A DNA stretch of 64,000 nt, taken from Pseudomonas sp. PDM18. GTDB taxonomy: Bacteria; Pseudomonadota; Gammaproteobacteria; Pseudomonadales; Pseudomonadaceae. How positions within the stretch are numbered: position 1 is the first letter of the stretch; the number at the start of each line of letters is the position of its first letter. The translations under genes and the position numbers were made by a program. Below, in pieces: positions 1 to 64,000 of the stretch. The stretch is from positions 62,001 through 126,000 of the forward strand of contig NZ_JACVBX010000014.1 in NCBI RefSeq assembly GCF_014852585.1. Direction: 5' to 3'. Under the pieces are notes generated by a model, which saw nothing but the letters and a program-made list of their open reading frames with translations, was not told the origin of the DNA and searched no databases.

Positions 1-215
1 TCATGCTCGAAGTGCGCCAGGGCGGCGGCGAGGGAGTGATGGTATTCGCGCTCCAGCGGATCGGAGTCGCACAGGGTGTCGCCGCGCTCCAGCGAGCCCA
101 TGCTGGGAATGGCGCCGCTGTGCTGCAGCAACGCTTCGGCAAGCAGGGTCTTGCCGCTGTCGCCATGGCCGACCAGGGCCACGGTGCGGATCTGTTCCAC
201 CGAGTAACTGGACAT
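1..215 (-). CDS. Elongation factor G-like GTPase, N-terminal fragment
   Basis: This is the first 71 codons of a gene that runs off the left edge. The start ATG lies at 213-215 on the minus strand, and the protein begins MSSYSVEQIRTVALVGHGDS. The P-loop VGHGDSGKT matches the EF-G pattern GHxDxGKT and is followed by a helix and a switch-like region with ERGDTLCDSDPLERE. EF-G-like proteins with this variant P-loop are GTPases related to the ribosomal translocase; many Pseudomonas carry one in addition to canonical fusA. Whether it works in translocation, ribosome recycling or something else cannot be judged from the fragment. Its upstream side is the DnaA-box-rich gap. Confidence 0.8.
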   Translation of the reverse strand, partial: MSSYSVEQIRTVALVGHGDSGKTLLAEALLQHSGAIPSMGSLERGDTLCDSDPLEREYHHSLAAALAHFEH

Positions 216-270
216 GCTGAATCTCCCGCCCCCAGGGTGAGTGAAGTATAGGCAGCAGGCCCTGCGCCCC

Positions 271-345
271 TGGACAAATATTGAGCAGCCCGACGCGAGC
301 CAGCCACGGCGGGGCTCGCAGCGATTCATCCACAACCCGCCCACA
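271..345 (+). repeat. TTGAGCA...TCCACA module, copy A
   Basis: TGGACAAATATTGAGCA begins at 271. A GC-rich inverted repeat follows (GCGAGCC ... GGCTCGC), then TTCATCCACA, an 8-bp spacer and ACAAG. The 14-base core starting at 274 is exactly 52 bp upstream of the TCATCCACA word at 326. Confidence 0.6.
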
Positions 346-604
346 AGTTCCTGGCAGAACGCTGCACAGCCAATGTGGAAAACCCAGCGGAAAATATGCT
401 GTAAGCCAGTAACGGCGGGACTTTCGTCGATTGATCAAAAAACGTACCAAGCCAACGAAGGCGCGCCCCGCGTGGCCTGCAGCGATCTGGGTACAGGTTG
501 TCAACACCTTCTGCGAGGTTCGCCCCACAGGCATTGTGGAAAGTTTCGCGCAGCCTGCGCCACTGGGGAAAAGTCGCTCTGGATCAGTCTCTTACATCCT
601 TCGC

Positions 605-683
605 TGGTCAATCTTTGAGCAACATTCCGGAAGCCGCGCAGGGCATGGCGCCGGCGAAGTTTTCCACAGGCGGCGCACAAGTG
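605..683 (+). repeat. TTGAGCA...TCCACA module, copy B
   Basis: TGGTCAATCTTTGAGCA begins at 605 and TTTTCCACA at 660. From the core start at 608 to the box is again 52 bp. The box is followed after 8 bp by ACAAGT, as in copy A. The inverted repeat in the middle is less perfect than in copies A and C. Confidence 0.6.
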
Positions 684-869
684 GGTCAACACAAACCGGG
701 GATAGCGGTGGAAGGATCGTGCACAGGAAACTCGCTGCAATCGATACACAGGCTCGCAAGTGATTGAAAAAGCGCGACTGATCAGAAAACAGCCAGCTTC
801 AGGGAAGCCCCGCCCCATCGGTTCCGCAGCCACCTCCAAACAGTTTTTCCACAGGTTGGACAAGCATGC

Positions 870-897
870 CTCCACAGCGGCTGTGGAGATCTCCACA
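870..897. repeat. Overlapping TGTGGAG palindromes
   Basis: Two perfect palindromes overlap. One is CTCCACAGC at 870-878 with GCTGTGGAG at 880-888; the other is the 16-bp TGTGGAGATCTCCACA at 882-897. Together they place three TGTGGAG half-sites in alternating orientation, each resembling the conserved end of a DnaA box. This suits a protein-binding site or small cruciform inside the DnaA-box-rich gap. Confidence 0.55.
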
Positions 898-1005
898 TCT
901 CCCTCATCCACCTCTGAAAGCCAGGAATGACGGGGCTTATTTGAAATCCTGAGGCGATTTTCGGCTGTTCATGAAAGTGCCACGCCGCCGTCATCTTCCA
1001 CCCCT

Positions 1006-1014
1006 TTATCCACA
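1006..1014 (+). promoter_or_regulatory. Perfect DnaA box
   Basis: TTATCCACA matches the consensus R-type DnaA box at all nine positions. It is followed at once by a degenerate partner (TTTATCACA at 1017-1025). It is the best box of the 216-1126 region. Confidence 0.55.
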
Positions 1015-1126
1015 GCTTTATCACAAGGTTGCCCCCGGATTCTCGGCAAATGCTGAAACACAGCCGACGCGGCGTTCAGAGGGGGGCGGAGCTATGCTGG
1101 ATTTCCCCCAGCAGAGGAGCCAACCC

Positions 1127-1444
1127 ATGATCCTGACCACCACGCCCACCATCGAGGGCAAGACCATCCAGGAATACCGCGGCATCGTGGTTGGCGAGGC
1201 GATCCTCGGCGCCAACGTGTTCCGCGACCTGTTCGCCGGCCTGCGCGACATCATCGGCGGCCGCTCCGGGGCATACGAGAAGGAACTGGGCAGGGCGCGG
1301 GAGATCGCCTTCGAGGAGCTGCAGGAGCGCGCGCAGGAGCTGGGCGCCAATGCCGTAGTCGGCATCGACCTGGATTACGAGGTCGTGGGGCAGAACGGCA
1401 GCATGCTGATGGTCAGCGTGAGCGGGACGGCAGTGCGTATCTGA
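1127..1444 (+). CDS. YbjQ/UPF0145 family protein
   Basis: A 105-residue protein ([20 protein letters not shown]...). It carries the family's features: an early ITTTxxIEGK-like strand, the [29 protein letters not shown] segment, a central helix [29 protein letters not shown], and a C-terminal strand [13 protein letters not shown]. The family (YbjQ in E. coli) forms a small pentameric fold of unknown function with heavy-metal-binding-like annotation in databases. The ATG at 1127 is preferred over earlier ones because GAGGAG lies 8 bp upstream. No partner gene is adjacent. Confidence 0.85.
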
Positions 1445-1456
1445 CGTCGGGGGTAG

Positions 1457-1506
1457 CTGTAGGAGCGCACCATGCGCGCGATCGCGGGCATGGCGCGCTC
1501 CTACAG
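1457..1506. repeat. GGAGCGC-type REP hairpin, copy 1
   Basis: A 50-bp element whose ends CTGTAGGAGCGC and GCGCTCCTACAG are perfect 12-bp inverted repeats. The inner part has CATGC ... GCATG arms around CGATCG. Related copies lie at 13673 and, degenerate, at 15427. It sits 12 bp after the YbjQ gene and just before module copy C. Confidence 0.75.
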
Positions 1507-1510
1507 GCAT

Positions 1511-1587
1511 TGGTCAAATCTTGAGCAGGATAATGCAGGCCATGCCAACAGTGGCCTGCAGGCATTCATCCACAGGTTGGCGACAGC
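1511..1587 (+). repeat. TTGAGCA...TCCACA module, copy C
   Basis: TGGTCAAATCTTGAGCA starts at 1511. A clear inverted repeat follows (GCAGGCCA ... TGGCCTGC), then TTCATCCACA; the TCATCCACA word is at 1566-1574. The core-to-box distance is 52 bp, as in copies A and B. The sequence after the box, CCACAGGTTGG, also recurs after the box at 845-853. Confidence 0.6.
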
Positions 1588-1629
1588 TTGCGCGAGCAAC
1601 CGTCCCCAGCGCCTGGGGACAACTCAGGC

Positions 1630-2673
1630 TCAGGCGCCCATGACTTTGCGGATGTCCGCCGCCAGTTCCTCGACGCGGGCGGTCTCGGTATCCCACGAGC
1701 ACATGAAGCGGGCGCCGCCGGCGCCGATGAAGGTATAGAAGCGCCAGCCCAGCTGACGCAGGGCTTCCAGAGCGGGTTCGGACATCTGCAGGAATACGCC
1801 GTTGGCTTCCACCGGGAACATCAGCTGCACGCCCGGTACATCGGCGACGCGCTCGGCCAGCAGTTGTGCACAGCGGTTGGCGTGGCTGGCGTAATGCATC
1901 CAGGCGTCGTCCTGCAGCACCCCGACCCAAGGCGCGGCGAGGAAGCGCATCTTCGAGGCCAGTTGGCCGGCCTGCTTGCAGCGGTAGTCGAAGCCTTCGG
2001 CCAGTTCGCGATTGAAGAACAGGATGGCCTCGCCCACCGCCATGCCGTTCTTGGTCCCGCCGAAGCAGAGCACTTCGACGCCGGCCTTCCAGGTCAGCTC
2101 GGCCGGGGTCGCGCCGAGGAAGGCGCAGGCATTGGAGAAGCGCGCACCGTCCATGTGCAGGTGCAGGCCCAGTTCGCGGCAGGTGGCACTGAGCGCCTGC
2201 AGCTCGTCCGGGCGGTAGACGGTGCCGACCTCGGTGGCCTGGGTGATGGTGACCACGCGCGCCTTCGGGTAGTGGATGTCCTGCCGCTTCAGGGCGATCT
2301 CGCGGATCGCCTCCGGAGTCAGCTTGCCCTGGGCGTCAGTGCGCGCCAGCAGCAGCTTGGAGCCGTTGGAGAAGAACTCCGGCGCGCCGCACTCGTCAGT
2401 CTCGACGTGGGCGGTCTCGGCGCAGATCACGCTGTGGTAGCTCTGGCACAGCGCCGCCAGGGCCAGGGAGTTGGCCGCGGTGCCGTTGAAGGCGAAGAAG
2501 ACTTCGCAGTCGGTCTCGAACAGCTCGCGGAAGTAGTCGGACGCGCGGGCGGTCCACTGGTCGTCGCCGTAGGCGCGTTCGTGGCCGCGGTTGGCTTCGG
2601 CCATGGCCGCCCAGGCTTCGGGGCAGATGCCGGAATAGTTGTCGCTGGCGAACTGTTGGGTGTTGTCGGTCAT
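1630..2673 (-). CDS. ltaE: Low-specificity L-threonine aldolase
   Basis: A 347-residue fold-type I PLP enzyme that cleaves L-threonine or L-allo-threonine to glycine and acetaldehyde. It begins MTDNTQQFASDNYSGICPEA. Visible family motifs are the N-terminal FASDNYSG, the mid-protein LHMDGARFSNA and CFGGTKNGM, whose lysine is the expected Schiff-base residue. The ATG at 2673 is chosen over the upstream in-frame one at 2718 because it gives the usual N-terminus and has GAGG about 8 bp upstream. It shares the one-carbon/glycine theme with glyA and the sox genes to its right, as in P. aeruginosa, but is transcribed alone. Confidence 0.93.
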   Translation of the reverse strand: MTDNTQQFASDNYSGICPEAWAAMAEANRGHERAYGDDQWTARASDYFRELFETDCEVFFAFNGTAANSLALAALCQSYHSVICAETAHVETDECGAPEFFSNGSKLLLARTDAQGKLTPEAIREIALKRQDIHYPKARVVTITQATEVGTVYRPDELQALSATCRELGLHLHMDGARFSNACAFLGATPAELTWKAGVEVLCFGGTKNGMAVGEAILFFNRELAEGFDYRCKQAGQLASKMRFLAAPWVGVLQDDAWMHYASHANRCAQLLAERVADVPGVQLMFPVEANGVFLQMSEPALEALRQLGWRFYTFIGAGGARFMCSWDTETARVEELAADIRKVMGA

Positions 2674-2779
2674 GGTGCGGCCTCGGAAAACGTTGTACGT
2701 CAGGCAGCAGCGTAGCAACGGATAGTCGCTTGCCGCCGGAGGGCGCAGGCCTCCCGCTGACGGGAGGCCGCGGGAGGGA

Positions 2780-3460
2780 TCAGGGCAGCTTGGTCAGCGC
2801 CATCTGCTCGGAGATCGGCACGAACAGCTCGCGCAGGGACTGGGCAGTGCCGCCGTTGGGCTTGTCCGGGGAGACCATGTTGAGCACGTAGCGCCCCTTG
2901 ATCAGGCCGGTCAGGCTGGACTCGCCGGCCTTGTCGTCCGGGCCCGGCACGCTGATCGCCAGCGGGTCGCCCATGCGGGTGCTGTCGATCACCGGCAGGT
3001 ACTGCTCGCCGCCGAACTGCGCGGCGGTGCCGTTCTGCAGCGCGGCTTGGCGGGCCTGGTTGAGCAGCGAGACGTTCTTCGCGGTGGTGTCGCGCAGCTT
3101 GGCCTGGGCGGCGAGGTACTGCTTGGCAACCTCGCCCTGCTGGTCGGCGCCGGGCGCCGGCAGGCCGGTATCGGTCAGGGTCACGACCAGATGCTGGCTG
3201 CCATCGGCCTTGCCATAGACGATGGTGGCGTCGTCGTAGCCGCACTCGCGGGACAGGTAGGGATAGCCGTAGATGGCCTTGGTCGGCGGCAGCGCCTTCT
3301 CCAGCACATGACCGGTGCAGCTGTCGCCGGCCGGGGTGGCCGTGGCGGCGCTGCTGGCGGCTTCGGGCGCTTCGGCCTTGGCGGGTTTGCTGTCGTCACC
3401 ACAGCCCTGCAGCGTCGCGGTGAGCAGCAGGGCGGAAAGCAGAGTCAGGGAGCGGTTCAT
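2780..3460 (-). CDS. Putative lipoprotein of unknown function
   Basis: A 226-residue exported protein. A lipoprotein signal peptide runs to the lipobox LQGC (lipidated Cys20). A low-complexity linker rich in Ala, Pro and Thr (SKPAKAEAPEAASSAATATP) follows, then a globular domain with two cysteines. The start at 3460 is chosen because it begins the signal peptide; longer in-frame versions only add an unrelated stretch. I do not recognise a characterised family. The conserved position between threonine aldolase and glyA suggests a resident gene, not an acquired one. Confidence 0.75.
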   Translation of the reverse strand: MNRSLTLLSALLLTATLQGCGDDSKPAKAEAPEAASSAATATPAGDSCTGHVLEKALPPTKAIYGYPYLSRECGYDDATIVYGKADGSQHLVVTLTDTGLPAPGADQQGEVAKQYLAAQAKLRDTTAKNVSLLNQARQAALQNGTAAQFGGEQYLPVIDSTRMGDPLAISVPGPDDKAGESSLTGLIKGRYVLNMVSPDKPNGGTAQSLRELFVPISEQMALTKLP

Positions 3461-3524
3461 GGCGTCCTCGCATTTCGAAGAGGCGCAGTTTAGTCCCTTG
3501 GCCGGATGGTTCCTATCGGTAGCT

Positions 3525-4052
3525 TCATTGCGAAGGTTTGCAGACCCAGCGCCCCTGCCTATCGTCGTAGCCGGCATCGATCACCGCCACTCCGGCGCCG
3601 CGCGCTTCCAGGCAGAAGGTCTTCATGAAGGTCGCCCGCTGGCCGTCCCCGGCACTGTCGTGCCCGCCGAGGGTGACGTTGTACAGACCAGGCTGCAGAG
3701 GCCGCGCGGGGGTTTTCTCGCGGAAACCGGGAATCGCCTGGCCGTAGGCGAAGCAGGTGTCGCTGCGTAGCGACACGCCCTGGGTGGGTTCGATGCTGGC
3801 CGACGCCCAGAACGGCTCGTAGGGCTCGCGCGCGACTTCGATGGAGTGCACCGCCACCTGCCGCGCATCCACCTGCAGCGTGCGGTTGAAGAACAGGCCG
3901 GGCGACTTGAATGCCGCGCCGCCGAAGCACAGCGTCCGGCCCTGCACCCAGACCCGCGCGTCGCCGTCGAACAGGCGCGACATGCCCCAGGCCGACAAAG
4001 CCGGCGCCAGCAGCGCAAGGCACAGCGAACCACATAAGAAGAAGCGCTTCAT
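3525..4052 (-). CDS. Small exported protein of unknown function
   Basis: A 175-residue protein starting [20 protein letters not shown], with a Sec-type signal peptide predicted to be cleaved near the SAWG region. The mature part looks like a beta-rich secreted domain ([52 protein letters not shown]). Its cysteine pairs could form disulfides. The start at 4052 is preferred over 4100 because it places the signal peptide at the N-terminus. It lies 64 bp upstream of the lipoprotein gene on the same strand, so the two may be co-transcribed. Function unknown. Confidence 0.7.
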
Positions 4053-4293
4053 CGGGCAGGGCTCCGCGGGCCGCGCCGTCCTGGCGCGGGCATGTCGCAT
4101 TCTGACCAGCCGTCGCGTGCAATTCCACGCACGCGGTCGCTTTTGCGCCGTTCACGGCATGTCGCAAACGCACCTACCCGCGACGTGCGCAGGCATCTGG
4201 GCTGACGGGGCCAGTCATACCATCGCTTCCAAGGGGGCCAGCTCGCGCCCCGCACCAGCCATGGCGCCCCACCGCGCCGCAGGGAGACCAGCG

Positions 4294-5547
4294 ATGTTCA
4301 GCAAGCAAGACCAGATCCAGGGCTATGACGACGAACTGCTCGCGGCGATGGATGCCGAGGAAGCGCGCCAGGAGGACCACCTCGAGCTGATCGCTTCGGA
4401 GAACTACACCAGCAAGCGCGTCATGCAGGCTCAGGGCAGCGGGCTGACCAACAAGTACGCCGAAGGCTATCCGGGCAAGCGATACTACGGTGGCTGCGAG
4501 CATGTGGATAAAGTCGAGCAGCTGGCCATCGATCGCGCCAAGCAGCTGTTCGGCGCCGACTACGCCAACGTCCAGCCGCACTCAGGCTCCTCGGCCAACT
4601 CCGCGGTGTACCTGGCGCTGATCAATGCCGGCGACACCATCCTGGGCATGAGCCTGGCCCACGGCGGCCACCTGACCCACGGCGCCAAGGTGTCGTCCTC
4701 GGGCAAGCTGTACAACGCCGTGCAGTATGGCCTGAACACCGACACCGGGCTGATCGACTACGACGAGGTCGAGCGCCTGGCCGTGGAACACAAGCCGAAG
4801 ATGATCGTCGCCGGCTTCTCCGCCTACTCCAAGACCCTCGACTTCCCGCGCTTCCGCGCCATCGCCGACAAGGTCGGAGCGCTGCTGTTCGTCGACATGG
4901 CCCACGTCGCCGGCCTGGTCGCCGCAGGCCTGTACCCGAACCCGCTGCCCTACGCCGACGTGGTCACCACCACCACCCACAAGACCCTGCGCGGCCCGCG
5001 CGGCGGCCTGATCCTGGCGAAATCCAACGAAGAGATCGAGAAGAAGCTCAACTCCGCCGTCTTCCCCGGCGCCCAGGGCGGCCCGCTGATGCATGTGATC
5101 GCCGCCAAGGCGGTGTGCTTCAAGGAGGCGCTGGAGCCCGGCTTCAAGGACTACCAGGCCCAGGTGCTCAGGAACGCCCAGGCCATGGCTTCGGTGTTCA
5201 TCGAGCGCGGCTACGACGTGGTCTCCGGTGGCACCGACAACCACCTGATGCTGATCAGCCTGGTGAAGCAGGGCCTGACCGGCAAGGAAGCGGACGCCGC
5301 CCTGGGCCGTGTCGGCATCACGGTGAACAAGAACGCCGTGCCGAACGATCCGCAGAGCCCGTTCGTCACCTCCGGCATCCGCATCGGCACCCCGGCGGTG
5401 ACTACCCGTGGCCTGAAGGAAGAACAGTGCCGCGAGCTGGCCGGCTGGATCAGCGACGTGCTGGACCACCTGGGCGACGCCGACGTGGAGGCCAAGGTGG
5501 CCACCCAGGTCGCGGGCCTGTGCGCGGACTTCCCGGTCTACCGCTGA
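4294..5547 (+). CDS. glyA: Serine hydroxymethyltransferase
   Basis: A 417-residue PLP enzyme that interconverts serine plus THF with glycine plus 5,10-methylene-THF. Family signatures are [20 protein letters not shown] near the N-terminus, [15 protein letters not shown], the glycine-rich HSGSSAN and the PLP-lysine motif [14 protein letters not shown]. The start ATG at 4294 has AGGGAG about 8 bp upstream and gives the standard length. It heads the glyA-soxBDAG-purU-fdhA series and can pass on the glycine and methylene-THF made by sarcosine oxidase. It is probably a second SHMT dedicated to glycine betaine/sarcosine catabolism, as glyA1 is in P. aeruginosa; this is inferred from location. Confidence 0.97.
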
Positions 5548-5549
5548 TT

Positions 5550-5634
5550 TTGTAGGAGCGAGCTTGCTCGCGAACCCGCCCCGCCGCGAGGCCATTCGCG
5601 AGCAAGAGCTAGGCGCCCCCCCTCGGTCCTACGA
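5550..5634. repeat. REP-type inverted repeat after glyA
   Basis: TGTAGGAGCGAGCTTGCTCG at 5551 is the common Pseudomonas REP head. It is followed by a degenerate inverted partner (TTCGCGAGCAAGAGCT ... GGTCCTACG). It sits in the glyA-soxB gap and may act as an mRNA-stabilising or partial termination hairpin. Confidence 0.75.
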
Positions 5635-5671
5635 AGAGCGGCACCGCGACTAGAGATTTCAGGAGCACCCC

Positions 5672-6922
5672 ATGCAACGCTACTCCGGCTTCGGCCTGTT
5701 CAAGCATTCCCTGAGCCACCACGAGAACTGGCAGCGCATGTGGCGCACGCCCACGCCCAAGCCGGTGTATGACGTGGTCATCGTCGGCGGCGGCGGGCAC
5801 GGCCTGGCCACGGCCTACTATCTGGCCAAGGAGCACGGCATCACCAACGTCGCGGTGGTCGAGAAGGGCTGGCTAGGCGGCGGCAACACCGCGCGCAACA
5901 CCACCATCGTGCGTTCCAATTACCTGTGGGACGAGTCGGCGCTGCTCTACGAACACGCCATGAAACTGTGGGAAGGCCTGTCCCAGGACCTCAACTACAA
6001 CGTCATGTTCTCCCAGCGTGGGGTCTACAACCTCTGCCACACCCTGCAGGACATGCGCGACGGCGAACGCCGCGTCAGCGCCAACCGCCTCAACGGCGTG
6101 GACGGTGAACTGCTCAACGCCCAGCAGGTGGCCGAAGAGATTCCCTACCTGAACTGCACCAAAAGCGCCCGCTACCCGGTCATGGGTTCCACCGTCCAGC
6201 GTCGTGGTGGCGTGGCCCGTCACGATGCCGTGGCCTGGGGCTTCGCCCGCGCCGCCGACGCCCTGGGCGTGGACCTGATCCAGCAGACCGAAGTGATCGG
6301 CTTCCGCAAGCAGGACGGCGTGGTCATCGGCGTCGAAACCAACCGCGGCTTCATCGGCGCCAAGCGCGTCGGCGTGGTCACCGCCGGCAACTCCGGGCAC
6401 ATGGCCAAGCTCGCCGGCTTCCGCCTGCCGATCGAATCACACCCGCTGCAGGCGCTGGTTTCCGAGCCGCTGAAACCCATCATCGACAGCGTGATCATGT
6501 CCAACGCCGTGCATGGCTACATCAGCCAGTCGGACAAGGGCGACCTGGTCATCGGCGCCGGCATCGACGGCTACAACGGCTACGGCCAGCGCGGTTCCTA
6601 CCCGGTGATCGAGCACACCCTGCAAGCCATCGTCGAGATGTTCCCAGTGCTCTCGCGCGTGCGCATGAACCGCCAGTGGGGCGGCATCGTCGACACCACC
6701 CCGGACGCCTGCCCGATCATCGGCAAGACCCCGGTGAAGAACCTGTTCTTCAACTGCGGCTGGGGCACCGGCGGCTTCAAGGCTACTCCCGGCTCGGGCA
6801 ACGTTTTCGCCGCCACTCTCGCCAAGGGCGAGCCGCATCCGCTGGCCGCGCCCTTCTCCATCGAACGCTTCCACACCGGCGCGCTGATCGACGAACACGG
6901 CGCTGCTGCCGTCGCGCACTAA
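5672..6922 (+). CDS. soxB: Sarcosine oxidase beta subunit
   Basis: A 416-residue flavoprotein subunit of the heterotetrameric cytoplasmic sarcosine oxidase, which oxidises sarcosine to glycine and delivers the methyl group as methylene-THF or formaldehyde. The DAO-fold dinucleotide motif [20 protein letters not shown] lies at about residues 33-52. [20 protein letters not shown] and the C-terminal [17 protein letters not shown] are typical of SoxB. In the family this subunit holds the covalent FMN and the active site. AGGAG-like sequence precedes the ATG. It is followed 13 bp later by soxD in one operon. Confidence 0.96.
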
Positions 6923-6935
6923 GAGGGCACACATC

Positions 6936-7262
6936 ATGCTGAATATCTTCTGCCCCCATTGCGGCGAGCTGCGTTCCGAAGAGGAATTCCACGCCAAGGG
7001 CCAGGCGCACATCCCGCGCCCCCTCGACCCGTCCGCCTGCACCGACGCCGAGTGGGGCGAGTACATGTTCTTCCGCGATAACCCGCGCGGCATCCACCAC
7101 GAGCTGTGGGTGCACGCCGCCGGCTGCCGCCAGTACTTCAACGTCACCCGCCACACCGTGACCTACGAAATCCTGGAAACCTACAAGATCGGCGAAAAAC
7201 CGAGCATCACCGCCGAATCCGAGAAGAAATCCGCCGTCCAGCCCGCCGTGGAGAAGGCCTAA
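6936..7262 (+). CDS. soxD: Sarcosine oxidase delta subunit
   Basis: A 108-residue small subunit. The zinc ligands known for the family are visible: Cys6 and Cys9 (IFCPHCGE), then His60 and Cys64 (HAAGCRQYF). The C-terminal tail is rich in Lys, Glu and Ala. Its TAA stop shares bases with the soxA ATG (TAATG), so the two are translationally coupled. Confidence 0.95.
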   Translation: MLNIFCPHCGELRSEEEFHAKGQAHIPRPLDPSACTDAEWGEYMFFRDNPRGIHHELWVHAAGCRQYFNVTRHTVTYEILETYKIGEKPSITAESEKKSAVQPAVEKA

Positions 7263-10200
7263 TGAGCCAGATCAATCGCCTGTCCCGTGGCGGTCGCATC
7301 GACCGCAACAAGCCGCTCACCTTCAGCTTCAACGGCCAGAGCTACCAGGGTTTCGCCGGTGACACCCTGGCCGCCGCGCTGCTGGCCAACGGCGTCGATA
7401 TCCTCGGCCGCAGCTTCAAGTACTCGCGCCCGCGCGGCATCGTCGCCGCCGGCGCCGAAGAGCCCAACGCCATCCTGCAGATCGGCTCGCGCGAATCCAC
7501 CCAGGTGCCCAACGTGCGCGCCACCCAGCAGGCCCTGTACAGCGGCCTGGTGGCGACCGCCACCAACGGCTGGCCGAACGTGCAGAACGACCTCATGGGG
7601 ATCTTCGGCAAGGTCGGCGGCAAACTGATGCCGCCCGGCTTCTACTACAAGACCTTCATGTACCCGCAGTCCATGTGGCTGACCTACGAGAAGTACATCC
7701 GCAAGGCCGCAGGCCTGGGCCGTGCGCCCACCGAAGTGGACCCGGACAGCTACGACTGGATGAACCACCACGCCGACGTGCTGATCGTCGGCGCCGGCCC
7801 CGCCGGCCTCGCGGCCGCCCTGGCCGCCTCGCGCAGCGGTGCGCGGGTGATCCTCGCCGATGAACAGGAAGAGTTCGGCGGCAGCCTGCTCGACACCCGC
7901 GAGACCCTCGACGGCAAGCCGGCCGAGGAGTGGGTGGCCAAGGCCATCGCCGAGCTGCAGGGGAACCCGGACGTGATCCTGCTGCCACGCTCCACGGTCA
8001 ACGGCTACCACGACCACAACTTCCTCACCATCCACGAGCGCCGCACTGACCATATCGGCGAAACCGCCCCGCTGGGCCAGGTGCGCATGCGCGTACACCG
8101 GGTCCGCGCCAACCGCGTGGTGCTCGCCGCCGGCGCCCACGAGCGCCCGCTGGTCTACGGCAACAACGACGTGCCGGGCAACATGCTCGCCGGCGCCGTC
8201 TCCACCTATGTACGCCGCTACGGCGTGGCACCGGGCAAGAAGCTGGTGCTGTCCACCAACAACGACTACGCCTACCGCGTCGCCCTGGACTGGCAGGAAG
8301 CCGGTCTGCAGGTGGTCGCCATCGCCGACGCCCGCCCCAATCCGCGCGGCGAGTGGGTCGAGGAAGCGCGCAAGCGCGGTATGCGCGTCATCACCGGCAG
8401 CGCCGTGATCGAGGCACGCGGCAGCAAACGCGTGACCGGTGCGAAGGTCGCCTCCATCGACACCTTCCGCCACAAGGTCAATGCGCCCGGTGAGTGGCTG
8501 GACTGCGACCTCATCGCCAGCTCCGGCGGCTACAGCCCGGTGGTGCACCTGGCTTCGCACCTGGGCGGCAAGCCGGAATGGCGTGAGGACATCCTCGCCT
8601 TCGTTCCCGGCCTGGCCTTCCAGAAGCGCATCTGCGCCGGTGCGGTGAACGGCGTGTTCCGCCTCGCCGATGCCCTGGCCGACGGCTACCAGGCCGGCAG
8701 CCAGGCGGCTGTCGACGGCGGCTTCAAGTCCGTCGCCGGCGAGCTGCCGGTGGTGGCCGAGCGTGCCGAGGACGCCACCCTGGCGCTGTTCCAGGTGCCC
8801 CATGAAAAAACCACGGCGCGGGCGCCCAAGCAGTTCGTCGACACCCAGAACGACGTCACCGCCGCCGCCATCGAACTGGCCTGCCGCGAGGGCTTCGAGT
8901 CCATCGAGCACGTCAAGCGCTACACCGCGCTGGGCTTCGGCACCGACCAGGGCAAGCTGGGCAACATCAACGGCCTGGCCATCGCCGCCCGCGCCCAGGG
9001 CAAGAGCATCGCCGACACCGGCACCACCATGTTCCGCCCGAACTACACCCCGGTGACCTTCGGCGCCGTCGCCGGCCGTCACTGCGGCCACCTGTTCGAG
9101 CCGGTGCGCTTCACCGCCCTGCACGCCTGGCACGTGAAGAACGGCGCCGAGTTCGAAGACGTCGGCCAGTGGAAGCGCCCGTGGTACTTCCCCAAGCGTG
9201 GCGAAGACATGCACGCCGCCGTGGCCCGCGAGTGCCGCGCCGTGCGTGATTCGGTCGGCCTGCTGGACGCCTCGACCCTGGGCAAGATCGACATCCAGGG
9301 CCCGGACGCCCGCGAGTTTCTCAACCGCGTCTACACCAACGCCTGGACCAAGCTGGACGTGGGCAAGGCCCGCTATGGCCTGATGTGCAAGGAAGACGGC
9401 ATGGTCTTCGACGATGGCGTCACCGCCTGCCTGGCCGACAACCACTTCGTCATGACCACCACCACCGGCGGCGCTGCCCGCGTCATGGAGTGGCTGGAGC
9501 TGTACCACCAGACCGAATGGCCGGAGCTGAAGGTGTACTTCACCTCGGTCACCGACCACTGGGCCACCCTCACCCTGTCCGGCCCCAACAGCCGCAAGCT
9601 GCTGGCCGAGGTCACCGACATCGACCTGGACAAGGACGCCTTCCCCTTCATGACCTGGAAGGAAGGCAAGGTCGCCGGCGTACCGGCGCGGGTGTTCCGC
9701 ATCTCCTTCACCGGCGAGCTGTCGTACGAGGTGAACATCCAGGCCAACTACGCCATGGGTGTGCTGGAGGCCATCGTCGCCGCCGGCGCCAAGTACAACC
9801 TGACGCCGTACGGCACCGAGACCATGCACGTCCTGCGCGCCGAGAAGGGCTTCATTATCGTCGGCCAGGACACCGACGCCTCGGTCACCCCGGACGACCT
9901 GAACATGGGCTGGGCGGTGGGTCGCACCAAGCCGTTCTCCTGGATCGGCTGGCGCGGCATGAACCGCGCCGACTGCCAGCGCGAAGACCGCAAGCAGCTG
10001 GTTGGCCTCAAGCCCACCAACCCGATGGACCTGCTGCCCGAGGGCGCGCAACTGCTGTTCACCCCGCAGCACACGATTCCCGCGACCATGGTCGGCCACG
10101 TCACCTCCAGCTATATGAGCAGCACCCTGGGCTACAGCTTCGCCCTGGCCGTGGTGAAGGGCGGCATCAAGCGCCTGGGCGAGAAGGTCTACGCCCCGCT

Positions 10201-10282
10201 GCCGGATGGTCGCGTGATCGAAGCGGAAATCTGCAGCTCGGTGTTCTACGACCCGAAAGGCGAACGGCAGAACGTGGATTGA
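7262..10282 (+). CDS. soxA: Sarcosine oxidase alpha subunit
   Basis: A 1006-residue subunit. The N-terminal part has the 2Fe-2S-ferredoxin-like fold seen in this family (FSFNGQSYQGFAGDTLAAAL). A Rossmann NAD/FAD region at about residues 165-400 begins with VLIVGAGPAGLAAALAASRS. The C-terminal third is a GcvT-like folate-binding domain (KRPWYFPKRGED, LLDASTLGKIDIQGPDA, YGTETMHVLRAEKGFIIVGQ). The ATG at 7262 overlaps the soxD stop. The complex binds NAD+ and THF through this subunit. A pair of CTCTCCC hairpins separates it from soxG, which is unusual inside an operon. Confidence 0.96.
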   Translation: MSQINRLSRGGRIDRNKPLTFSFNGQSYQGFAGDTLAAALLANGVDILGRSFKYSRPRGIVAAGAEEPNAILQIGSRESTQVPNVRATQQALYSGLVATATNGWPNVQNDLMGIFGKVGGKLMPPGFYYKTFMYPQSMWLTYEKYIRKAAGLGRAPTEVDPDSYDWMNHHADVLIVGAGPAGLAAALAASRSGARVILADEQEEFGGSLLDTRETLDGKPAEEWVAKAIAELQGNPDVILLPRSTVNGYHDHNFLTIHERRTDHIGETAPLGQVRMRVHRVRANRVVLAAGAHERPLVYGNNDVPGNMLAGAVSTYVRRYGVAPGKKLVLSTNNDYAYRVALDWQEAGLQVVAIADARPNPRGEWVEEARKRGMRVITGSAVIEARGSKRVTGAKVASIDTFRHKVNAPGEWLDCDLIASSGGYSPVVHLASHLGGKPEWREDILAFVPGLAFQKRICAGAVNGVFRLADALADGYQAGSQAAVDGGFKSVAGELPVVAERAEDATLALFQVPHEKTTARAPKQFVDTQNDVTAAAIELACREGFESIEHVKRYTALGFGTDQGKLGNINGLAIAARAQGKSIADTGTTMFRPNYTPVTFGAVAGRHCGHLFEPVRFTALHAWHVKNGAEFEDVGQWKRPWYFPKRGEDMHAAVARECRAVRDSVGLLDASTLGKIDIQGPDAREFLNRVYTNAWTKLDVGKARYGLMCKEDGMVFDDGVTACLADNHFVMTTTTGGAARVMEWLELYHQTEWPELKVYFTSVTDHWATLTLSGPNSRKLLAEVTDIDLDKDAFPFMTWKEGKVAGVPARVFRISFTGELSYEVNIQANYAMGVLEAIVAAGAKYNLTPYGTETMHVLRAEKGFIIVGQDTDASVTPDDLNMGWAVGRTKPFSWIGWRGMNRADCQREDRKQLVGLKPTNPMDLLPEGAQLLFTPQHTIPATMVGHVTSSYMSSTLGYSFALAVVKGGIKRLGEKVYAPLPDGRVIEAEICSSVFYDPKGERQNVD

Positions 10283-10299
10283 TTCGGAGCCGCCGGCTG

Positions 10300-10335
10300 C
10301 CCTCACCCTAACCCTCTCCCAGAGGGAGAGGGGAC
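10300..10335. repeat. CTCTCCC hairpin, copy 1
   Basis: Motif CCCTCACCCTAACCCTCTCC followed by AGAGGGAGAGGGG. The CTCTCCC/GGGAGAG arms form a hairpin after soxA. It is preceded by TTCGGAGCCGCCGGC, which recurs at 10338. Confidence 0.75.
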
Positions 10336-10382
10336 AGTTCGGAGCCGCCGGCGAGCACGACACTCACAGCACACTCAGCTCG

Positions 10383-10419
10383 GTCCCCTCTCCCTCCGGG
10401 AGAGGGCTGGGGTGAGGGG
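10383..10419. repeat. CTCTCCC hairpin, copy 2
   Basis: The CCCTCTCCC arm, TCC loop and GGGAGAGGG arm are followed by GGGGTGAGGGG. It is inverted relative to copy 1 and lies 35 bp before the soxG start. Confidence 0.75.
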
Positions 10420-10454
10420 AAACAGGCGATAAGCGCCCCCAAGGTGAACAGAAC

Positions 10455-11090
10455 ATGAGCAAAGCCAATCTCTACGAACAGCGCCCCGCAGACGGCATCC
10501 AGGCCGAATCGCCCCTGCACCACGCCGAGCTGGACAAGCTCGCCGCACGCAAGGTGGCCAACGCCGGCGTGACCCTGCGCGAGAAGAAATTCCTCGGCCA
10601 CCTGACCCTGCGTGGCGACGCCCACGACCCGGCATTCGCCGGCGGCGTGCACAAGGCCCTGGGCCTGGAGCTGCCGGTGGCCCTGGGCCTGGTGGCCAAG
10701 GGCGAGACCTCGCTGCAGTGGCTCGGCCCGGACGAGTGGCTGCTGATTGTCCCCGGCGGCGAGGAGTTCGCCGTTGAACAGCGCCTGCGCGAGGCGCTGG
10801 GCGAAGAGCTGCACTACTCGGTGATCAACGTCAGCGGCGGGCAGACTCTGCTGGAGCTCGAAGGTGCCAAGGTCCGCGAAGTGCTGATGAAGTCCACCGG
10901 GTACGACGTGCACCCGAGCAACTTCCCGGTGGGCAAGGCGGTGGGCACCAATTTCGCCAAGTCCCAGCTGGTGATCCGCCATACCGGCGAGCACACCTGG
11001 GAGCTGGTGGTGCGCCGCAGCTTCTCCGACTACTTCTGGCTGTGGCTGCAGGACGCCTGTGCGGAGTACGGCCTGCAGGTAGCGGCGTAA
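10455..11090 (+). CDS. soxG: Sarcosine oxidase gamma subunit
   Basis: A 211-residue subunit of the sarcosine oxidase complex. Characteristic pieces are the N-terminal HHAELDKLAARKVANAGVTL, LQWLGPDEWLLIVP in the middle, and the C-terminal TGEHTWELVVRRSFSDYFWL. The gamma subunit resembles a GcvT-like fold and packs against alpha. The ATG has AAGGTG about 9 bp upstream. It is separated from soxA by 172 bp filled with two repeat hairpins, so its dose may be tuned independently of soxBDA. Confidence 0.94.
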   Translation: MSKANLYEQRPADGIQAESPLHHAELDKLAARKVANAGVTLREKKFLGHLTLRGDAHDPAFAGGVHKALGLELPVALGLVAKGETSLQWLGPDEWLLIVPGGEEFAVEQRLREALGEELHYSVINVSGGQTLLELEGAKVREVLMKSTGYDVHPSNFPVGKAVGTNFAKSQLVIRHTGEHTWELVVRRSFSDYFWLWLQDACAEYGLQVAA

Positions 11091-11101
11091 GAAATGCGCT
11101 T

Positions 11102-11138
11102 CCCCCTCTCCCTCCGGGAGAGGGCCGGGGTGAGGGAA
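11102..11138. repeat. CTCTCCC hairpin, copy 3
   Basis: CCCCTCTCCC, TCC loop and GGGAGAGGG between soxG and purU, followed by GGGGTGAGGG as in copy 2. Confidence 0.75.
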
Positions 11139-11185
11139 GCCCCACTCCAACCTCTCCAGCGAGAGGAAAACTTCGGAGCCTGACC

Positions 11186-12043
11186 ATGAGCCGCACCCCC
11201 GAAACCTGGATCCTCACCGCCGACAGCCCGAGCCTGCTGGGCACGGTGGACGTGGTCACGCGCTACCTGTTCGAACAGAGCTGCTACGTCACCGAGCACC
11301 ACTCCTTCGACGACCGCCTGGCGCAGCGCTTCTTCATCCGCATCGAATTCCGCGCCGGCGACGGCTTCGACGAAGCCGCCTTCCGCGCCGGCCTCGCCGA
11401 CCGCGTCTCGCCCTTCCAGATGAATGTCGAACTGACCCCGCCGGGCTACCGCAGCAAGGTGGTGATCATGGTATCCAAGGCCGACCACTGCCTGAACGAC
11501 CTGCTCTACCGCCAGCGCATCGGCCAGCTGCCGATGGACGTGGTGGCGGTGGTCTCCAACCACCCGGACCTGGAACCGCTGGCGCGCTGGCACGGCATCC
11601 CCTACCACCACTTCGCCCTCGACCCCAACGACAAGGGCGCGCAGGAGGCGAAGGTCTGGCAGGTGATCGAGGAGACCGGCGCCGAGCTGGTGATTCTCGC
11701 CCGCTACATGCAGGTGCTGTCCCCCGAGCTGTGCCGCCGTCTGGACGGCTGGGCGATCAACATCCACCACTCGCTGCTGCCCGGTTTCAAGGGCGCCAAG
11801 CCCTATCACCAAGCCTACCAGAAGGGCGTGAAGCTGGTCGGCGCCACCGCCCACTACATCAACAACGACCTCGACGAGGGCCCGATCATCGCCCAGGGCG
11901 TCGAGCCCGTGGACCACTCCCACTACCCCGAGGACCTGATCGCCAAGGGCCGCGACGTGGAGTGCCTGACCCTGGCGAAAGCCGTGGGCTACCACATCGA
12001 GAAACGCGTCTTCCTGAACGCCAACCGGACGGTGGTGCTGTAA
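11186..12043 (+). CDS. purU: Formyltetrahydrofolate deformylase
   Basis: A 285-residue enzyme that hydrolyses 10-formyl-THF to THF and formate. An N-terminal ACT domain (WILTADSPSLLGTVDVVTRY, about residues 7-85) precedes a formyltransferase-like domain. The latter has VVSNHPDLEPLARWHGIPYH, the catalytic INIHHSLLPGFKGAKPYHQA and ATAHYINNDLDEGPIIAQ. In this operon it releases the one-carbon units loaded on folate by sarcosine oxidase, regenerating THF. P. aeruginosa has a copy at the same place. The ATG at 11186 is preceded by CGGAGCC. Confidence 0.95.
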   Translation: MSRTPETWILTADSPSLLGTVDVVTRYLFEQSCYVTEHHSFDDRLAQRFFIRIEFRAGDGFDEAAFRAGLADRVSPFQMNVELTPPGYRSKVVIMVSKADHCLNDLLYRQRIGQLPMDVVAVVSNHPDLEPLARWHGIPYHHFALDPNDKGAQEAKVWQVIEETGAELVILARYMQVLSPELCRRLDGWAINIHHSLLPGFKGAKPYHQAYQKGVKLVGATAHYINNDLDEGPIIAQGVEPVDHSHYPEDLIAKGRDVECLTLAKAVGYHIEKRVFLNANRTVVL

Positions 12044-12054
12044 GTGCCGCCTTC

Positions 12055-12129
12055 GTAGGGCGGATAACGCCGCAGGCGTTATCCGCCATGACACCCGAAC
12101 GGCGGATGGATGGAGCTCATCCGCCCTAC
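12055..12129. repeat. GGCGGATAA-type double hairpin
   Basis: GTAGGGCGGATAACGCC with GGCGTTATCCGCC forms one hairpin. A second half, GGCGGAT ... ATCCGCCCTAC, pairs with the outer GTAGGGCGGAT, so the whole can fold as one long structure. It is part of the 330-bp purU-fdhA gap. A related single hairpin lies at 53280-53307. Confidence 0.7.
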
Positions 12130-12179
12130 ATGTCTGGAGCGGCCGGTGAAACCGGTGCCCAGCTGATGTACCGAACAAC

Positions 12180-12227
12180 CCCCTCTCGCCTCAGGGAGAG
12201 GGTTGGGGAGAGGGTTGGGGAGAGGGT
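12180..12227. repeat. CTCTCCC-type repeat with short tandem duplication, copy 4
   Basis: CCCCTCTCGCCTCAGGGAGAGGG is a slightly diverged hairpin. It is followed by tandem units of GTTGGGGAGAGG, suggesting slippage. The remaining bases up to 12373 show no gene or clear operator. Confidence 0.65.
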
Positions 12228-12373
12228 CCTGAGCCCGCTCCCAAGCACCGAGCAACACCGACAGACCGCCGGCTGCCAATTCCCGGCCCTGTCGCGCAAC
12301 ACACGACATCCCAGTGCAAAACCGCGAGCCGCAAGGCCCGCCTTTGTACCCACAAACACAATGAGGAATGCGT

Positions 12374-13573
12374 ATGTCTGGCAATCGTGGTGTGGTTTAT
12401 CTCGGCCCGGGCAAGGTCGAAGTTCAGAACATCCCCTATCCGAAGATGCAGGACCCGCAGGGCAAGCAGATCGACCACGGGGTGATCCTGCGCGTCGTTT
12501 CCACCAACATCTGCGGCTCCGACCAGCACATGGTCCGTGGCCGTACCACAGCGCCCGAAGGCCTGGTGCTGGGCCACGAGATCACCGGCGAAGTGGTAGA
12601 GATCGGCCGTGGCGTGGAAACCATGAAAATCGGCGACCTGGTCTCGGTGCCGTTCAACGTCGCCTGTGGCCACTGCCGCACCTGCAAGGAGCAGCACACC
12701 GGCGTCTGCCTGACGGTCAACCCGGCTCGCGCCGGCGGCGCCTACGGCTACGTCGACATGGGCGGCTGGGTCGGCGGCCAGGCCGAGTACGTGATGGTCC
12801 CGTACGCTGACTTCAACCTGCTGCGCCTGCCCAACCGCGACGCGGCGATGGAGAAGATCCGCGACCTGACCTGCCTCTCCGACATTCTCCCCACCGGCTA
12901 CCACGGTGCGGTGACGGCCGGCGTCGGTCCGGGCAGCACCGTCTACATCGCCGGTGCCGGTCCGGTCGGCCTCGCCGCCGCCGCTTCGGCCCGCCTGCTG
13001 GGCGCCGCCGTGGTGATCGTCGGTGACGTCAACCCGACCCGCCTGGCGCACGCCAAGGCGCAGGGCTTCGAAATCGCCGACCTGTCCAAGGACACCCCGC
13101 TGCACGAGCAGATCGCCGATCTGCTGGGCGAGCCGGAAGTGGACTGCGCGGTCGACGCGGTCGGCTTCGAGGCCCGCGGTCACGGTCATTCGGGCTCGCA
13201 GCACGAGGCTCCGGCCACCGTGCTGAACTCGCTGATGGGGGTGGTGCGGGTGGCCGGCAAGATCGGCATTCCTGGCCTCTACGTCACCGAGGACCCGGGC
13301 GCGGTGGACGCGGCCGCCAAGCAGGGCTCGCTGAGCATCCGCTTCGGCCTGGGCTGGGCCAAGTCGCACAGCTTCCACACCGGCCAGACCCCGGTGATGA
13401 AGTACAACCGCCAACTGATGCAGGCAATCATGTGGGACCGCATCAAGATCGCCGACGTCGTCGGGGTGGAAGTCATAACCCTGGACCAAGCGCCCAAAGG
13501 CTATGGCGAGTTCGACGCCGGCGTTCCGAAGAAATTCGTCATCGACCCGCACAACCTGTTCCGCGCCGCCTGA
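12374..13573 (+). CDS. fdhA: Glutathione-independent formaldehyde dehydrogenase
   Basis: A 399-residue zinc-dependent medium-chain dehydrogenase that oxidises formaldehyde to formate with NAD+. Catalytic zinc ligands are visible as Cys47 in STNICGSDQHM and His68 in GHEITGE. The structural-zinc cysteines lie in CGHCRTCKEQHTGVC, and the nucleotide fold is VYIAGAGPVGLAAAASARLL. The length equals the known P. putida enzyme. The ATG at 12374 is preferred over 12368 because TGAGGA lies 6 bp before it. It detoxifies formaldehyde released by sarcosine demethylation and closes the sox-purU-fdhA pathway. Confidence 0.96.
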   Translation: MSGNRGVVYLGPGKVEVQNIPYPKMQDPQGKQIDHGVILRVVSTNICGSDQHMVRGRTTAPEGLVLGHEITGEVVEIGRGVETMKIGDLVSVPFNVACGHCRTCKEQHTGVCLTVNPARAGGAYGYVDMGGWVGGQAEYVMVPYADFNLLRLPNRDAAMEKIRDLTCLSDILPTGYHGAVTAGVGPGSTVYIAGAGPVGLAAAASARLLGAAVVIVGDVNPTRLAHAKAQGFEIADLSKDTPLHEQIADLLGEPEVDCAVDAVGFEARGHGHSGSQHEAPATVLNSLMGVVRVAGKIGIPGLYVTEDPGAVDAAAKQGSLSIRFGLGWAKSHSFHTGQTPVMKYNRQLMQAIMWDRIKIADVVGVEVITLDQAPKGYGEFDAGVPKKFVIDPHNLFRAA

Positions 13574-13623
13574 CGGCGCACCCGCCCCCGGCCGCGGCTC
13601 CACTTCCGCGGCCGTCTCTCCAG

Positions 13624-13648
13624 GGGAGCCGCAAGGCTCCCTTTTTTT
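13624..13648 (+). terminator. Rho-independent terminator after fdhA
   Basis: Stem GGGAGCC / GGCTCCC with GCAA loop and a run of seven T. It ends the one-carbon operon about 50 bp after fdhA. Apart from this and the next repeat, the 13574-14004 gap holds nothing I can identify. Confidence 0.85.
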
Positions 13649-13672
13649 CTGCCCGCGCGGCATGGACCTGGA

Positions 13673-13712
13673 GGAGCGCGCCATGCGTGCGATCACGGGC
13701 ATGGCGCGCTCC
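13673..13712. repeat. GGAGCGC-type REP hairpin, copy 2
   Basis: GGAGCGCGCCATG and CATGGCGCGCTCC form 13-bp arms around CGTGCGATCACGGG. It is the same family as 1457-1506, without the outer CTGTA ends. Confidence 0.7.
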
Positions 13713-14004
13713 CCGGTGAAGTTCTGCGCGGGGGCGGCGCTCTTCCCCGCCCTGGCTGCGCGCCCCGCTCCGAAGTGAGGGGGGAAATCCAAGGCACGAA
13801 CGATCAGGGGAAGGCACTTGCTGCTATATCGAGTTTCCCGGGAACGCCATTCGAGGAATGGGTATCACAGCGGGCTCACCCTATGAAGAGCAGGACGGCA
13901 AACGTCGCGGGAAACGGATAGCGCATCCGTTGACTTCGCTCAGCACGCGCAAGCCCCGGATTTCCTAGAGTGGCGGCCTTTTTCCCACTACCCGCTGCGC
14001 CGCC

Positions 14005-15408
14005 ATGCTCCCCACGCCGTTTTCCCCCGAACTGCTCTGCCCCGCCGGCTCGCTGAAGAGCCTGCGCCACGCCTTTGCCTATGGCGCCGATGCCGTCTAC
14101 GCCGGCCAACCACGCTATAGCCTGCGGGTGCGCAACAACGAATTCGACCACGCCAACCTCGCCACCGGCATCCACGAGGCCCACGCTCAGGGCAAGCGCC
14201 TATACGTGGTGGTCAATATCGCCCCGCACAACGCCAAGCTGAAGACCTTCCTGCAGGATGTCGAGTCGGTGATCGCCCTCGGCCCGGATGCGCTGATCAT
14301 GTCCGATCCCGGCCTGATCATGCTGGTTCGCCAGCATTTCCCCGAGGTTGATATCCACCTCTCGGTGCAGGCCAATGCGGTGAACTGGGCCAGCGTGGAG
14401 TTCTGGCGCCAGCAGGGGCTCAAGCGGGTGATCCTGTCCCGCGAGCTGTCGCTGGAGGAAATCGGCGAGATTCGCGAGCGCGTGCCGGACATGGAACTGG
14501 AAGTCTTCGTCCATGGCGCGCTGTGCATGGCCTACTCCGGGCGCTGCCTGCTGTCGGGCTATATCAACCGCCGCGACCCTAACCAGGGGACCTGCACCAA
14601 CGCCTGTCGCTGGGAATACCAGACCCACGCCGCCCATGAAGACGAGCTGGGCCACGCGGTGCGCGACGTCCAACCGACCCTGGGCATCGGCGCGCCGACG
14701 AAGGAAATCGTCCTGCTCGAAGAAGGCAACCGCCCCGGCGAGCTGATGGAGGCCTACGAAGACGAGCACGGCACCTACATCATGAATTCCAAGGACCTGC
14801 GCGCCATCCAGCACGTACAACGTTTGACGCAGATGGGCGTGCATTCGCTGAAGATCGAGGGTCGGACCAAGTCCCACTACTATGTCGCCCGTACCGCCCA
14901 GGCCTACCGCAAGGCCATCGACGACGCCGTCGCCGGGCGCGCCTTCGACCTCGGCCTGATGGACACCCTGGAGTCCCTCGCCCACCGCGGCTACACCGAG
15001 GGCTTCCTGCGCCGCCACGTGCACGACGAATACCAGAACTACCAGTACGGCCACTCGCTGTCCGAGCGCCAGCAATTCGTTGGAGAGTTCACCGGCGAAC
15101 GGCGTAACGGCCTCGCCGAGGTGCGAGTGAAGAACCGCTTCGAGATGGGCGACAGCGTTGAGCTGATGACCCCGGCGGGCAACCGCACCTTCCGCCTGGA
15201 TGCGCTGGAGAGCAACCGCGGCGAGTCCATCAGCGTTGCGCCCGGCGACGGGCATGTGGTCTACCTCCCGGTGCCCGAGGAGCTGGACCTGCAATACGCG
15301 CTGCTGATGCGCAACCTGAAGGGCGGCTCGACCCGCGATGCCCGGGAACCGGCGGCAGCCGGCGGTTGCGGGAGCGATTGCGGAAAGTGCGGGTGTGGCG
15401 GGAACTGA
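14005..15408 (+). CDS. trhP: U32-family protein, TrhP (YegQ)-like tRNA hydroxylation factor
   Basis: A 467-residue peptidase-U32-family protein beginning PELLCPAGSLKSLRHAFAYG. It shows the U32 features: ADAVYAGQPRYSLR near the N-terminus, the hallmark EVFVHGALCMAYSGRCLLSG at about residues 167-186, and further cysteines in NQGTCTNACRW. The C-terminus ends in a cysteine-rich tail (GGCGSDCGKCGCGGN). In E. coli YegQ/TrhP takes part in prephenate-dependent 5-hydroxyuridine formation in tRNA and probably carries an Fe-S cluster. It stands alone between a terminator and a repeat. Confidence 0.88.
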   Translation: MLPTPFSPELLCPAGSLKSLRHAFAYGADAVYAGQPRYSLRVRNNEFDHANLATGIHEAHAQGKRLYVVVNIAPHNAKLKTFLQDVESVIALGPDALIMSDPGLIMLVRQHFPEVDIHLSVQANAVNWASVEFWRQQGLKRVILSRELSLEEIGEIRERVPDMELEVFVHGALCMAYSGRCLLSGYINRRDPNQGTCTNACRWEYQTHAAHEDELGHAVRDVQPTLGIGAPTKEIVLLEEGNRPGELMEAYEDEHGTYIMNSKDLRAIQHVQRLTQMGVHSLKIEGRTKSHYYVARTAQAYRKAIDDAVAGRAFDLGLMDTLESLAHRGYTEGFLRRHVHDEYQNYQYGHSLSERQQFVGEFTGERRNGLAEVRVKNRFEMGDSVELMTPAGNRTFRLDALESNRGESISVAPGDGHVVYLPVPEELDLQYALLMRNLKGGSTRDAREPAAAGGCGSDCGKCGCGGN

Positions 15409-15426
15409 CTGACCGCAGGAGTTTCC

Positions 15427-15480
15427 CTGCAGGAGCGGGCCATGCCCGTGATCGCGCCCGTGGGGCGCCCGTGCAGGGGA
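15427..15480. repeat. Degenerate GGAGCGC-type hairpin, copy 3
   Basis: CTGCAGGAGCGGGCCATGCC ... GTGGGGCGCCCGTGCAGGG resembles the elements at 1457 and 13673 but has several mismatches. It lies between two convergent genes and could help separate their transcripts. Confidence 0.5.
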
Positions 15481-15506
15481 GCCCTGCCCAATTCCGACCT
15501 GCGCTG

Positions 15507-16214
15507 CTAAGGGTTCTGCAGAAACACCACATACCCCTGGAACCACCGGCTTTCAGCCAGGTAATCCGGCGCCTGCCACTGCCCGTACTGCGCCAGCCCG
15601 ATGCGGAAAGGCAACTGCAGTCGCGCCACGCGCGGCAAATAGGCCTGGTAGTTGGGGATGGTCTGGCGCCCCTGGTAGGTCTGCACCACCACTTCGTCCA
15701 CCACGCCGGCCAGACGGTTGATGGTTTCAGGCGCAGCGTTGCTGCCCCAGTCCATGAGCCCGGTGATGCTCAGTTTGCAGTCCTTGGGGAGACGCGTGCG
15801 CAGGTCCTGCAGGAAGTCGACGTACTCGTGCAGATAGCGCGTGCGCGCATCGAAATCGATCTGCACGCCGACCACTGGATTGCCCGCAGCGCGCCAGCGG
15901 CGCAGTTGCGAGAGGAGGGTGCGATAGATGTCTTCGCTCCAGCGCAGGGTATGGGCGCGGTAGACCACCCAGACCTCGCCCTGCTTCAGGCGCGGGATGG
16001 CGATGCCCTGGGCGATCAACCGCGCGCGGCCATCGCTATGGCGCGACGCACTGACCTGCCCCTGCAGGACATAGAGAGTGCGTGCCTGGGCCAGCACGGG
16101 CTGGGGTGCAACGCCGCTCCAGAGCCAGAAGGCATCGTGGTTCGCGGCGTCCACTACGGCCGCCGGGGCGTTGCTCGCGAGCAACGCCAGCGCCAGGGCC
16201 AACACGCGCCGCAC
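15507..16214 (-). CDS. DUF3142 domain exported protein
   Basis: About 235 residues. With the GTG at 16214 the protein starts with a signal peptide, MRRVLALALALLASNAPAAV. That GTG is 5 bp after the stop of the upstream gene, so the start is chosen on coupling and signal-peptide grounds. A longer in-frame ATG at 16289 would overlap the neighbour. The body resembles a glycosidase-like TIM-barrel (AFWLWSGVAPQPVLAQARTL, NPVVGVQIDFDARTRYLHEY, KLSITGLMDWGSN, VDEVVVQTYQGRQT), which matches DUF3142. It forms an operon with the large lipoprotein upstream. Function unknown. Confidence 0.75.
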   Translation of the reverse strand: MRRVLALALALLASNAPAAVVDAANHDAFWLWSGVAPQPVLAQARTLYVLQGQVSASRHSDGRARLIAQGIAIPRLKQGEVWVVYRAHTLRWSEDIYRTLLSQLRRWRAAGNPVVGVQIDFDARTRYLHEYVDFLQDLRTRLPKDCKLSITGLMDWGSNAAPETINRLAGVVDEVVVQTYQGRQTIPNYQAYLPRVARLQLPFRIGLAQYGQWQAPDYLAESRWFQGYVVFLQNP

Positions 16215-16219
16215 GGCGC

Positions 16220-18397
16220 TTACCAGTAGTACTTCAGCGATTTCGCCCAGGGCGTGGCGGAGTACTGGCCCTTGAGGGTGCGGAACCACTGCTTGCGCTG
16301 CGACGGGGCGATGTCCTGGCTTCCGCAGCCGTTGTAGCCACTGGGGGCGAAACAGTTGATGGCGCGGAACAGCGCGTAAGCGCGGTCCTCCTCCACGGCC
16401 TGCTTGTCGGCGATGACCTTGAGGTAGCCGTCCATGCGCGAGTAGGGCGTACCGGCGAACAGCGATTCGCCGCCGCCCAGCTCGCGCTCGCTGGGCTGGG
16501 TATCCAGCGGGAAGCCGTCCAGGCCGTTGCGCAGGATGAATTCCCCGAGGCAGTTCAGCGCCTTGGGCGGCTGCGGGTTCTGCAGCAGGTCACGGGCAAC
16601 GTCGACGATCGCCGGGCATTCGTAGCCGCTGTCGTTCTTGCCGCCCGGCCACTGGAACAGCGACAGCGGCATGCTGCCGTAGAGGTAGCCGATGCTGGCG
16701 CCTAGCGGCTTGCCGCTGCCGTCAGTGGGCAATAGCGCGAGATCGTCGATATAGGCCTGGTACTGGCCGTGCAGCAGGTCCTTGTAGAGCAGCGCGAACA
16801 GCGCGGTATCGCGCTCCTCCACCGAGATGCTGGTGGATTTGGCTTGCTGGCGCAGCAGGTCAGGGCCGGCGACGTGGCGCAGGAGAATCTCGCGAATGAT
16901 CGGCGTATGCACCGGCGAGCCTTCGGCGAAGACCTTCACCAGGCGGTCGCTGCGCTCGTAGTTGAAAGCCAGCGCCAGCTCCAGTTGATCGCGCTGCAAC
17001 GGCTGCTCGGCCAGCGGCAGCAGGCGCAGCCAGAGTTTCTCCGCGGCGATCCAGTCGTTGCCGGCCTCCAGGGCAAAACCGCGCAGGGTCTGCTGGCTGA
17101 AGGCGAGGTAGTCGAGCTTGGCCGGCAGTTCCTCGGGCAGGAATTTCAGCGCTTCGGCAGGCTTTTCCTCGACGTACAGCAGGTAGGCGGCTGTCAGGTA
17201 GTCGTGCAGGCCGGGGTACTTCGCGAACAGGTCCTTCTGCGCCGCCAGGCCGGCGGCGTCGAGGGCGCGAGGCTCGTTGGGTTCGTGGTGGCGCATCTGC
17301 ATCAGGTCGAGCACCGCCAGCAGGCGTGCGTCGCGCACATCGGCCGGGTGGGCGGTGACCAGCAGCTTGTTGTCGACTTCCTGCACCAGTTGGGCGAGAT
17401 CGTCGGCGTCCTCGCGGGCAAACAGCTCGGAGTACTCACCGGCCAGCCGGCTCTCATCGCTCATCAGCCAGTAAACGCGGCGCGTCAGGCCCTGGGCCGA
17501 AGCACTGTACCGACCCTGTGGATAAGCCTTGAGGTAGTCGCCCAGGGCGGTTTCGGCCTGGGCGAGGATCTTCTTGTCCACCTTGCGCAGGTCCGGGTAG
17601 CCCATCTCGTCGAAGGCGTTCTGCTGCGCCTGATTGAGCAGGGCGCGGGCGACCATGTAGCGCGAGGTTTCCTTCAACCAGGGCTGGTCACTGCCCTGCA
17701 GAGCGCGGAAGGATTTCAGCGCATCGCCGAAACGACCGCTGTAGAAGTCCGCGGCGCCCTTGAGATAGCTGCGGTAGGCCTTGGCCTGCGCGTTCTGCAG
17801 GTCACCCGGCAGCAGCACACTGAGCTGGGTTTCGTCCCACTGGCAGGCGCCCAGCAGGGTCAGGCGCGCACGGGCCAGGCCCTGGCGTTCGGCGGCGGAA
17901 AGGCTGTCGACCAGCAGCAGCTGGCTGAGGAAGTCCTGGGCGGTGCCCGCGTTGTTGCTGCGGCAGCGGCTGCCTTCACCGCTGGCGAAGCTGTCGGCGG
18001 AGGACTGCACGGCATCCGCCGGCAGGCCGATGCGCGCGGCGAGGTCGGCCAGCGGTGCGGTGCTGGCAGCGCTGGAGCTGTCGGTCGAATCCCCTGGCGC
18101 GGCGCCTTCCAGCCAGCGCGCCAGCGGGAACGGCACCTGGCCGTAGCCCAGTTGCTGCTCATCGTCGGTCAGCGCGCGGTTGGGAATGCTGGCCTGGCCC
18201 GCGTCGGCCAGCAGCAGCTGCAGGTTGACCCGGCTGTCGTTGCCCGGGCTGAGGAACGGCAGGCTGTTGCACACGTCCAGAGAATCACGCTTGAGGTTCC
18301 AGCTCGGGTAGCAGGAGTCGTCGCTGCTCGCGCGCGCTTCCTGCACGCCAAGGCAGCCGGTGATCAGGGCCAGCAGGGTCAGTCCGTACAGACGCAT
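16220..18397 (-). CDS. Large TPR-like lipoprotein of unknown function
   Basis: A 725-residue protein. Its signal peptide MRLYGLTLLALITGC ends in a lipobox, with Cys15 as the lipidated residue. The rest is mainly alpha-helical with repeat-like segments (SYLKGAADFYSGRFGDALKS, LAQAETALGDYLKAYPQGRY, LWLRLLPLAEQPLQRDQLEL), which suggests TPR-type solenoid repeats. Several cysteines occur near both ends. Homologues in Pseudomonas are annotated only as hypothetical or outer-membrane-assembly-like. It is translated just ahead of the DUF3142 gene, implying a joint periplasmic role that cannot be named from sequence. Confidence 0.75.
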   Translation of the reverse strand: MRLYGLTLLALITGCLGVQEARASSDDSCYPSWNLKRDSLDVCNSLPFLSPGNDSRVNLQLLLADAGQASIPNRALTDDEQQLGYGQVPFPLARWLEGAAPGDSTDSSSAASTAPLADLAARIGLPADAVQSSADSFASGEGSRCRSNNAGTAQDFLSQLLLVDSLSAAERQGLARARLTLLGACQWDETQLSVLLPGDLQNAQAKAYRSYLKGAADFYSGRFGDALKSFRALQGSDQPWLKETSRYMVARALLNQAQQNAFDEMGYPDLRKVDKKILAQAETALGDYLKAYPQGRYSASAQGLTRRVYWLMSDESRLAGEYSELFAREDADDLAQLVQEVDNKLLVTAHPADVRDARLLAVLDLMQMRHHEPNEPRALDAAGLAAQKDLFAKYPGLHDYLTAAYLLYVEEKPAEALKFLPEELPAKLDYLAFSQQTLRGFALEAGNDWIAAEKLWLRLLPLAEQPLQRDQLELALAFNYERSDRLVKVFAEGSPVHTPIIREILLRHVAGPDLLRQQAKSTSISVEERDTALFALLYKDLLHGQYQAYIDDLALLPTDGSGKPLGASIGYLYGSMPLSLFQWPGGKNDSGYECPAIVDVARDLLQNPQPPKALNCLGEFILRNGLDGFPLDTQPSERELGGGESLFAGTPYSRMDGYLKVIADKQAVEEDRAYALFRAINCFAPSGYNGCGSQDIAPSQRKQWFRTLKGQYSATPWAKSLKYYW

Positions 18398-18551
18398 GAA
18401 TGATCCTTGTCCGTTGGAGCCCGCACGCCGGGCCGGAAATCAGAGCAGGGAGAATCTTACCTCGCCGCGTCCACTCTTGCCCGCCCGCATGGGTACAAGA
18501 CTGTAAACGCGATCTACCGCACAGCAGAGCCTGCGACACGTTGTCCAGCTG

Positions 18552-18583
18552 ATTCCTTCTTTGTTCCGGCTCAAAGAAGGAAT
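18552..18583. promoter_or_regulatory. nirK upstream palindrome with degenerate Dnr/Anr box
   Basis: A perfect 12-bp inverted repeat, ATTCCTTCTTTG and CAAAGAAGGAAT, with 8-bp spacer TTCCGGCT. Inside it TTGTT-CCGG-CTCAA (18561-18574) keeps the TTG-N8-CAA spacing of a Dnr/Anr site (consensus TTGAT-N4-ATCAA, 8 of 10 positions). If its centre is at -41.5, the start site falls near 18609 and TATTTC at 18596-18601 could be the -10. The outer arms are not part of the Dnr consensus and may bind something else or form an RNA hairpin. Confidence 0.6.
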
Positions 18584-18640
18584 TTGCCGACCGGGTATTT
18601 CTGTAGCCAACGACAGTTCGTCGATTACGGAGAGTTACCC

Positions 18641-19792
18641 ATGTTTGATCAGGAAGAGATTTCGCTTTCCCGCCGCACCCTGCTGGCCGGCGCCGTGGTG
18701 CTGGGCGTTACCGGCAGCATGCTCGGCAGCGGCAAGGCCTTGGCTGACGGGGAGGCCGCGCCGAAGAACATGGGTGCGGCCGCGGACCTCTCGAAGCTGG
18801 AGCACGTCCAGATCGAGCTGGTCGCTCCGCCCTTCGTCCATGCCCATGAACAGCGCGCCAAGGGCAAGCCCAAGGTCGTGCAGTTCCGCATGGTGATCGA
18901 GGAGAAGAAGCTGGTCATCGACGACGATGGCACCGAGATCCACGCCATGACCTTCAACGGCTCGGTGCCCGGCCCGATGATGGTGGTACACCAGGACGAC
19001 TACCTGGAGCTCACCCTGGTCAACCCGGCGACCAACACCCTGACCCACAACATCGACTTCCATGCCTCCACCGGCGCCCTGGGCGGCGGCGCGCTGACCC
19101 TCATCCAGCCCGGCGAGGAAGTGAAGCTGCGCTTTCGCGCGACCCGCCCCGGCGTGTTCGTCTACCACTGCGCGCCGGGCGGCGCGATGATCCCCTGGCA
19201 CGTGGTCTCGGGCATGAACGGCGCGATCATGGTGCTGCCGCGCGACGGCCTGAAGGACCGCGAAGGCAAGTCCCTGAAGTACGACAAGGTGGTCTACATC
19301 GGCGAGCAGGACTACTACGTCCCGCGCGACAAGGACGGCAAGTTCAAGCGCTACGGCACGCCGATGGAAAGCTACAACGACATGCAGGAAGTCATGAAGG
19401 GACTGATCCCCAGTCACATCGTGTTCAACGGCAAGGTCGGCGCCCTCACCGGCAAGAACGCGCTCAAGGCCAACGTCGGCGAGACCGTGCTGATCGTCCA
19501 CTCCCAGGCCAACCGCGATACCCGCCCGCACCTCATCGGCGGCCATGGCGACCACGTCTGGGCCACCGGCAAGTTCCACAACCCGCCGGAGGAAGACCTG
19601 GAAACCTGGTTCATCCCAGGCGGCGCGGCCGGCGCTGCGCTGTACACCTTCCTGCAGCCGGGCCTGTACACCTACCTCAACCACAACCTCATCGAGGCTG
19701 TGCTGCTGGGCGCCGCGGCGCACATCCAGGTCGAAGGCCAATGGAACAACGACCTGATGAGCCAGATCCAGCCGCCAACTGCGATCAAGTAA
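18641..19792 (+). CDS. nirK: Copper-containing nitrite reductase
   Basis: A 383-residue periplasmic enzyme reducing nitrite to nitric oxide. A Tat signal is visible ([13 protein letters not shown], Arg11-Arg12). Two cupredoxin domains follow. By comparison with characterised NirK, type 1 copper ligands are His136, Cys177, His187 and Met192, and type 2 ligands are His141, His176 and His348. Catalytic Asp139 and His298 are present, so the enzyme looks intact. GGAGAG lies about 8 bp before the ATG. It stands at the head of the denitrification block, behind a degenerate Dnr box. NirK, not NirS as in P. aeruginosa, is a notable feature of this strain. Confidence 0.97.
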
Positions 19793-19799
19793 GCCCCGA

Positions 19800-19822
19800 G
19801 GCCGGCCCCTCCCGGGCCGGCC
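19800..19822. terminator. GC hairpin between nirK and nirV
   Basis: GGCCGGCCC and GGGCCGGCC arms (9 bp) with a CTCCC loop, followed by only CTTAT. The weak T-run suggests an attenuating or stabilising hairpin that favours nirK over nirV, not a full terminator. Confidence 0.55.
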
Positions 19823-19858
19823 CTTATCCAGTAAACGATATGGGCGACCGGGCCAACC

Positions 19859-20671
19859 ATGCGCAAGACCCTCCTGATCGGCGTCCCCGTCGCACTGCTG
19901 CTGGGCGGGGCCTTCCTCCTGCTACGGCCGCAGTACGCACCGGAGCTCGCGCCGCAAACCGTGCGGCTCGAACCCCGCGACTTCGACTTCCGCCCGGCGG
20001 GCGACTACTGGCTGGAGAAACAGGCAGTGGACGCGCCGTCGCAGCGTGAACACCTCGCCCCGCGCTTTGAAGTCATGAAATTCCAGGTCAGCCAGGGCGA
20101 ATACGCCCGCTGCGTAGCCGAGGGCGATTGCCTGGCACTGGACAACAGCGCTCCCCGCGACGACCTGCCGCTGACCGGTGCCAGCCTGCTGGACGCGCAG
20201 CTCTACGCCGACTGGCTGTCGCGGCGCACCGGCCAGCAGTGGCGGCTGCCCACCGACCGCGAGTGGGCCTTCTTCGCCGGCACGCGCTGGGCCGACGATG
20301 CCCTGCGCATCGAAGACGACGATGGCAGCAACCCCGCCCGGCGCTGGCTGGCGCGCTATCGTCTGGAAGCGGAAACCCGCACCAGCGCCTCGGCGCTGCC
20401 TCAGGCGCGTGGCAACCACGGTCTCAACGAGTACGGCGTGGCTGACCTGGGCGGCAACGTCTGGGAATGGACCCAGAGCTGCCACCAGCGGGTCAACCTC
20501 GACGCCCAGGGCGCCCAGACCCACCGCGCCGAGTACTGCTCGATCCGCATTGCCGAAGGGCGTCACCGCGCGGCGATCAACGATTTCGTCCGCGATGCCC
20601 GCGGCGGCGGCTGCAGCGCCGGCCAGCCACCGGATAACCTCGGCTTCCGCCTGGTCAGAGACATCCCTTGA
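19859..20671 (+). CDS. nirV: NirV-like protein with formylglycine-generating-enzyme fold
   Basis: A 270-residue protein. An N-terminal hydrophobic segment (MRKTLLIGVPVALLLGGAFLL) is a signal anchor or signal peptide. A SUMF1/FGE-sulfatase domain covers the rest: FEVMKFQVSQGEYARCV, WRLPTDREWAFFAG, GVADLGGNVWEWTQSC and the C-terminal RDARGGGCSAGQPPDNLGFR. NirV commonly follows nirK in denitrifiers. Its exact role is unsettled, with copper-site or enzyme maturation proposed. It begins 66 bp after nirK and is likely read through the weak hairpin. Confidence 0.88.
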   Translation: MRKTLLIGVPVALLLGGAFLLLRPQYAPELAPQTVRLEPRDFDFRPAGDYWLEKQAVDAPSQREHLAPRFEVMKFQVSQGEYARCVAEGDCLALDNSAPRDDLPLTGASLLDAQLYADWLSRRTGQQWRLPTDREWAFFAGTRWADDALRIEDDDGSNPARRWLARYRLEAETRTSASALPQARGNHGLNEYGVADLGGNVWEWTQSCHQRVNLDAQGAQTHRAEYCSIRIAEGRHRAAINDFVRDARGGGCSAGQPPDNLGFRLVRDIP

Positions 20672-20683
20672 TTCCCCTCAAGT

Positions 20684-20718
20684 TTCGCCGCAGCGCTTAA
20701 CCGTTATGCTGCGGCGAA
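20684..20718. repeat. Perfect 11-bp inverted repeat before the first Crp/Fnr gene
   Basis: TTCGCCGCAGC (20684-20694) and GCTGCGGCGAA (20708-20718) with a 13-bp loop, between nirV and the next gene. There is no T-run. It could be an operator, an RNA processing hairpin or a terminator remnant; the regulator's own start is 18 bp further on. Confidence 0.5.
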
Positions 20719-20736
20719 CCGACGGGAATCACTGCC

Positions 20737-21465
20737 GTGACCGCTGATATCTCGCTGAACCGCGCCTGGCTGGGCAGCTTGCCGCCATTTGCCAACAGCA
20801 GCCGCGAGGAACAGGACGACATCCTCCGCCAGGCCAGCATCCTGCGCCTGAACAGTGGTGTGGCCGTGTTCGAGCAAGGCTCGCCAGCGACCAGCTTCTA
20901 CCTGCTGGTGCACGGCCGGCTGAAAGCCACCCAGCTCACCGGCGACGGCCAGCGCGTGCTGGTGCGTGTGGTCAATCCGGGCGATCTGTTCGGCTTCGTC
21001 CGCGCCCTCGGCCGGCGCGACTACCCCGCGACCGCCACGGCCAGCCAGGACAGCCTGGTCCTGGCCTGGCCCACCGGCCAGTGGGAACCCCTGCTCGCCC
21101 GCCACCCCGGCTTCGCCCTGAACACCGTGCAGGCCATCGGCGAGCGCCTGCAGGAAGCCCACGTGCGCTTCTGCGAATTGGCCACCGAAGAGGTCGAACG
21201 GCGCGTCGCCCACACCGTGCTGCGCCTGGTGCAGCAGTCCGGCCGACCGGAGACCGACGGCATCCGTATCGATTTCCCGGTCACCCGCCAGGACATCGCC
21301 GAGATGACCGGCACCACCCTGCACACCGTCTCGCGCATCCTCAGCGCCTGGGAAGACCGCGGCCTGGTGGTCGGTGGCCGGCAGAAGCTGCTGGTGTGCG
21401 ACCCGCAGCAACTGATGCGGGTGGCCGGTGGCGACGAGCGGGAAGTGGCGCACGACGGCGCTTGA
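20737..21465 (+). CDS. Crp/Fnr family transcriptional regulator (Dnr/NnrR-like)
   Basis: A 242-residue regulator with a GTG start. An N-terminal cyclic-nucleotide-binding-type beta barrel (VFEQGSPATSFYLLVHGRLK, VRVVNPGDLFGFVRALG) precedes a dimer helix and a C-terminal winged helix. The recognition helix TGTTLHTVSRILSAWE has the xxVSR pattern expected for TTGAT-type sites. It lacks the four N-terminal cysteines of oxygen-sensing Fnr/Anr, so it is probably a nitrogen-oxide or haem-sensing member such as NnrR or DnrE/DnrS. It belongs with nirK and ytfE by position. Which ligand it senses is not visible. Confidence 0.85.
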   Translation: MTADISLNRAWLGSLPPFANSSREEQDDILRQASILRLNSGVAVFEQGSPATSFYLLVHGRLKATQLTGDGQRVLVRVVNPGDLFGFVRALGRRDYPATATASQDSLVLAWPTGQWEPLLARHPGFALNTVQAIGERLQEAHVRFCELATEEVERRVAHTVLRLVQQSGRPETDGIRIDFPVTRQDIAEMTGTTLHTVSRILSAWEDRGLVVGGRQKLLVCDPQQLMRVAGGDEREVAHDGA

Positions 21466-21475
21466 CTGCAATCAA
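21462..21475 (+). promoter_or_regulatory. Dnr/Anr box upstream of ytfE
   Basis: TTGACTGCAATCAA matches the Dnr/Anr consensus at 9 of 10 positions. It overlaps the stop codon of the preceding regulator gene. Centred at 21468.5, it predicts a start near 21510, and TAGACT at 21499-21504 fits as the -10. Confidence 0.8.
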
Positions 21476-21561
21476 GGAGAGCGGCGCGCCCATTTCCCTA
21501 GACTCACCACCACCGCCACGACGACTGCGGCCGCCGTGCCCCACTCCACCCGAGGCCCGCC

Positions 21562-22233
21562 ATGACCGACAACCTCACCGAGCGCACCCTGAGCGACCTG
21601 GCCTTCAGCCTGCCGGGCAGCTCCGCGCTGTTCCACGACTACAAGCTCGACTTCTGCTGCGCCGGCCAGCGCAGCCTGGCCGAAGCCGCCAGCGAACAGG
21701 GCTTCGACGCCCAGCGCATCGCCGCCGAACTACAGTCGCTGCCCCCCGCCAACGATCAGACCGACTGGCGCCTGAGCAGCAACGACCAGCTGATCGACCA
21801 CATCCTCGAGCGCTATCACAAGGTCCACCGCGAACAGCTGCCGGCGCTGATACCGCTGGCCGAGCGCGTCGAGAAGACCCACGCCGCCCATCCGCAATGC
21901 CCCGCCGGGCTGACCGCGCACCTGAAGAAGATGCAGGAAGAGCTGGAATGGCACATGTGCAAGGAGGAAAGCGTACTGTTCCCCTGGCTGCGCCAGGGCA
22001 TCCCGCTGACCCACGTGCAGGGCCCGATCGGCGTGATGCGCCATGAGCACGACGAACACTCGCAGTCCCTCGCCGCGCTGGCCGATCTGACCGACGACCT
22101 CACCGTACCGGCGGACGGCTGCAACAGCTGGCGCCGCCTCTACAGCGGCCTGGAAGAACTGCGCCGCGACCTGATGCAGCACATCCACCTGGAGAACAAC
22201 CTGCTGTTCCTGGGCGCCAACCACCCGGCCTGA
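21562..22233 (+). CDS. ytfE: Iron-sulfur cluster repair di-iron protein (RIC/YtfE/DnrN)
   Basis: A 223-residue protein. The N-terminal ScdA_N domain contains the Cys pair in LDFCCAGQRSLAEAA. A hemerythrin-like HHE domain follows with His/Glu ligands (DHILERYHKVHREQL, EEELEWHMCKEESVLFPWLR-like segment, MRHEHDEHS, QHIHLENNLLF). RIC proteins repair Fe-S clusters damaged by nitric oxide and oxidative stress; P. stutzeri calls the homologue DnrN. A Dnr box with a well-placed -10 lies upstream, so it should be induced under denitrifying conditions. Confidence 0.92.
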   Translation: MTDNLTERTLSDLAFSLPGSSALFHDYKLDFCCAGQRSLAEAASEQGFDAQRIAAELQSLPPANDQTDWRLSSNDQLIDHILERYHKVHREQLPALIPLAERVEKTHAAHPQCPAGLTAHLKKMQEELEWHMCKEESVLFPWLRQGIPLTHVQGPIGVMRHEHDEHSQSLAALADLTDDLTVPADGCNSWRRLYSGLEELRRDLMQHIHLENNLLFLGANHPA

Positions 22234-22341
22234 GTGCCGGACCGGGAGCCAGGAGGGCGACCAGTGACAGCTTGTCTCACCACGCCACCCAGCGGCATCG
22301 CGCATACTGGCGGGATCGTCCCCGCCCAGGAGCGCTCCGCC

Positions 22342-23025
22342 ATGCTCGCGCATCGCGTCCACCACCAGATTCTGTGCGGCCACCATCTGTTCAACGTGCT
22401 CAACGAAGAACAGCTGGAACAACTGCTCGCTACCAGCACGCTGCTCAACCTGGAAAAAGGCGACAAGCTGTTCCTTCAGGGGGAGCCTGCGCATTGCTTC
22501 TACTTCGTGATTTCCGGGGCGGTGAAGATCTACCGTTTGACACCGGAGGGACAGGAAAAGGTGCTGGAGGTCGTCGGCAGCCGGCAGACCTTCGCCGAAG
22601 CCATGATGCTGATGGACACCTCCGACTACGTGGCCTCGGCCCAGGCGCTGGAACCCACGCAGGTTTACCGCTTCGCCAACCGCACCTACATGGAGTTGCT
22701 GCACAGCAACCCGCAGTTGCCCTTCTCCCTGCTCGCCACCCTCTGCGTACGCCTGCACCGGCGGATCAACGAGATCGAGACGCTGTCGCTGAAGAACTCC
22801 ACCCACCGCGTGGTGCGCTACCTGATCACCCAGCTCAACCGCCATGGCAACCAGGACAGCCGCTTCGAGCTGCCGATGGCCAAGCAACTGGTGGCCGGGC
22901 ACCTGTCGATCCAGCCGGAGACTTTCTCCCGCGTGCTGCGGCGTCTGATCGACGAGAAGATCATCGACCTCAATGGCCGCACGGTGCAGGTGCTCGACGT
23001 CGCGCGGCTGGAACAGTTCGAGTAA
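22342..23025 (+). CDS. dnr: Dnr-type transcriptional regulator of denitrification
   Basis: A 227-residue Crp/Fnr-family activator, the same length as P. aeruginosa Dnr and very similar to it in recalled sequence. Shared stretches include ISGAVKIYRLTPEGQEK, TFAEAMMLMDT, IETLSLKNSTHRVVRYL and the DNA-binding AKQLVAGHLSIQPETFSRVL. Dnr senses nitric oxide through haem and activates nir, nor and nos promoters at TTGAT-N4-ATCAA sites. The ATG at 22342 was chosen over upstream in-frame starts by this length match. It directly precedes dnrP. Confidence 0.92.
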   Translation: MLAHRVHHQILCGHHLFNVLNEEQLEQLLATSTLLNLEKGDKLFLQGEPAHCFYFVISGAVKIYRLTPEGQEKVLEVVGSRQTFAEAMMLMDTSDYVASAQALEPTQVYRFANRTYMELLHSNPQLPFSLLATLCVRLHRRINEIETLSLKNSTHRVVRYLITQLNRHGNQDSRFELPMAKQLVAGHLSIQPETFSRVLRRLIDEKIIDLNGRTVQVLDVARLEQFE

Positions 23026-23028
23026 GCC

Positions 23029-23211
23029 ATGCGCCAGTGCCTGTACTGCCAGCAAGAGAGCCCCGAGGACGCTGCGGAATGCCCGCAATGCGGGATGCCC
23101 CTGCCGGTGGATCAGGAACTGGCGAAGCAGCGCCGGCTGCGGCGCTTTGCCTGGTACTGCGTCATCCTCGCGGTGTTCTGCGGGGTGATGATGGTGTGGT
23201 TGCCGCGCTGA
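23029..23211 (+). CDS. dnrP: DnrP, small zinc-ribbon membrane protein
   Basis: A 60-residue protein starting 3 bp after dnr. The N-terminal half has two CxxC pairs (CLYCQQESPEDAAECPQCGM), a zinc ribbon. The C-terminal half is one membrane helix (WYCVILAVFCGVMMVWL). Pseudomonas homologues are named DnrP from their position next to dnr; the molecular role is not established. Confidence 0.85.
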   Translation: MRQCLYCQQESPEDAAECPQCGMPLPVDQELAKQRRLRRFAWYCVILAVFCGVMMVWLPR

Positions 23212-23237
23212 ACTCCCTCCAATCCGCTTTTGCTTTT

Positions 23238-23322
23238 CGTAGGACCGACGGGGACGCCCAGTCCTCGCTCGCGAGGCAGGCCCGCTGCGGGGTTCGGTTC
23301 GCGAGCAAGCTCGCTCCTACAC
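23238..23322. repeat. REP/BIME between dnrP and norD
   Basis: TCGTAGGACCGACGGGGAC ... CTCGCTCGCGAGG is one arm and GGTTCGCGAGCAAGCTCGCT followed by CCTACAC is the other. The pair lies between two convergent genes and probably acts as a two-way terminator. Confidence 0.7.
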
Positions 23323-23332
23323 AAAAACGTCA

Positions 23333-25180
23333 TCACCCCTGCCGGCGGGTGATCTGCCGGTAGAGCTGCGGCAACTGCACCGGCAGCTGCGCCGGATTGT
23401 TGATCAGCAGATAGCCCTGACTACCGAACAGATGCGGCAGGTAGTCCGCGGCCTCGCGGTCGATGGTGATGCAGAACGGCACCAGCCCCGCGCGACGGGC
23501 TTCGAGCACGGCCTGGCGCGTGTCCTCGATGCCGTAGCGCCCCTCATACAGGTCCAGGTCATTGGGCTTGCCGTCGGTGAGGATCAGCAGCACCCGCTGG
23601 CGCTCCTTACGCTCCAGCAAAAGCTGCGTGGCTTGGCGGATCGCCGCGCCCATGCGCGTGTAGTAGCCCGGCCGCAGGGCGCGGATGCGCCCGCGCACCA
23701 CATCGTTGTGGCGCTCGTCGAAGGTCTTCAGCTGGGTCAGGCGCACCTGCTGGCGACGCAGCGAGGAGAACCCGTACAGCGCGAAACGATCCCCCACCGC
23801 CTGCAGCGCCTCGCCGAACAGCAGCAGGCTGTCGCTGATCAGATCGATCACCCGGTGGTCGTTGTCGATGTGCGCGTCGGTGGACATCGACAGGTCCGCC
23901 AGCACCAGGCAGGCAAGGTCGCGGCGGGTCTGCCGGCGCTCGAGGAACAGCCCGGGCTCACTGCAGGCGCCGAGGCGCCGCTCGACGCTGAAGTCCAGCC
24001 AGGCTTCCAGGTCCAGCTCCGCGCCCTGGGGTTGCCGGCGCAGCCACTGCGGTTGCTGACGCAGGCTCTCGAACTGACGGCGCAAGCGCCGCGCTATCGG
24101 CGCCAGGGAGTCGGGCAGCGGCGCAGGTTCCGCGTCGCGCGGCAGCATCAACTGCAGGCAGACGTGCTCGTCGATCAGTTGCTGGCGGCGGTAGTCCCAT
24201 TCCGGCAGGCGAATGCCCTCGCCCAGCGGCACGTCGTCGAAGTCGGCGGCCGGCAGGTCGAGGTCGAGCTTCAGCCCGCCGCCCTTCTTCTGCCGTTGTC
24301 GGGACATGCTCAGGTGATCGAGGTCGTCGGCGACCTTCGCCGCGTCGAGGTCCTCGCTGTCGTCGCCGGCGCGATCCAGTTCGATGTGCTCGGACCAGCT
24401 GAACAGGTTTTCCAGGCGGAACAGCAGCAGGCCGCCGCGACCGGGGTCCTGCTCGACCCGCTCGGCGCGCTTGCGTGCCAGGCCCTTGGCTTCGCTGTGG
24501 GCGGAGCGGCCGTGCTCGTCGCCATCGATCAGGTCGGTGTGCTGCGGCGCCGCCAGTCGTTGCGGCGGGTAGAGCCACAGCGGCACTGGCCAGGGTGCTT
24601 TTTCACTGCGCGGCAGGCGCTCGACGCTGCCCGGATCGCGCAGCGCCCGTTGCAGCGCAAGCTCCAGTTCCGCTTCCGCCGGTGGCAGATGAGCGGGGTC
24701 GGGACGCAGGCCGAGCAGCGCTTCCACCAGTCGACGGTAGCGCGGGCGCAGCAGCGGGTAGCGCTCCAGCACGGCGCAGGTCCAGGCCTGGTTGTCGCGC
24801 GCCCAGTGGCACATCGGCTGGCTATGGGCCGCGAGCAGCGCCAGCCAGCGGTAGAGTTCGCGGTTCAGTTCGGCGTCGGGGTACACCGTCAGCTGCGCGG
24901 GCAATCGCAGGGAGTCGGCGTCGAACCAGGCCACCGGCAATTGCTGGCAAGTGCCGGCCACCTGCTGCAGCAGGCTGCGGCGCACCAGCAGTTCGCGGGC
25001 GCTGGCCGCTTCCACGCCGACCCCGGCCTCGCCGCCGGTGCCGCGGAACAGCAGCAGCAGACTGCGCCGCACTTCCTCCAGGCTGACGGCCGCCTCTTCG
25101 AACTCCGGGCTGGCGCGGCGCGTGATGAAGCGGTGCCAGACGCGGCCAAAGCTTTCTTCGATTTCGAGGTGGATGGTCAT
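23333..25180 (-). CDS. norD: Nitric oxide reductase activation protein NorD
   Basis: A 615-residue protein needed for assembly or activation of nitric oxide reductase. The C-terminal third is a von Willebrand factor A domain with a MIDAS motif in LADLSMSTDAHIDNDH (DxSxS), then LILTDGKPNDLDLYEGRYGI. The N-terminal part is long and charged. In denitrifiers NorD partners the NorQ MoxR-type ATPase as a metal-insertion or activation chaperone. Here it is separated from norCB by a terminator and two CTCTCCC hairpins, so its transcription may depend on readthrough or an unseen promoter. Confidence 0.93.
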   Translation of the reverse strand: MTIHLEIEESFGRVWHRFITRRASPEFEEAAVSLEEVRRSLLLLFRGTGGEAGVGVEAASARELLVRRSLLQQVAGTCQQLPVAWFDADSLRLPAQLTVYPDAELNRELYRWLALLAAHSQPMCHWARDNQAWTCAVLERYPLLRPRYRRLVEALLGLRPDPAHLPPAEAELELALQRALRDPGSVERLPRSEKAPWPVPLWLYPPQRLAAPQHTDLIDGDEHGRSAHSEAKGLARKRAERVEQDPGRGGLLLFRLENLFSWSEHIELDRAGDDSEDLDAAKVADDLDHLSMSRQRQKKGGGLKLDLDLPAADFDDVPLGEGIRLPEWDYRRQQLIDEHVCLQLMLPRDAEPAPLPDSLAPIARRLRRQFESLRQQPQWLRRQPQGAELDLEAWLDFSVERRLGACSEPGLFLERRQTRRDLACLVLADLSMSTDAHIDNDHRVIDLISDSLLLFGEALQAVGDRFALYGFSSLRRQQVRLTQLKTFDERHNDVVRGRIRALRPGYYTRMGAAIRQATQLLLERKERQRVLLILTDGKPNDLDLYEGRYGIEDTRQAVLEARRAGLVPFCITIDREAADYLPHLFGSQGYLLINNPAQLPVQLPQLYRQITRRQG

Positions 25181-25219
25181 GGCTGGGCTCCGCGATTGAG
25201 ATATGCCGTAGCACGGACG

Positions 25220-25256
25220 GTCCCCTCTCCCTCTGGGAGAGGGTTAGGGTGAGGGT
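25220..25256. repeat. CTCTCCC hairpin, copy 5
   Basis: GTCCCCTCTCCCTCTGGGAG followed by AGGGTTAGGGTGAGGG, immediately upstream of norD. Confidence 0.75.
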
Positions 25257-25283
25257 GCTACCGGCCTCTCCAGCGCTGGGCGC

Positions 25284-25319
25284 TACCCTCACCCCCGCCC
25301 TCTCCCAAAGGGAGAGGGA
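25284..25319. repeat. CTCTCCC hairpin, copy 6
   Basis: CCCTCACCCCCGCCCTCTCC followed by AAAGGGAGAGGG, in the opposite orientation to copy 5. The two form an inverted pair, like copies 1 and 2 between soxA and soxG. Confidence 0.75.
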
Positions 25320-25365
25320 GTAGATCGTGCCAATGGACGATCAAGAGTCATCCTGAAACTTGCGC

Positions 25366-25394
25366 AAAAAAGGCCCGCCGCAAAGCGGACGGGC
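25366..25394 (-). terminator. Terminator after norB
   Basis: Read on the minus strand: GGCCCGTCCGC, TTT loop, GCGGCGGGCC, then TTTTTT. The stem has one bulge or mismatch. It ends the norCB transcript before norD. Confidence 0.75.
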
Positions 25395-25412
25395 CCGGGT
25401 GGACGGTATCGA

Positions 25413-27280
<1,868 letters not shown>

Positions 27281-27308
27281 GGGGCCCTCCTAGGTCACGG
27301 TCGGCGCC

Positions 27309-27314
27309 ATTGTA
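27309..27314 (-). promoter_or_regulatory. norC -10 element
   Basis: TACAAT on the minus strand, about 33 bp from the centre of the Dnr box. This fits a class II Fnr-type promoter with the start near 27303. Confidence 0.65.
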
Positions 27315-27337
27315 GGAAGCGACCCAGGACCTCTCGC

Positions 27338-27351
27338 TTGATGGCAATCAA
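27338..27351 (-). promoter_or_regulatory. Dnr/Anr box upstream of norCB
   Basis: TTGATGGCAATCAA (as read on the plus strand) is a perfect match to TTGAT-N4-ATCAA. It is centred about 42 bp from the predicted norC start site. Confidence 0.88.
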
Positions 27352-27393
27352 GAAAGACCAATGCTTCCAGTCAGGTATTTTTTCGAAGAAAAA

Positions 27394-27642
27394 TCAGGGA
27401 GTTGCGTGTAGTGCCAGAACCACTCCGGTGACCACCAGCGGCCAGCCGAGCAGCAGCGCTTGCCACAGGCGCGGGGCGCGGTTCAGCTCCATGAAACGCA
27501 GCGCGATGATCCAGGCCTTGCCCAGGCCCAGCAGCAGGATCGCCGCCACCGGCAGCAGCAAGTCGGATGCATGGTGACCGAGCCAGACCGAGGCGACGGA
27601 CATCGGCAGCGTCAGCAGCCACGCAAGCAGCAACGTCTTCAT
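27394..27642 (-). CDS. norF: NorF-like small membrane protein (COX4-type)
   Basis: An 82-residue protein of three hydrophobic helices (LLLAWLLTLPMSVASVWLG, LLPVAAILLLGLGKAWIIAL, LWQALLLGWPLVVTGVVLAL). It contains the LGLGKAWIIALRFMELNRAP stretch typical of prokaryotic cytochrome oxidase subunit IV. In Paracoccus and others such a protein, NorF, follows NorE and supports full NO reductase activity. Its ATG overlaps the norE stop (ATGA). It is named by family and context. Confidence 0.82.
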   Translation of the reverse strand: MKTLLLAWLLTLPMSVASVWLGHHASDLLLPVAAILLLGLGKAWIIALRFMELNRAPRLWQALLLGWPLVVTGVVLALHATP

Positions 27643-28232
27643 GAACCAGGCGCCAGCACGTAGACCAGCGGGAACAGCACGACCCAGACCAGGTCGACCA
27701 TGTGCCAATACAACGCGCCGGACTCCAGCCCGCCCAGGGCGTCGCTGCGGTAGGCGCCGCGCAGGCAACGCAGGGTCATCCAGCCGAGGATCACCAACCC
27801 CAGCAGCACGTGCAGGAAGTGGAAGCCGGTGATCAGCCAGAACAGGGTGAAGAAGGTGCTGTACTCCAGGTCCAGCCCACGCGCAGCAAGGTGATGGTAT
27901 TCACCGGACTTCAGCACCACATGGGCCAGCCCCAGCAACACGGCGAAACTCAATAGGGCAGCCGCACGGCGCTGCCGGCCGTGGCGCACCTGCTCCACCG
28001 CCATCGCCGCGCAGAAGCCGGCGGTAAGCAGGGTCAGGGTCAGCGCCAGGGCGGTGGACAGGTCCAGCTGCGCGCGCCCGGCGCGAAAGCCTTCGACGTC
28101 CAGATGCTGGGTCACGGCGAAGACGATGATGAGGATGGCGAAGACGGTCAGCTCGGCGAGAATGAAGAACCACATCGCCAGGTCGCCCGGCAGGTGCCGG
28201 GCGCTGAGCGTCGCCTCAGGCGAAGTGGACAT
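27639..28232 (-). CDS. norE: NorE, cytochrome oxidase subunit III-like protein
   Basis: A 197-residue membrane protein with about five helices. It carries the COX3-like features HLPGDLAMWFFILAELTVFA near the N-terminus and FTLFWLITGFHFLHVLLGLV and YWHMVDLVWVVLFPLVYVL near the end. NorE supports NO reductase assembly or activity but is not a catalytic subunit. It overlaps the norQ 3' end by 17 bp and norF by 4 bp, so the three genes are one translationally coupled unit. Confidence 0.92.
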   Translation of the reverse strand: MSTSPEATLSARHLPGDLAMWFFILAELTVFAILIIVFAVTQHLDVEGFRAGRAQLDLSTALALTLTLLTAGFCAAMAVEQVRHGRQRRAAALLSFAVLLGLAHVVLKSGEYHHLAARGLDLEYSTFFTLFWLITGFHFLHVLLGLVILGWMTLRCLRGAYRSDALGGLESGALYWHMVDLVWVVLFPLVYVLAPGS

Positions 28233-29013
28233 CGACCAGGTCCATCAGCGCGGCGACCGTGGCCTCGTCGTCCGACAGCGGCTCGGCGAGCCCGGCGCGG
28301 CAGGCATCACGCGGCGCCACGCCGGCCTGCAGTAGGCGCGCGGTGAGTACCAGCAGGCGCGTCGAGCAGACCTCTTCCAGCTCTTGCCGGCCCAGGCGAC
28401 GCAGGGCCACGCCCAGTTGCGCCAGGCGCTGCGCCAGCTCGGAAGAAGCACCGGCCTCGCGGGCGATGATGCCGGCTTCCACGTCCGGCGTCGGGTAATC
28501 GAAGCGCAGGGCGACGAAGCGCTGGCGCGTACTGGGTTTCATGCCCTTCAGCAGGTTCTGATAGCCGGGGTTGTAGGACACCACCAGCATGAAGCCCGGC
28601 GGCGCCACCAGGGATTCACCGGTGCGCTCGATGAACAGCTCGCGGCGATCGTCAGCCAGCGGGTGCAGCACCACGACGGTGTCCTGCCGCGCTTCCACCA
28701 CCTCGTCCAGGTAGCAGATGCCGCCCTCGCGCACCGCGCGGGTCAGCGGGCCGTCCTGCCACCAGGTGCCATCGCTGCCGATCAGGTGGCGGCCGACCAG
28801 GTCCGCCGCCGACAGGTCGTCGTGGCAGGCCACGGTGTACAGCGGCAGATTCAGCCGCTGCGCCATGTGCTGGACAAAGCGCGTCTTGCCGCAGCCGGTC
28901 GGGCCCTTGATCAGCACTGGCATGCCCTGGGCGGAGGCGTGGGTGAACAGCGCCACCTCGTTGCCGGTCGCCTGGTAGAAGAGCGGCTCGATGTTCTGGG
29001 CGGGGGCGTTCAT
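28216..29013 (-). CDS. norQ: NorQ/NirQ, MoxR-type AAA+ ATPase
   Basis: A 265-residue ATPase. The Walker A is IKGPTGCGKTRFVQHMAQRL (about residues 34-53). Walker B lies in EGGICYLDEVVEARQDTVVV, and the GFMLVVSYNPGYQNLLKGMK segment contains the sensor 1 asparagine. With NorD it is thought to insert or activate the non-haem iron of NO reductase. It heads the norQEF unit. A shared Dnr box lies in the divergent gap with the cytochrome c551 gene. Confidence 0.95.
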   Translation of the reverse strand: MNAPAQNIEPLFYQATGNEVALFTHASAQGMPVLIKGPTGCGKTRFVQHMAQRLNLPLYTVACHDDLSAADLVGRHLIGSDGTWWQDGPLTRAVREGGICYLDEVVEARQDTVVVLHPLADDRRELFIERTGESLVAPPGFMLVVSYNPGYQNLLKGMKPSTRQRFVALRFDYPTPDVEAGIIAREAGASSELAQRLAQLGVALRRLGRQELEEVCSTRLLVLTARLLQAGVAPRDACRAGLAEPLSDDEATVAALMDLVDVHFA

Positions 29014-29093
29014 GGCGAGATATCTCTGCGGGAAGTCTTGCCAGGCAAACTAATCAGCCAGCCTCCCTCCCTCAAGCGCGGCGAGAGGAGTTC

Positions 29094-29107
29094 TTGATTG
29101 CCATCAA
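29094..29107. promoter_or_regulatory. Dnr/Anr box between norQ and cytochrome c551
   Basis: TTGATTGCCATCAA is a perfect Dnr/Anr palindrome in the 197-bp divergent gap. For the cytochrome gene it predicts a start near 29142, with TAGAAT at 29131-29136 as -10. The norQ side shows only a weak -10. Confidence 0.85.
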
Positions 29108-29210
29108 GCCAGGGCCGCTCGGGCCGCTCCTAGAATCGCCGCAGAAGCCGGGCGGGAAGCCGGCGAAAACGATCGGCGCCTCGAGGCGCCAAGCCTGAGG
29201 AGAGACGTTC

Positions 29211-29516
29211 ATGAACAAAGCCCTGGTTGCCCTGCTGTTCGGCGGCTTGCTGGTGCAGACCACCGCGATGGCCAGTACCGGCGAGGAGCTGTTCAAGGCC
29301 AAGGCCTGCGTAGCCTGTCACGCCGTCAACAAGTCGGTGGTCGGCCCGGCCTTCAAGGAAGTCGCGGCGAAGTACGGTGCCGATGGCGTGGCGCACATCA
29401 GCAACAGCATCAAGACCGGCAGCAAGGGCGTCTGGGGGCCTATCCCGATGCCGGCGAACGCCGTCAGCCCGGACGAGGCCAAGACCCTCGCCGAGTGGAT
29501 CGTCACCCTCAAGTAA
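29211..29516 (+). CDS. nirM: Cytochrome c551/c8
   Basis: A 101-residue periplasmic monohaem cytochrome. A signal peptide (MNKALVALLFGGLLVQTTAM) precedes the haem motif ACVACHAVNKSVVGPAFKEV. The sixth ligand methionine lies in WGPIPMPANAVSPDEAK. Cytochrome c551 carries electrons from the bc1 complex to nitrite reductase, so it is a likely donor for NirK or NorC here. GAGGAGAG lies about 6-13 bp before the ATG, and a Dnr-type promoter precedes it. Confidence 0.93.
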   Translation: MNKALVALLFGGLLVQTTAMASTGEELFKAKACVACHAVNKSVVGPAFKEVAAKYGADGVAHISNSIKTGSKGVWGPIPMPANAVSPDEAKTLAEWIVTLK

Positions 29517-29555
29517 TCCATTGCGGGCGATTCACGCCCCGCGCGACCGGCACGT

Positions 29556-32399
29556 TCAGAGCCGGTCGCTTCTCTCCAGCATTGCCAGGCAGGCATCCGC
29601 CGGCACCGGCTGGCTGATCAGGTAGCCCTGGATCTCGTCGCAACCGTGGGCACGCAGGAAGCGCAGCTGTTCGGCGTGCTCGACACCCTCCGCCACCACC
29701 TTCAGCTCCAGGCTGTGCGCCATGGCGATGATCGCGCGGGTGATCGCCGCATCCTCGCCGCGTTCGGACAGGTCGCGGATGAAGGTCTGGTCGATCTTCA
29801 CGTAGTCCACCGGGAAGCGCTTGAGGTAGCTGAGCGAGGAATAGCCGGTGCCGAAGTCGTCGATAGCCAGCTTCACCCCCATTTCGCGCAGTTGGCGGAA
29901 GGTCGTTGTGACGCTCTCGACATTGTCCAGCAGTTGGCTTTCGGTGAGCTCCAGCTCCAGCAGGTGCGACGGCAGGCCGGTGTCCTCCAGCACGGTCCGC
30001 ACCAGGTCGACCAGGTTGCCGGTGCGCAACTGGTGCACCGAGAGGTTGACCGACACCCGCAGCTCGCGGCCCTGAAGCTGCCAGGCGCGTGCCTGCTTGC
30101 AGGCGCGGCGCAGGACGAACTCGCCGATAGCGCCGATCAGCCCGGTTTCCTCGGCCAGGCCGATGAAATCGCCGGGCGGCACCATGCCCATCTCCGGGTG
30201 CCGCCAGCGCACCAGCGCCTCGGCGCTGTCCAGGCGCTCGTTGGCAAGGTTCAGCTTGGGCTGGTAGTGCACGTCCAGCTGGCCTTCGTCGATGGCCTTG
30301 CGCAGGCGGGTTTCCAGCTGCAGACGCTCCAGGGTGCAGGCCTGCAGGTTGTCGGTGAAGAATTGGAAGGTGTTGCCGCCCAGGTGCTTGGCATGCTGCA
30401 TGGCCATGTTCGCCTGGCTCATCAGCGCGGAGATTTCCCAGGCGTTGTCCGGCAACAGACTGATGCCGACCGAGGCGCTGATTACCAGCTCGTGGCCGCC
30501 GACGGTCATCGGCGTGCGCAGCTTGGCCAGCAGACGGCTGGACAGCCGCGCCAAGGCGGCGAGGCTGGCGTAGGAGTCGATCAGTACGGCGAATTCGTCG
30601 CCGGACAGCCGGGCGATGGTGTCGGCCTCGGGCACGGTCTGGGTCATGCGCCGCGACATCTGCCGCAGCAACTGGTCGGCGACTTCGTGGCCGAGGCTGT
30701 CGTTGAGCAGCTTGAAGCGGTCCAGGTCGATCAGCAGCAATGCCGCCGTGCGACCTTCCTGGCGCGCGCGCTGGCTGGCCTCATGCAGGCGTTCCTTGAA
30801 CAGCGTACGGTTGGCCAGCCCGGTGAGTTCGTCGTAGTGCGACAGGTAGCGCAGGCGCTCCTCGGCGTCGCGGCGAGCGGTGAGGTCGGCGAAGAAGCCG
30901 ACCACGTGGGCGACCTGCCCGCGTCCGTCACGCACCACATTCAGTTGCAGCCATTGCGGGTACAACTCGCCGTTCTTTCGCGTTTCGATCAGCTCGCCCT
31001 GCCAGGTGCCCAGGCGCTCCAGATCGGCACGGATCGACTGGTAACGGCGCAGGGCCTCCGCCGACCCCATCAGCCGAGCGACGTTGTGCCCCAACACTTC
31101 CTCGCGGCGATAGCCGGTAAGACGGGTGAAGGCCTCATTGAGGGCGATCAACCGGTAATCCGGGTCGAGGATGATGATGCCTTCGCTGGCGGCCTCGAAC
31201 ACCGTGGCCGCCAGGCGCTGTTCTTCCTCGCGCAGCTTGCGCGGGGAGATATCGGCGCGGGTGCCAACCATCCGCGTGACCTGTCCGCGGTCGTCGCGCT
31301 CCATCACCCGGCCACGGTCTTCCACCCAGACCCAGTGGCCGGCGGCGTGGCGCACGCGGTATTCGATGCGGTAGCCGTCGGTGCGGCCCTTGAGATGCTC
31401 GACCAGTGCGCGGCGCAGCAGCGGCAGGTCATCGGGGTGCAGGCGCGGACGCAGGTCGTTGCGCACGCTCTTCACCGCGTCCTGGGTAATCCCGAAGATT
31501 TCTTCCAGGTGTGAGTGGTGCACTTCGTCAGTCAGCAGGTTCCAGTCCCACAGGCCCATTTCGCTGGCTTCCAGCGCCAGGGCCAGGCGTGCCTCGGTGT
31601 GGCTCAGTTGAGCGCTGCCCGCCTCGACCCGCTCCTGCAGGGCATCGCGGGCGCGGCAGAGTTCGCGTTCGGCGCGACGGCGCTGCTCGACTTCGCGTTC
31701 CAGATCCTGGTTCAGCGCCTCGGTCTGCGCCTTGGCGCGCTCCAGGTGCGCCACCAGCGCCTGGGCCTGGAAACGTCGCAGCAGGCCGACATGCACCACC
31801 CGATGAATCTGCCACGCCACCACCAGCAGCGCGGCCAGCAGGATCACCCCGAGCACGCCCCAGCCTTGCTGCAGCGGGTTATCGCTGATCAATAAATAGG
31901 CAATGGATGGAAAAAGGCAGGGCAAGGCGAAGGTCAGGAAGGCCGGCAGGCTAACCGCGTAGGCAACGCTGGCGGAGAGGATCGCCGCGGCGATCAGGCC
32001 GAATACCAGAGATTGCTGGAGGAAGGCGTCCGGCGGCACCAGGGCTATGGCGGCGAAAGCGAGAGTCAGCCCCGAGGCGCCGGCGCCGAACAGGAAGGTA
32101 CGCTGCCAGTGCGGGCTGGCCTGGCGTTCGGCAGGAGCGGCGTTGAAGGCAGACACCTGGATCAGCCGCAGCACGGCCAACAGCACGAGCGAAACCAGCC
32201 AGCCGGCTAGCAACCCCGGTTTCACGTAATCCCACAGCAATCCGGCGCAGGCCAGGCCGTTGAGCAGCATGAGCAAGGTCGGCACCCGCGAGCCCTGATA
32301 GAGCAGGCGCGTGCGTTCGACGGCAATTTCGTGAGCGTACTGCTGGCGGATCTCGGCATGGCTCACCGGGATCGCCGAAGGCTCTACATAAGCGGTCAT
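29556..32399 (-). CDS. Membrane PAS-GGDEF-EAL cyclic-di-GMP protein
   Basis: A 947-residue sensor. Five or so membrane helices (residues 40-205) are followed by a coiled coil (210-270) and two PAS domains (about 275-390 and 395-510). The GGDEF domain (515-690) and a C-terminal EAL domain (700-940) follow. The GGDEF active loop reads SGDEF (599-603), a variant sometimes active and sometimes regulatory. The EAL domain keeps SAEALVRW, LELELTESQL, AIDDFGTGYSSL and VKIDQTF, so phosphodiesterase activity is likely. The start at 32399 is chosen from MTAYVEPSAI; the longer frame lacks support. Confidence 0.92.
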   Translation of the reverse strand: MTAYVEPSAIPVSHAEIRQQYAHEIAVERTRLLYQGSRVPTLLMLLNGLACAGLLWDYVKPGLLAGWLVSLVLLAVLRLIQVSAFNAAPAERQASPHWQRTFLFGAGASGLTLAFAAIALVPPDAFLQQSLVFGLIAAAILSASVAYAVSLPAFLTFALPCLFPSIAYLLISDNPLQQGWGVLGVILLAALLVVAWQIHRVVHVGLLRRFQAQALVAHLERAKAQTEALNQDLEREVEQRRRAERELCRARDALQERVEAGSAQLSHTEARLALALEASEMGLWDWNLLTDEVHHSHLEEIFGITQDAVKSVRNDLRPRLHPDDLPLLRRALVEHLKGRTDGYRIEYRVRHAAGHWVWVEDRGRVMERDDRGQVTRMVGTRADISPRKLREEEQRLAATVFEAASEGIIILDPDYRLIALNEAFTRLTGYRREEVLGHNVARLMGSAEALRRYQSIRADLERLGTWQGELIETRKNGELYPQWLQLNVVRDGRGQVAHVVGFFADLTARRDAEERLRYLSHYDELTGLANRTLFKERLHEASQRARQEGRTAALLLIDLDRFKLLNDSLGHEVADQLLRQMSRRMTQTVPEADTIARLSGDEFAVLIDSYASLAALARLSSRLLAKLRTPMTVGGHELVISASVGISLLPDNAWEISALMSQANMAMQHAKHLGGNTFQFFTDNLQACTLERLQLETRLRKAIDEGQLDVHYQPKLNLANERLDSAEALVRWRHPEMGMVPPGDFIGLAEETGLIGAIGEFVLRRACKQARAWQLQGRELRVSVNLSVHQLRTGNLVDLVRTVLEDTGLPSHLLELELTESQLLDNVESVTTTFRQLREMGVKLAIDDFGTGYSSLSYLKRFPVDYVKIDQTFIRDLSERGEDAAITRAIIAMAHSLELKVVAEGVEHAEQLRFLRAHGCDEIQGYLISQPVPADACLAMLERSDRL

Positions 32400-32575
32400 A
32401 GGCGTTTTTCTTGTAGGTGTCAGGCCTAGGCGTCGGCGGAGCATACCCGAGGAGGTAGCCCCGCCCAAGCAGGATGATGGCAATTGGCTGCGTACCCGCC
32501 CAACTTTCGTCGGGAAGACGCCGGACGGCAGGCGGGTTTGCCGGGGAAAACCGCCCGTCGGTAGAATGCCGCCCC

Positions 32576-34756
32576 ATGAACGATGACATCTCCTACCTGC
32601 TCAACTCCCTCAATGACCCGCAGCGCCAGGCCGTGGCCGCGCCGCTGGGGCGCCAGCGCGTGCTCGCTGGCGCCGGGTCCGGCAAGACCCGCGTGCTGGT
32701 GCACCGTATCGCCTGGCTGATCCAGGTCGAGAACGCCTCGCCGCACAGCATCCTGGCCGTGACCTTCACCAACAAGGCCGCCGCCGAGATGCGCGCGCGG
32801 ATCGAGCAGCTGCTGGGGATCAACCCGGCCGGCATGTGGGTCGGCACCTTCCACGGCCTGGCGCACCGCCTGCTGCGCGCGCACTGGCAGGAAGCCGGAT
32901 TGCCGGAGAACTTCCAGATTCTCGACAGCGACGACCAGCTGCGCCTGGTCAAGCGCGTGGTGCGCGAACTGGGCCTCGACGAGCAGCGCTGGCCCCCGCG
33001 GCAGGCGCAGTGGTTCATCAACGGCCAGAAGGACGAGGGCAACCGCCCGCAGAACATCCAGGCCGGCGGCGACCTGTACCTGGCGACCATGGTCAGCGTC
33101 TACCAGGCCTACGAAGAGGCCTGCGCCCGCGCCGGTGTCGTCGACTTCGCCGAGCTGCTGCTGCGCTCGCTGGACCTCTGGCGCGACCGTCCGAGCCTGC
33201 TGGAGCACTACCAGCGGCGCTTCCGCCACATCCTGGTGGACGAGTTCCAGGACACCAACGCCGTCCAGTACGCCTGGCTGCGCTTCCTCGGCAAGGGCGG
33301 CGAGAGCCTGATGGTGGTAGGCGACGACGACCAGTCGATCTACGGCTGGCGCGGCGCGAAGATCGAGAACATCCAGCAGTTCGGCGATGACTTCGCCGGC
33401 ACCGAGGACATCCGTCTGGAGCAGAACTACCGCTCCACCGGCACCATCCTCAAGGCTGCCAACGCGCTGATCGCCAACAACAGCGGGCGCCTGGGCAAGG
33501 AACTGTGGACCGACGGCGTCGACGGCGACCCGATCACCCTGTACTCGGGCTTCAACGAGCACGACGAGGCGCGCTACATCGTCGAGACCATCGAGGACGC
33601 CCTGCGCAAGGACGGCCTCAAGCGCAGCGACATCGCCATTCTCTACCGCTCCAACGCCCAGTCCCGCGTGCTCGAAGAGGCGCTGCTGCGCGAGAAGATT
33701 CCCTACCGCATCTACGGCGGCCAGCGCTTCTTCGAGCGTGCCGAGATCAAGAACGCCCTGGCCTACCTGCGCCTGATCCGCCTGCGCGACGACGACGCCG
33801 CGCTGGAGCGGGTGATCAACGTGCCGCCGCGCGGCATCGGCGAGAAGACCGTCGAGGCGATCCGCAACGCCGCACGCCACAACGGCACCTCGATGTGGCG
33901 CGCGATCAACGACGTGATCGCCGCCAAGGCCGTGGCCGGCCGCGCCGCCAGTGCGCTCAATGTGTTCCTGGAAACCGTCGACCTGTTGGCGGTGAAGGTC
34001 GAGGGCCTGCCGCTGCACCAGATGACCCAGATCGTCATCGAGCAGTCCGGCCTGATCACCTACCACAAGGAAGAGAAGGGCGAGAAAGGCCAGGCCCGGG
34101 TAGAAAACCTGGAAGAACTGGTCAGCGCCGCCCGCGCCTTCGAAACCCCGGACGACGAGGACACTCCGCCGCTGGTGGCCTTCCTCGACCACACCGCGCT
34201 GGAGTCCGGCGACACCCAGGCCGATGCCTTCGAGGACAGCGTGCAGCTGATGACGCTGCACAGCGCCAAGGGCCTGGAATTCCCGCTGGTGTTCCTCGCC
34301 GGCGTGGAAGAAGGCCTGTTCCCGCACAAGATGAGCCTGGAGGAGCCCGGCCGCCTGGAAGAAGAACGCCGCCTGGCCTACGTAGGCATCACCCGCGCCA
34401 TGCACCGTCTGGTCATGACCTACGCGGAAACTCGCCGCCTGTACGGCAGCGAGACCTACAACAAGGTCTCGCGCTTCGTCCGCGAAATCCCGCCGAGCCT
34501 GATCCAGGAAGTGCGACTGTCCAACTCGGTGAGCCGTCCGCTGTCGGGCAACCAGCGCAGCGGCAACCTGTTCAGCGGCGCCAGCGTACCGGACACCCCG
34601 TTCAGCCTCGGCCAGTCCGTGCGCCACCCGCTGTTCGGCGACGGCGTGATCCTCAACTTCGAAGGCTCCGGCGCCCAGGCACGGGTGCAGGTGAACTTCG
34701 ACAGCGAGGGCAGCAAGTGGCTGATGATGGGGTATGCGAAGCTGGAGGCGATCTGA
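32576..34756 (+). CDS. uvrD: DNA helicase II
   Basis: A 726-residue superfamily 1A helicase acting in nucleotide excision and mismatch repair. Motifs in order: Walker A LAGAGSGKTRV (about 30-40), LAVTFTNKAAAEMR, Walker B HILVDEFQDTN, motif III VVGDDDQSIYGWRGA, motif IV LEQNYRST, then LMTLHSAKGLEFPLVFLAGV and YVGITRAM. A C-terminal Tudor-like tail (PLFGDGVILNFEGSGAQARV) is the UvrD/PcrA RNA-polymerase-binding region. The start at 32576 gives MNDDISYLLNSLN. It is a core gene marking the boundary of the glycan island. Confidence 0.97.
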   Translation: MNDDISYLLNSLNDPQRQAVAAPLGRQRVLAGAGSGKTRVLVHRIAWLIQVENASPHSILAVTFTNKAAAEMRARIEQLLGINPAGMWVGTFHGLAHRLLRAHWQEAGLPENFQILDSDDQLRLVKRVVRELGLDEQRWPPRQAQWFINGQKDEGNRPQNIQAGGDLYLATMVSVYQAYEEACARAGVVDFAELLLRSLDLWRDRPSLLEHYQRRFRHILVDEFQDTNAVQYAWLRFLGKGGESLMVVGDDDQSIYGWRGAKIENIQQFGDDFAGTEDIRLEQNYRSTGTILKAANALIANNSGRLGKELWTDGVDGDPITLYSGFNEHDEARYIVETIEDALRKDGLKRSDIAILYRSNAQSRVLEEALLREKIPYRIYGGQRFFERAEIKNALAYLRLIRLRDDDAALERVINVPPRGIGEKTVEAIRNAARHNGTSMWRAINDVIAAKAVAGRAASALNVFLETVDLLAVKVEGLPLHQMTQIVIEQSGLITYHKEEKGEKGQARVENLEELVSAARAFETPDDEDTPPLVAFLDHTALESGDTQADAFEDSVQLMTLHSAKGLEFPLVFLAGVEEGLFPHKMSLEEPGRLEEERRLAYVGITRAMHRLVMTYAETRRLYGSETYNKVSRFVREIPPSLIQEVRLSNSVSRPLSGNQRSGNLFSGASVPDTPFSLGQSVRHPLFGDGVILNFEGSGAQARVQVNFDSEGSKWLMMGYAKLEAI

Positions 34757-34892
34757 TCCCACCTCACGCCGCACTCAACCTGTAGGCGAACTCCATCGAC
34801 TTGAATCGCGGCATGACCCGCCCCTGCGGCGGAGCCGGGCCGGGCCATGCCCGCCGCCTTCTGTTCCGACCGGAGGGCTCGCTCCGAATCGA

Positions 34893-36785
34893 TCACCGTC
34901 CCGGGCAGATGGCCTGGTCCATGTCGCCAAGGGCGTAGCCATCCTGTTGCGGCATGAGGAACTTGCCGACCAGCAACGGCCGGCCGATCCTTCCGGCATA
35001 GCGATCCATCCCGGAGCTCGATGCACCGACGTAGGTCGGCTGCGTCATCGCTTCGACCGTTGCCACGCGCGGCATGGGCTGGTCGGCGGTCAAAGCCGTC
35101 TTGCCGTTGACGTAGATCACCAGCTTGCCTTCCTCCTTGCCCGGGAAGGGGAAAGTCGAGACCGGCTTGATGTTGAAAGTGGTCACTACGGCGTTACAAC
35201 CTTCCCGCCAGTTCACCGGGCTACCCTCGAAGCGGCTGCCGCCGTGAGTCACCACCAGACGGCCCCGCTCCAGGACGAGGCTCCAGAGGCCAGGCTGTTC
35301 CACAAGTACCTGGCGCCCCATGCCGACACTGCGGATAGCTCCCAGACCGAGGCTATAGCCGCCGAACACGGGCGAACGCTGATAGTCCCGTCCGCTCAGA
35401 TAAGCCGGTGCCGCGCCTTCGGCAGGGTGCCACTCTAGGGGAACCGGGCGCGCGTGGCGCTCCCAACGGCGGATCAGATCGGAGGCCTCTTCCTTGCTGA
35501 AGGGCTTCAGCGTCGACAGGACGGTCTTCGCACCATCCACAGGGCCGGAAACCGAACGGCTCTCCAACTGCGAGAACAGGTTGCGATAGAACAGCCCTCG
35601 CCCCGGAATATGCCCGCCGTAAGTCATGCCCCATCTCATCACATCTGCCGCCCAGTACAGCTCGTCGACCTCGGGCAAGGGCGCGCCGGATTCAAGCTGC
35701 GGGGAAAGGTCGCGCCCGCTCAGTCCCGCAGGCGCCTTGCCGCCGACCATTCCGATCAGCGTCGGATAAAGATCGGTGATCCGCGAAATGCCGATCACGT
35801 CCCGGTCATTGGTGTGCCCCGGCCAGATCATCATCAGCGGAGCCCGCACGCCGCCCTCGAAATAAGTGGCCTTGGTGCCGGTCAGCGGATAATTACTGTC
35901 GCGCGCAATGTTCGGACTGCCGTTATCGCTGGTAAACACGATCAGGGTGTTGTCCAACTGTCCGCTGGCCTTGAGCGCGTCGAGCAATCGGGCAACGTTA
36001 TGGTCGAGTTGCTTGAGTACAGCGAGGTAGCGCCCCGCCTCGGTATCGGGAAACTGCTGGCGATAGGTTTGCGAAGGCTCGAAAGGATGGTGGGGCGATA
36101 GCAGCCAGAGATTGATGAACCAGGGCTTGCCCGCTACCTGCCCCTGGTCGATCAGCGAGATGGCCTGGTCGGTCAGCAGGTCGTCAAGGTGCCCCTTGTA
36201 CTGGATCGGCGGGCCGTCGTCGCGCTCCAGCCACGGATCATTGAAGGTGGGCTTGCGCCGGATCAGTTGCCCCTGAGCATCCGGGCCCTGCAGAACGAAA
36301 TGGTTGAGCATGCCGAACCAGTCATCGAAACCCTGGTGGTTCGGACGAATCTGCAGATACTCCAGCCCTTCTCCGACATGCCACTTGCCAAGATGGTGAG
36401 TGCTGTAACCCAGCGCACGCAGTGACTTGGGGAGGGTTTCCAGATCGGGTGAAAGCCCCAGGCCATCGGGCTCGAAGCCGATCCCAACCGGGTCCCGGCC
36501 GGTCATCAGCGCGGCGCGGCTGACCGAGCAGGTGCTATCGGTATAGTGCTGCCGGAAACGCAGCGACTGGCGGCTGAGCTGGTCCAGAGTAGGCGTCGGT
36601 GCCTGACCGTCTCCCCAGGAGGCGATGTCGTTGTTACCCAGGTCGTCGGCGAGGATGAAGAGAATATTGGGTTTCTCGGCTTGATCCTGAGCATTGCTCA
36701 CGGGGACCATGGCAAGCAGAATCAGCCAGGCAATGACAAGTCGGGTCGTGAGCGCAGACGCCGCTCGCGTGGAAAAGAACAACAT
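34893..36785 (-). CDS. Secreted sulfatase with atypical active-site motif
   Basis: A 630-residue alkaline-phosphatase-superfamily sulfatase. A signal peptide (LVIAWLILLAMVPVSNAQ) leads to metal-binding ILFILADDLG (Asp47, Asp48). The active-site box is CSVSRAALMTGRDP (Cys86, Arg90); it keeps Cys and Arg, but the usual Pro or Ala of CxPxR/CxAxR is Val88. GKWHVGE (134-140), LSPHHPFEP and FTSDNGSPN complete the site. The C-terminal third looks like a concanavalin-like sugar-binding domain. It should remove sulfate from a glycan or aryl ester in the periplasm or outside. It sits at the edge of a cluster with a sulfotransferase. Confidence 0.88.
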   Translation of the reverse strand: MLFFSTRAASALTTRLVIAWLILLAMVPVSNAQDQAEKPNILFILADDLGNNDIASWGDGQAPTPTLDQLSRQSLRFRQHYTDSTCSVSRAALMTGRDPVGIGFEPDGLGLSPDLETLPKSLRALGYSTHHLGKWHVGEGLEYLQIRPNHQGFDDWFGMLNHFVLQGPDAQGQLIRRKPTFNDPWLERDDGPPIQYKGHLDDLLTDQAISLIDQGQVAGKPWFINLWLLSPHHPFEPSQTYRQQFPDTEAGRYLAVLKQLDHNVARLLDALKASGQLDNTLIVFTSDNGSPNIARDSNYPLTGTKATYFEGGVRAPLMMIWPGHTNDRDVIGISRITDLYPTLIGMVGGKAPAGLSGRDLSPQLESGAPLPEVDELYWAADVMRWGMTYGGHIPGRGLFYRNLFSQLESRSVSGPVDGAKTVLSTLKPFSKEEASDLIRRWERHARPVPLEWHPAEGAAPAYLSGRDYQRSPVFGGYSLGLGAIRSVGMGRQVLVEQPGLWSLVLERGRLVVTHGGSRFEGSPVNWREGCNAVVTTFNIKPVSTFPFPGKEEGKLVIYVNGKTALTADQPMPRVATVEAMTQPTYVGASSSGMDRYAGRIGRPLLVGKFLMPQQDGYALGDMDQAICPGR

Positions 36786-36803
36786 TCAGTGAATCCCCGA
36801 AAA

Positions 36804-37595
36804 ATGCTTAAGAATCTTTTCGCGCCAAAGAGCAACGGCAATATCAGCGCCCCATCCCATGGACTGCTGCTGGATTATCGCGCGCTGATGGCCGGGGTTG
36901 CCGACCAGGCACCGCACTATGCGGGCAATGCCCCCTTCCCGCATATCGTCATCGACAACTTTCTCCCGCCCGCCACCTTCTCCAGGCTGCTCGAAGAGTA
37001 CCCGCACGACCAGGCCGATCCGCTGTGGAACAATGCGACCCACACCGACAAGGCCAGCGGCGAGTACGTGCAGAAGGACAAGCGCAATATCCGCGATCCC
37101 CTGCGCATGCCGCCGACCTATCGTCAGCTGTTCTGGGAGCTCAACTCCCACGGTTTCCTCGACTACTTGTCGCAGCTCAGTGGCATCGCCAACCTGATCC
37201 CTGACCCGAACCTGCGTGGTGCCGGGATTCACCAGATCGCCCGCGGCGGATTCCTCAAGGTGCACACCGACTTCGCCACTCACCGGGATTTCGGCCTGGA
37301 CCGCCGACTGAACGTGCTGATCTACCTGAACGAAGAGTGGCCCGACAGCTATGGCGGCCACCTCGAGCTCTGGGACACGGAGATGGCCGGCCCCCCTCGG
37401 CGTGTGCTGCCGATCGCCAACCGCTGTGTGGTATTCAGCACGACCGCCAGCTCGTTCCATGGGCACCCACATCCCCTCACCTGCCCGGAGGACGTCTATC
37501 GCCGCTCCCTGGCACTGTACTACTACACCAACGGCCGCCCCGAAGGCGAAGCTCAACCCGGCTTCGCCACCCACTGGCGTGATGTTCCCGCCTGA
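36804..37595 (+). CDS. 2OG-Fe(II) oxygenase
   Basis: A 263-residue cytoplasmic protein with the prolyl-4-hydroxylase-like double-stranded beta helix. Iron ligands are visible as His154 and Asp156 (LKVHTDFATH) and a distal His219 (SSFHGHPHPL). An arginine at about 233-234 is expected to bind 2-oxoglutarate. FPHIVIDNFLPPATFSRLLE is typical of the family's N-terminus. It probably hydroxylates a sugar, lipid or protein linked to the glycan. The ATG at 36804 is assumed; GTG at 36789 is also possible, and neither has a strong ribosome binding site. It is divergent from the sulfatase with under 20 bp between starts. Confidence 0.82.
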   Translation: MLKNLFAPKSNGNISAPSHGLLLDYRALMAGVADQAPHYAGNAPFPHIVIDNFLPPATFSRLLEEYPHDQADPLWNNATHTDKASGEYVQKDKRNIRDPLRMPPTYRQLFWELNSHGFLDYLSQLSGIANLIPDPNLRGAGIHQIARGGFLKVHTDFATHRDFGLDRRLNVLIYLNEEWPDSYGGHLELWDTEMAGPPRRVLPIANRCVVFSTTASSFHGHPHPLTCPEDVYRRSLALYYYTNGRPEGEAQPGFATHWRDVPA

Positions 37596-37601
37596 CTGCA
37601 A

Positions 37602-38759
37602 TCAGGCGTCAGCGGCACGACGCGCCCAGGGGGCGCGTCCAGAATAGGTCGCCAGGTGCGACTTCAGACGCAGGAAGGGCATCTCTACCAGTCGATAGCT
37701 CAGCCATGCCAGGGCCCAGGACAACACCAGGCTCAAGGCAATGCGCATCAGGTAGACGTCGGCATTCGCGTCCAGCGTCAAGCCGGTAGCTTTCAATGGA
37801 TACAGGCAATAGAACTGCACCGGCACATGGATCAGGTAGAGCGAGTAGGAAATCCGTCCAAAATGATCGGCCAGCGGATTGACCAGCATCGCCTTGATCC
37901 GCCAGCTCAGCGCCAGCAACCCGAGCATCACGCCGCCCCAGAGCAACGACTCGATGTTGTGGTACATCGGCAAGGCTTGCAGGGCATTGCGCTCTCCGCT
38001 CAGGGAAAACCACAACCACAGGCGCACCAGCCCCAGCAGGCAGGCCGTCAGCAGGCCGAAGGCCACGAAGGAGCGACGGCTCAACCAGGCGTATCCCGCG
38101 CTCAGGCTGAATCCGGCACAGAGCGCTCCCACCAGGAAAGCACCCGCGCGACCGAACAAGGAGTTCTCCCAGGGATTGGTCGGCGACAGCCAGCCCGGCG
38201 AATGGAACAGGTAGACGTGGGCCGCGGCCCAGGCCAGCAGCGCGCCTCCCACCAGCCAGCGCCCGGCGCGAAAGCGCACTAACCACATGACCCAGGGCAG
38301 CAACAGGTAAAACTGGATCTCGGTACACAGCGACCACCAGGGCACGCTGAAGGGGAAGGCCTGGAAACCTATCGGGATGAACAGCAGAGCCTTGAGCGCG
38401 ACCACCTTCTGCGTCATGAACCAGGCCAGCAGCACTGCCGCGTAATAAAGCGGCACGATGCGGAAGAAACGTGCCGAGTAGAAGCGCCGGATGCTCACCT
38501 GCTGTCCGTTTCGCAACCCCTGCAGAAACGGCCGCGCCAACAGGAACCCGCTGAGCACGAAGAACAGGGTGACGCCGGTATTTCCGCCCCCCAGCAGGGT
38601 AACCCAGGCAGGGTTGTCCGGGCGCCCTGCCAGGCCGAGGACTCCAAAGTAGTGGAAGCCCACCACCAGGAGAATCGCCCAGCCCCGCAGCGACTCCAGC
38701 TCTGGCAGGTAGCTGCCCGGCTGGCGCAGGCCGGCAGGAGAGTCGGAGCGCTCGCTCAT
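37602..38759 (-). CDS. Membrane acyltransferase (family 3) A
   Basis: A 385-residue protein with about ten membrane helices. The acyltransferase-3 signature is present: LESLRGWAILLVVGFHYFGV with the catalytic-type His, GNTGVTLFFVLSGFLLARPF, RFYSARFFRIVPLYYAAVLL and GRISYSLYLIHVPVQF. Such proteins O-acetylate surface sugars or lipopolysaccharide. It lies 3 bp after the methyltransferase gene in a same-strand run of six. Confidence 0.92.
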   Translation of the reverse strand: MSERSDSPAGLRQPGSYLPELESLRGWAILLVVGFHYFGVLGLAGRPDNPAWVTLLGGGNTGVTLFFVLSGFLLARPFLQGLRNGQQVSIRRFYSARFFRIVPLYYAAVLLAWFMTQKVVALKALLFIPIGFQAFPFSVPWWSLCTEIQFYLLLPWVMWLVRFRAGRWLVGGALLAWAAAHVYLFHSPGWLSPTNPWENSLFGRAGAFLVGALCAGFSLSAGYAWLSRRSFVAFGLLTACLLGLVRLWLWFSLSGERNALQALPMYHNIESLLWGGVMLGLLALSWRIKAMLVNPLADHFGRISYSLYLIHVPVQFYCLYPLKATGLTLDANADVYLMRIALSLVLSWALAWLSYRLVEMPFLRLKSHLATYSGRAPWARRAADA

Positions 38760-38762
38760 GCC

Positions 38763-39518
38763 TCAGTTCGCCGGCTGCTGCTGGCCCTGGGTGAGGCGCT
38801 TGAGTTTGCGGGTGTTCTCCAGATGCTTGCTGGCATGCACGTAGAAAGCACGCAAACCGGCCCCCTCATCGGCCTTGGCGTCCTTGAACAGAAGCTTGAT
38901 CAGCGAGTGGTCATTGCTGCGATCGCCGCCGGGCTTGCGCAGCACGCCCAGGCCGAAGCCGTGGTTGAAGGTGAAGGTCTCGTGCTGGTCGCGGGTCTCG
39001 TCCCAGAACTTCCAGGCGCCGAAGTCCTGTACGCGGGCCATGACATCGTGGAACAGGATGATGCCGCCCGGTTTCACCTTGGGATACCAGTTGGCGAAGT
39101 CGGCGCTGACCGCCTCGTAGGTGTGGAAACCATCGATGTGCAGCAACTCGATGGTGTCGTCGTCGAAGTGCTTGAGGGCATCCTCGAAGAACATCCGCAT
39201 CAGGTAGGAGAAGCCGTGGTAGTTCTGGCGGTTATGGTTGTTCACCGCATTGAATACCGATTCGTCGTACTTGTCGGTGTGGGCATCGCCCTCGAAGGTG
39301 TCGACGGCGTAGCAGACGCCATCGATCTCGTTCTCCTTCATGGCCTGGCAGAAGGTGAAGTAGGACAGGCCCTTGTGCGTGCCCAGTTCCACCAGCAGCC
39401 TGGGTCGCAGCGCAGCCACTATGTCGTAGCCGAACGGCAGGTGGTCAATCCAAGTGCTGAAGACCATGTGCAGCGGCTCGAAGTGGCGCACCGATGGCGG
39501 CATATAAACAGAAGTCAT
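38763..39518 (-). CDS. Class I SAM-dependent methyltransferase
   Basis: A 251-residue Methyltransf_24-like enzyme. Motif I is LLVELGTHKGLSYFTFCQAM, followed by AVDTFEGDAHTDKYDE. LLHIDGFHTYEAVSADFANW with KPGGIILFHDV carries the Asp/His residues of metal-dependent O-methyltransferases. It is likely to methylate a sugar hydroxyl. Its ATG overlaps the stop of the next acyltransferase gene by 4 bp, showing translational coupling. Confidence 0.85.
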   Translation of the reverse strand: MTSVYMPPSVRHFEPLHMVFSTWIDHLPFGYDIVAALRPRLLVELGTHKGLSYFTFCQAMKENEIDGVCYAVDTFEGDAHTDKYDESVFNAVNNHNRQNYHGFSYLMRMFFEDALKHFDDDTIELLHIDGFHTYEAVSADFANWYPKVKPGGIILFHDVMARVQDFGAWKFWDETRDQHETFTFNHGFGLGVLRKPGGDRSNDHSLIKLLFKDAKADEGAGLRAFYVHASKHLENTRKLKRLTQGQQQPAN

Positions 39519-40600
39519 ACCGGCAAAGCCTCCGAATATTTAGTTTTAGAAGAGTACCGATTCTTCAGTGAGAGGACTGGTTTTTCGATCAGGCAGTAAC
39601 TCAGGTGGGCCAGCGCAAGCGCCAGCGCCAGGCCCAGAAGCAGCCTTGGCCAGACCGGTGCGCCGGCAGCATTGCCATATGACAGGCAAGCCACCAGCAC
39701 CGGCTGGTGAATCAGGTAGAGCGAATAGGAAATCCGCCCGAGATAGCGCAATGGTCGGCCGGGCAGACCACCGCCAAGGCCTGGCGTCGATAGCATCACC
39801 CAGGCTACGGCGCCCCAGAGCAGGCTTTCCGGAAGCACGATCCAAGGCTGCCGCCAGGAGAACTCGACGACACCGTGCTCTACGGTGATCTGCAGGAAGA
39901 TGGCCAGCACAACGACAAGCAGGAGCAACACACTTGCTCCTGAAGCGGTACTCAGCGTTGGCAGTCGTTGTTTGGTCAGTAGCCAGCCGATTCCCATGCC
40001 CAGCAGGAACACCGGCAGCTTCCCTGCCAGGGACAGGGCCCAGTAGATGTTGCCCAGCAGTCCGAAGGAAACCCAGCGCAAGGTGACAGCAATGAACAGC
40101 GCGAGCCAGATCAGCAGTGCGCCCGCGGCCAGCCGGCGATCAAATCCTAGTACCAGAAAGAACAGCGGCAGGAACAGGTAGAACTGGACCTCCGTGGCGA
40201 GGCTCCACCAGACATTGCTGAATACGCCAACGTCATAGCCCCAGGCGAGGAACACCATCGCAGCGGGCAGCTGCTCGTAACGCCCGGTGACCAGCACGGC
40301 CACCAGCACCGCCAGATAATACGGCGGAAGAATCCTCAGGGCCCGCTGCAAGGCGTAACGCTTCAGGTCCATTGTCCGGCGTTCGCTTAACGCCAGGAAA
40401 AAAGGGCGCGACACCAGAATTCCGCTGAGCAGGAAGAACAGGCTGACACCACTGTTCCCTGCATAGACGTAGGCCAGCCAGTAGCTGCCACCGGCAGGCG
40501 GGACGAAACCAAAGGCTGCGGTCACCCCGTGGTAGAGCACCACAAGCAGTATGGCGACACCGCGCAGGTCGTCGAGCACCGCAATCCTTGCGTCGGCCAT
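39515..40600 (-). CDS. Membrane acyltransferase (family 3) B
   Basis: A 361-residue paralogue of acyltransferase A, with about ten membrane helices. Signature segments are LDDLRGVAILLVVLYHGVTA, GNSGVSLFFLLSGILVSRPF, YALQRALRILPPYYLAVLVA and GRISYSLYLIHQPVLVA. Two family-3 enzymes in one cluster suggest acylation at two positions or with two acyl groups. Its base composition looks a little less GC-rich than the housekeeping genes around it. Confidence 0.92.
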   Translation of the reverse strand: MADARIAVLDDLRGVAILLVVLYHGVTAAFGFVPPAGGSYWLAYVYAGNSGVSLFFLLSGILVSRPFFLALSERRTMDLKRYALQRALRILPPYYLAVLVAVLVTGRYEQLPAAMVFLAWGYDVGVFSNVWWSLATEVQFYLFLPLFFLVLGFDRRLAAGALLIWLALFIAVTLRWVSFGLLGNIYWALSLAGKLPVFLLGMGIGWLLTKQRLPTLSTASGASVLLLLVVVLAIFLQITVEHGVVEFSWRQPWIVLPESLLWGAVAWVMLSTPGLGGGLPGRPLRYLGRISYSLYLIHQPVLVACLSYGNAAGAPVWPRLLLGLALALALAHLSYCLIEKPVLSLKNRYSSKTKYSEALPV

Positions 40601-40605
40601 GACAG

Positions 40606-41601
40606 TCAGCGCCTGGCCTCGGCGCTCTTCTGCAGATCATCCTGGAAGGGATGCTCACCGCGCGCCGCAAAGCGTCCGAATCGATCCTGCGCCCGCTCCG
40701 CCGAGCGTTGCAGATAGCGCTGTGCCGGCGCCTTCACCTTGCCCAGCAGAATCGGCTCGACCGTCGGCGAGCGGAAGGGCTCACCGAGCAGCTCGCACAG
40801 CTGCTCCTTCTGCAACTCCAGAATCCTATCGCGCCCGGTCACCTCCGACGTGGTCACGCCACCGTGCAACTGATGGAACGAGCCCTCACCCGCCAGCATG
40901 AACAGCTGGGTTCGCGGATGCACGGCCAGAGCGCGATAGATGAACAGATTGAGGGCCCCTCCACCGGGCATGTCGAAGCGTTCGTCTGCATTGCCGACTT
41001 CGGCCAGCCTCTGGGCGGAAACGAACAGGCAATTACACTCCATGAATGGCTGGAAGAATCCGTTGGGATTCGCGCCACTCCAGCAGGAAATCTCGAACAG
41101 CCGATAACCCTGGTTGCGCCAGTCGATCTTCTCCAGCAGCGCCCGCTCGGCATCCTCGCTGTAACCACGGCTGAGATGGAACTGCTGCTCATCCTCGCCA
41201 AGGTGGTAGCCCGGCACTACGACCAAGGCATCCTCATTCATGCGCAGGGCCATCAATGCATAGTGGAGCACTCCGGGAGTCACCATCCGCGCGCCGTCGA
41301 TCATCAGGCCGATGAAACTTCCCCGCGCCTGCGCAATACCGAAATTGATCGAGGGTGCCGGCGATACGCCCTGTTCATCGCGCAGGTAGTAGCGGAAGTT
41401 GCCGGGCAGGCGCGCGATGGCCTCGGCATCCATGTTCCGCTGTGAGCGGTTCTCCACCAGAATCACTTCGTAGTCGTCGGAATCGACGCCCTGCTGGTAG
41501 TCCGGTGCCAGGCTGAGCAAGGTATTGAACGCCTGGCGCGGCATGTCGTAGGCGATGACGATGATCGACAGCAGCGGACGCCGCTCATGTAACAGGCTCA
41601 T
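40606..41601 (-). CDS. GT2-like glycosyltransferase A
   Basis: A 331-residue GT-A-fold protein. It begins PLLSIIVIAYDMPRQAFNTL, the usual family 2 start, then has YEVILVENRSQ. The position where a DxD is expected reads LMIDGARM. The C-terminal half carries EGSFHQLHGGVTTSEV and VEPILLG, both shared with the neighbour. The acceptor and donor sugars cannot be predicted. Its 5' end overlaps the GT2 B stop by 4 bp. Confidence 0.82.
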   Translation of the reverse strand: MSLLHERRPLLSIIVIAYDMPRQAFNTLLSLAPDYQQGVDSDDYEVILVENRSQRNMDAEAIARLPGNFRYYLRDEQGVSPAPSINFGIAQARGSFIGLMIDGARMVTPGVLHYALMALRMNEDALVVVPGYHLGEDEQQFHLSRGYSEDAERALLEKIDWRNQGYRLFEISCWSGANPNGFFQPFMECNCLFVSAQRLAEVGNADERFDMPGGGALNLFIYRALAVHPRTQLFMLAGEGSFHQLHGGVTTSEVTGRDRILELQKEQLCELLGEPFRSPTVEPILLGKVKAPAQRYLQRSAERAQDRFGRFAARGEHPFQDDLQKSAEARR

Positions 41602-42521
41602 ACCGCCTGTACCCGGCTCAGCGAATGGTTGAGGAAGCGGAAGATGTGCGGGTGTGCCGAGCCCAGCAGGATCGGCTGCACGCTAGGCGGATTGCGGTTC
41701 TCGCCGCGGATCTGCTTGTCCTGCTCGTCAAGCAGCTTGTAGACGCGCTCGCGCTCCTCGCGCAGCGTGCCGGTGGTCACTCCGCCATGGAACTGGTGGA
41801 ACGAGCCCTCGCTGTAGAGCAGGTAGAACGGCGTATTCGGGTATTCCAGCAGACGCTTGTAGAGGTCCAGGTTGGCATTGCCGCCGCCGAAGTCGTTGTA
41901 GCGCGGATTCACCCCGCCCAGCGCCTTCCATTTGCGCATCGACATGCCGATGAAGTTGCTTTCGTAGTTGGCCTGGAAGAAGCCGCCCTGGCACGAGCCA
42001 CTGAGCACTGCGATGTCGAAGAGGCGGTAACCGTTGCTGGGCCACTCGATGCTCTGCAGCAGCACCTGTTCGGCATCTTCGTTGTAGCCCTCGTTCACCG
42101 CGACCTGCTGAAGTTTGTGGCCGATGTGGTAGCCAGGCACGGAGACCGCCGCCTCCGCATCGAGACGGAAAGCGTCCAAGGCATGACGCAGCACACCGGG
42201 CGAGAGCATGCGCGCGCCGTCGATCATGATCGCGACGTGACTGCCGCGGGCCTGAGCCGCGCCGAAGTTGATCGCGTGCACCGGCGTACGCTCGGTTTCG
42301 TTGCGATGGAAATAGCGCACGTTGCCTGCGTGCCGGGTGGCACGCTCGCGCCCCAGCAGCCGGTCGGAATGGTTCTCGACGACTATGACTTCATAGTCAC
42401 GCTCGTTCACACCATGCTGGTAGGCAGGGCTGAGCGACTGCAGCGTCTTCTCGGCCTGATCTGGCATCTTGTAGACAATGACCACGACGCTCAGACGCGG
42501 CGCGCGACGAAAGATGGGCAT
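41598..42521 (-). CDS. GT2-like glycosyltransferase B
   Basis: A 307-residue paralogue of GT2 A. Shared pieces are RLSVVVIVYKMPDQAEKTLQ, YEVIVVENHS, INFGAAQARGSHVAIMIDGA, EGSFHQFHGGVTTG and VQPILLG. As in A the metal-site word is IDGAR instead of DxD. Tandem duplication followed by divergence is the simple explanation. It may add a different residue of the same repeat or cap. Confidence 0.82.
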   Translation of the reverse strand: MPIFRRAPRLSVVVIVYKMPDQAEKTLQSLSPAYQHGVNERDYEVIVVENHSDRLLGRERATRHAGNVRYFHRNETERTPVHAINFGAAQARGSHVAIMIDGARMLSPGVLRHALDAFRLDAEAAVSVPGYHIGHKLQQVAVNEGYNEDAEQVLLQSIEWPSNGYRLFDIAVLSGSCQGGFFQANYESNFIGMSMRKWKALGGVNPRYNDFGGGNANLDLYKRLLEYPNTPFYLLYSEGSFHQFHGGVTTGTLREERERVYKLLDEQDKQIRGENRNPPSVQPILLGSAHPHIFRFLNHSLSRVQAV

Positions 42522-42536
42522 GACACAACCCCCGGA

Positions 42537-43274
42537 TCAGTGAGCGATGGCTTTGAGAGCCCGGTACATGGCATCCAGCTCGGGCGCGAGTGCCTCGTCG
42601 CCGTGCCGATGATGTTTGAGTTCGGAACTGAAGAAGCGCTCCGTGGCTGGCGGCTGCAGGCCAAAGCCACGCAGCACCTCGTCCAGCTGACGGTGCAGGC
42701 TTTCCTCGTCCTGGTCGAAGCACAGCACCGGGAATTTCACCCGTGCGTGCAGTTCGAGCAGACGGGCGTTGTAGGCCTTCCACAGGCCCAGGGCCTGTTC
42801 ACGCGGCATGCCGCCACGGGCCTGGAGGGAGTCGGCGACCGCCGAAGGGTGGCGGAAGATGCCGACAAAACGCAGCTGCGGGATGAGCTCCAGCCAGCCT
42901 TCGACGGCCAGGAGTGCGCGCGGGTCCTTGAACCCCCAGCGTTTCACACCGTCATAACCGTCGATCAGCTCGCGGGCAGCGACGTATTCGGCCTCGGTCC
43001 AGATCGGCGCCACGCTGGGCGGATTGTCCCAGGCATGGCCACGGGCGGCGAGCAACGCATCGTGGAACGCGACAATATCGCCGTTCTCGCGGTTGCCCTT
43101 CAGATTGTGGGGATTCCAGGTGCTGTGCTTGCCCAGCTCCAGGCCGGACTCCTGCAGGGAGCCAGTGAGGAAGCTGGTGCCGCTGCGGTGCATGCCAACC
43201 ACCATCAGCACTAGGTCTTCAGCGGGCTGGGGAGCTTTGCGGGAGGAACCGAACAAGACATCAAATAGGCGCAT
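42537..43274 (-). CDS. PAPS-dependent sulfotransferase family protein
   Basis: A 245-residue protein. The 5'-phosphosulfate-binding loop is MVVGMHRSGTSFLTGSL (about residues 24-40). The 3'-phosphate-binding segment is FVGIFRHPSAVADSLQARGG. WGFKDPRALL resembles the substrate-side helix. Such enzymes move sulfate from PAPS to sugars or other hydroxyls. It is the first gene of the minus-strand run and faces the exporter genes across a 122-bp gap. Sulfated glycans are rarely reported in Pseudomonas. Confidence 0.87.
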   Translation of the reverse strand: MRLFDVLFGSSRKAPQPAEDLVLMVVGMHRSGTSFLTGSLQESGLELGKHSTWNPHNLKGNRENGDIVAFHDALLAARGHAWDNPPSVAPIWTEAEYVAARELIDGYDGVKRWGFKDPRALLAVEGWLELIPQLRFVGIFRHPSAVADSLQARGGMPREQALGLWKAYNARLLELHARVKFPVLCFDQDEESLHRQLDEVLRGFGLQPPATERFFSSELKHHRHGDEALAPELDAMYRALKAIAH

Positions 43275-43396
43275 ACCAGCTCTTTTTTCTTATGTTTGGG
43301 CGATGATCCGCACAGATTGCGCCGCAATCGGCACGCAGGCTTGCTGCGACGCATTGTGTTTAAATACCCCACCCTTTTCAATCCAACAAGAAAGAC
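43275..43396. promoter_or_regulatory. Divergent promoter region of the glycan island
   Basis: This 122-bp gap between the sulfotransferase and the exporter permease is relatively AT-rich (TTTTTTCTTATG, TGTTTAAATACC). It must hold both promoters. No operator palindrome is evident. Confidence 0.5.
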
Positions 43397-44152
43397 ATGA
43401 AGCACAGGGACATCATTCTATTCGGCGTCTACAGCGACCTGCGCACCGAAGTGGCGCGGCGTTTCCTCGGATTCCTCTGGTGGATCCTCGAGCCCGTGAT
43501 GTACATGGGCGCCTTCTACATTGTCTTCGGCCTGGCCCTGGGCCACAGCCGTCCCGGCTATGTCCCGCTGCTGCTCAGCGGCATGGTCGCCTGGAAATGG
43601 TTCGATGGCTCGGTGCGCCAGGCCAGCAACGCCATCCAGGCGAACGCCGGCCTGATCCAGCAGATCCACGTGCCCAAATACGTGTTCGCGCTGATCCCGG
43701 TGCTGAGCAACACGTTCAAGTTTCTGATCATCCTCACCCTGCTGATCCTCTCGCTGCTGCTCGCCGGCTACCGCCCATCGGTGGAGTGGCTGGCTCTGCC
43801 GGTGCTGATCCTCAACCAGCTGCTGTTCATCATAGGCTTCGGCTTCCTGCTCGCCTCGGTATTGCCCTTCGTGCCGGACCTGCGCCAGGTGGTGGACAAC
43901 TTCCTGATGCTGATGATGTTCATGTCCGGGGTGTTCTTCAGCATCCACGAGATCCCCGCCTCCATGGCACCACTGCTGAATCTCAATCCGATGACGGTGA
44001 TGATCACCGCCTTCCGCGACGTGCTGCTGCACAACCAGTGGCCGACCTGGGGCGAACAACTCTACGTGCTGTCGGTCGCTGTCCCGTTCCTGTCCTTGGC
44101 GCTGTGGGTCCTGCACCGCAACGAGCGCAAGTACCCCAAGCTTCTGTTCTGA
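43397..44152 (+). CDS. wzm: ABC-2 type polysaccharide exporter, permease (Wzm-like)
   Basis: A 251-residue inner-membrane protein with six predicted helices. It begins with the short cytoplasmic segment typical of Wzm/KpsM (DLRTEVARRFLGFLWWILEP). MVAWKWFDGSVRQASNAIQANAGLIQQIHVPKYVF is the conserved loop of the family, read in pieces. It pairs with the ATPase 8 bp downstream. It exports a completed lipid-linked polysaccharide across the inner membrane. Confidence 0.92.
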   Translation: MKHRDIILFGVYSDLRTEVARRFLGFLWWILEPVMYMGAFYIVFGLALGHSRPGYVPLLLSGMVAWKWFDGSVRQASNAIQANAGLIQQIHVPKYVFALIPVLSNTFKFLIILTLLILSLLLAGYRPSVEWLALPVLILNQLLFIIGFGFLLASVLPFVPDLRQVVDNFLMLMMFMSGVFFSIHEIPASMAPLLNLNPMTVMITAFRDVLLHNQWPTWGEQLYVLSVAVPFLSLALWVLHRNERKYPKLLF

Positions 44153-44160
44153 GGTGATGC

Positions 44161-44931
44161 ATGTCCGGTGACCTGATTCTCCAGGCCGAGCACGTCGGCC
44201 TGTCCTACCGGCAGCGGGTCGGGATGCTGCGCTACGAATCGTTCTGGGCCCTGCAGGACGTCAGTTTCGAACTCTACGAAGGCGAAACCCTCGGGGTGAT
44301 CGGCAACAATGGTGCGGGCAAGAGCACGCTGCTGCGCATGATCGCCGGCATAGTCGAACCCGACCGCGGCACCCTGCAGCGCAGCAAACCTCTCAATGCC
44401 AGCCTGCTGGCGCTGAACGTCGGCTTCAAGCCCGAGCTGTCCGGGCGCGACAACGTGGTCATCAGCGGCCTGCTGCTGGGCATGAAGCTCGCCGACATCC
44501 GCCGGCAGATGGATGACATCCGTGAATTCAGCGACCTGGGTGACTTCTTCGAACGGCCGGTGGGCACCTACTCGACGGGAATGCGCGCCCGCCTGGGCTT
44601 CGCCGTGGCGATCCACGCCAACCCGGATATCCTGCTGATCGACGAGGTGCTTGGTGTTGGCGACCAGGCCTTCCGCGAGAAATCCCACGCAGCCATGAAG
44701 ACCAAGATCAAGGAAGGCAAGACCGTGATTCTGGTTTCGCACAGCATGGAGGCAATCAAGGAGCTCTGCCACCGGGCACTCTGGATCGAACGGGGACGGT
44801 CGGTACTCTGCGGCGAGGCTAGTGAAGTCGTGGGCCAATACCATGAGGCCGTCCGGATTGCGGTTCGCGACATGCAGAAGCTTGAACGCGAGCAGTCAGC
44901 CAAAAAGCAGGATCTCGAGCCCGTCCAATGA
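44161..44931 (+). CDS. wzt: ABC polysaccharide exporter, ATPase (short Wzt-like)
   Basis: A 256-residue ATPase. Walker A is GVIGNNGAGKST (K54); the signature YSTGMRARLGFAVAI is the variant of LSGGQ usual in polysaccharide exporters; Walker B is ILLIDEVLGVGD. The protein ends soon after the nucleotide-binding domain, so it lacks the C-terminal carbohydrate-binding domain of long Wzt proteins that recognise a chain cap. The export would then be uncoupled from a terminal modification or use another mechanism. Confidence 0.92.
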   Translation: MSGDLILQAEHVGLSYRQRVGMLRYESFWALQDVSFELYEGETLGVIGNNGAGKSTLLRMIAGIVEPDRGTLQRSKPLNASLLALNVGFKPELSGRDNVVISGLLLGMKLADIRRQMDDIREFSDLGDFFERPVGTYSTGMRARLGFAVAIHANPDILLIDEVLGVGDQAFREKSHAAMKTKIKEGKTVILVSHSMEAIKELCHRALWIERGRSVLCGEASEVVGQYHEAVRIAVRDMQKLEREQSAKKQDLEPVQ

Positions 44932-44943
44932 AAGCCGGCGGGC

Positions 44944-46704
44944 TCAGTGATGCCCGCCGCCGCTCTGCTCGAAGGTCTCGATCAGCGCCACCTGCATCCG
45001 CGAATGCACGCGGATGAACCAGCGCCAGAACACCGCGATCACCAAGGCGGCGATCAGCGCCACCACCACCAGCAGTTCGCCCGGCGGCAGGATGCTCGAA
45101 CTGAGCGCCGCCAGCAGCAGCATCATGCCGCCCAGCGACAGCAGCGGGATCAGCTCGGAAATCACCCGGCGTACGCGGGCCGTATGGCGCCCGGCGCTCT
45201 CCGCCTTCACGCCCATCTCCGCCAGCAGCATCGCCAGCGCCTTGAGCTTGCGGTAGGCGGCGATCAGGAACGGCAGTGACAGCAGCAACGCGGCGCCCCA
45301 GATCAGCGCCTTGTGCAGCGCCTCGTGCTCGACGAACTGCGCCAGCCACTGCGACAGGCGGTCGGCGAAGAACGCCAGGCCGAAGAAGATCGCGATCACC
45401 AGCGTCAGGTTGACCCCGACCTGCAGCAGGATGCGCCGGATCATCCCGGCAAGTATCGCCTTGTCGCCGCGCGGCTTGATACTGCGCAGCCATTCGCCGT
45501 ACAGGCTGAACACCCGCACCATGGGCGATGGCAGGCTGCGGCCCAGGTACAGCGCCAGCGGGTCGGCCGAACGGATCAGGTAGGGCGTCAGCAGTGTGGT
45601 GATAGCCGACACGCCGACCACCACCGGATAAAGGAAGTCGCTGGTCACGCCCAGGCTCATGCCCAGCGCGGCGATGATGAAGGAGAACTCGCCGATCTGC
45701 GAAAGGCCCATGCCGACGCGCATCGAGGTGCGCCCGTCGTTGCCGGCGATGAATGCGCCAGCACCGCAGGACACCAGCTTGCCGGCGACCACCACCAGGG
45801 TGATTACCAGGATCGGCGCGGCGTAGTCCACCAGCACCTTGGGATCGATGGTCAGGCCGATGGCGACGAAGAAGATCGCGCTGAACATGTCACGCACCGG
45901 CTCCATCAGGCGTTCGATCTGGATCAGCTGGCGCGACTCGGCCATGATCGCGCCGATCAGGAAGGCGCCCAGGATCATGCTGTATTCGAGCTTCACCACC
46001 AGCAGGCAGAAGCCGAAGCACAGGCCCAGCACCGTCACCAGCAGCATCTCGTTGCTTTCGAATTTCGCCACGTAGGCCAGCAGGCGCGGCACCAGCAGGA
46101 TGCCGACGACCAGCGCGACGACCATGAACAGGCTGAGCTTGCCGACCGTGGAGAACACCTGGTCGGCCTCCACCGTGCCGCTCACGGCGATGCCGGAGAA
46201 CAGGGCGATGATGCCGATGCCGAGGATGTCCTCGATGATCAGCACGCCGAAAATCAACTGGGCGAAACGTTCGTTCTTCATCTTCAGGTCGCCCAGGACC
46301 TTGATGATGATGGTGGTCGAGGACATCGCCAGGATCGCGCCGAGGAACAGCGAATCCATGGTGCTCCAGTCGAACAGGCGGCCGATCTCGAAGCCGGCCC
46401 AGATCATCAGGGTGATTTCCAGGAACGCGGCGATGAACGCCGTGGCGCCGACCTGGAACAGCTTGCGCAGGGAAAACTCCAGCCCCAGGCAGAACATCAG
46501 GAAGATCACCCCCAGCTCGGCGAGGGTCTTGATCGTTTCCTCGTCGTGCACCAGGGCGAACGGCGGGGTGTGCGGACCGATGATCACCCCGGCGATGATG
46601 TAGCCCAGCACCACCGGCTGCTTGAAGCGGTGGCAGAGGATGGTGACGAAACCGGCGATCAGCATGATCACCGCGAGGTCCTGGATGAAGTCGATGGCAT
46701 GCAT
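44944..46704 (-). CDS. CPA2-family cation/proton antiporter
   Basis: A 586-residue membrane protein with 12 or more helices in the Kef/GerN-type antiporter domain (residues 1-400). Signature stretches are VVLGYIIAGVIIGPHTPPF, LGVIFLMFCLGLEFSLRKLF, IFGVLIIEDILGIGIIALF with its acidic pair, and LSQIGEFSFIIAALGMSLGV. The C-terminal 180 residues hold further helices but no TrkA-N domain, unlike the second antiporter at 55154. It likely exchanges Na+ or K+ for H+. Confidence 0.9.
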   Translation of the reverse strand: MHAIDFIQDLAVIMLIAGFVTILCHRFKQPVVLGYIIAGVIIGPHTPPFALVHDEETIKTLAELGVIFLMFCLGLEFSLRKLFQVGATAFIAAFLEITLMIWAGFEIGRLFDWSTMDSLFLGAILAMSSTTIIIKVLGDLKMKNERFAQLIFGVLIIEDILGIGIIALFSGIAVSGTVEADQVFSTVGKLSLFMVVALVVGILLVPRLLAYVAKFESNEMLLVTVLGLCFGFCLLVVKLEYSMILGAFLIGAIMAESRQLIQIERLMEPVRDMFSAIFFVAIGLTIDPKVLVDYAAPILVITLVVVAGKLVSCGAGAFIAGNDGRTSMRVGMGLSQIGEFSFIIAALGMSLGVTSDFLYPVVVGVSAITTLLTPYLIRSADPLALYLGRSLPSPMVRVFSLYGEWLRSIKPRGDKAILAGMIRRILLQVGVNLTLVIAIFFGLAFFADRLSQWLAQFVEHEALHKALIWGAALLLSLPFLIAAYRKLKALAMLLAEMGVKAESAGRHTARVRRVISELIPLLSLGGMMLLLAALSSSILPPGELLVVVALIAALVIAVFWRWFIRVHSRMQVALIETFEQSGGGHH

Positions 46705-46963
46705 GGTCGGCGGTCCTCGCGGCGGGCTGGTCAGGGGGATCGCGCGGCTGACGGCCTCGCTCAGCGAAGCCTACCATCCGAGTCCTCCGACAGGCGGTTC
46801 TGAAAGAATCAGTAACAGACTGATTTGGAAAGGGATTCATCCGCCCCCATATCAGAGGTCCGCCCGATACAGGGCAACAGCACGAAACAAAATCCGGCTG
46901 GCCCTCATCGGCACCCACCGGCAACATGACGTGCGTCGTATACCAACCAAGAGAATGACAACC

Positions 46964-47848
46964 ATGAAGCGCTTTCTCAGCCTTGCCATGGCTTTCTGTG
47001 TCGCCGTGACGCTCAGCCTCGACGTCAACGCCGCCAAGCGTTTCGGTGGTGGCAAGAGCATGGGCTCGGCGCCAAGCCACCAGACCCGCCAGGCGCAACC
47101 CAATGCCGCCCCGAACTCCCCGACCGCTGCCGGCCCGGCCGCAACCGGTGCCGCCGCAGGCGCTGCCGGCGCCGCTGCCAAGAGCGGCGCTTCGCGCTGG
47201 CTCGGACCGCTGGCCGGCCTCGCCGCCGGTGGCCTGCTTGCCTCCATGTTCATGGGCGACGGCTTCCAGGGCATGCAGTTCCTCGACATCCTGATCATCG
47301 CGCTGATCGCGTTCATCGCCTTCCGCTTCATCGCCTCCCGTCGCCGCCAGCAGCAGGGCAATCAGCCCGCCATGGCCGGTGGACATGCGCCGATGCAGCG
47401 CGAAATGCCGGCCGCCCCGCCGTCGATCTTCGGTGGTGCGTCCCGTCCGGTGATGGACAGCCGCCCGGTGATCAACGCGCCGAGCTGGTTCGACGAGACC
47501 CGTTTCGTCGCCGCCGCCCGCGAGCACTTCATGTCCCTGCAACAGCACTGGGACGCCAACGAGATGGACAAGATCGCCGAGTTCGTCACCCCGCAGATGC
47601 TGCAGTTCCTCAAGCAGGAGCGCGCTGACCTGGGCGAGGGCTACCAGTCCACCTACATCGACAACCTCGACGTGCAGCTCGAGGGCGTGGACGACCAGGC
47701 CGAGAAGACCATCGCCACCCTGACCTTCAGCGGCGTGTCGAAGTCCTCGCGCTTCGACCAGGGCGAGCCCTTCAGCGAAAGCTGGCGCATGGAGCGTCCG
47801 CAGGGCGAGAACCAGCCCTGGCTGGTGGCGGGCATCCGTCAGAACTGA
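46964..47848 (+). CDS. Tim44-like domain exported protein
   Basis: A 294-residue protein. The signal peptide MKRFLSLAMAFCVAVTLSLD precedes an Ala/Pro/Gly-rich linker (about 40-75). A membrane segment lies at FLDILIIALIAFIAFRFIAS (about 106-125). A Tim44-like domain occupies the last 130 residues (WFDETRFVAAAREHFMSLQQ, DNLDVQLEGVDDQAEKT, FSESWRMERPQGENQPWLVA). The start at 46964 has AAGAGA about 9 bp upstream. Bacterial Tim44-like proteins are membrane-associated, function unknown. Confidence 0.88.
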   Translation: MKRFLSLAMAFCVAVTLSLDVNAAKRFGGGKSMGSAPSHQTRQAQPNAAPNSPTAAGPAATGAAAGAAGAAAKSGASRWLGPLAGLAAGGLLASMFMGDGFQGMQFLDILIIALIAFIAFRFIASRRRQQQGNQPAMAGGHAPMQREMPAAPPSIFGGASRPVMDSRPVINAPSWFDETRFVAAAREHFMSLQQHWDANEMDKIAEFVTPQMLQFLKQERADLGEGYQSTYIDNLDVQLEGVDDQAEKTIATLTFSGVSKSSRFDQGEPFSESWRMERPQGENQPWLVAGIRQN

Positions 47849-47865
47849 TCCTGCGCGCGACACAG

Positions 47866-47893
47866 AAAAAGCCCGGCGATTGCCGGGCTTTTT
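47866..47893. terminator. Bidirectional-type terminator after Tim44-like gene
   Basis: AAAAA, GCCCGGC, GATT loop, GCCGGGC, TTTTT. A strong stem with A and T tracts on both sides. Confidence 0.9.
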
Positions 47894-48041
47894 CGTTTCT
47901 GCAGCCATCGGGGAATAACAGCACAGCCGTGGCTGCGGGCCCGCCGCTCGTCCGGACGGCACCGGCTCAGTGGTCTTGCGCGAATTGCCGGCTACTACTG
48001 TATAAAGCGCGCCATTCGTCGAATTCAAAGAGGCCCCGCCT

Positions 48042-48443
48042 GTGGAAGATGTGATCGAGAAACTGCGTGAAGCGAACGAGCCGGTTCCGGTACCGCTGGA
48101 ACTGCCCGACGAAGAACTGCTGGTGGAAATCGAAGAAGCGTTGCTGATCGGCATTCCGTCGGAATTCCGTGAGTTCCTTCTGCTGGTCAGTGACGTCGTC
48201 TATGGGCGACTGGAGCCGGTCACCGTGGCCGATCCGCAGTCCCACACTTACCTGCCGGAGGTGGCCGCCGTGGCCTGGGCCAGTGGCCTGCCGCGCGAGC
48301 TGATTCCGCTCTGCGCCGATGGTGACGACTACTACGCGGTCGCCGAGGACGGCGAGGTAATCCTCTGGGCCGACGGCGAGCTCACCGAGGAAACCTGGGA
48401 CTCGGTGTGGACTTGGGCACGCGACGTATGGCTCGATACTTGA
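48042..48443 (+). CDS. SMI1/KNR4 (SUKH) family protein
   Basis: A 133-residue acidic protein with a GTG start (AAAGAGG 8 bp upstream). It matches the SUKH fold: ALLIGIPSEFREFLLLVSDV near the N-terminus, PRELIPLCADGDDYYAVAED in the centre and EVILWADGELTEETWDSVWT near the end. SUKH proteins are often immunity proteins against polymorphic toxins, but many are stand-alone housekeeping proteins. No toxin gene is nearby, so an immunity role is not supported here. Confidence 0.87.
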   Translation: MEDVIEKLREANEPVPVPLELPDEELLVEIEEALLIGIPSEFREFLLLVSDVVYGRLEPVTVADPQSHTYLPEVAAVAWASGLPRELIPLCADGDDYYAVAEDGEVILWADGELTEETWDSVWTWARDVWLDT

Positions 48444-48546
48444 GGGGGGGTATCGGAATTTCCTGAAACTTCCATGGTCACACAGGCAACCCAGCGTACC
48501 TCCAGCCCTTGCTGCCCGGGCGGGTACGATGCCCCGTGGAGAAACT

Positions 48547-48759
48547 ATGAAGTTGAAAGCCTTGTTCACCTGCCTGTTGCTGCTCGGCCTCGCCGGATGC
48601 GCCGACAAGGCCGTGGTGACGCTGCAGGACGGCAGCGAAATCCTGGTGAAGGATCACTCCGACTACGACAAATACAATGACTATTACGAATTCGAACAGC
48701 TCAACGGCGAGACGATCCTGATCAAGAAGGACAACGTCCGCTTCATCAAGACCCCGTAA
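48547..48759 (+). CDS. DUF903 (YgdI/YgdR-like) lipoprotein
   Basis: A 70-residue lipoprotein. Signal peptide MKLKALFTCLLLLGLAGC has the lipobox LAGC (Cys18). The mature part VVTLQDGSEILVKDHSDYDK with YYEFEQLNGETILIKKDNVR is the small SH3-like YgdI/YgdR domain. GGAGA precedes the ATG. Role unknown. Confidence 0.88.
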   Translation: MKLKALFTCLLLLGLAGCADKAVVTLQDGSEILVKDHSDYDKYNDYYEFEQLNGETILIKKDNVRFIKTP

Positions 48760-48766
48760 GGGCGCC

Positions 48767-49432
48767 CTAGCGCGCCCCGAGCCTTCCTCCGCATTCAAGC
48801 TCCAGCAGGTTGAGCAGGTACTGGCCGCAGTAGCCCAGGTCCTGTTCGATGGCTTTGCGCGCGCCAGCGCCATCGCCACGCTCCAGCGCCTGCAGGGTGT
48901 CTTCGTGAAAATCGTTCAGGCGCAGCGACAGGTCGGCCTCGGTGAACAACCGGTTGAAGAAAGGCCCGACCTGCAGCCACAGCGCCTCGATCATGCGCAG
49001 CAGCGTAGGGTTGCCGCAGGCGCGGTAGAGCGTCAGGTGGAACAGGCTATTGGCTTCCAGGTAGCCGTGGACGTCGCGGGCATTCAGCGCAATTTCCATG
49101 CGCTCGGTGCAATTGCGCAGCAACGCCATGTCGGCAGGCTTCAGGTGCCTGGCCGCGTCCTCCACCGCCAGCCCCTCCAGGGATTGCCGCACCTGCAGGA
49201 TCTGCAGGTAGCGCTCACGGGTCATCACCGGCACCCGTAGCGAGCGCTGCGGCTCGCCCTCCAACGCGCCCTCGGCCACCAGCCGTTGCAGGGCGGCGCG
49301 AACCGGCATCGGGCTGGTGCCCCACTCATCGGCCAGGTCGCGGATCTTGAGCCGCTCGCCGGGCTGGAAGCGCCCGCTCAGCAGGGCCTGGCGCAGGTTC
49401 TGGTACAGCTGTTCCTGAAGGTTGTCGGCCAT
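48767..49432 (-). CDS. GntR-family regulator (FadR/FCD type)
   Basis: A 221-residue regulator. An N-terminal winged helix has GERLKIRDLADEWGTSPMPV with the recognition helix TSPMPVRAALQRLVAEGALE. A C-terminal FCD ligand-binding domain follows (DAARHLKPADMALL, FHLTLYRACGNPTLLRMIEA, DFHEDTLQALERGDGAGARK), where His residues usually bind a metal and a carboxylate ligand. It is the likely regulator of the neighbouring SDR, aminotransferase and ligase genes. Two matching operators lie in the divergent gap at 50296-50422. Confidence 0.92.
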   Translation of the reverse strand: MADNLQEQLYQNLRQALLSGRFQPGERLKIRDLADEWGTSPMPVRAALQRLVAEGALEGEPQRSLRVPVMTRERYLQILQVRQSLEGLAVEDAARHLKPADMALLRNCTERMEIALNARDVHGYLEANSLFHLTLYRACGNPTLLRMIEALWLQVGPFFNRLFTEADLSLRLNDFHEDTLQALERGDGAGARKAIEQDLGYCGQYLLNLLELECGGRLGAR

Positions 49433-49438
49433 CGTGAT

Positions 49439-49501
49439 TCACTCCCGGCCGGCCGGCGGCGCCGGCAGTTGGGCGAAGGTCAGGCTGCAGTCATGCTTCA
49501 T
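49439..49501 (-). CDS. 20-codon micro-ORF between SDR and GntR genes
   Basis: ATG at 49501 reads MKHDCSLTFAQLPAPPAGRE and stops 6 bp before the GntR start. It begins 5 bp after the SDR stop. It may be a coupling leader, a remnant of a deleted third gene, or chance. No function can be assigned. Confidence 0.3.
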   Translation of the reverse strand: MKHDCSLTFAQLPAPPAGRE

Positions 49502-49506
49502 CTTGC

Positions 49507-50295
49507 TTATCCCTTGTTCTCGATCAGACAGTTGCCGCCATCCACCACCAGCACTTCGCCGGTGATGTAGCTGGCTTCAGGCGAGGCCAGGAAGGCGATG
49601 GCGGCCGCCACCTCCTCCGGTCGCCCGGAACGGCCGAGCGGCGTGCGCCGTCCGGCCTGGATTTCTTCCTCGCTGCTGGAGCCGGTGGCGATCCAGCCCG
49701 GCGCCACGCTGTTCACCGTCACCCCGTGGCGCGCCACTTCCAGTGCCAGCCCCATGCTCATGCCGAGCATCCCGGCCTTGGCTGCGCTGTAAGCCGACTC
49801 GCCCGGATTGCTGGCGCGCACGCCGGTGGTGGAGCTGACATTGACGATGCGCCCGTAAGCGCGTTCCAGCATCCCCGGCAGCAGCGCGCGGGTGAGCAGG
49901 AAAGCGCTGGTCAGGTTGCGCGCCAGCGACAGGTTCCAGCTTGCCAGGTCCATGGCCGCCAGTTCGGCGAAGGGTTCCGGGCTGCCCTGCATGGCCATGC
50001 CGGCGTTGTTCACCAGCACGTCTACCCTTCCCCATTGCGCCTGCGCCCACTCGGCCAGGGCGCGGACGTCGTCCTCGCAGGTCAGGTCGGCGGGCAGCGC
50101 TCGGGCTTCGAAGCCTTCGGCGCACAGCTCCTGCGCCCGCAGCAGGACGCGCTCGCTACTGGCGGTGAGCAGCAGCTTCACGCCGTTGCGGGCCAGCCGG
50201 CGGGCACTGGCGAAGCCAATGCCGGACTCGCTGCCAGCGCCGCTGACCAGGGCGACCTGACCGGCCCAGGCGGGCTCATTCGTGACATCGCTCAT
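49507..50295 (-). CDS. SDR family oxidoreductase A
   Basis: A 262-residue Rossmann-fold short-chain dehydrogenase. VALVSGAGSESGIGFASARR is the cofactor motif, VLVNNAGMAMQG the NNAG motif, IVNVSSTTGV the catalytic Ser segment and YSAAKAG the YxxxK pair. The C-terminal ITGEVLVVDGGNCL is typical. Substrate unknown. It is divergent from the aminotransferase and precedes the GntR gene. Confidence 0.92.
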   Translation of the reverse strand: MSDVTNEPAWAGQVALVSGAGSESGIGFASARRLARNGVKLLLTASSERVLLRAQELCAEGFEARALPADLTCEDDVRALAEWAQAQWGRVDVLVNNAGMAMQGSPEPFAELAAMDLASWNLSLARNLTSAFLLTRALLPGMLERAYGRIVNVSSTTGVRASNPGESAYSAAKAGMLGMSMGLALEVARHGVTVNSVAPGWIATGSSSEEEIQAGRRTPLGRSGRPEEVAAAIAFLASPEASYITGEVLVVDGGNCLIENKG

Positions 50296-50310
50296 GGATA
50301 TCTTCTTTAT

Positions 50311-50322
50311 CTGTGATCACAG
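50311..50322. promoter_or_regulatory. GntR-type operator 1
   Basis: CTGTGATCACAG, a 12-bp palindrome with the TGTGATCACA core, 16 bp upstream of the SDR A start. Confidence 0.7.
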
Positions 50323-50364
50323 AATTCGTTACAGGGCAGATTATCAGGCAGTCGACGCGCTGTA

Positions 50365-50370
50365 TTGACA
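50365..50370 (+). promoter_or_regulatory. -35 element of the aminotransferase promoter
   Basis: TTGACA, a consensus -35, immediately before operator 2. The operator fills the space between -35 and -10, which would give strong repression. Confidence 0.55.
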
Positions 50371-50372
50371 TT

Positions 50373-50386
50373 TTTGTGATCACAAA
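50373..50386. promoter_or_regulatory. GntR-type operator 2
   Basis: TTTGTGATCACAAA, a 14-bp palindrome with the same TGTGATCACA core as operator 1. The two centres are 63 bp apart, six helical turns. Confidence 0.75.
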
Positions 50387-50422
50387 TGGAAGATGTGCGA
50401 AATAACAAACGAGGTGTGCAAC

Positions 50423-51817
50423 ATGACCGCCAGCGGAATCGCCCAACCGGCCGTGGATCTCTTCACCGCCCGCGAGCGCCAGCGCTTCCTGGAACAGAAT
50501 CCCAAGTCCGTCGCCCTTGCCGAGCGTGCGCACAAGTCGCTGTACGCCGGTGTGCCGATGCACTGGATGGCCGACTGGTCCACGCCCTGCCCGCTGTTCG
50601 TCGAACGCGCCCAGGGCGCCCGCTTCTACGACGTGGACGGCCATGACTACGTGGACTTCTGCCTGGGCGATACCGGCAGCATGTTCGGCCATTCGCCGGC
50701 ACCGATCGCCCGCGCGCTCGCCGAGCAAGGCGCACGCGGCCTGACCACCATGCTGCCTGGCGAAGACGCCGTAGTCTGCGGCGAGCTGCTCGCCGCGCGC
50801 TTCGGCCTGCCCTACTGGCAGGTGACCGCCACCGCGACCGACTCCAACCGCTATGTGCTGCGCTGGGCCCGCGCGGTGACCAGGCGCAAGACCCTGCTGG
50901 TGTTCGACGGCTGCTACCACGGCACCGTCGACGACGTGATGGTGCGCTACCGCGACGGCGAGACCGTGCACCGCTCCGGCCTGGTCGGCCAGGCCTACGA
51001 CCTGACCCAGCACAGCCGCTCCATTCCCTTCAACGACGTCGAGGCGCTGGAAGCCGCGCTGGCCCAGGGTGACGTCTGCGCCCTGCTGTGCGAGCCGGCG
51101 ATGACCAACATCGGCATGGTCCTGCCCGACCCGGGCTTCATGCAGAAGTGCCGCGAGCTGACCCGCCAGTACGGTTCGCTGCTGATCATCGACGAAACCC
51201 ACACCATCTCCACCAACATCGGTGGCTGCACGAAGCTGTGGAACCTCGACCCGGACTTCTTCGTGGTCGGTAAGCCGATCGCCGGCGGCGTGCCCTGCGG
51301 CATCTTCGGTTGCAGCGCGGAGATGGCCGAACGCATGGCCGCGTCGCGCCAGAGCGCCCAGGAAGACAGCCATGGCCACGGCCACAGCGGCATGGGCACC
51401 ACGCTCTCGGCCAACGCCCTGGCCATGCACTGCATGCGCGCCAACCTGGAGCAGGTGATGACCCAGGCGGCCTACGACCACATGCTGCCGCTGGCCAAGC
51501 GCCTCGCTGACGGTTTCCGCCGCCTGATCGCCAAGCACGACCTTAAGTGGTCGGTGACCGAGCTGGGCGCGCGCAGCGAGTTCCAGTTCTGCCCCGTCTC
51601 GCCGCGCACCGGCGCCGAGGCCGAAGCGGCCTTCCACGACGAGCTGCAGATGGCCCTGCACCTGTACCTGATCAATCGCGGCATCCTGATCACGCCGTTC
51701 CACAACATGACCCTGTGCTGCCCGGACACCACCGCCGCCGACGTGGATCGCCTGATCGAGACCCTCGATGCCGGCATCACCGAGCTGCTGGCGATTCCCG
51801 GCGCGCGCGAGGCCTGA
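50423..51817 (+). CDS. Class III aminotransferase
   Basis: A 464-residue PLP aminotransferase similar to glutamate-1-semialdehyde aminomutases in fold. Motifs: LFVERAQGARFYDVDGHDYV, FGHSPAPIARAL, FDGCYHGTVDDVMV, LLIIDETHTI with the PLP-binding Asp, and VVGKPIAGGVPCG with the Schiff-base lysine. The start at 50423 (MTASGIAQPA) has GAGG about 9 bp upstream. It is followed by a glutamine-synthetase-like gene, suggesting catabolism of an amine or omega-amino acid. Confidence 0.9.
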   Translation: MTASGIAQPAVDLFTARERQRFLEQNPKSVALAERAHKSLYAGVPMHWMADWSTPCPLFVERAQGARFYDVDGHDYVDFCLGDTGSMFGHSPAPIARALAEQGARGLTTMLPGEDAVVCGELLAARFGLPYWQVTATATDSNRYVLRWARAVTRRKTLLVFDGCYHGTVDDVMVRYRDGETVHRSGLVGQAYDLTQHSRSIPFNDVEALEAALAQGDVCALLCEPAMTNIGMVLPDPGFMQKCRELTRQYGSLLIIDETHTISTNIGGCTKLWNLDPDFFVVGKPIAGGVPCGIFGCSAEMAERMAASRQSAQEDSHGHGHSGMGTTLSANALAMHCMRANLEQVMTQAAYDHMLPLAKRLADGFRRLIAKHDLKWSVTELGARSEFQFCPVSPRTGAEAEAAFHDELQMALHLYLINRGILITPFHNMTLCCPDTTAADVDRLIETLDAGITELLAIPGAREA

Positions 51818-51896
51818 TCGCCTGCCACCTGCAGGAGCGGACGTGGTTCGCTCCTGCCAGAAGAACAACCCGGCGCACCGCGCCACGAGGACCACC

Positions 51897-53264
51897 ATGC
51901 AATTCGCCGATCGTCAGGAAGCCGAAGCCTTCCTCGCCGCCCATCCGGACGTGCGCAGCATCGAACTCTTCATCATCGACTCCAACGGCATCCCGCGCGG
52001 CAAGCTGCTGCACCGCGACGAGCTGCTGGCGATCTACGACAACGGCCGCCCGCTGCCCAGCTCGATACTCGCGCTGACCGTGCAGGGCGAAGACGTCGAA
52101 GGCACCGGGCTGGTCTGGGAAGTGGCCGACGCCGACTGCTGGACCTACCCCCTGCCCGGCAGCCTGACCCTGCAACCCTGGCGCGCCAACCCCACTGGCC
52201 AGCTGCAGGTGAGCATGCACCCGACCCAGGGTTTGCCCGCCACGCCTGCCGATCCACGCCAGGCACTGTCCCGCGTGGTCGACCGGCTGAAGGCCGACGG
52301 CTTCCACCCGGTGATGGCGGTGGAGCTGGAGTTCTACCTGCTGGACAAGCAGCGCGATGCCAACGGCCGTCCGCAGCCGGCGCTGCAGATGAACGGCATC
52401 CGCCCGGAAGCGCCGCAGGTCTACGGCGTCTATGAGCTGGAGCAGCTGCAGCCATTCCTGGACGACCTCTACGCCGCCTGCGAAGTCCAGGGCCTGCCGG
52501 TGCGCACGACGATCTCCGAGTACGCTCCGGGCCAGGTCGAGCTGACCCTGGAACATCGTTTCGACGTCATGCAGGCCATCGACGAAGGCGTGCGCTACAA
52601 GCGCCTGGTAAAGGGCGTGGCGAACAAGCACGGGCTGCAGGCCTGCTTCATGGCCAAGCCGTTCGGCGACTGCGCCGGCTCCGGCATGCACCTGCATGTC
52701 AGCCTGGCCGACGAGCAGGGCAACAACCTCTACGCCAGCGAAGACATTCACGGCACTCCACTGCTGCGCCACTCCATCGGCGGCATGATGGCGCGCCTGC
52801 TGGATTCCCTGGCGATCTTCTGCCCCAACGCCAACTCCTTCCGCCGATTCCAGGCCAACAGCTATGCGCCGCTGGCCAAGAGCTGGGGAGTGAACAACCG
52901 CACCGTGTCGTTCCGCGTACCTGGCGGTCCGGCGAAAAGCCGGCACATCGAGCACCGCATCTGCGGCGCCGACGCCAACCCGTACCTGGCGGCAGCGGCG
53001 ATCCTCGCGGCGATCCACGAAGGTATCCGCGAGCAGATCGATCCGGGCGCGCCCATCGTCGGCAACGGCTACGAGCAGGCCACCGAGTTCCTACCCACCG
53101 ACTGGCTTACCGCACTGCGCGCTCTGGAGGCTTCGACCTGGGCCCGCGAGGCGCTGGGCGAGGAATTCCTCAAGGTGTTCCTGGCGATCAAGTGGGAGGA
53201 GTACCGCCAGTTCATGGGCGAAGTCGGCGAGCAGGACTGGCGCTGGTATCTGCATCACGCGTGA
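51897..53264 (+). CDS. Glutamine synthetase family ligase (PuuA-like)
   Basis: A 455-residue member of the glutamine synthetase III-like/gamma-glutamylamide group. SIELFIIDSNGIPRGKLLHR is the N-terminal beta-grasp. MAVELEFYLLD, TISEYAPGQVELTLEH, GSGMHLHVSLAD and RVPGGPAKSRHIEHRICGAD carry the metal and nucleotide residues. Related enzymes glutamylate putrescine or ethanolamine. ACGAGG precedes the ATG. It lies 79 bp after the aminotransferase in one operon. Confidence 0.9.
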   Translation: MQFADRQEAEAFLAAHPDVRSIELFIIDSNGIPRGKLLHRDELLAIYDNGRPLPSSILALTVQGEDVEGTGLVWEVADADCWTYPLPGSLTLQPWRANPTGQLQVSMHPTQGLPATPADPRQALSRVVDRLKADGFHPVMAVELEFYLLDKQRDANGRPQPALQMNGIRPEAPQVYGVYELEQLQPFLDDLYAACEVQGLPVRTTISEYAPGQVELTLEHRFDVMQAIDEGVRYKRLVKGVANKHGLQACFMAKPFGDCAGSGMHLHVSLADEQGNNLYASEDIHGTPLLRHSIGGMMARLLDSLAIFCPNANSFRRFQANSYAPLAKSWGVNNRTVSFRVPGGPAKSRHIEHRICGADANPYLAAAAILAAIHEGIREQIDPGAPIVGNGYEQATEFLPTDWLTALRALEASTWAREALGEEFLKVFLAIKWEEYRQFMGEVGEQDWRWYLHHA

Positions 53265-53279
53265 TTCGTGCGGCAATAC

Positions 53280-53307
53280 GGCGGATAACCGCGAGCGGTT
53301 ATTCGCC
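53280..53307. repeat. GGCGGATAA-type hairpin
   Basis: GGCGGATAACCGC and GCGGTTATTCGCC arms after the ligase gene. Same family as 12055-12129. Confidence 0.65.
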
Positions 53308-53503
53308 GCCACCCCTCCCACGGTTCGCAGCCCCCACTGACACACGACAGCCTTACGAAAAATTTACCCTGTCAGACTGAAGAATCTGGTCTTTTCTTGG
53401 TCTGTAATTGCACGGGGCGCAGACGCGTCTCGTGGTCAAAGCGGCGCCGCCGGTACTGCCTGCCGGCCGCCGTCCTCTCTCAGGCAGGGAGAATCCGTAG
53501 ACA

Positions 53504-54262
53504 ATGAGCACTCCCGTCGTACTGATCACCGGCGCTGCCGGTGGCCTCGGAAAAGCCATCGCCAAACGTTTCGCCCAAAGCCACTGGCGCATCGCCGCAA
53601 CCGACGTGGACAAAGCCGGCCTGCATGCGCTCAACGCCCAGGTGCCGCTGGACGCCACCGCCGTAGGCGACCTGCGACGCGCCGACAACTGCCACAGCCT
53701 GATGTCCGACATCCTCGCCCGCACGGGCCGCCTCGACGCCCTGGTGAACGCTGCCGGCGTCTGGCGCGAAGGCCCGGTGGAGGACTTCAACGAAGACGAC
53801 TTCGACCTGGTGATGGGCGTGAACCTCAAGGCCGCGTTCTACATGTGCCAGGCGGCGACGCCTTACCTCAAGGAGAACCGCGGCTGCATCGTCAACATCT
53901 CCAGCGACTCCGGCCGTCAGGCCTATCGCGGCTCCGCAGCCTACTGCGCGAGCAAGGCGGCGCTGACCATGCTCACCCGAACCCTGGCACTGGAACTGGC
54001 CGAGTCCGGCGTGCGGGTCAACGCCATCTCGCCTGCCGACATCGCCACGCCGATGCTCGACTACCAGGCCGAACGCTATGGCCAGGGTAATCCGGCGGCA
54101 TACAAACTCGAACTGCTGAAGGACTATCCACAGGGCACGGTGGCGCGCTTCATCCGCCCGGAAGAAGTCGCCGAGCTGGTCTGGTACCTGTGCAAGCCGG
54201 AATCCGAAGCCATCACCGGCGCAGACCTGGCAATCGACTTCGGCCTCTCCGCCGGGCGCTGA
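53504..54262 (+). CDS. SDR family oxidoreductase B
   Basis: A 252-residue short-chain dehydrogenase. VVLITGAAGGLGKAIAKRFA is the cofactor loop, LVNAAGVW the NAG variant, IVNISSDSGRQAY the Ser segment and YCASKAALT the YxxxK pair. AGGGAGAA precedes the ATG. The 239-bp upstream gap holds the hairpin at 53280 and an AT-rich stretch (GAAAAATTTACC) that could be a promoter. It probably belongs to the same pathway as the ligase and SDR A. Confidence 0.92.
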   Translation: MSTPVVLITGAAGGLGKAIAKRFAQSHWRIAATDVDKAGLHALNAQVPLDATAVGDLRRADNCHSLMSDILARTGRLDALVNAAGVWREGPVEDFNEDDFDLVMGVNLKAAFYMCQAATPYLKENRGCIVNISSDSGRQAYRGSAAYCASKAALTMLTRTLALELAESGVRVNAISPADIATPMLDYQAERYGQGNPAAYKLELLKDYPQGTVARFIRPEEVAELVWYLCKPESEAITGADLAIDFGLSAGR

Positions 54263-54280
54263 GCCGGCAGGCGAATGGAC

Positions 54281-54305
54281 GGGCGGCCTTGGGTCGCCCA
54301 TTTTC
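54281..54305 (+). terminator. Terminator after SDR B
   Basis: GGGCGGCC, TTG loop, GGTCGCCC, then ATTTTCATTT. One G-T pair in the stem. Confidence 0.65.
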
Positions 54306-54464
54306 ATTTCGGGCGTTGATCGGACGACGGAAATACCATTGGTAAATGGCCCACTAGTGCCTGGCGCCAATCGGCGGTATAGAAAAAACTGTGTCGCCTG
54401 CCGCACTTTGGTTGTCCAGAGTTAGGCCCTTTCCTTTTCCCAAGACAATTCCGAAGAGAATTCC

Positions 54465-54944
54465 ATGGAACCTGGCAACCACCAGCTCAGCATGACCGTC
54501 CTGATGACCCCCGACATGGCCAACTTCTCCGGCAATGTCCACGGTGGCACCCTGCTCAAGTACCTCGACGAAGTCGCCTACGCCTGCGCCAGCCGCTACG
54601 CCGGCTACTACGTGGTAACCCTGTCGGTGGACCAGGTGATCTTCCGCGAACCGATCCATGTCGGCGAACTGGTCACCTTCCTCGCCTCGGTGAACTACAC
54701 CGGCCGCACCTCCATGGAGATCGGCGTGAAAGTGGTCACCGAGAACATCCGCGAAAAGTCGGTGCGTCACACCAACAGCTGCTTCTTCACCATGGTGGCG
54801 CTGGATGACGAGCGCAAACCGATCGTCGTGCCGCAGCTCGATCCGCAAACCAAGGACGAGAAACGCCGCTTCGCACAGGCACGACAGCGTCGGCAGATTC
54901 GCCAGGAGCTGGAACAGCGCTACAAAGAGCTTCGCGACGAATGA
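54465..54944 (+). CDS. Acyl-CoA thioesterase (hotdog fold)
   Basis: A 159-residue hotdog-fold thioesterase of the YciA/BFIT type. NFSGNVHGGTLLKYLDEVAY contains the catalytic Asp/Gly-rich helix. YAGYYVVTLSVDQVIFREPI and VNYTGRTSMEIGVKV follow. A basic C-terminal tail (KRRFAQARQRRQIRQELEQR) is unusual but common in Pseudomonas homologues. It hydrolyses acyl-CoAs in the cytoplasm. Confidence 0.9.
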   Translation: MEPGNHQLSMTVLMTPDMANFSGNVHGGTLLKYLDEVAYACASRYAGYYVVTLSVDQVIFREPIHVGELVTFLASVNYTGRTSMEIGVKVVTENIREKSVRHTNSCFFTMVALDDERKPIVVPQLDPQTKDEKRRFAQARQRRQIRQELEQRYKELRDE

Positions 54945-54952
54945 CGGACGTT

Positions 54953-54981
54953 CGCGACATTTCCTGAAAAGAAATGTCGCG
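54953..54981. repeat. Perfect 11-bp hairpin after the thioesterase
   Basis: CGCGACATTTC, CTGAAAA loop, GAAATGTCGCG. No T-run follows. It may be a 3' mRNA-stabilising hairpin or an operator in the leader of the next gene. Confidence 0.5.
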
Positions 54982-55153
54982 TGCCGTGGAAATTCCTTAA
55001 TGCGTCAACAGGTTACCCTTGCGTGAAAGCAAGGTAGGAATTGATTACTACGCCTAAACTTTTCACACGCGGGTTTGCCCCCGTGACCCACCGTCGAGCG
55101 ACCCGGTGCTGATGCGCAGTCCGGTCGCTCCCTGAGTGCCCGGAGCCCAGACC

Positions 55154-56857
55154 ATGCATCACACCCCGCTACTGACCACCCTAGCCGTAGGCTTCGTACT
55201 GGCCTTCGTCCTTGGCGCCCTGGCCAACCGCCTTCGCATCTCGCCGCTGGTGGGCTACCTGCTCGCCGGCGTGCTGGCCGGCCCCTTCACTCCCGGCTAT
55301 GTCGCCGACCAGGCGCTGTCCGTGGAGATCGCCGAACTGGGCGTGATCCTGCTGATGTTCGGCGTCGGCCTGCACTTCTCGCTGAAAGACCTGCTGTCGG
55401 TCAAAGCCATCGCCATCCCCGGCGCGGTGGTGCAGATCGGCGTTGCCACCCTGCTCGGGCTTGGTCTCGCCTGGATGATGGGCTGGAACTTCGGCGGCGG
55501 CCTGGTCTTCGGCCTCGCGCTGTCAGTGGCCAGTACCGTGGTACTGCTGCGCGCGCTGGAGCAGCGCCAGCTGATCGACACCAAGCGCGGACGCATCGCC
55601 ATCGGCTGGCTGATCGTCGAAGACCTCGCCATGGTCCTCACACTCGTGCTACTGCCGGCGCTGGCCGGCTCGCTGGGCGGCACCTCAGACGGTGGCGACG
55701 GCGGCCTGCTGATGCCGATCCTGCTGACCCTGGGCAAGGTCGCCGCCTTCGTCGCGGTGATGATCCTTGGGGGCCGCCGCTTTGTCCCCTGGGTACTGGA
55801 GCGCGTGGCCAAGACCGGCTCGCGCGAACTGTTCACCCTGGCCGTGCTGGCCATCGCCCTGGGCATCGCCTACGGCTCGGCGGTGATCTTCGGCGTGTCC
55901 TTCGCCCTCGGCGCCTTCTTCGCCGGGATGATCCTCAACGAGTCCGAGCTCAGCCACGAGGCCGCCGAGAACTCGCTGCCGCTGCGCGACGCCTTCGCCG
56001 TCCTGTTCTTCGTCTCCGTCGGCATGCTGTTCAACCCGGCCATCCTGATCCACGAGCCGCTGCCGGTGCTGGCGACCTTCCTGGTGATCGTCTTCGGCAA
56101 GTCGGTCGCGGCCTATGTCATCGTGCGGATGTTCGGCCACCCCAACAGCACCGCGCTGACCATCGCCGCAAGCCTGGCGCAGATCGGCGAGTTCTCCTTC
56201 ATCCTGGTCGGCCTGGGCGTGACCCTGAACCTGCTGCCCGAAGCCGGTCGTGACCTGGTACTGGCCGGCGCGATCCTGTCGATCCTGGTCAACCCGCTGC
56301 TGTTCATCGCCATCGACCGCCTGCAGGCGCGCCAGGCGCAGAAGGCCGAAGCCGAGCCCGGTGTCGTTCAGGTAGAAGCGCCGGACCTGCCGCCACCGGT
56401 GCTGGAGCAGAACCATGCGATCCTCATCGGCCACGGCCGCGTCGGCGCGCTGGTCAGCGAGCGCCTGCGCAAGGACAAGGTTCCGGTGGTGGTCATCGAG
56501 GACAAGCGCGAGAAGGCCGCCGAGCTGCGCGAGCACGGTCTCTGCGTAGTGGTCGGTAACGCCGCCAATCCCGAGGTGCTGAACCAGGCCAATATCACCT
56601 CGGCGCGCTGGCTGCTGATCGCCATCCCCAACGGCTTCGAGGCCGGGACGATTTCCAGCCACGCGCGAGCGATCAACCCGAACCTGGACATCATCGCTCG
56701 CGCCCACTTCGACGCCGAGGTGGATTACCTGGAGCAGAACGGTGCCAACCTGGTGATCATGGGCGAGCGGGAAATCGCCCGCGGCATGGTCGAGCGGGTC
56801 GAACGCGAGGAGGCCAGCGCGGCACCTGGCGACGACCACCTGCCGCAGTCGGCCTGA
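55154..56857 (+). CDS. ybaL: YbaL-like K+/H+ antiporter with TrkA-N domain
   Basis: A 567-residue CPA2 antiporter. The membrane domain (1-390) has LVGYLLAGVLAGPFTPGYVA, LGVILLMFGVGLHFSLKDLL, IGWLIVEDLAMVLTLVLLPA and LAQIGEFSFILVGLGVTLNL. A cytoplasmic TrkA-N/RCK domain follows with HAILIGHGRVGALVSERLRK as its nucleotide-binding loop. Such proteins move K+ or Na+ out and are gated by NAD(H) or glutathione-type ligands. The start at 55154 is favoured by the N-terminus MHHTPLLTTLA. Confidence 0.92.
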   Translation: MHHTPLLTTLAVGFVLAFVLGALANRLRISPLVGYLLAGVLAGPFTPGYVADQALSVEIAELGVILLMFGVGLHFSLKDLLSVKAIAIPGAVVQIGVATLLGLGLAWMMGWNFGGGLVFGLALSVASTVVLLRALEQRQLIDTKRGRIAIGWLIVEDLAMVLTLVLLPALAGSLGGTSDGGDGGLLMPILLTLGKVAAFVAVMILGGRRFVPWVLERVAKTGSRELFTLAVLAIALGIAYGSAVIFGVSFALGAFFAGMILNESELSHEAAENSLPLRDAFAVLFFVSVGMLFNPAILIHEPLPVLATFLVIVFGKSVAAYVIVRMFGHPNSTALTIAASLAQIGEFSFILVGLGVTLNLLPEAGRDLVLAGAILSILVNPLLFIAIDRLQARQAQKAEAEPGVVQVEAPDLPPPVLEQNHAILIGHGRVGALVSERLRKDKVPVVVIEDKREKAAELREHGLCVVVGNAANPEVLNQANITSARWLLIAIPNGFEAGTISSHARAINPNLDIIARAHFDAEVDYLEQNGANLVIMGEREIARGMVERVEREEASAAPGDDHLPQSA

Positions 56858-56861
56858 CGCC

Positions 56862-57446
56862 ATGCTGCGCCGGCTCTACGACTGGACCATGCGCCTGGCG
56901 GGGCATCCGCGGGCGGAGCTGGCGCTGGGCGGGGTGACCTTCGCCGAGAGTTCGTTCTTCCCCATTCCGCCGGACGCGCTGCTGGTGCCCATGGTCCTGG
57001 CCAACCGGGCCAAAGCCTGGCGCTATGCGGCGATCTGCATCGTCAGTTCGGTGCTCGGCGGCATCGCCGGCTACTTCATCGGCCTGCTGCTGTTCGAGAC
57101 GGTGGGCCAGGCGATCCTGGCCTTCTACGGCCTGCAGGAAAACTTCGCCGAGGTCGCCGACCGCTACAACGAACTGGGCTGGCTGATGGTCCTGCTGGGC
57201 GGCGGCTTCACACCGCTGCCTTACAAACTGATCACCCTGACCAGCGGGGTGACCCAACTGGACCTGGTGCTGTTCATCGCGCTAAGCGTGGTGGCGCGCA
57301 CCCTGCGCTTCGCGGCCACCTGCGCCCTGCTGTTCTGGGCAGGGCCCGCACTGCGCGAGGCCATCGAGAAACGCCTGGGCCTGGCGTTCGGCCTGCTCAC
57401 GGCGATGGTGGTCGGTGGGTTGCTGCTGGGCAAGTACATGCTCTGA
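56862..57446 (+). CDS. yqaA: YqaA/DedA-like membrane protein
   Basis: A 194-residue SNARE-associated/DedA-type protein with four or so membrane segments. Family words are GVTFAESSFFPIPPDALLVP, VLGGIAGYFIGLLLFETVGQ and LLGGGFTPLPYKLITLTSGV. DedA/YqaA proteins are lipid-scramblase-like membrane proteins. It starts 4 bp after ybaL, so the two are co-transcribed. Confidence 0.9.
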   Translation: MLRRLYDWTMRLAGHPRAELALGGVTFAESSFFPIPPDALLVPMVLANRAKAWRYAAICIVSSVLGGIAGYFIGLLLFETVGQAILAFYGLQENFAEVADRYNELGWLMVLLGGGFTPLPYKLITLTSGVTQLDLVLFIALSVVARTLRFAATCALLFWAGPALREAIEKRLGLAFGLLTAMVVGGLLLGKYML

Positions 57447-57458
57447 GGCAGGGCTCTT

Positions 57459-57538
57459 TGTAGGAGCGAGCTTGCTCGCGAACCGCCCAGCGCCAGAGCT
57501 GGCGGATAATCGGTTCGCGAGCAAGCTCGCTCCTACAG
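57459..57538. repeat. REP pair (BIME) between yqaA and pdxY
   Basis: TGTAGGAGCGAGCTTGCTCG with CGCGAACC on one side and GGTTCGCGAGCAAGCTCGCT with CCTACA on the other, around a short AGCGCCAGAGCTGGCG stem. It is a near-perfect inverted pair between convergent genes and probably terminates or insulates both transcripts. Confidence 0.85.
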
Positions 57539-57553
57539 TTCAGCCCTCTCGAA

Positions 57554-58423
57554 TCAGCCCAGCTTCACTGCCTCGAACTTCACCCGCGGGTGGGCGATGC
57601 GATCCTGGGCGCGCACCAGTTCCAACTCGTAGCTGCCGCAGGCCTGGGTTTCCAGCAGCACCTCATGCACGGCGGCGGCGCAGAATTCAAAGGCTGTGCG
57701 CAGGTCATCGCCCAGCAGCAGACGGGCGAGGAACAACCCGGAAGTCAGATCGCCCACGCCCACCGGCTGGCGCGGGAAGGCCAGCAGCGGGCGGCGCAGG
57801 TGCCAGGTCTCATCGAGAGTCACCAGCAGCATCTCGAAGGCGTCCGCCGGCTTGCCCGGGTAGTTCAGGTGCTTCACCAGAATCGCCTTCGGGCCTCGCA
57901 CCAGCAGGCCGCGGGCCATCGCCGCGCAGTCTTCCAGGGAAGTCGGCTGGCGGTCGCAGAAGCTGTCCAGCTCCAGTTGGTTCGGGCACAGGTAGTCGGC
58001 CACGGCGGCCGCTTCGTGGAGGAGGAATTCGCTGACTTCCGGAGCAACGATGCAGCCTTTCTCCGGATGGCCCATCACCGGGTCGCACAGGTACACCGCT
58101 CGCGGGTTAACCTCGCGGATACGCTTCACCACTTCGAGGATCGAGCGGCCCTGCGCCGCGCTGCCCAGGTAGCCCGAGAGCACCGCGTCGCAGTTGCCCA
58201 GCTCGCCGATGGCGGCGATGCCGTCCACCAGTGCGGGAATCTGCTCCGGCGGCAGCACCTGGCCCGTCCAGTGGCCATACTGGGTATGGTTGGAGAACTG
58301 CACGGTGTTCAGCGGCCAGACGTTCACCCCGATGCGTCGCATGGGGAACTCGGCGGCACTGTTGCCGGCGTGGCCGAAGACGACGTGGGACTGGATGGCG
58401 AGAACGTGGGGAGTGCGCGGCAT
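57554..58423 (-). CDS. pdxY: Pyridoxal kinase
   Basis: A 289-residue ribokinase-family enzyme that phosphorylates pyridoxal to [23 protein letters not shown] is the N-terminal PdxY signature; [20 protein letters not shown] is the substrate loop; [17 protein letters not shown] is the ATP region; and [17 protein letters not shown] holds the catalytic Asp (GD motif). Confidence 0.95.
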
Positions 58424-58543
58424 AACGGTGTCCTGCTACAGAATGGGGCAGTATGGGGCGCAATTCACAGGCTGTGAACATCCGGCTCTCGCCGCCCGAC
58501 GGCGGAGTGAGTAAGCTGGTGCGCCGATTCCGAGGAAGCTGAA

Positions 58544-59032
58544 GTGGACCTGGGCAATCTTTTCATCTTCATGCTGGTTGTCGCGGGCGCCGCCTGGTGG
58601 TGGCGTGCCCATGGCATCCGCGAACGTGCGCTGGTCCTGGCCAAGCAGCACTGCGCGCGAGAGGGCGTGGAGCTGCTCGATGACGCCATGGCGCTGCAGC
58701 GCTTCCGCTTCCAACGCGACGGCCGCGGCAACCTGCGCCTGGCCCGCGAATACGCTTTCGAGTTCACCGCCACCGGGCAGGAGCGCTACGCCGGCAGCAT
58801 CGCCATGTTCGGCCAGCACCTGGGCCGCGTCGAGCTGGCACCGTTCCGCATGGAGCCCGAGCAGCGCGCACCGGCGTCCCCGGTCGCCACCTTCCACCCC
58901 GCCGCCGCTCCGGTGGACGAGGAGATCATCGACGCGGTGTTCGACGACACGCCACCGCCGCGCCCCCGTGGCGAAGTGGTGCGCCTGGACGAATGGCGCC
59001 GCGCGCATCAGGGCAAGAAAGTCGGCGACTGA
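58544..59032 (+). CDS. DUF3301 membrane-anchored protein
   Basis: A 162-residue protein with a GTG start (CGAGGAAG upstream). One N-terminal membrane helix (LGNLFIFMLVVAGAAWWW) is followed by the DUF3301 core (ALVLAKQHCAREGVELLDDA, MALQRFRFQRDGRGNLRLAR, REYAFEFTATGQERYAGSIA). The rest is Pro-rich. Function unknown. Confidence 0.87.
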   Translation: MDLGNLFIFMLVVAGAAWWWRAHGIRERALVLAKQHCAREGVELLDDAMALQRFRFQRDGRGNLRLAREYAFEFTATGQERYAGSIAMFGQHLGRVELAPFRMEPEQRAPASPVATFHPAAAPVDEEIIDAVFDDTPPPRPRGEVVRLDEWRRAHQGKKVGD

Positions 59033-59038
59033 GCGCAA

Positions 59039-59428
59039 TCAGCTCGGTTCGTCTTCGGTCCGTTCACGTAGTTCGACGACTCGCGCCAGCACCTGGCGCA
59101 GCTGCGCATTCATCAGTGTGCCGACGGTCCGACCGAGGAACCAGCAACGCCAGCGATAAAGGAAGAATGCTCGACGCTGCTGATTGCGCCGGCACTTCTC
59201 GAACAGCCAGTCGGCATCGAAGCCGGTCCACTCTCCCGCGGTCGCCAGGGCATTCGGGTAGACCACCGGGACCACCTCCAGGCAATAGATGGCTTCCAGT
59301 TCGACCAGGGGGAAATCGCTGACCGCCAGCGTGCGGGCGATGTAGTTGATGTCTGCCTCGGTCGTCTCGGTGTCCAGCCACAGCTCGGACAACGCCAGCC
59401 AGACGGACTCGCGGGCCGGGTCGTTCAT
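59039..59428 (-). CDS. Conserved hypothetical protein
   Basis: A 129-residue protein beginning MNDPARESVWLALSELWLDT. It is helical and rich in Trp and Leu (NYIARTLAVSDFPLVELEAI, TGFDADWLFEKCRRNQQRRA). Homologues are annotated as hypothetical. Its ATG overlaps the hydrolase stop by 4 bp (ATGA), so it is translated with the hydrolase. Confidence 0.78.
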   Translation of the reverse strand: MNDPARESVWLALSELWLDTETTEADINYIARTLAVSDFPLVELEAIYCLEVVPVVYPNALATAGEWTGFDADWLFEKCRRNQQRRAFFLYRWRCWFLGRTVGTLMNAQLRQVLARVVELRERTEDEPS

Positions 59429-60303
59429 TCGTGGCTCAGCAGGAAGCGCGACACGCGCGCGGCGCTGTCCTCGGGGAATTCCTGCATGAAGCAGTGGCCG
59501 CCATCGACGCACTGGCCGCTCACCACCTTGTTCACTGCACACCAGCGCGCCACCGACTTGGGCACGAACGGGTAGGTACGCTCGCCAAACAGCACCTGGG
59601 TCGGCGTCGCCACCTTGGCCAGTGTCGGCCACAGGCGCTTGGGGAAGGAGCTGAAGATTTCCGCCTCGCGGCTGGGCCGGCATTTCAGCTCGACGCCCGC
59701 CTCGGTGCGCTTCAGCGCGTTCTCCACATAGGCCCATAGCGCTTCGTCGGTCCAGCCCTTGAAGATGCCGCGGCCGTGCAGGCCGGTGTAGGCCGCCTCG
59801 CGGTCCGGCCACTGGCTGCGCCGCGAGCGCGCCTTCTGCACCATGGTGCGGCGCTTGTGCAAGCCGAGCACTTCAGAGAGCGCCATCACGCCGATCATCG
59901 CCGGGGTGAACAACACCGGATCGAGCAGCACCGCGCGGCGGAACAGCTCGGGATGACGACCGAGGATCAGGCTGGTGAGCACGCCGCCAAAGCTGTGCCC
60001 GGCCGCGTAATGCGGCACGTCGCCGAACACTTTGCTGCCGGCCTGGAAGGCTTCCACCGCCATCTCGGCGTTGCGGTTCCAGCCGTGGAAACGTCCGCCG
60101 TGGTCACTGTCGCCATGGCCCTGCACGTCGCACAGCCAGAGGTCGAAATCCTGCGCCAGTACTTTCAGCATCGGCTCGTAGGCGCGGCCGCAGAAGCCGT
60201 TGCCATGCAGGAAGTGCAGCAGCGGCTTGCCGCTGGGCTCGCTGCGCCAGCCGCGCAGGGTGAAACCGGCGGACCCTTCGTGGGTCCAGGGCGACAACTG
60301 CAT
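59425..60303 (-). CDS. Alpha/beta hydrolase
   Basis: A 292-residue hydrolase. PLLHFLHGNGFCGRAYEPML is the oxyanion HGNG region, VQGHGDSDHGG the loop after strand 4, and YAAGHSFGGVLTSLIL the nucleophile elbow (GHSFGG). A late His in DGGHCFMQEFPEDSAARVS completes a likely Ser-Asp-His triad. Substrate unknown; esterase or lactonase activity is possible. Confidence 0.9.
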   Translation of the reverse strand: MQLSPWTHEGSAGFTLRGWRSEPSGKPLLHFLHGNGFCGRAYEPMLKVLAQDFDLWLCDVQGHGDSDHGGRFHGWNRNAEMAVEAFQAGSKVFGDVPHYAAGHSFGGVLTSLILGRHPELFRRAVLLDPVLFTPAMIGVMALSEVLGLHKRRTMVQKARSRRSQWPDREAAYTGLHGRGIFKGWTDEALWAYVENALKRTEAGVELKCRPSREAEIFSSFPKRLWPTLAKVATPTQVLFGERTYPFVPKSVARWCAVNKVVSGQCVDGGHCFMQEFPEDSAARVSRFLLSHE

Positions 60304-60407
60304 CGAAGCTCTCCATCGGGATGCCGGCAGTGTAGCGAGGCGGCGGGGCGCCGGACCAGCTCGCGGCCGTGCTATTGTCGCCAGCCGTTGGTCGAACCCC
60401 GTCGAAC

Positions 60408-62171
60408 ATGTCGCCTACCCGCCCCTTACGCCTGCTGCTGATCTGCCTGCTCCTGCTGGCCGGGCTGGTGCTGTCGGTGTTCTGGGCCGGCGAAAAGGCG
60501 CGGCACCGCGCGCTGCTCGCCGAAGCGGAAGCCGCCCATGAGCAACTCGGCCTCTACGCCAACTCCCTGCACACCCTGATCGAACGCTTCCGCAGCATCC
60601 CCGCCGTGCTCGCGCTGGACCCGGAACTGCGCGCGGCCATGCGCGGCCCGGTCACCGGCGAGCTGCAGCACCGGCTCAACCTCAAGCTGCAGGAAATCAA
60701 TGGCGCGGCGCGCTCCTCGACCCTGGAGCTGCTGGACCACACCGGCCTTGCCGTGGCTGCCAGCAACTGGAACCTGCCGGTCAGCTACGTCGGCCACAAC
60801 TACGGCTTCCGCCCCTACTTCCGCCAGACCATCGCCCAGGGCGCCGGGCGCTTTTACGCGGTCGGCGTGACCAGCGGGATTCCCGGCTACTTCCTGTCCA
60901 ACGCCCTGCGCGACGACGACGGCACCTTCCTCGGCGCCATCGTGGTCAAGCTGGAATTCCCCGACCTCGAGCGCCAGTGGAGCCAGACCCCGGACGTTGT
61001 GCTGGTGAGCGACAGCAAGGGCGTGGTGTTCCTCGCCAACCACCCGCGCTGGCGCTACCGCGAACTGCAACCGCTGGACGCCGTGGCCCGCGCCGAGATG
61101 GCCGACACCCGCCAGTACCACAAACAGCCGCTCAGCGCGCTGCCGCACCGGACGCTGGAAACCCTCGGCGAGCACGCGCGCATGGTTCGCGTCGACGGCC
61201 AGGACATCAGCGGCGACTACCTCTGGCAATCGGTCGGCCTGCCGGAAGACGAGTGGACCCTGCACCTGCTGCGCAATCCCCACGGCGTGCAGTCCGACGT
61301 CACCAGCGCGCGGCTTGCTGCTGCCGGGGTCTGGCTGGCGCTGGTGTTCCTCGTGCTCTGGCTGCAACAGCGCCGCCGCCTGGCGCGCCTGCGCCAGCGC
61401 AATCAGGAAGAGCTGGAACGCCTGGTGGAGCAGCGCACCGCCGCCCTGCGCACCGCTCAGGACGGCCTGGTGCAGGCGGCCAAGCTCGCCGCGCTGGGGC
61501 AGATGTCCGCCGCGCTGGCCCATGAGATCAACCAGCCGCTCACCGCGCAACGCATGCAGCTCGCCAGCGTGCGCCTGCTGCTCGACGCCGGCCGCCAGGA
61601 CGATGCCCGCGCGGCGCTGGTGCGCGTGGATGAACTGCTCGAACGCATGGCCGCGCTCACCGGCCACCTCAAGACCTTCGCCCGCAAGACGCCTGGCGGC
61701 CTGCGCGAACGCATCGAACTGGGCCACGTGATCGAGCAGGCCTTGCAGCTGCTGGCCGTGCGCATCCGCGCCGAAGGTGTGGAGATCAGCCAGGACCTCG
61801 ACCTGCCCGCCTGGGTACTGGGCGATGCGATCCGCCTGGAACAGGTGCTGGTCAACCTGATCCGCAACGCCCTCGACGCCGTCTCCCACACCGACCAGCC
61901 GCAGATCCGCCTGACCCTGCGCCGCAACGGCGAACACTGGTACCTGGAAGTCGCCGACAACGGCCCCGGCATCGACGAAGCCCATCTGGCCAGCGTCTTC
62001 GACCCCTTCTTCACCACCAAGCCGGTGGGCGAAGGACTGGGCCTGGGGCTGGCGGTATCCTATGGCATCGTCCACGAACTCGGCGGGCACCTCGGCGCCG
62101 CCAACCAGCCCCCCGGCGGCGCGGTGTTCCGCCTCAGCCTGCCGGCCGCCAGCGAAGAAAGAAGACCATGA
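60408..62171 (+). CDS. mifS: Sensor histidine kinase, MifS-like
   Basis: A 587-residue kinase. An N-terminal helix, a periplasmic dCache-type sensor (about 30-290) and a second helix (ARLAAAGVWLALVFLVLWLQ) lead to a coiled linker. The HisKA domain follows, with phospho-acceptor ALAHEINQPLTAQRMQL. The ATPase part has NLIRNALDAV (N box), VADNGPGIDE (G1) and GLGLGLAVSYGIV (G2). DctB-like architecture and position beside the sigma54 regulator match P. aeruginosa MifS, which controls alpha-ketoglutarate uptake. The start at 60408 is set by the N-terminus MSPTRPLRLL. Confidence 0.9.
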   Translation: MSPTRPLRLLLICLLLLAGLVLSVFWAGEKARHRALLAEAEAAHEQLGLYANSLHTLIERFRSIPAVLALDPELRAAMRGPVTGELQHRLNLKLQEINGAARSSTLELLDHTGLAVAASNWNLPVSYVGHNYGFRPYFRQTIAQGAGRFYAVGVTSGIPGYFLSNALRDDDGTFLGAIVVKLEFPDLERQWSQTPDVVLVSDSKGVVFLANHPRWRYRELQPLDAVARAEMADTRQYHKQPLSALPHRTLETLGEHARMVRVDGQDISGDYLWQSVGLPEDEWTLHLLRNPHGVQSDVTSARLAAAGVWLALVFLVLWLQQRRRLARLRQRNQEELERLVEQRTAALRTAQDGLVQAAKLAALGQMSAALAHEINQPLTAQRMQLASVRLLLDAGRQDDARAALVRVDELLERMAALTGHLKTFARKTPGGLRERIELGHVIEQALQLLAVRIRAEGVEISQDLDLPAWVLGDAIRLEQVLVNLIRNALDAVSHTDQPQIRLTLRRNGEHWYLEVADNGPGIDEAHLASVFDPFFTTKPVGEGLGLGLAVSYGIVHELGGHLGAANQPPGGAVFRLSLPAASEERRP

Positions 62172-63502
62172 GCGAGACCATCCTCTTCGTCGACGACGAA
62201 GCCGCCATCCGTGACGCCGTGCAGCAATGGCTGCAACTCTCCGGCTTCGATGTGCGCCTGTGCGGCAGTGCCGACGAGTGCCTGAAAAGCGTCTCCCGCG
62301 AGCTGCCCGGCGTGGTCATCAGCGATGTGCGCATGCCCGGCACCGACGGCCTGGCCCTGCTCGAACGCCTGCAGCAGATCGACCGCGATCTGCCGGTGAT
62401 CATGGTCACCGGCCATGGCGATGTGCCCATGGCGGTGCAGGCGATGCGCCAGGGCGCCTACGACTTCATCGAGAAACCCTTCACCCCCGAACGCCTGCTC
62501 GACAGCCTGCGCCGCGCCCTTGAGAAACGCCGGCTGGTGCAGGAGAACCGCCAGCTGCGCGAACAGGCGGCGCTCAAGGACCAGATCGAATCGCGCCTGC
62601 TCGGCGTCTCGCGGCCCATGGAAACCCTGCGCCGACAGATCATGGCGCTGGCCGGTACGCCGGTGAATGTGCTGATCCGCGGCGACACCGGCAGCGGCAA
62701 GGAACTGGTCGCGCGCTGCCTGCACGACTTCGGCCCACGCGCCGGCAAGCCCTTCGTCGCGCTGAACTGCGCGGCGATTCCCGAGCAGTTGTTCGAGACC
62801 GAACTGTTCGGCCACGAAAGCGGCGCCTTCACTGGCGCCCAGGGAAAACGCATCGGCAAGCTGGAGCACTCCAACGGCGGCAGCCTGTTCCTCGACGAGA
62901 TCGAGAGCATGCCGCTGGCCCAGCAGGTGAAGCTGCTGCGCGTGCTGCAGGAACAGCAACTGGAGCGCCTGGGCTCGAACCAGAGCATCAAGGTGGACCT
63001 GCGGGTGATCGCCGCGACCAAGCCTGACCTGCTCGAGGAAGCCCGCGCCGGGCGTTTCCGCGAGGACCTCGTGTACCGCCTGAACGTCGCCGAGCTGCGC
63101 CTGCCGCCGCTGCGCGAACGCCGCGAGGATATCCCGCTGCTGTTCGAGCACTACGCCCTGCTGGCCAGCGAGAAATTCGGCCGCGAAGCCGCGCCGCTCT
63201 CCGCCAGCGAACTGGCGCGCCTGCTCGCCCACGACTGGCCGGGCAACGTGCGCGAACTGGCCAACGCCGCCGAGCGCCATGTGCTCGGCCTGGACCGCGC
63301 CGAGCTGCCGATCGAGCCCGCCGGCAACGGCCTGTTCGAACGCATGGAAGCCTATGAGGCAGAGTGCATCCGCCAGGCACTGGGCCAGTGCAAGGGCGAC
63401 ATCAAGGCGGTGATGGAGCTGCTCGGCCTGCCGCGCCGCACCCTCAACGAGAAGATGCAGCGCCACGGGCTAAGCCGCGGGGATTACCTGAGCGAGGACT
63501 GA
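62168..63502 (+). CDS. mifR: Sigma54-dependent response regulator, MifR-like
   Basis: A 444-residue NtrC/DctD-type regulator. The receiver domain has the acidic pocket LFVDDEA and phospho-acceptor Asp53 (VVISDVRMPGTDG). The AAA+ core has Walker A RGDTGSGKE, the sigma54-contact loop ESGAFTGAQ and Walker B GGSLFLDEIE. The C-terminal Fis-type helix-turn-helix ends the protein (IKAVMELLGLPRRTLNEKMQ). Its ATG overlaps the kinase stop (ATGA). MifR in P. aeruginosa activates the alpha-ketoglutarate transporter with RpoN. Confidence 0.92.
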   Translation: MSETILFVDDEAAIRDAVQQWLQLSGFDVRLCGSADECLKSVSRELPGVVISDVRMPGTDGLALLERLQQIDRDLPVIMVTGHGDVPMAVQAMRQGAYDFIEKPFTPERLLDSLRRALEKRRLVQENRQLREQAALKDQIESRLLGVSRPMETLRRQIMALAGTPVNVLIRGDTGSGKELVARCLHDFGPRAGKPFVALNCAAIPEQLFETELFGHESGAFTGAQGKRIGKLEHSNGGSLFLDEIESMPLAQQVKLLRVLQEQQLERLGSNQSIKVDLRVIAATKPDLLEEARAGRFREDLVYRLNVAELRLPPLRERREDIPLLFEHYALLASEKFGREAAPLSASELARLLAHDWPGNVRELANAAERHVLGLDRAELPIEPAGNGLFERMEAYEAECIRQALGQCKGDIKAVMELLGLPRRTLNEKMQRHGLSRGDYLSED

Positions 63503-64000
63503 GCCAGTTCTTCGGCGAAGAACCAGCCGGTGCACCAGCGCGCCAGCGGCCAGAGCAGCGCCAGCAGCAGGATCGCCGGCGGCAGCAGGTAGAGCGGCAG
63601 GCTGCTGGAGTTCAGCGAGCTGTAGGCGGCGAAGGCCACGAGGATCGAGACCAGAGCGATCGCGACCACCCACAGCACCAGCAGCACCAGCGCACAGCCC
63701 AGCACCCGACCGGCCGCGAAGCGCACGACCTGCGCTGGCAGACGCGTGTGCACCGCCGCCATGACAATGGCGAAGGGCAGCACACCGCCCGCCAGCAGGA
63801 ACACCGATTGCCAGCCGTCCGCGCCGCTGTAAAGGTAAAGCACCCCATAGCTGAGCGCGGCCAGCGCCTTGTAGATCAGCGCGCTGAAGCAAAGCGCCAC
63901 CCCCAGCGATACCTGCCAGGACGGCAGCGCAAAGGTCTCGCCGGGCGCCAGCTGCTGGGAGCGTGAACGCGCCAGTGACAGCACCCCCCAGAGCGGTAAC
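63484..64000 (-). CDS. Polytopic membrane protein, partial
   Basis: At least 171 residues with four or more hydrophobic segments (SLGVALCFSALIYKALAALS, VFLLAGGVLPFAIVMAAV, VLGCALVLLVLWVVAIALVS, LYLLPPAILLLALLWPLARW). The frame stays open to the right edge, where LPLWGVLSLARSRSQ is read, so the true start is outside. Its stop overlaps the mifR 3' end by 19 bp. No family recognised. Confidence 0.65.
   Translation of the reverse strand, partial: LPLWGVLSLARSRSQQLAPGETFALPSWQVSLGVALCFSALIYKALAALSYGVLYLYSGADGWQSVFLLAGGVLPFAIVMAAVHTRLPAQVVRFAAGRVLGCALVLLVLWVVAIALVSILVAFAAYSSLNSSSLPLYLLPPAILLLALLWPLARWCTGWFFAEELAQSSLR

Follow-up and report, generated by a model that had tools for sequence, protein, structure and literature searches.

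Sulfated surface polysaccharides are known mainly from marine bacteria and rhizobia. In Pseudomonas aeruginosa, the common polysaccharide antigen locus lies near uvrD and serves an ABC-exported polysaccharide with GT4-type enzymes and GDP-D-rhamnose genes. The locus described here is a block of ten genes at positions 34893–44931 of a 64,000-nucleotide stretch of Pseudomonas sp. PDM18 DNA, henceforth referred to as the window. In contrast to the P. aeruginosa locus, it contains GT-A enzymes and neither GT4-type nor GDP-D-rhamnose genes.

Sulfated capsule loci have been described in Vibrio sp. KMM 8419 and Cobetia marina KMM 1449 (PMC11641403, PMC11766843). They share with the proposed two-locus system a sulfotransferase, genes for the sulfate donor PAPS, dTDP-rhamnose genes, glycosyltransferases and an ABC exporter. 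The Vibrio report regards the co-occurrence of PAPS and sulfotransferase genes as a hallmark of loci for sulfated polysaccharides, and it places an O-acyl group on rhamnose; the word sulfatase is absent from its main text (PMC11641403). Export is assigned to kps-type genes in these two loci, including kpsSC in Cobetia, whereas the exporter here is of the Wzm/Wzt type (PMC11641403, PMC11766843). Unlike the two capsule loci as presented there, the system proposed here is divided between two unlinked loci and includes a sulfatase-fold gene, a 2OG oxygenase and a sulfotransferase-glycosyltransferase pairing. Since sulfated, ABC-exported loci with sulfotransferase and PAPS genes are already published for Vibrio and Cobetia, the preliminary description went too far in presenting a candidate new system.

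In wbsalmo, the ABC-dependent O-antigen locus of Aeromonas salmonicida, wzt is followed by an ORF containing a sulfotransferase domain (PMC4483657). The likeness lies in ABC-2 export, a sulfotransferase-domain gene adjoining wzt, and rml genes. The Aeromonas Wzt has 438 aa and its gene is apart from wzm, whereas the window Wzt has 256 aa, has no Wzt_C domain and is encoded next to wzm; the window block also differs from wbsalmo in having no backbone glycosyltransferase set (PMC4483657).

Composition and conservation of the ten-gene block

The block is flanked by uvrD and a Na+/H+ exchanger gene, and its GC content is 0.621 compared to 0.664 for the remaining window. The gene set first read from the sequence alone was confirmed by a profile search of the block's proteins, with all ten genes in place and each above its curated Pfam cut-off. 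Seven genes on the minus strand encode a 630-aa sulfatase-fold protein, SulfA (34893–36785, PF00884, 4.1e-50); a membrane acyltransferase-3, AT1 (37602–38759, PF01757 (Acyl_transf_3), 2.7e-27); a SAM methyltransferase, MT (38763–39518, PF13578 (Methyltransf_24), 2.5e-26); a second membrane acyltransferase-3, AT2 (39515–40600, PF01757, 1.1e-31); two GT-A glycosyltransferases of the same family, GT1 (40606–41601, PF10111 and PF00535) and GT2 (41598–42521, PF00535 (Glycos_transf_2)); and a PAPS-type sulfotransferase, ST (42537–43274, PF13469 (Sulfotransfer_3), 1.3e-6). The 263-aa 2OG-Fe(II) oxygenase (36804–37595, PF13640 (2OG-FeII_Oxy_3), 2.9e-17) is encoded on the plus strand between minus-strand genes, and its HxD and distal His motifs are retained in relatives. 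A 271-aa minus-strand ORF opposite it (36786–37601) has no family match and was rejected as a gene. No nucleotide-sugar or initiating-transferase family was matched by the block's proteins (E 0.001; 0.01 for the 2OG protein), in keeping with the earlier statement that such genes are missing from the block, and no KpsC/KpsS Kdo-linker gene was found among the same proteins by Pfam.

The exporter genes, also on the plus strand, encode a Wzm-type ABC-2 permease (43397–44152, PF01061 (ABC2_membrane), 3.2e-10) and a Wzt-type ATPase (44161–44931, PF00005 (ABC_tran), 4.1e-24), which together supply the permease and ATPase pair by which a Wzm/Wzt pathway is recognized. Wzm was matched by the KpsM and galactan-permease models and Wzt by the teichoic-acid and galactan export ATPase models, in each case under the model's cut-off. 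Wzt contains Walker A and signature motifs, and the Wzt_C domain (PF14524) was not detected in it by Pfam. These families support the earlier reading of surface-glycan decoration with ABC export, in which the individual chemistry is predicted from gene families.

Within the genus, the cluster was found in 9 of 25 species (relatives of P. citronellolis and P. pseudonitroreducens), adjoining uvrD every time, and across the family in 15 of 398 Pseudomonadaceae genomes. An empty insertion site was observed in 12 of the 14 cluster-free genomes examined. Fifteen loci from three genera keep the gene set together, with some gaps, at no fewer than two kinds of site, and the wzm/wzt pair is present in all 15 full loci. 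Conservation as a unit, on which the preliminary description had made its proposal depend, is thus borne out, and the recurrence in three genera, the clean absence from relatives and the lower GC indicate that the block is more than a chance assembly. In three loci (L028, L029 and L030), GT1 and MT are fused in one open frame of ~607 aa, and no separate second acyltransferase was found there.

The sulfotransferase and its partner glycosyltransferase

The PF13469 match of ST is just above threshold (29.3 bits against a cut-off of 27). The segment GMHRSGTS (residues 27–34), which we take to be the 5'-phosphosulfate loop, is invariant in 29 of 29 aligned sequences, as are R141 and S149, presumably the 3'-phosphate R...S motif. 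An AlphaFold2 model of ST (pLDDT 86.5) retrieved the sulfotransferase 3rnl as its best Foldseek match (7.8e-5), with TPST2 and Stf0 among the others; these matches are weak, with P-loop kinases close behind, and a PDB profile search returned a single match (E 0.076). By fold and invariant PAPS-binding motifs, ST is predicted to be a PAPS-dependent sulfotransferase, and its transfer activity is likewise a prediction.

GT1 and GT2 are 47% identical. In a 37-sequence alignment of GT2, DGA (101–103) and FHQxHxG (241–247) are invariant, and the GT2 AlphaFold2 model (pLDDT 92) matched chondroitin polymerase best in Foldseek (1.7e-12). ST lies directly 5' of its glycosyltransferase gene in 23 of 42 non-Pseudomonas loci, an order recurrent enough for the two genes to appear to form an ancient module. 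Its spread takes in Gammaproteobacteria, alphaproteobacterial and deltaproteobacterial MAGs, and one Chloroflexi MAG.

A second locus and a proposed pathway

Genes for PAPS synthesis are not located inside the window block, and an APS kinase shares one locus with ST in L086, L087, L134 and L151 (L087 and L133 being the same genome). A check for PAPS-making genes in the PDM18 genome did find APS kinase: one copy on contig C33 in a 637-aa frame, and one on contig C64 where, before dctBD, it is encoded with a ~1320-aa protein combining sulfotransferase-like, RgpF (rhamnan synthesis) and HAD parts. The sulfotransferase-like part of this large protein scores below the Pfam cut-off (24.9 and 24.2 against 27) and resembles the window ST (31%, 6e-18).

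The full-length large protein is encoded in 8 of 9 cluster genomes compared to 0 of 16 cluster-free genomes of the genus (Fisher 8.3e-6). The 25 genomes that suggested this association also served to test it, so the test is not independent. The exception is P. citronellolis (G001), in which the cluster is accompanied only by a 421-aa sulfotransferase-like protein after wzt. Inheritance within a clade was rejected as the sole cause of joint presence: the cluster has a scattered phylogenetic distribution, and cluster and large protein each change 7 times on a tree of 22 genomes, against an average of 7.2 for shuffled cluster labels. This tree was built from the two genes on either side of the insertion, and these may recombine with it.

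Position rather than presence of cysC follows the cluster. A cysC gene adjoins dctB in all nine cluster genomes and in 1 of 16 others (Fisher 4.9e-6), the exception being G002; G004 has a copy after dctD. Presence alone was discarded as a marker, since APS kinase matches occur in all 25 genomes. In 23 of these, a copy of at least 53% identity accompanies copies of 43–46% in ~640-aa frames, and APS-kinase genes without a CysN fusion occur commonly across the genus. Among the cluster-free genomes, 7 of 16 have rmlC no more than 1.5 kb before dctB.

Gene order in relatives also connects the two loci. In gamma proteobacterium HdN1, the gene directly 3' of wzt encodes a 1315-aa protein with the same combination of parts (39% identity across 96%). 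All six loci of two other genera carry, after wzt, a relative of the large protein's sulfotransferase part and, farther along, a 52–59% relative of the C64 GT314 gene; cysC was seen in two of the six. The earlier suggestion of a backbone made elsewhere is supported by this order and by the co-occurrence, with the large protein as the candidate. An initiating transferase of the wbpL/wecA type was likewise sought in the genome, and PF00953 gave two matches, a 341-aa protein on contig C11 and a protein on C33 that by eye is MraY-like and lies between mur-like genes.

The reading favored here, at a probability of roughly 0.6, divides one pathway between two loci, with the block responsible for decoration and export. 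The product would be a sulfated surface polysaccharide of O-antigen or capsule type that probably contains rhamnose and leaves the cell through an ABC exporter. The chain would be started on undecaprenyl phosphate by the PF00953 transferase, and the RgpF part of the large protein would assemble its backbone together with neighboring glycosyltransferases at the rml-dctBD locus. The sulfotransferase-like part of that protein may add one sulfate, with PAPS supplied by the adjacent APS kinase, an activity assigned from its family. GT1 and GT2 would add further residues, and the pairing of the ST and GT genes suggests that ST sulfates the residue added by its partner. At the family level, MT would methylate, the acyltransferases acylate and the 2OG oxygenase hydroxylate the chain before Wzm/Wzt exports it. 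From known Wzt types, a missing Wzt_C domain is linked to export that does not depend on a capped end, so recognition of such an end probably does not gate export here. SulfA, if matured, might remove some sulfate outside the cytoplasm, which is the weakest step.

Alternatively, the window genes could produce and export a short glycan or glycolipid of their own, independently of C64, with GT1 and GT2 extending a lipid-linked or lipid acceptor that ST sulfates. Several Halieaceae carry the ST-GT pair alone between unrelated genes, and one locus (L139) has ST, GT2, GT1, MT and 2OG genes without close wzm/wzt relatives. Contig C64 also encodes its own Wzm/Wzt pair, whose Wzt contains a Wzt_C domain; a pair of this type was not seen in seven other stretches (L211–L217). 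Furthermore, 15 genomes of the 398-genome family sample match the large protein at 1e-60 and four of them have no GT2 match; of these four, G392 matches most of it (residues 247–1318, 43%), and G076, G264 and G319 match a part only. The joint presence within the genus and the gene order in HdN1 and the two other genera argue against such independence, which is considered unlikely.

If the two-locus pathway is correct, one group of pseudomonads produces a surface polysaccharide bearing sulfate from two unlinked, jointly inherited gene blocks. The co-selection of loci for a single surface structure could then be tested on this example, and the ST-GT gene pair could serve as a marker when sulfated glycans are sought in other phyla. 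Such charge and decoration at the cell surface usually affect phage attachment and adhesion. A broader and more tentative proposal is that ST and its adjacent GT-A enzyme form an old transferable module adding a sulfated sugar, put to use in Pseudomonas on an exported, heavily decorated polysaccharide. The backbone and PAPS genes at the second, unlinked locus would be gained and lost jointly with it, giving a two-locus serotype switch whose product the sulfatase trims outside the cytoplasm.

The sulfatase-fold protein and possible protein targets

The N-terminus of SulfA resembles a signal peptide by eye. A LamG domain suspected by eye in its C-terminal part was rejected, the Pfam matches being at chance level only. 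Formylglycine sulfatases are matured at the motif C-x-[P/A]-x-R. The SulfA motif, CSVSR, deviates from it in the window, in all nine loci of the genus and in L089, and the other 5 of the 15 full loci have CS[PA]SR; the Cys is present in 34 of 34 aligned rows, some of which are repeat genomes. A search for the formylglycine-generating (FGE) family gave one match, at 19859–20671 of the window beside a multicopper oxidase, and this gene is probably NirV. Reversible or editing sulfation, proposed from the pairing of sulfotransferase with sulfatase, is not supported in that form, given the deviant motif and the probable identity of the sole FGE-family gene found, despite a SulfA relative in all 15 full loci (one cut by the edge of its stretch).

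SulfA might instead scavenge sulfate or foreign sulfated glycans as a mere passenger of the glycan locus, a role that would suit its closest solved relatives by sequence, the carrageenan sulfatases, as well as the non-standard motif in this genus. The presence of a relative in every full locus and the lack of any Pfam glycoside hydrolase match among the block's proteins make this improbable.

Glycosylation and sulfation of a protein such as flagellin is the least probable alternative, given the exporter pair in every full locus and a scan of flanking ORFs that gave no flagellar structural gene, against a 37% GT2 relative encoded beside a Methyltransf_24 protein in a region of G371 (L092) that looks flagellar from gene names assigned by eye.

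Extent, conservation and genomic site of the gene block

The ten-gene block occupies positions 34893-44931 with uvrD (32474-34756) on one side and a gene for a Na+/H+ exchanger (44944-46704) on the other. Each of its ten proteins scores above cut-off for a protein family. The genes for the sulfotransferase (ST), both GT-A glycosyltransferases (GT2, GT1), the methyltransferase (MT), both acyltransferases (AT2, AT1) and the sulfatase-fold protein (SulfA) read leftward; the remaining three, for the 2OG oxygenase, Wzm and Wzt, are oriented rightward. The GC content of the block (0.621 vs 0.664 in the remainder of the window) is consistent with acquisition from elsewhere.

Close ST relatives (65-100% identity) were identified by protein search in 9/25 species of the genus, counting this genome. 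The preliminary description treated the genes as one unit, and this was borne out: the block adjoins uvrD in all nine genomes with a close ST relative, and 15 genomes of the family-wide sample carry it. Variation was observed within this arrangement. In L034 the exchanger gene is missing and the next flanking gene, encoding a Tim44-domain protein, is present. The P. citronellolis version (L035) has no MT. It also contains two inserted proteins of ~540 aa each (L035:5770-9127), and the one that was checked gave zero Pfam matches.

Cluster-free genomes were inspected in 14 of 16 cases, leaving out G002 for its contig edge and G011 for lack of an exchanger match at threshold. The gap between the called uvrD and exchanger genes was 75-386 bp in 12 of the 14; G018 has different genes between the two, and the stretch fetched for G012 gave no uvrD.

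Among 398 sampled Pseudomonadaceae genomes, GT2 relatives were detected in 16, of which 15 contain the block. Six of these 15 belong to two other genera (named members: P. ullengensis, P. guryensis, P. subflava and Pseudomonas sp. PIC25), and their fetched stretches contain neither uvrD nor the exchanger gene. The sixteenth genome, G371, encodes a 37% relative (L092:9467-11106) beside a Methyltransf_24 protein, and the pair possibly functions in flagellin glycosylation. Gene names assigned by eye give the L092 region a flagellar character.

Predicted activities of the block proteins

The PAPS-binding motifs of ST are kept in 29/29 aligned sequences, and the best structural matches of its predicted model (pLDDT 86.5) are sulfotransferases, though weak. 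GT2 yields a confident predicted GT-A model (pLDDT 92) with chondroitin polymerase as its nearest match. In three relatives (L028-L030) the block is without a separate AT2, and GT1 and MT form a single ~607-aa open frame (L028:9996-11819 and the corresponding positions of L029 and L030); this links the methyltransferase to the glycosyltransferase step. The 2OG oxygenase retains its HxD and distal histidine motifs.

SulfA retains the catalytic Cys; the motif around it is CSVSR in all nine genus loci as well as L089, and CSPSR or CSASR in the remaining 5 of 15 full loci. The sole gene of the sulfatase maturation (FGE) family found in this genome lies in the 18641-20671 region, right after a NirK-like multicopper oxidase, and its product is probably NirV.

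A second locus on contig C64

Contig C64 of the same genome encodes a ~1320-aa protein that passes the cut-offs for RgpF (rhamnan synthesis) and HAD and narrowly misses that for Sulfotransfer_3 (24.9 vs 27 bits). The gene order is rmlB, rmlD, rmlA, rmlC-like, the large protein, APS kinase (cysC) and dctB/dctD-like, with rml and dct names assigned by eye. In the proposed two-locus pathway, the block would decorate and export a surface polysaccharide that is sulfated and probably contains rhamnose, a reading that draws on the observed gene families, their conservation, their joint presence and gene order in relatives. The acceptor, transfer order, sulfate position and role of the putative sulfatase, possibly sulfate editing, are tentative assignments, and the glycan would be held on lipid A or another anchor.

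Full-length relatives of the large protein were found in 8/25 species of the genus, every one among the nine block carriers (Fisher 8.3e-6); in the ninth, P. citronellolis, the gene directly after wzt encodes an ST-like protein of 421 aa. The APS kinase gene adjoins dctB in 9/9 block genomes vs 1/16 others, G002 (Fisher for cysC 4.9e-6). In 7/16 block-free genomes, dctB is preceded by rmlC at a distance of at most 1.5 kb, in one of them with an rmlD-like match in between. On a 22-genome tree, each of the two characters requires 7 changes, compared with a mean of 7.2 with shuffled block labels; therefore, inheritance by clade is not sufficient to account for the joint presence.

The strongest evidence for the two loci serving one product is the gene order in relatives. 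In gamma proteobacterium HdN1, wzt is directly followed by the gene for a 1315-aa protein with the same domain composition (39% identity to the large protein over 96%). In all six loci from the two other genera, wzt is followed by a gene with similarity to the ST portion of the large protein, and a relative of the C64 GT314 gene (52-59%) is found further along; APS kinase was seen in 2/6. Against the link, searching the family sample with the large protein gives matches at 1e-60 in 15 genomes, four of which are without a GT2 match: G392, which matches residues 247-1318 at 43%, and G076, G264 and G319, which match a part. In addition, the genus commonly has APS kinases that are not fused to CysN.

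Wider distribution and other sulfotransferases

A scan of named genomes using the GT2 alignment returned 52 loci, including HdN1, a Rhodobiaceae MAG, Halieaceae, deltaproteobacterial MAGs, a SAR324 MAG and a Chloroflexi MAG. L181 gave no GT match when re-searched, and counts rest on the other 51 loci, 42 of them from records not named Pseudomonas. In 32/51 loci (23/42 outside named Pseudomonas), a GT gene of this family has an ST gene immediately 5' on the same strand, a pairing not forced by the query because the scan patterns were derived from GT2 alone. SulfA relatives occur in 20/51 (11/42) and Wzm/Wzt relatives of at least 36% identity in 15/51 (6/42). All three counts are lower bounds because contig ends cut many loci.

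No description of the block or of the ST/RgpF/HAD protein in Pseudomonas was found in the open-licence literature. Published relatives in kind are the sulfated capsules of Vibrio (PMC11641403) and Cobetia (PMC11766843), together with an O-antigen locus of Aeromonas in which wzt adjoins a gene with a sulfotransferase domain (PMC4483657).

On contig C6 (L053:9659-13541), another Wzm/Wzt-like pair is directly followed by a 566-aa Sulfotransfer_3 protein, with mannose/fucose-type nucleotide-sugar genes, named by eye, upstream; this genome may encode more than one sulfated glycan. On contig C7, a Sulfotransfer_1 match was obtained for an ORF of 521 aa (L054:9990-11555) located between genes that read by eye as mnmE-like and mnmG-like.
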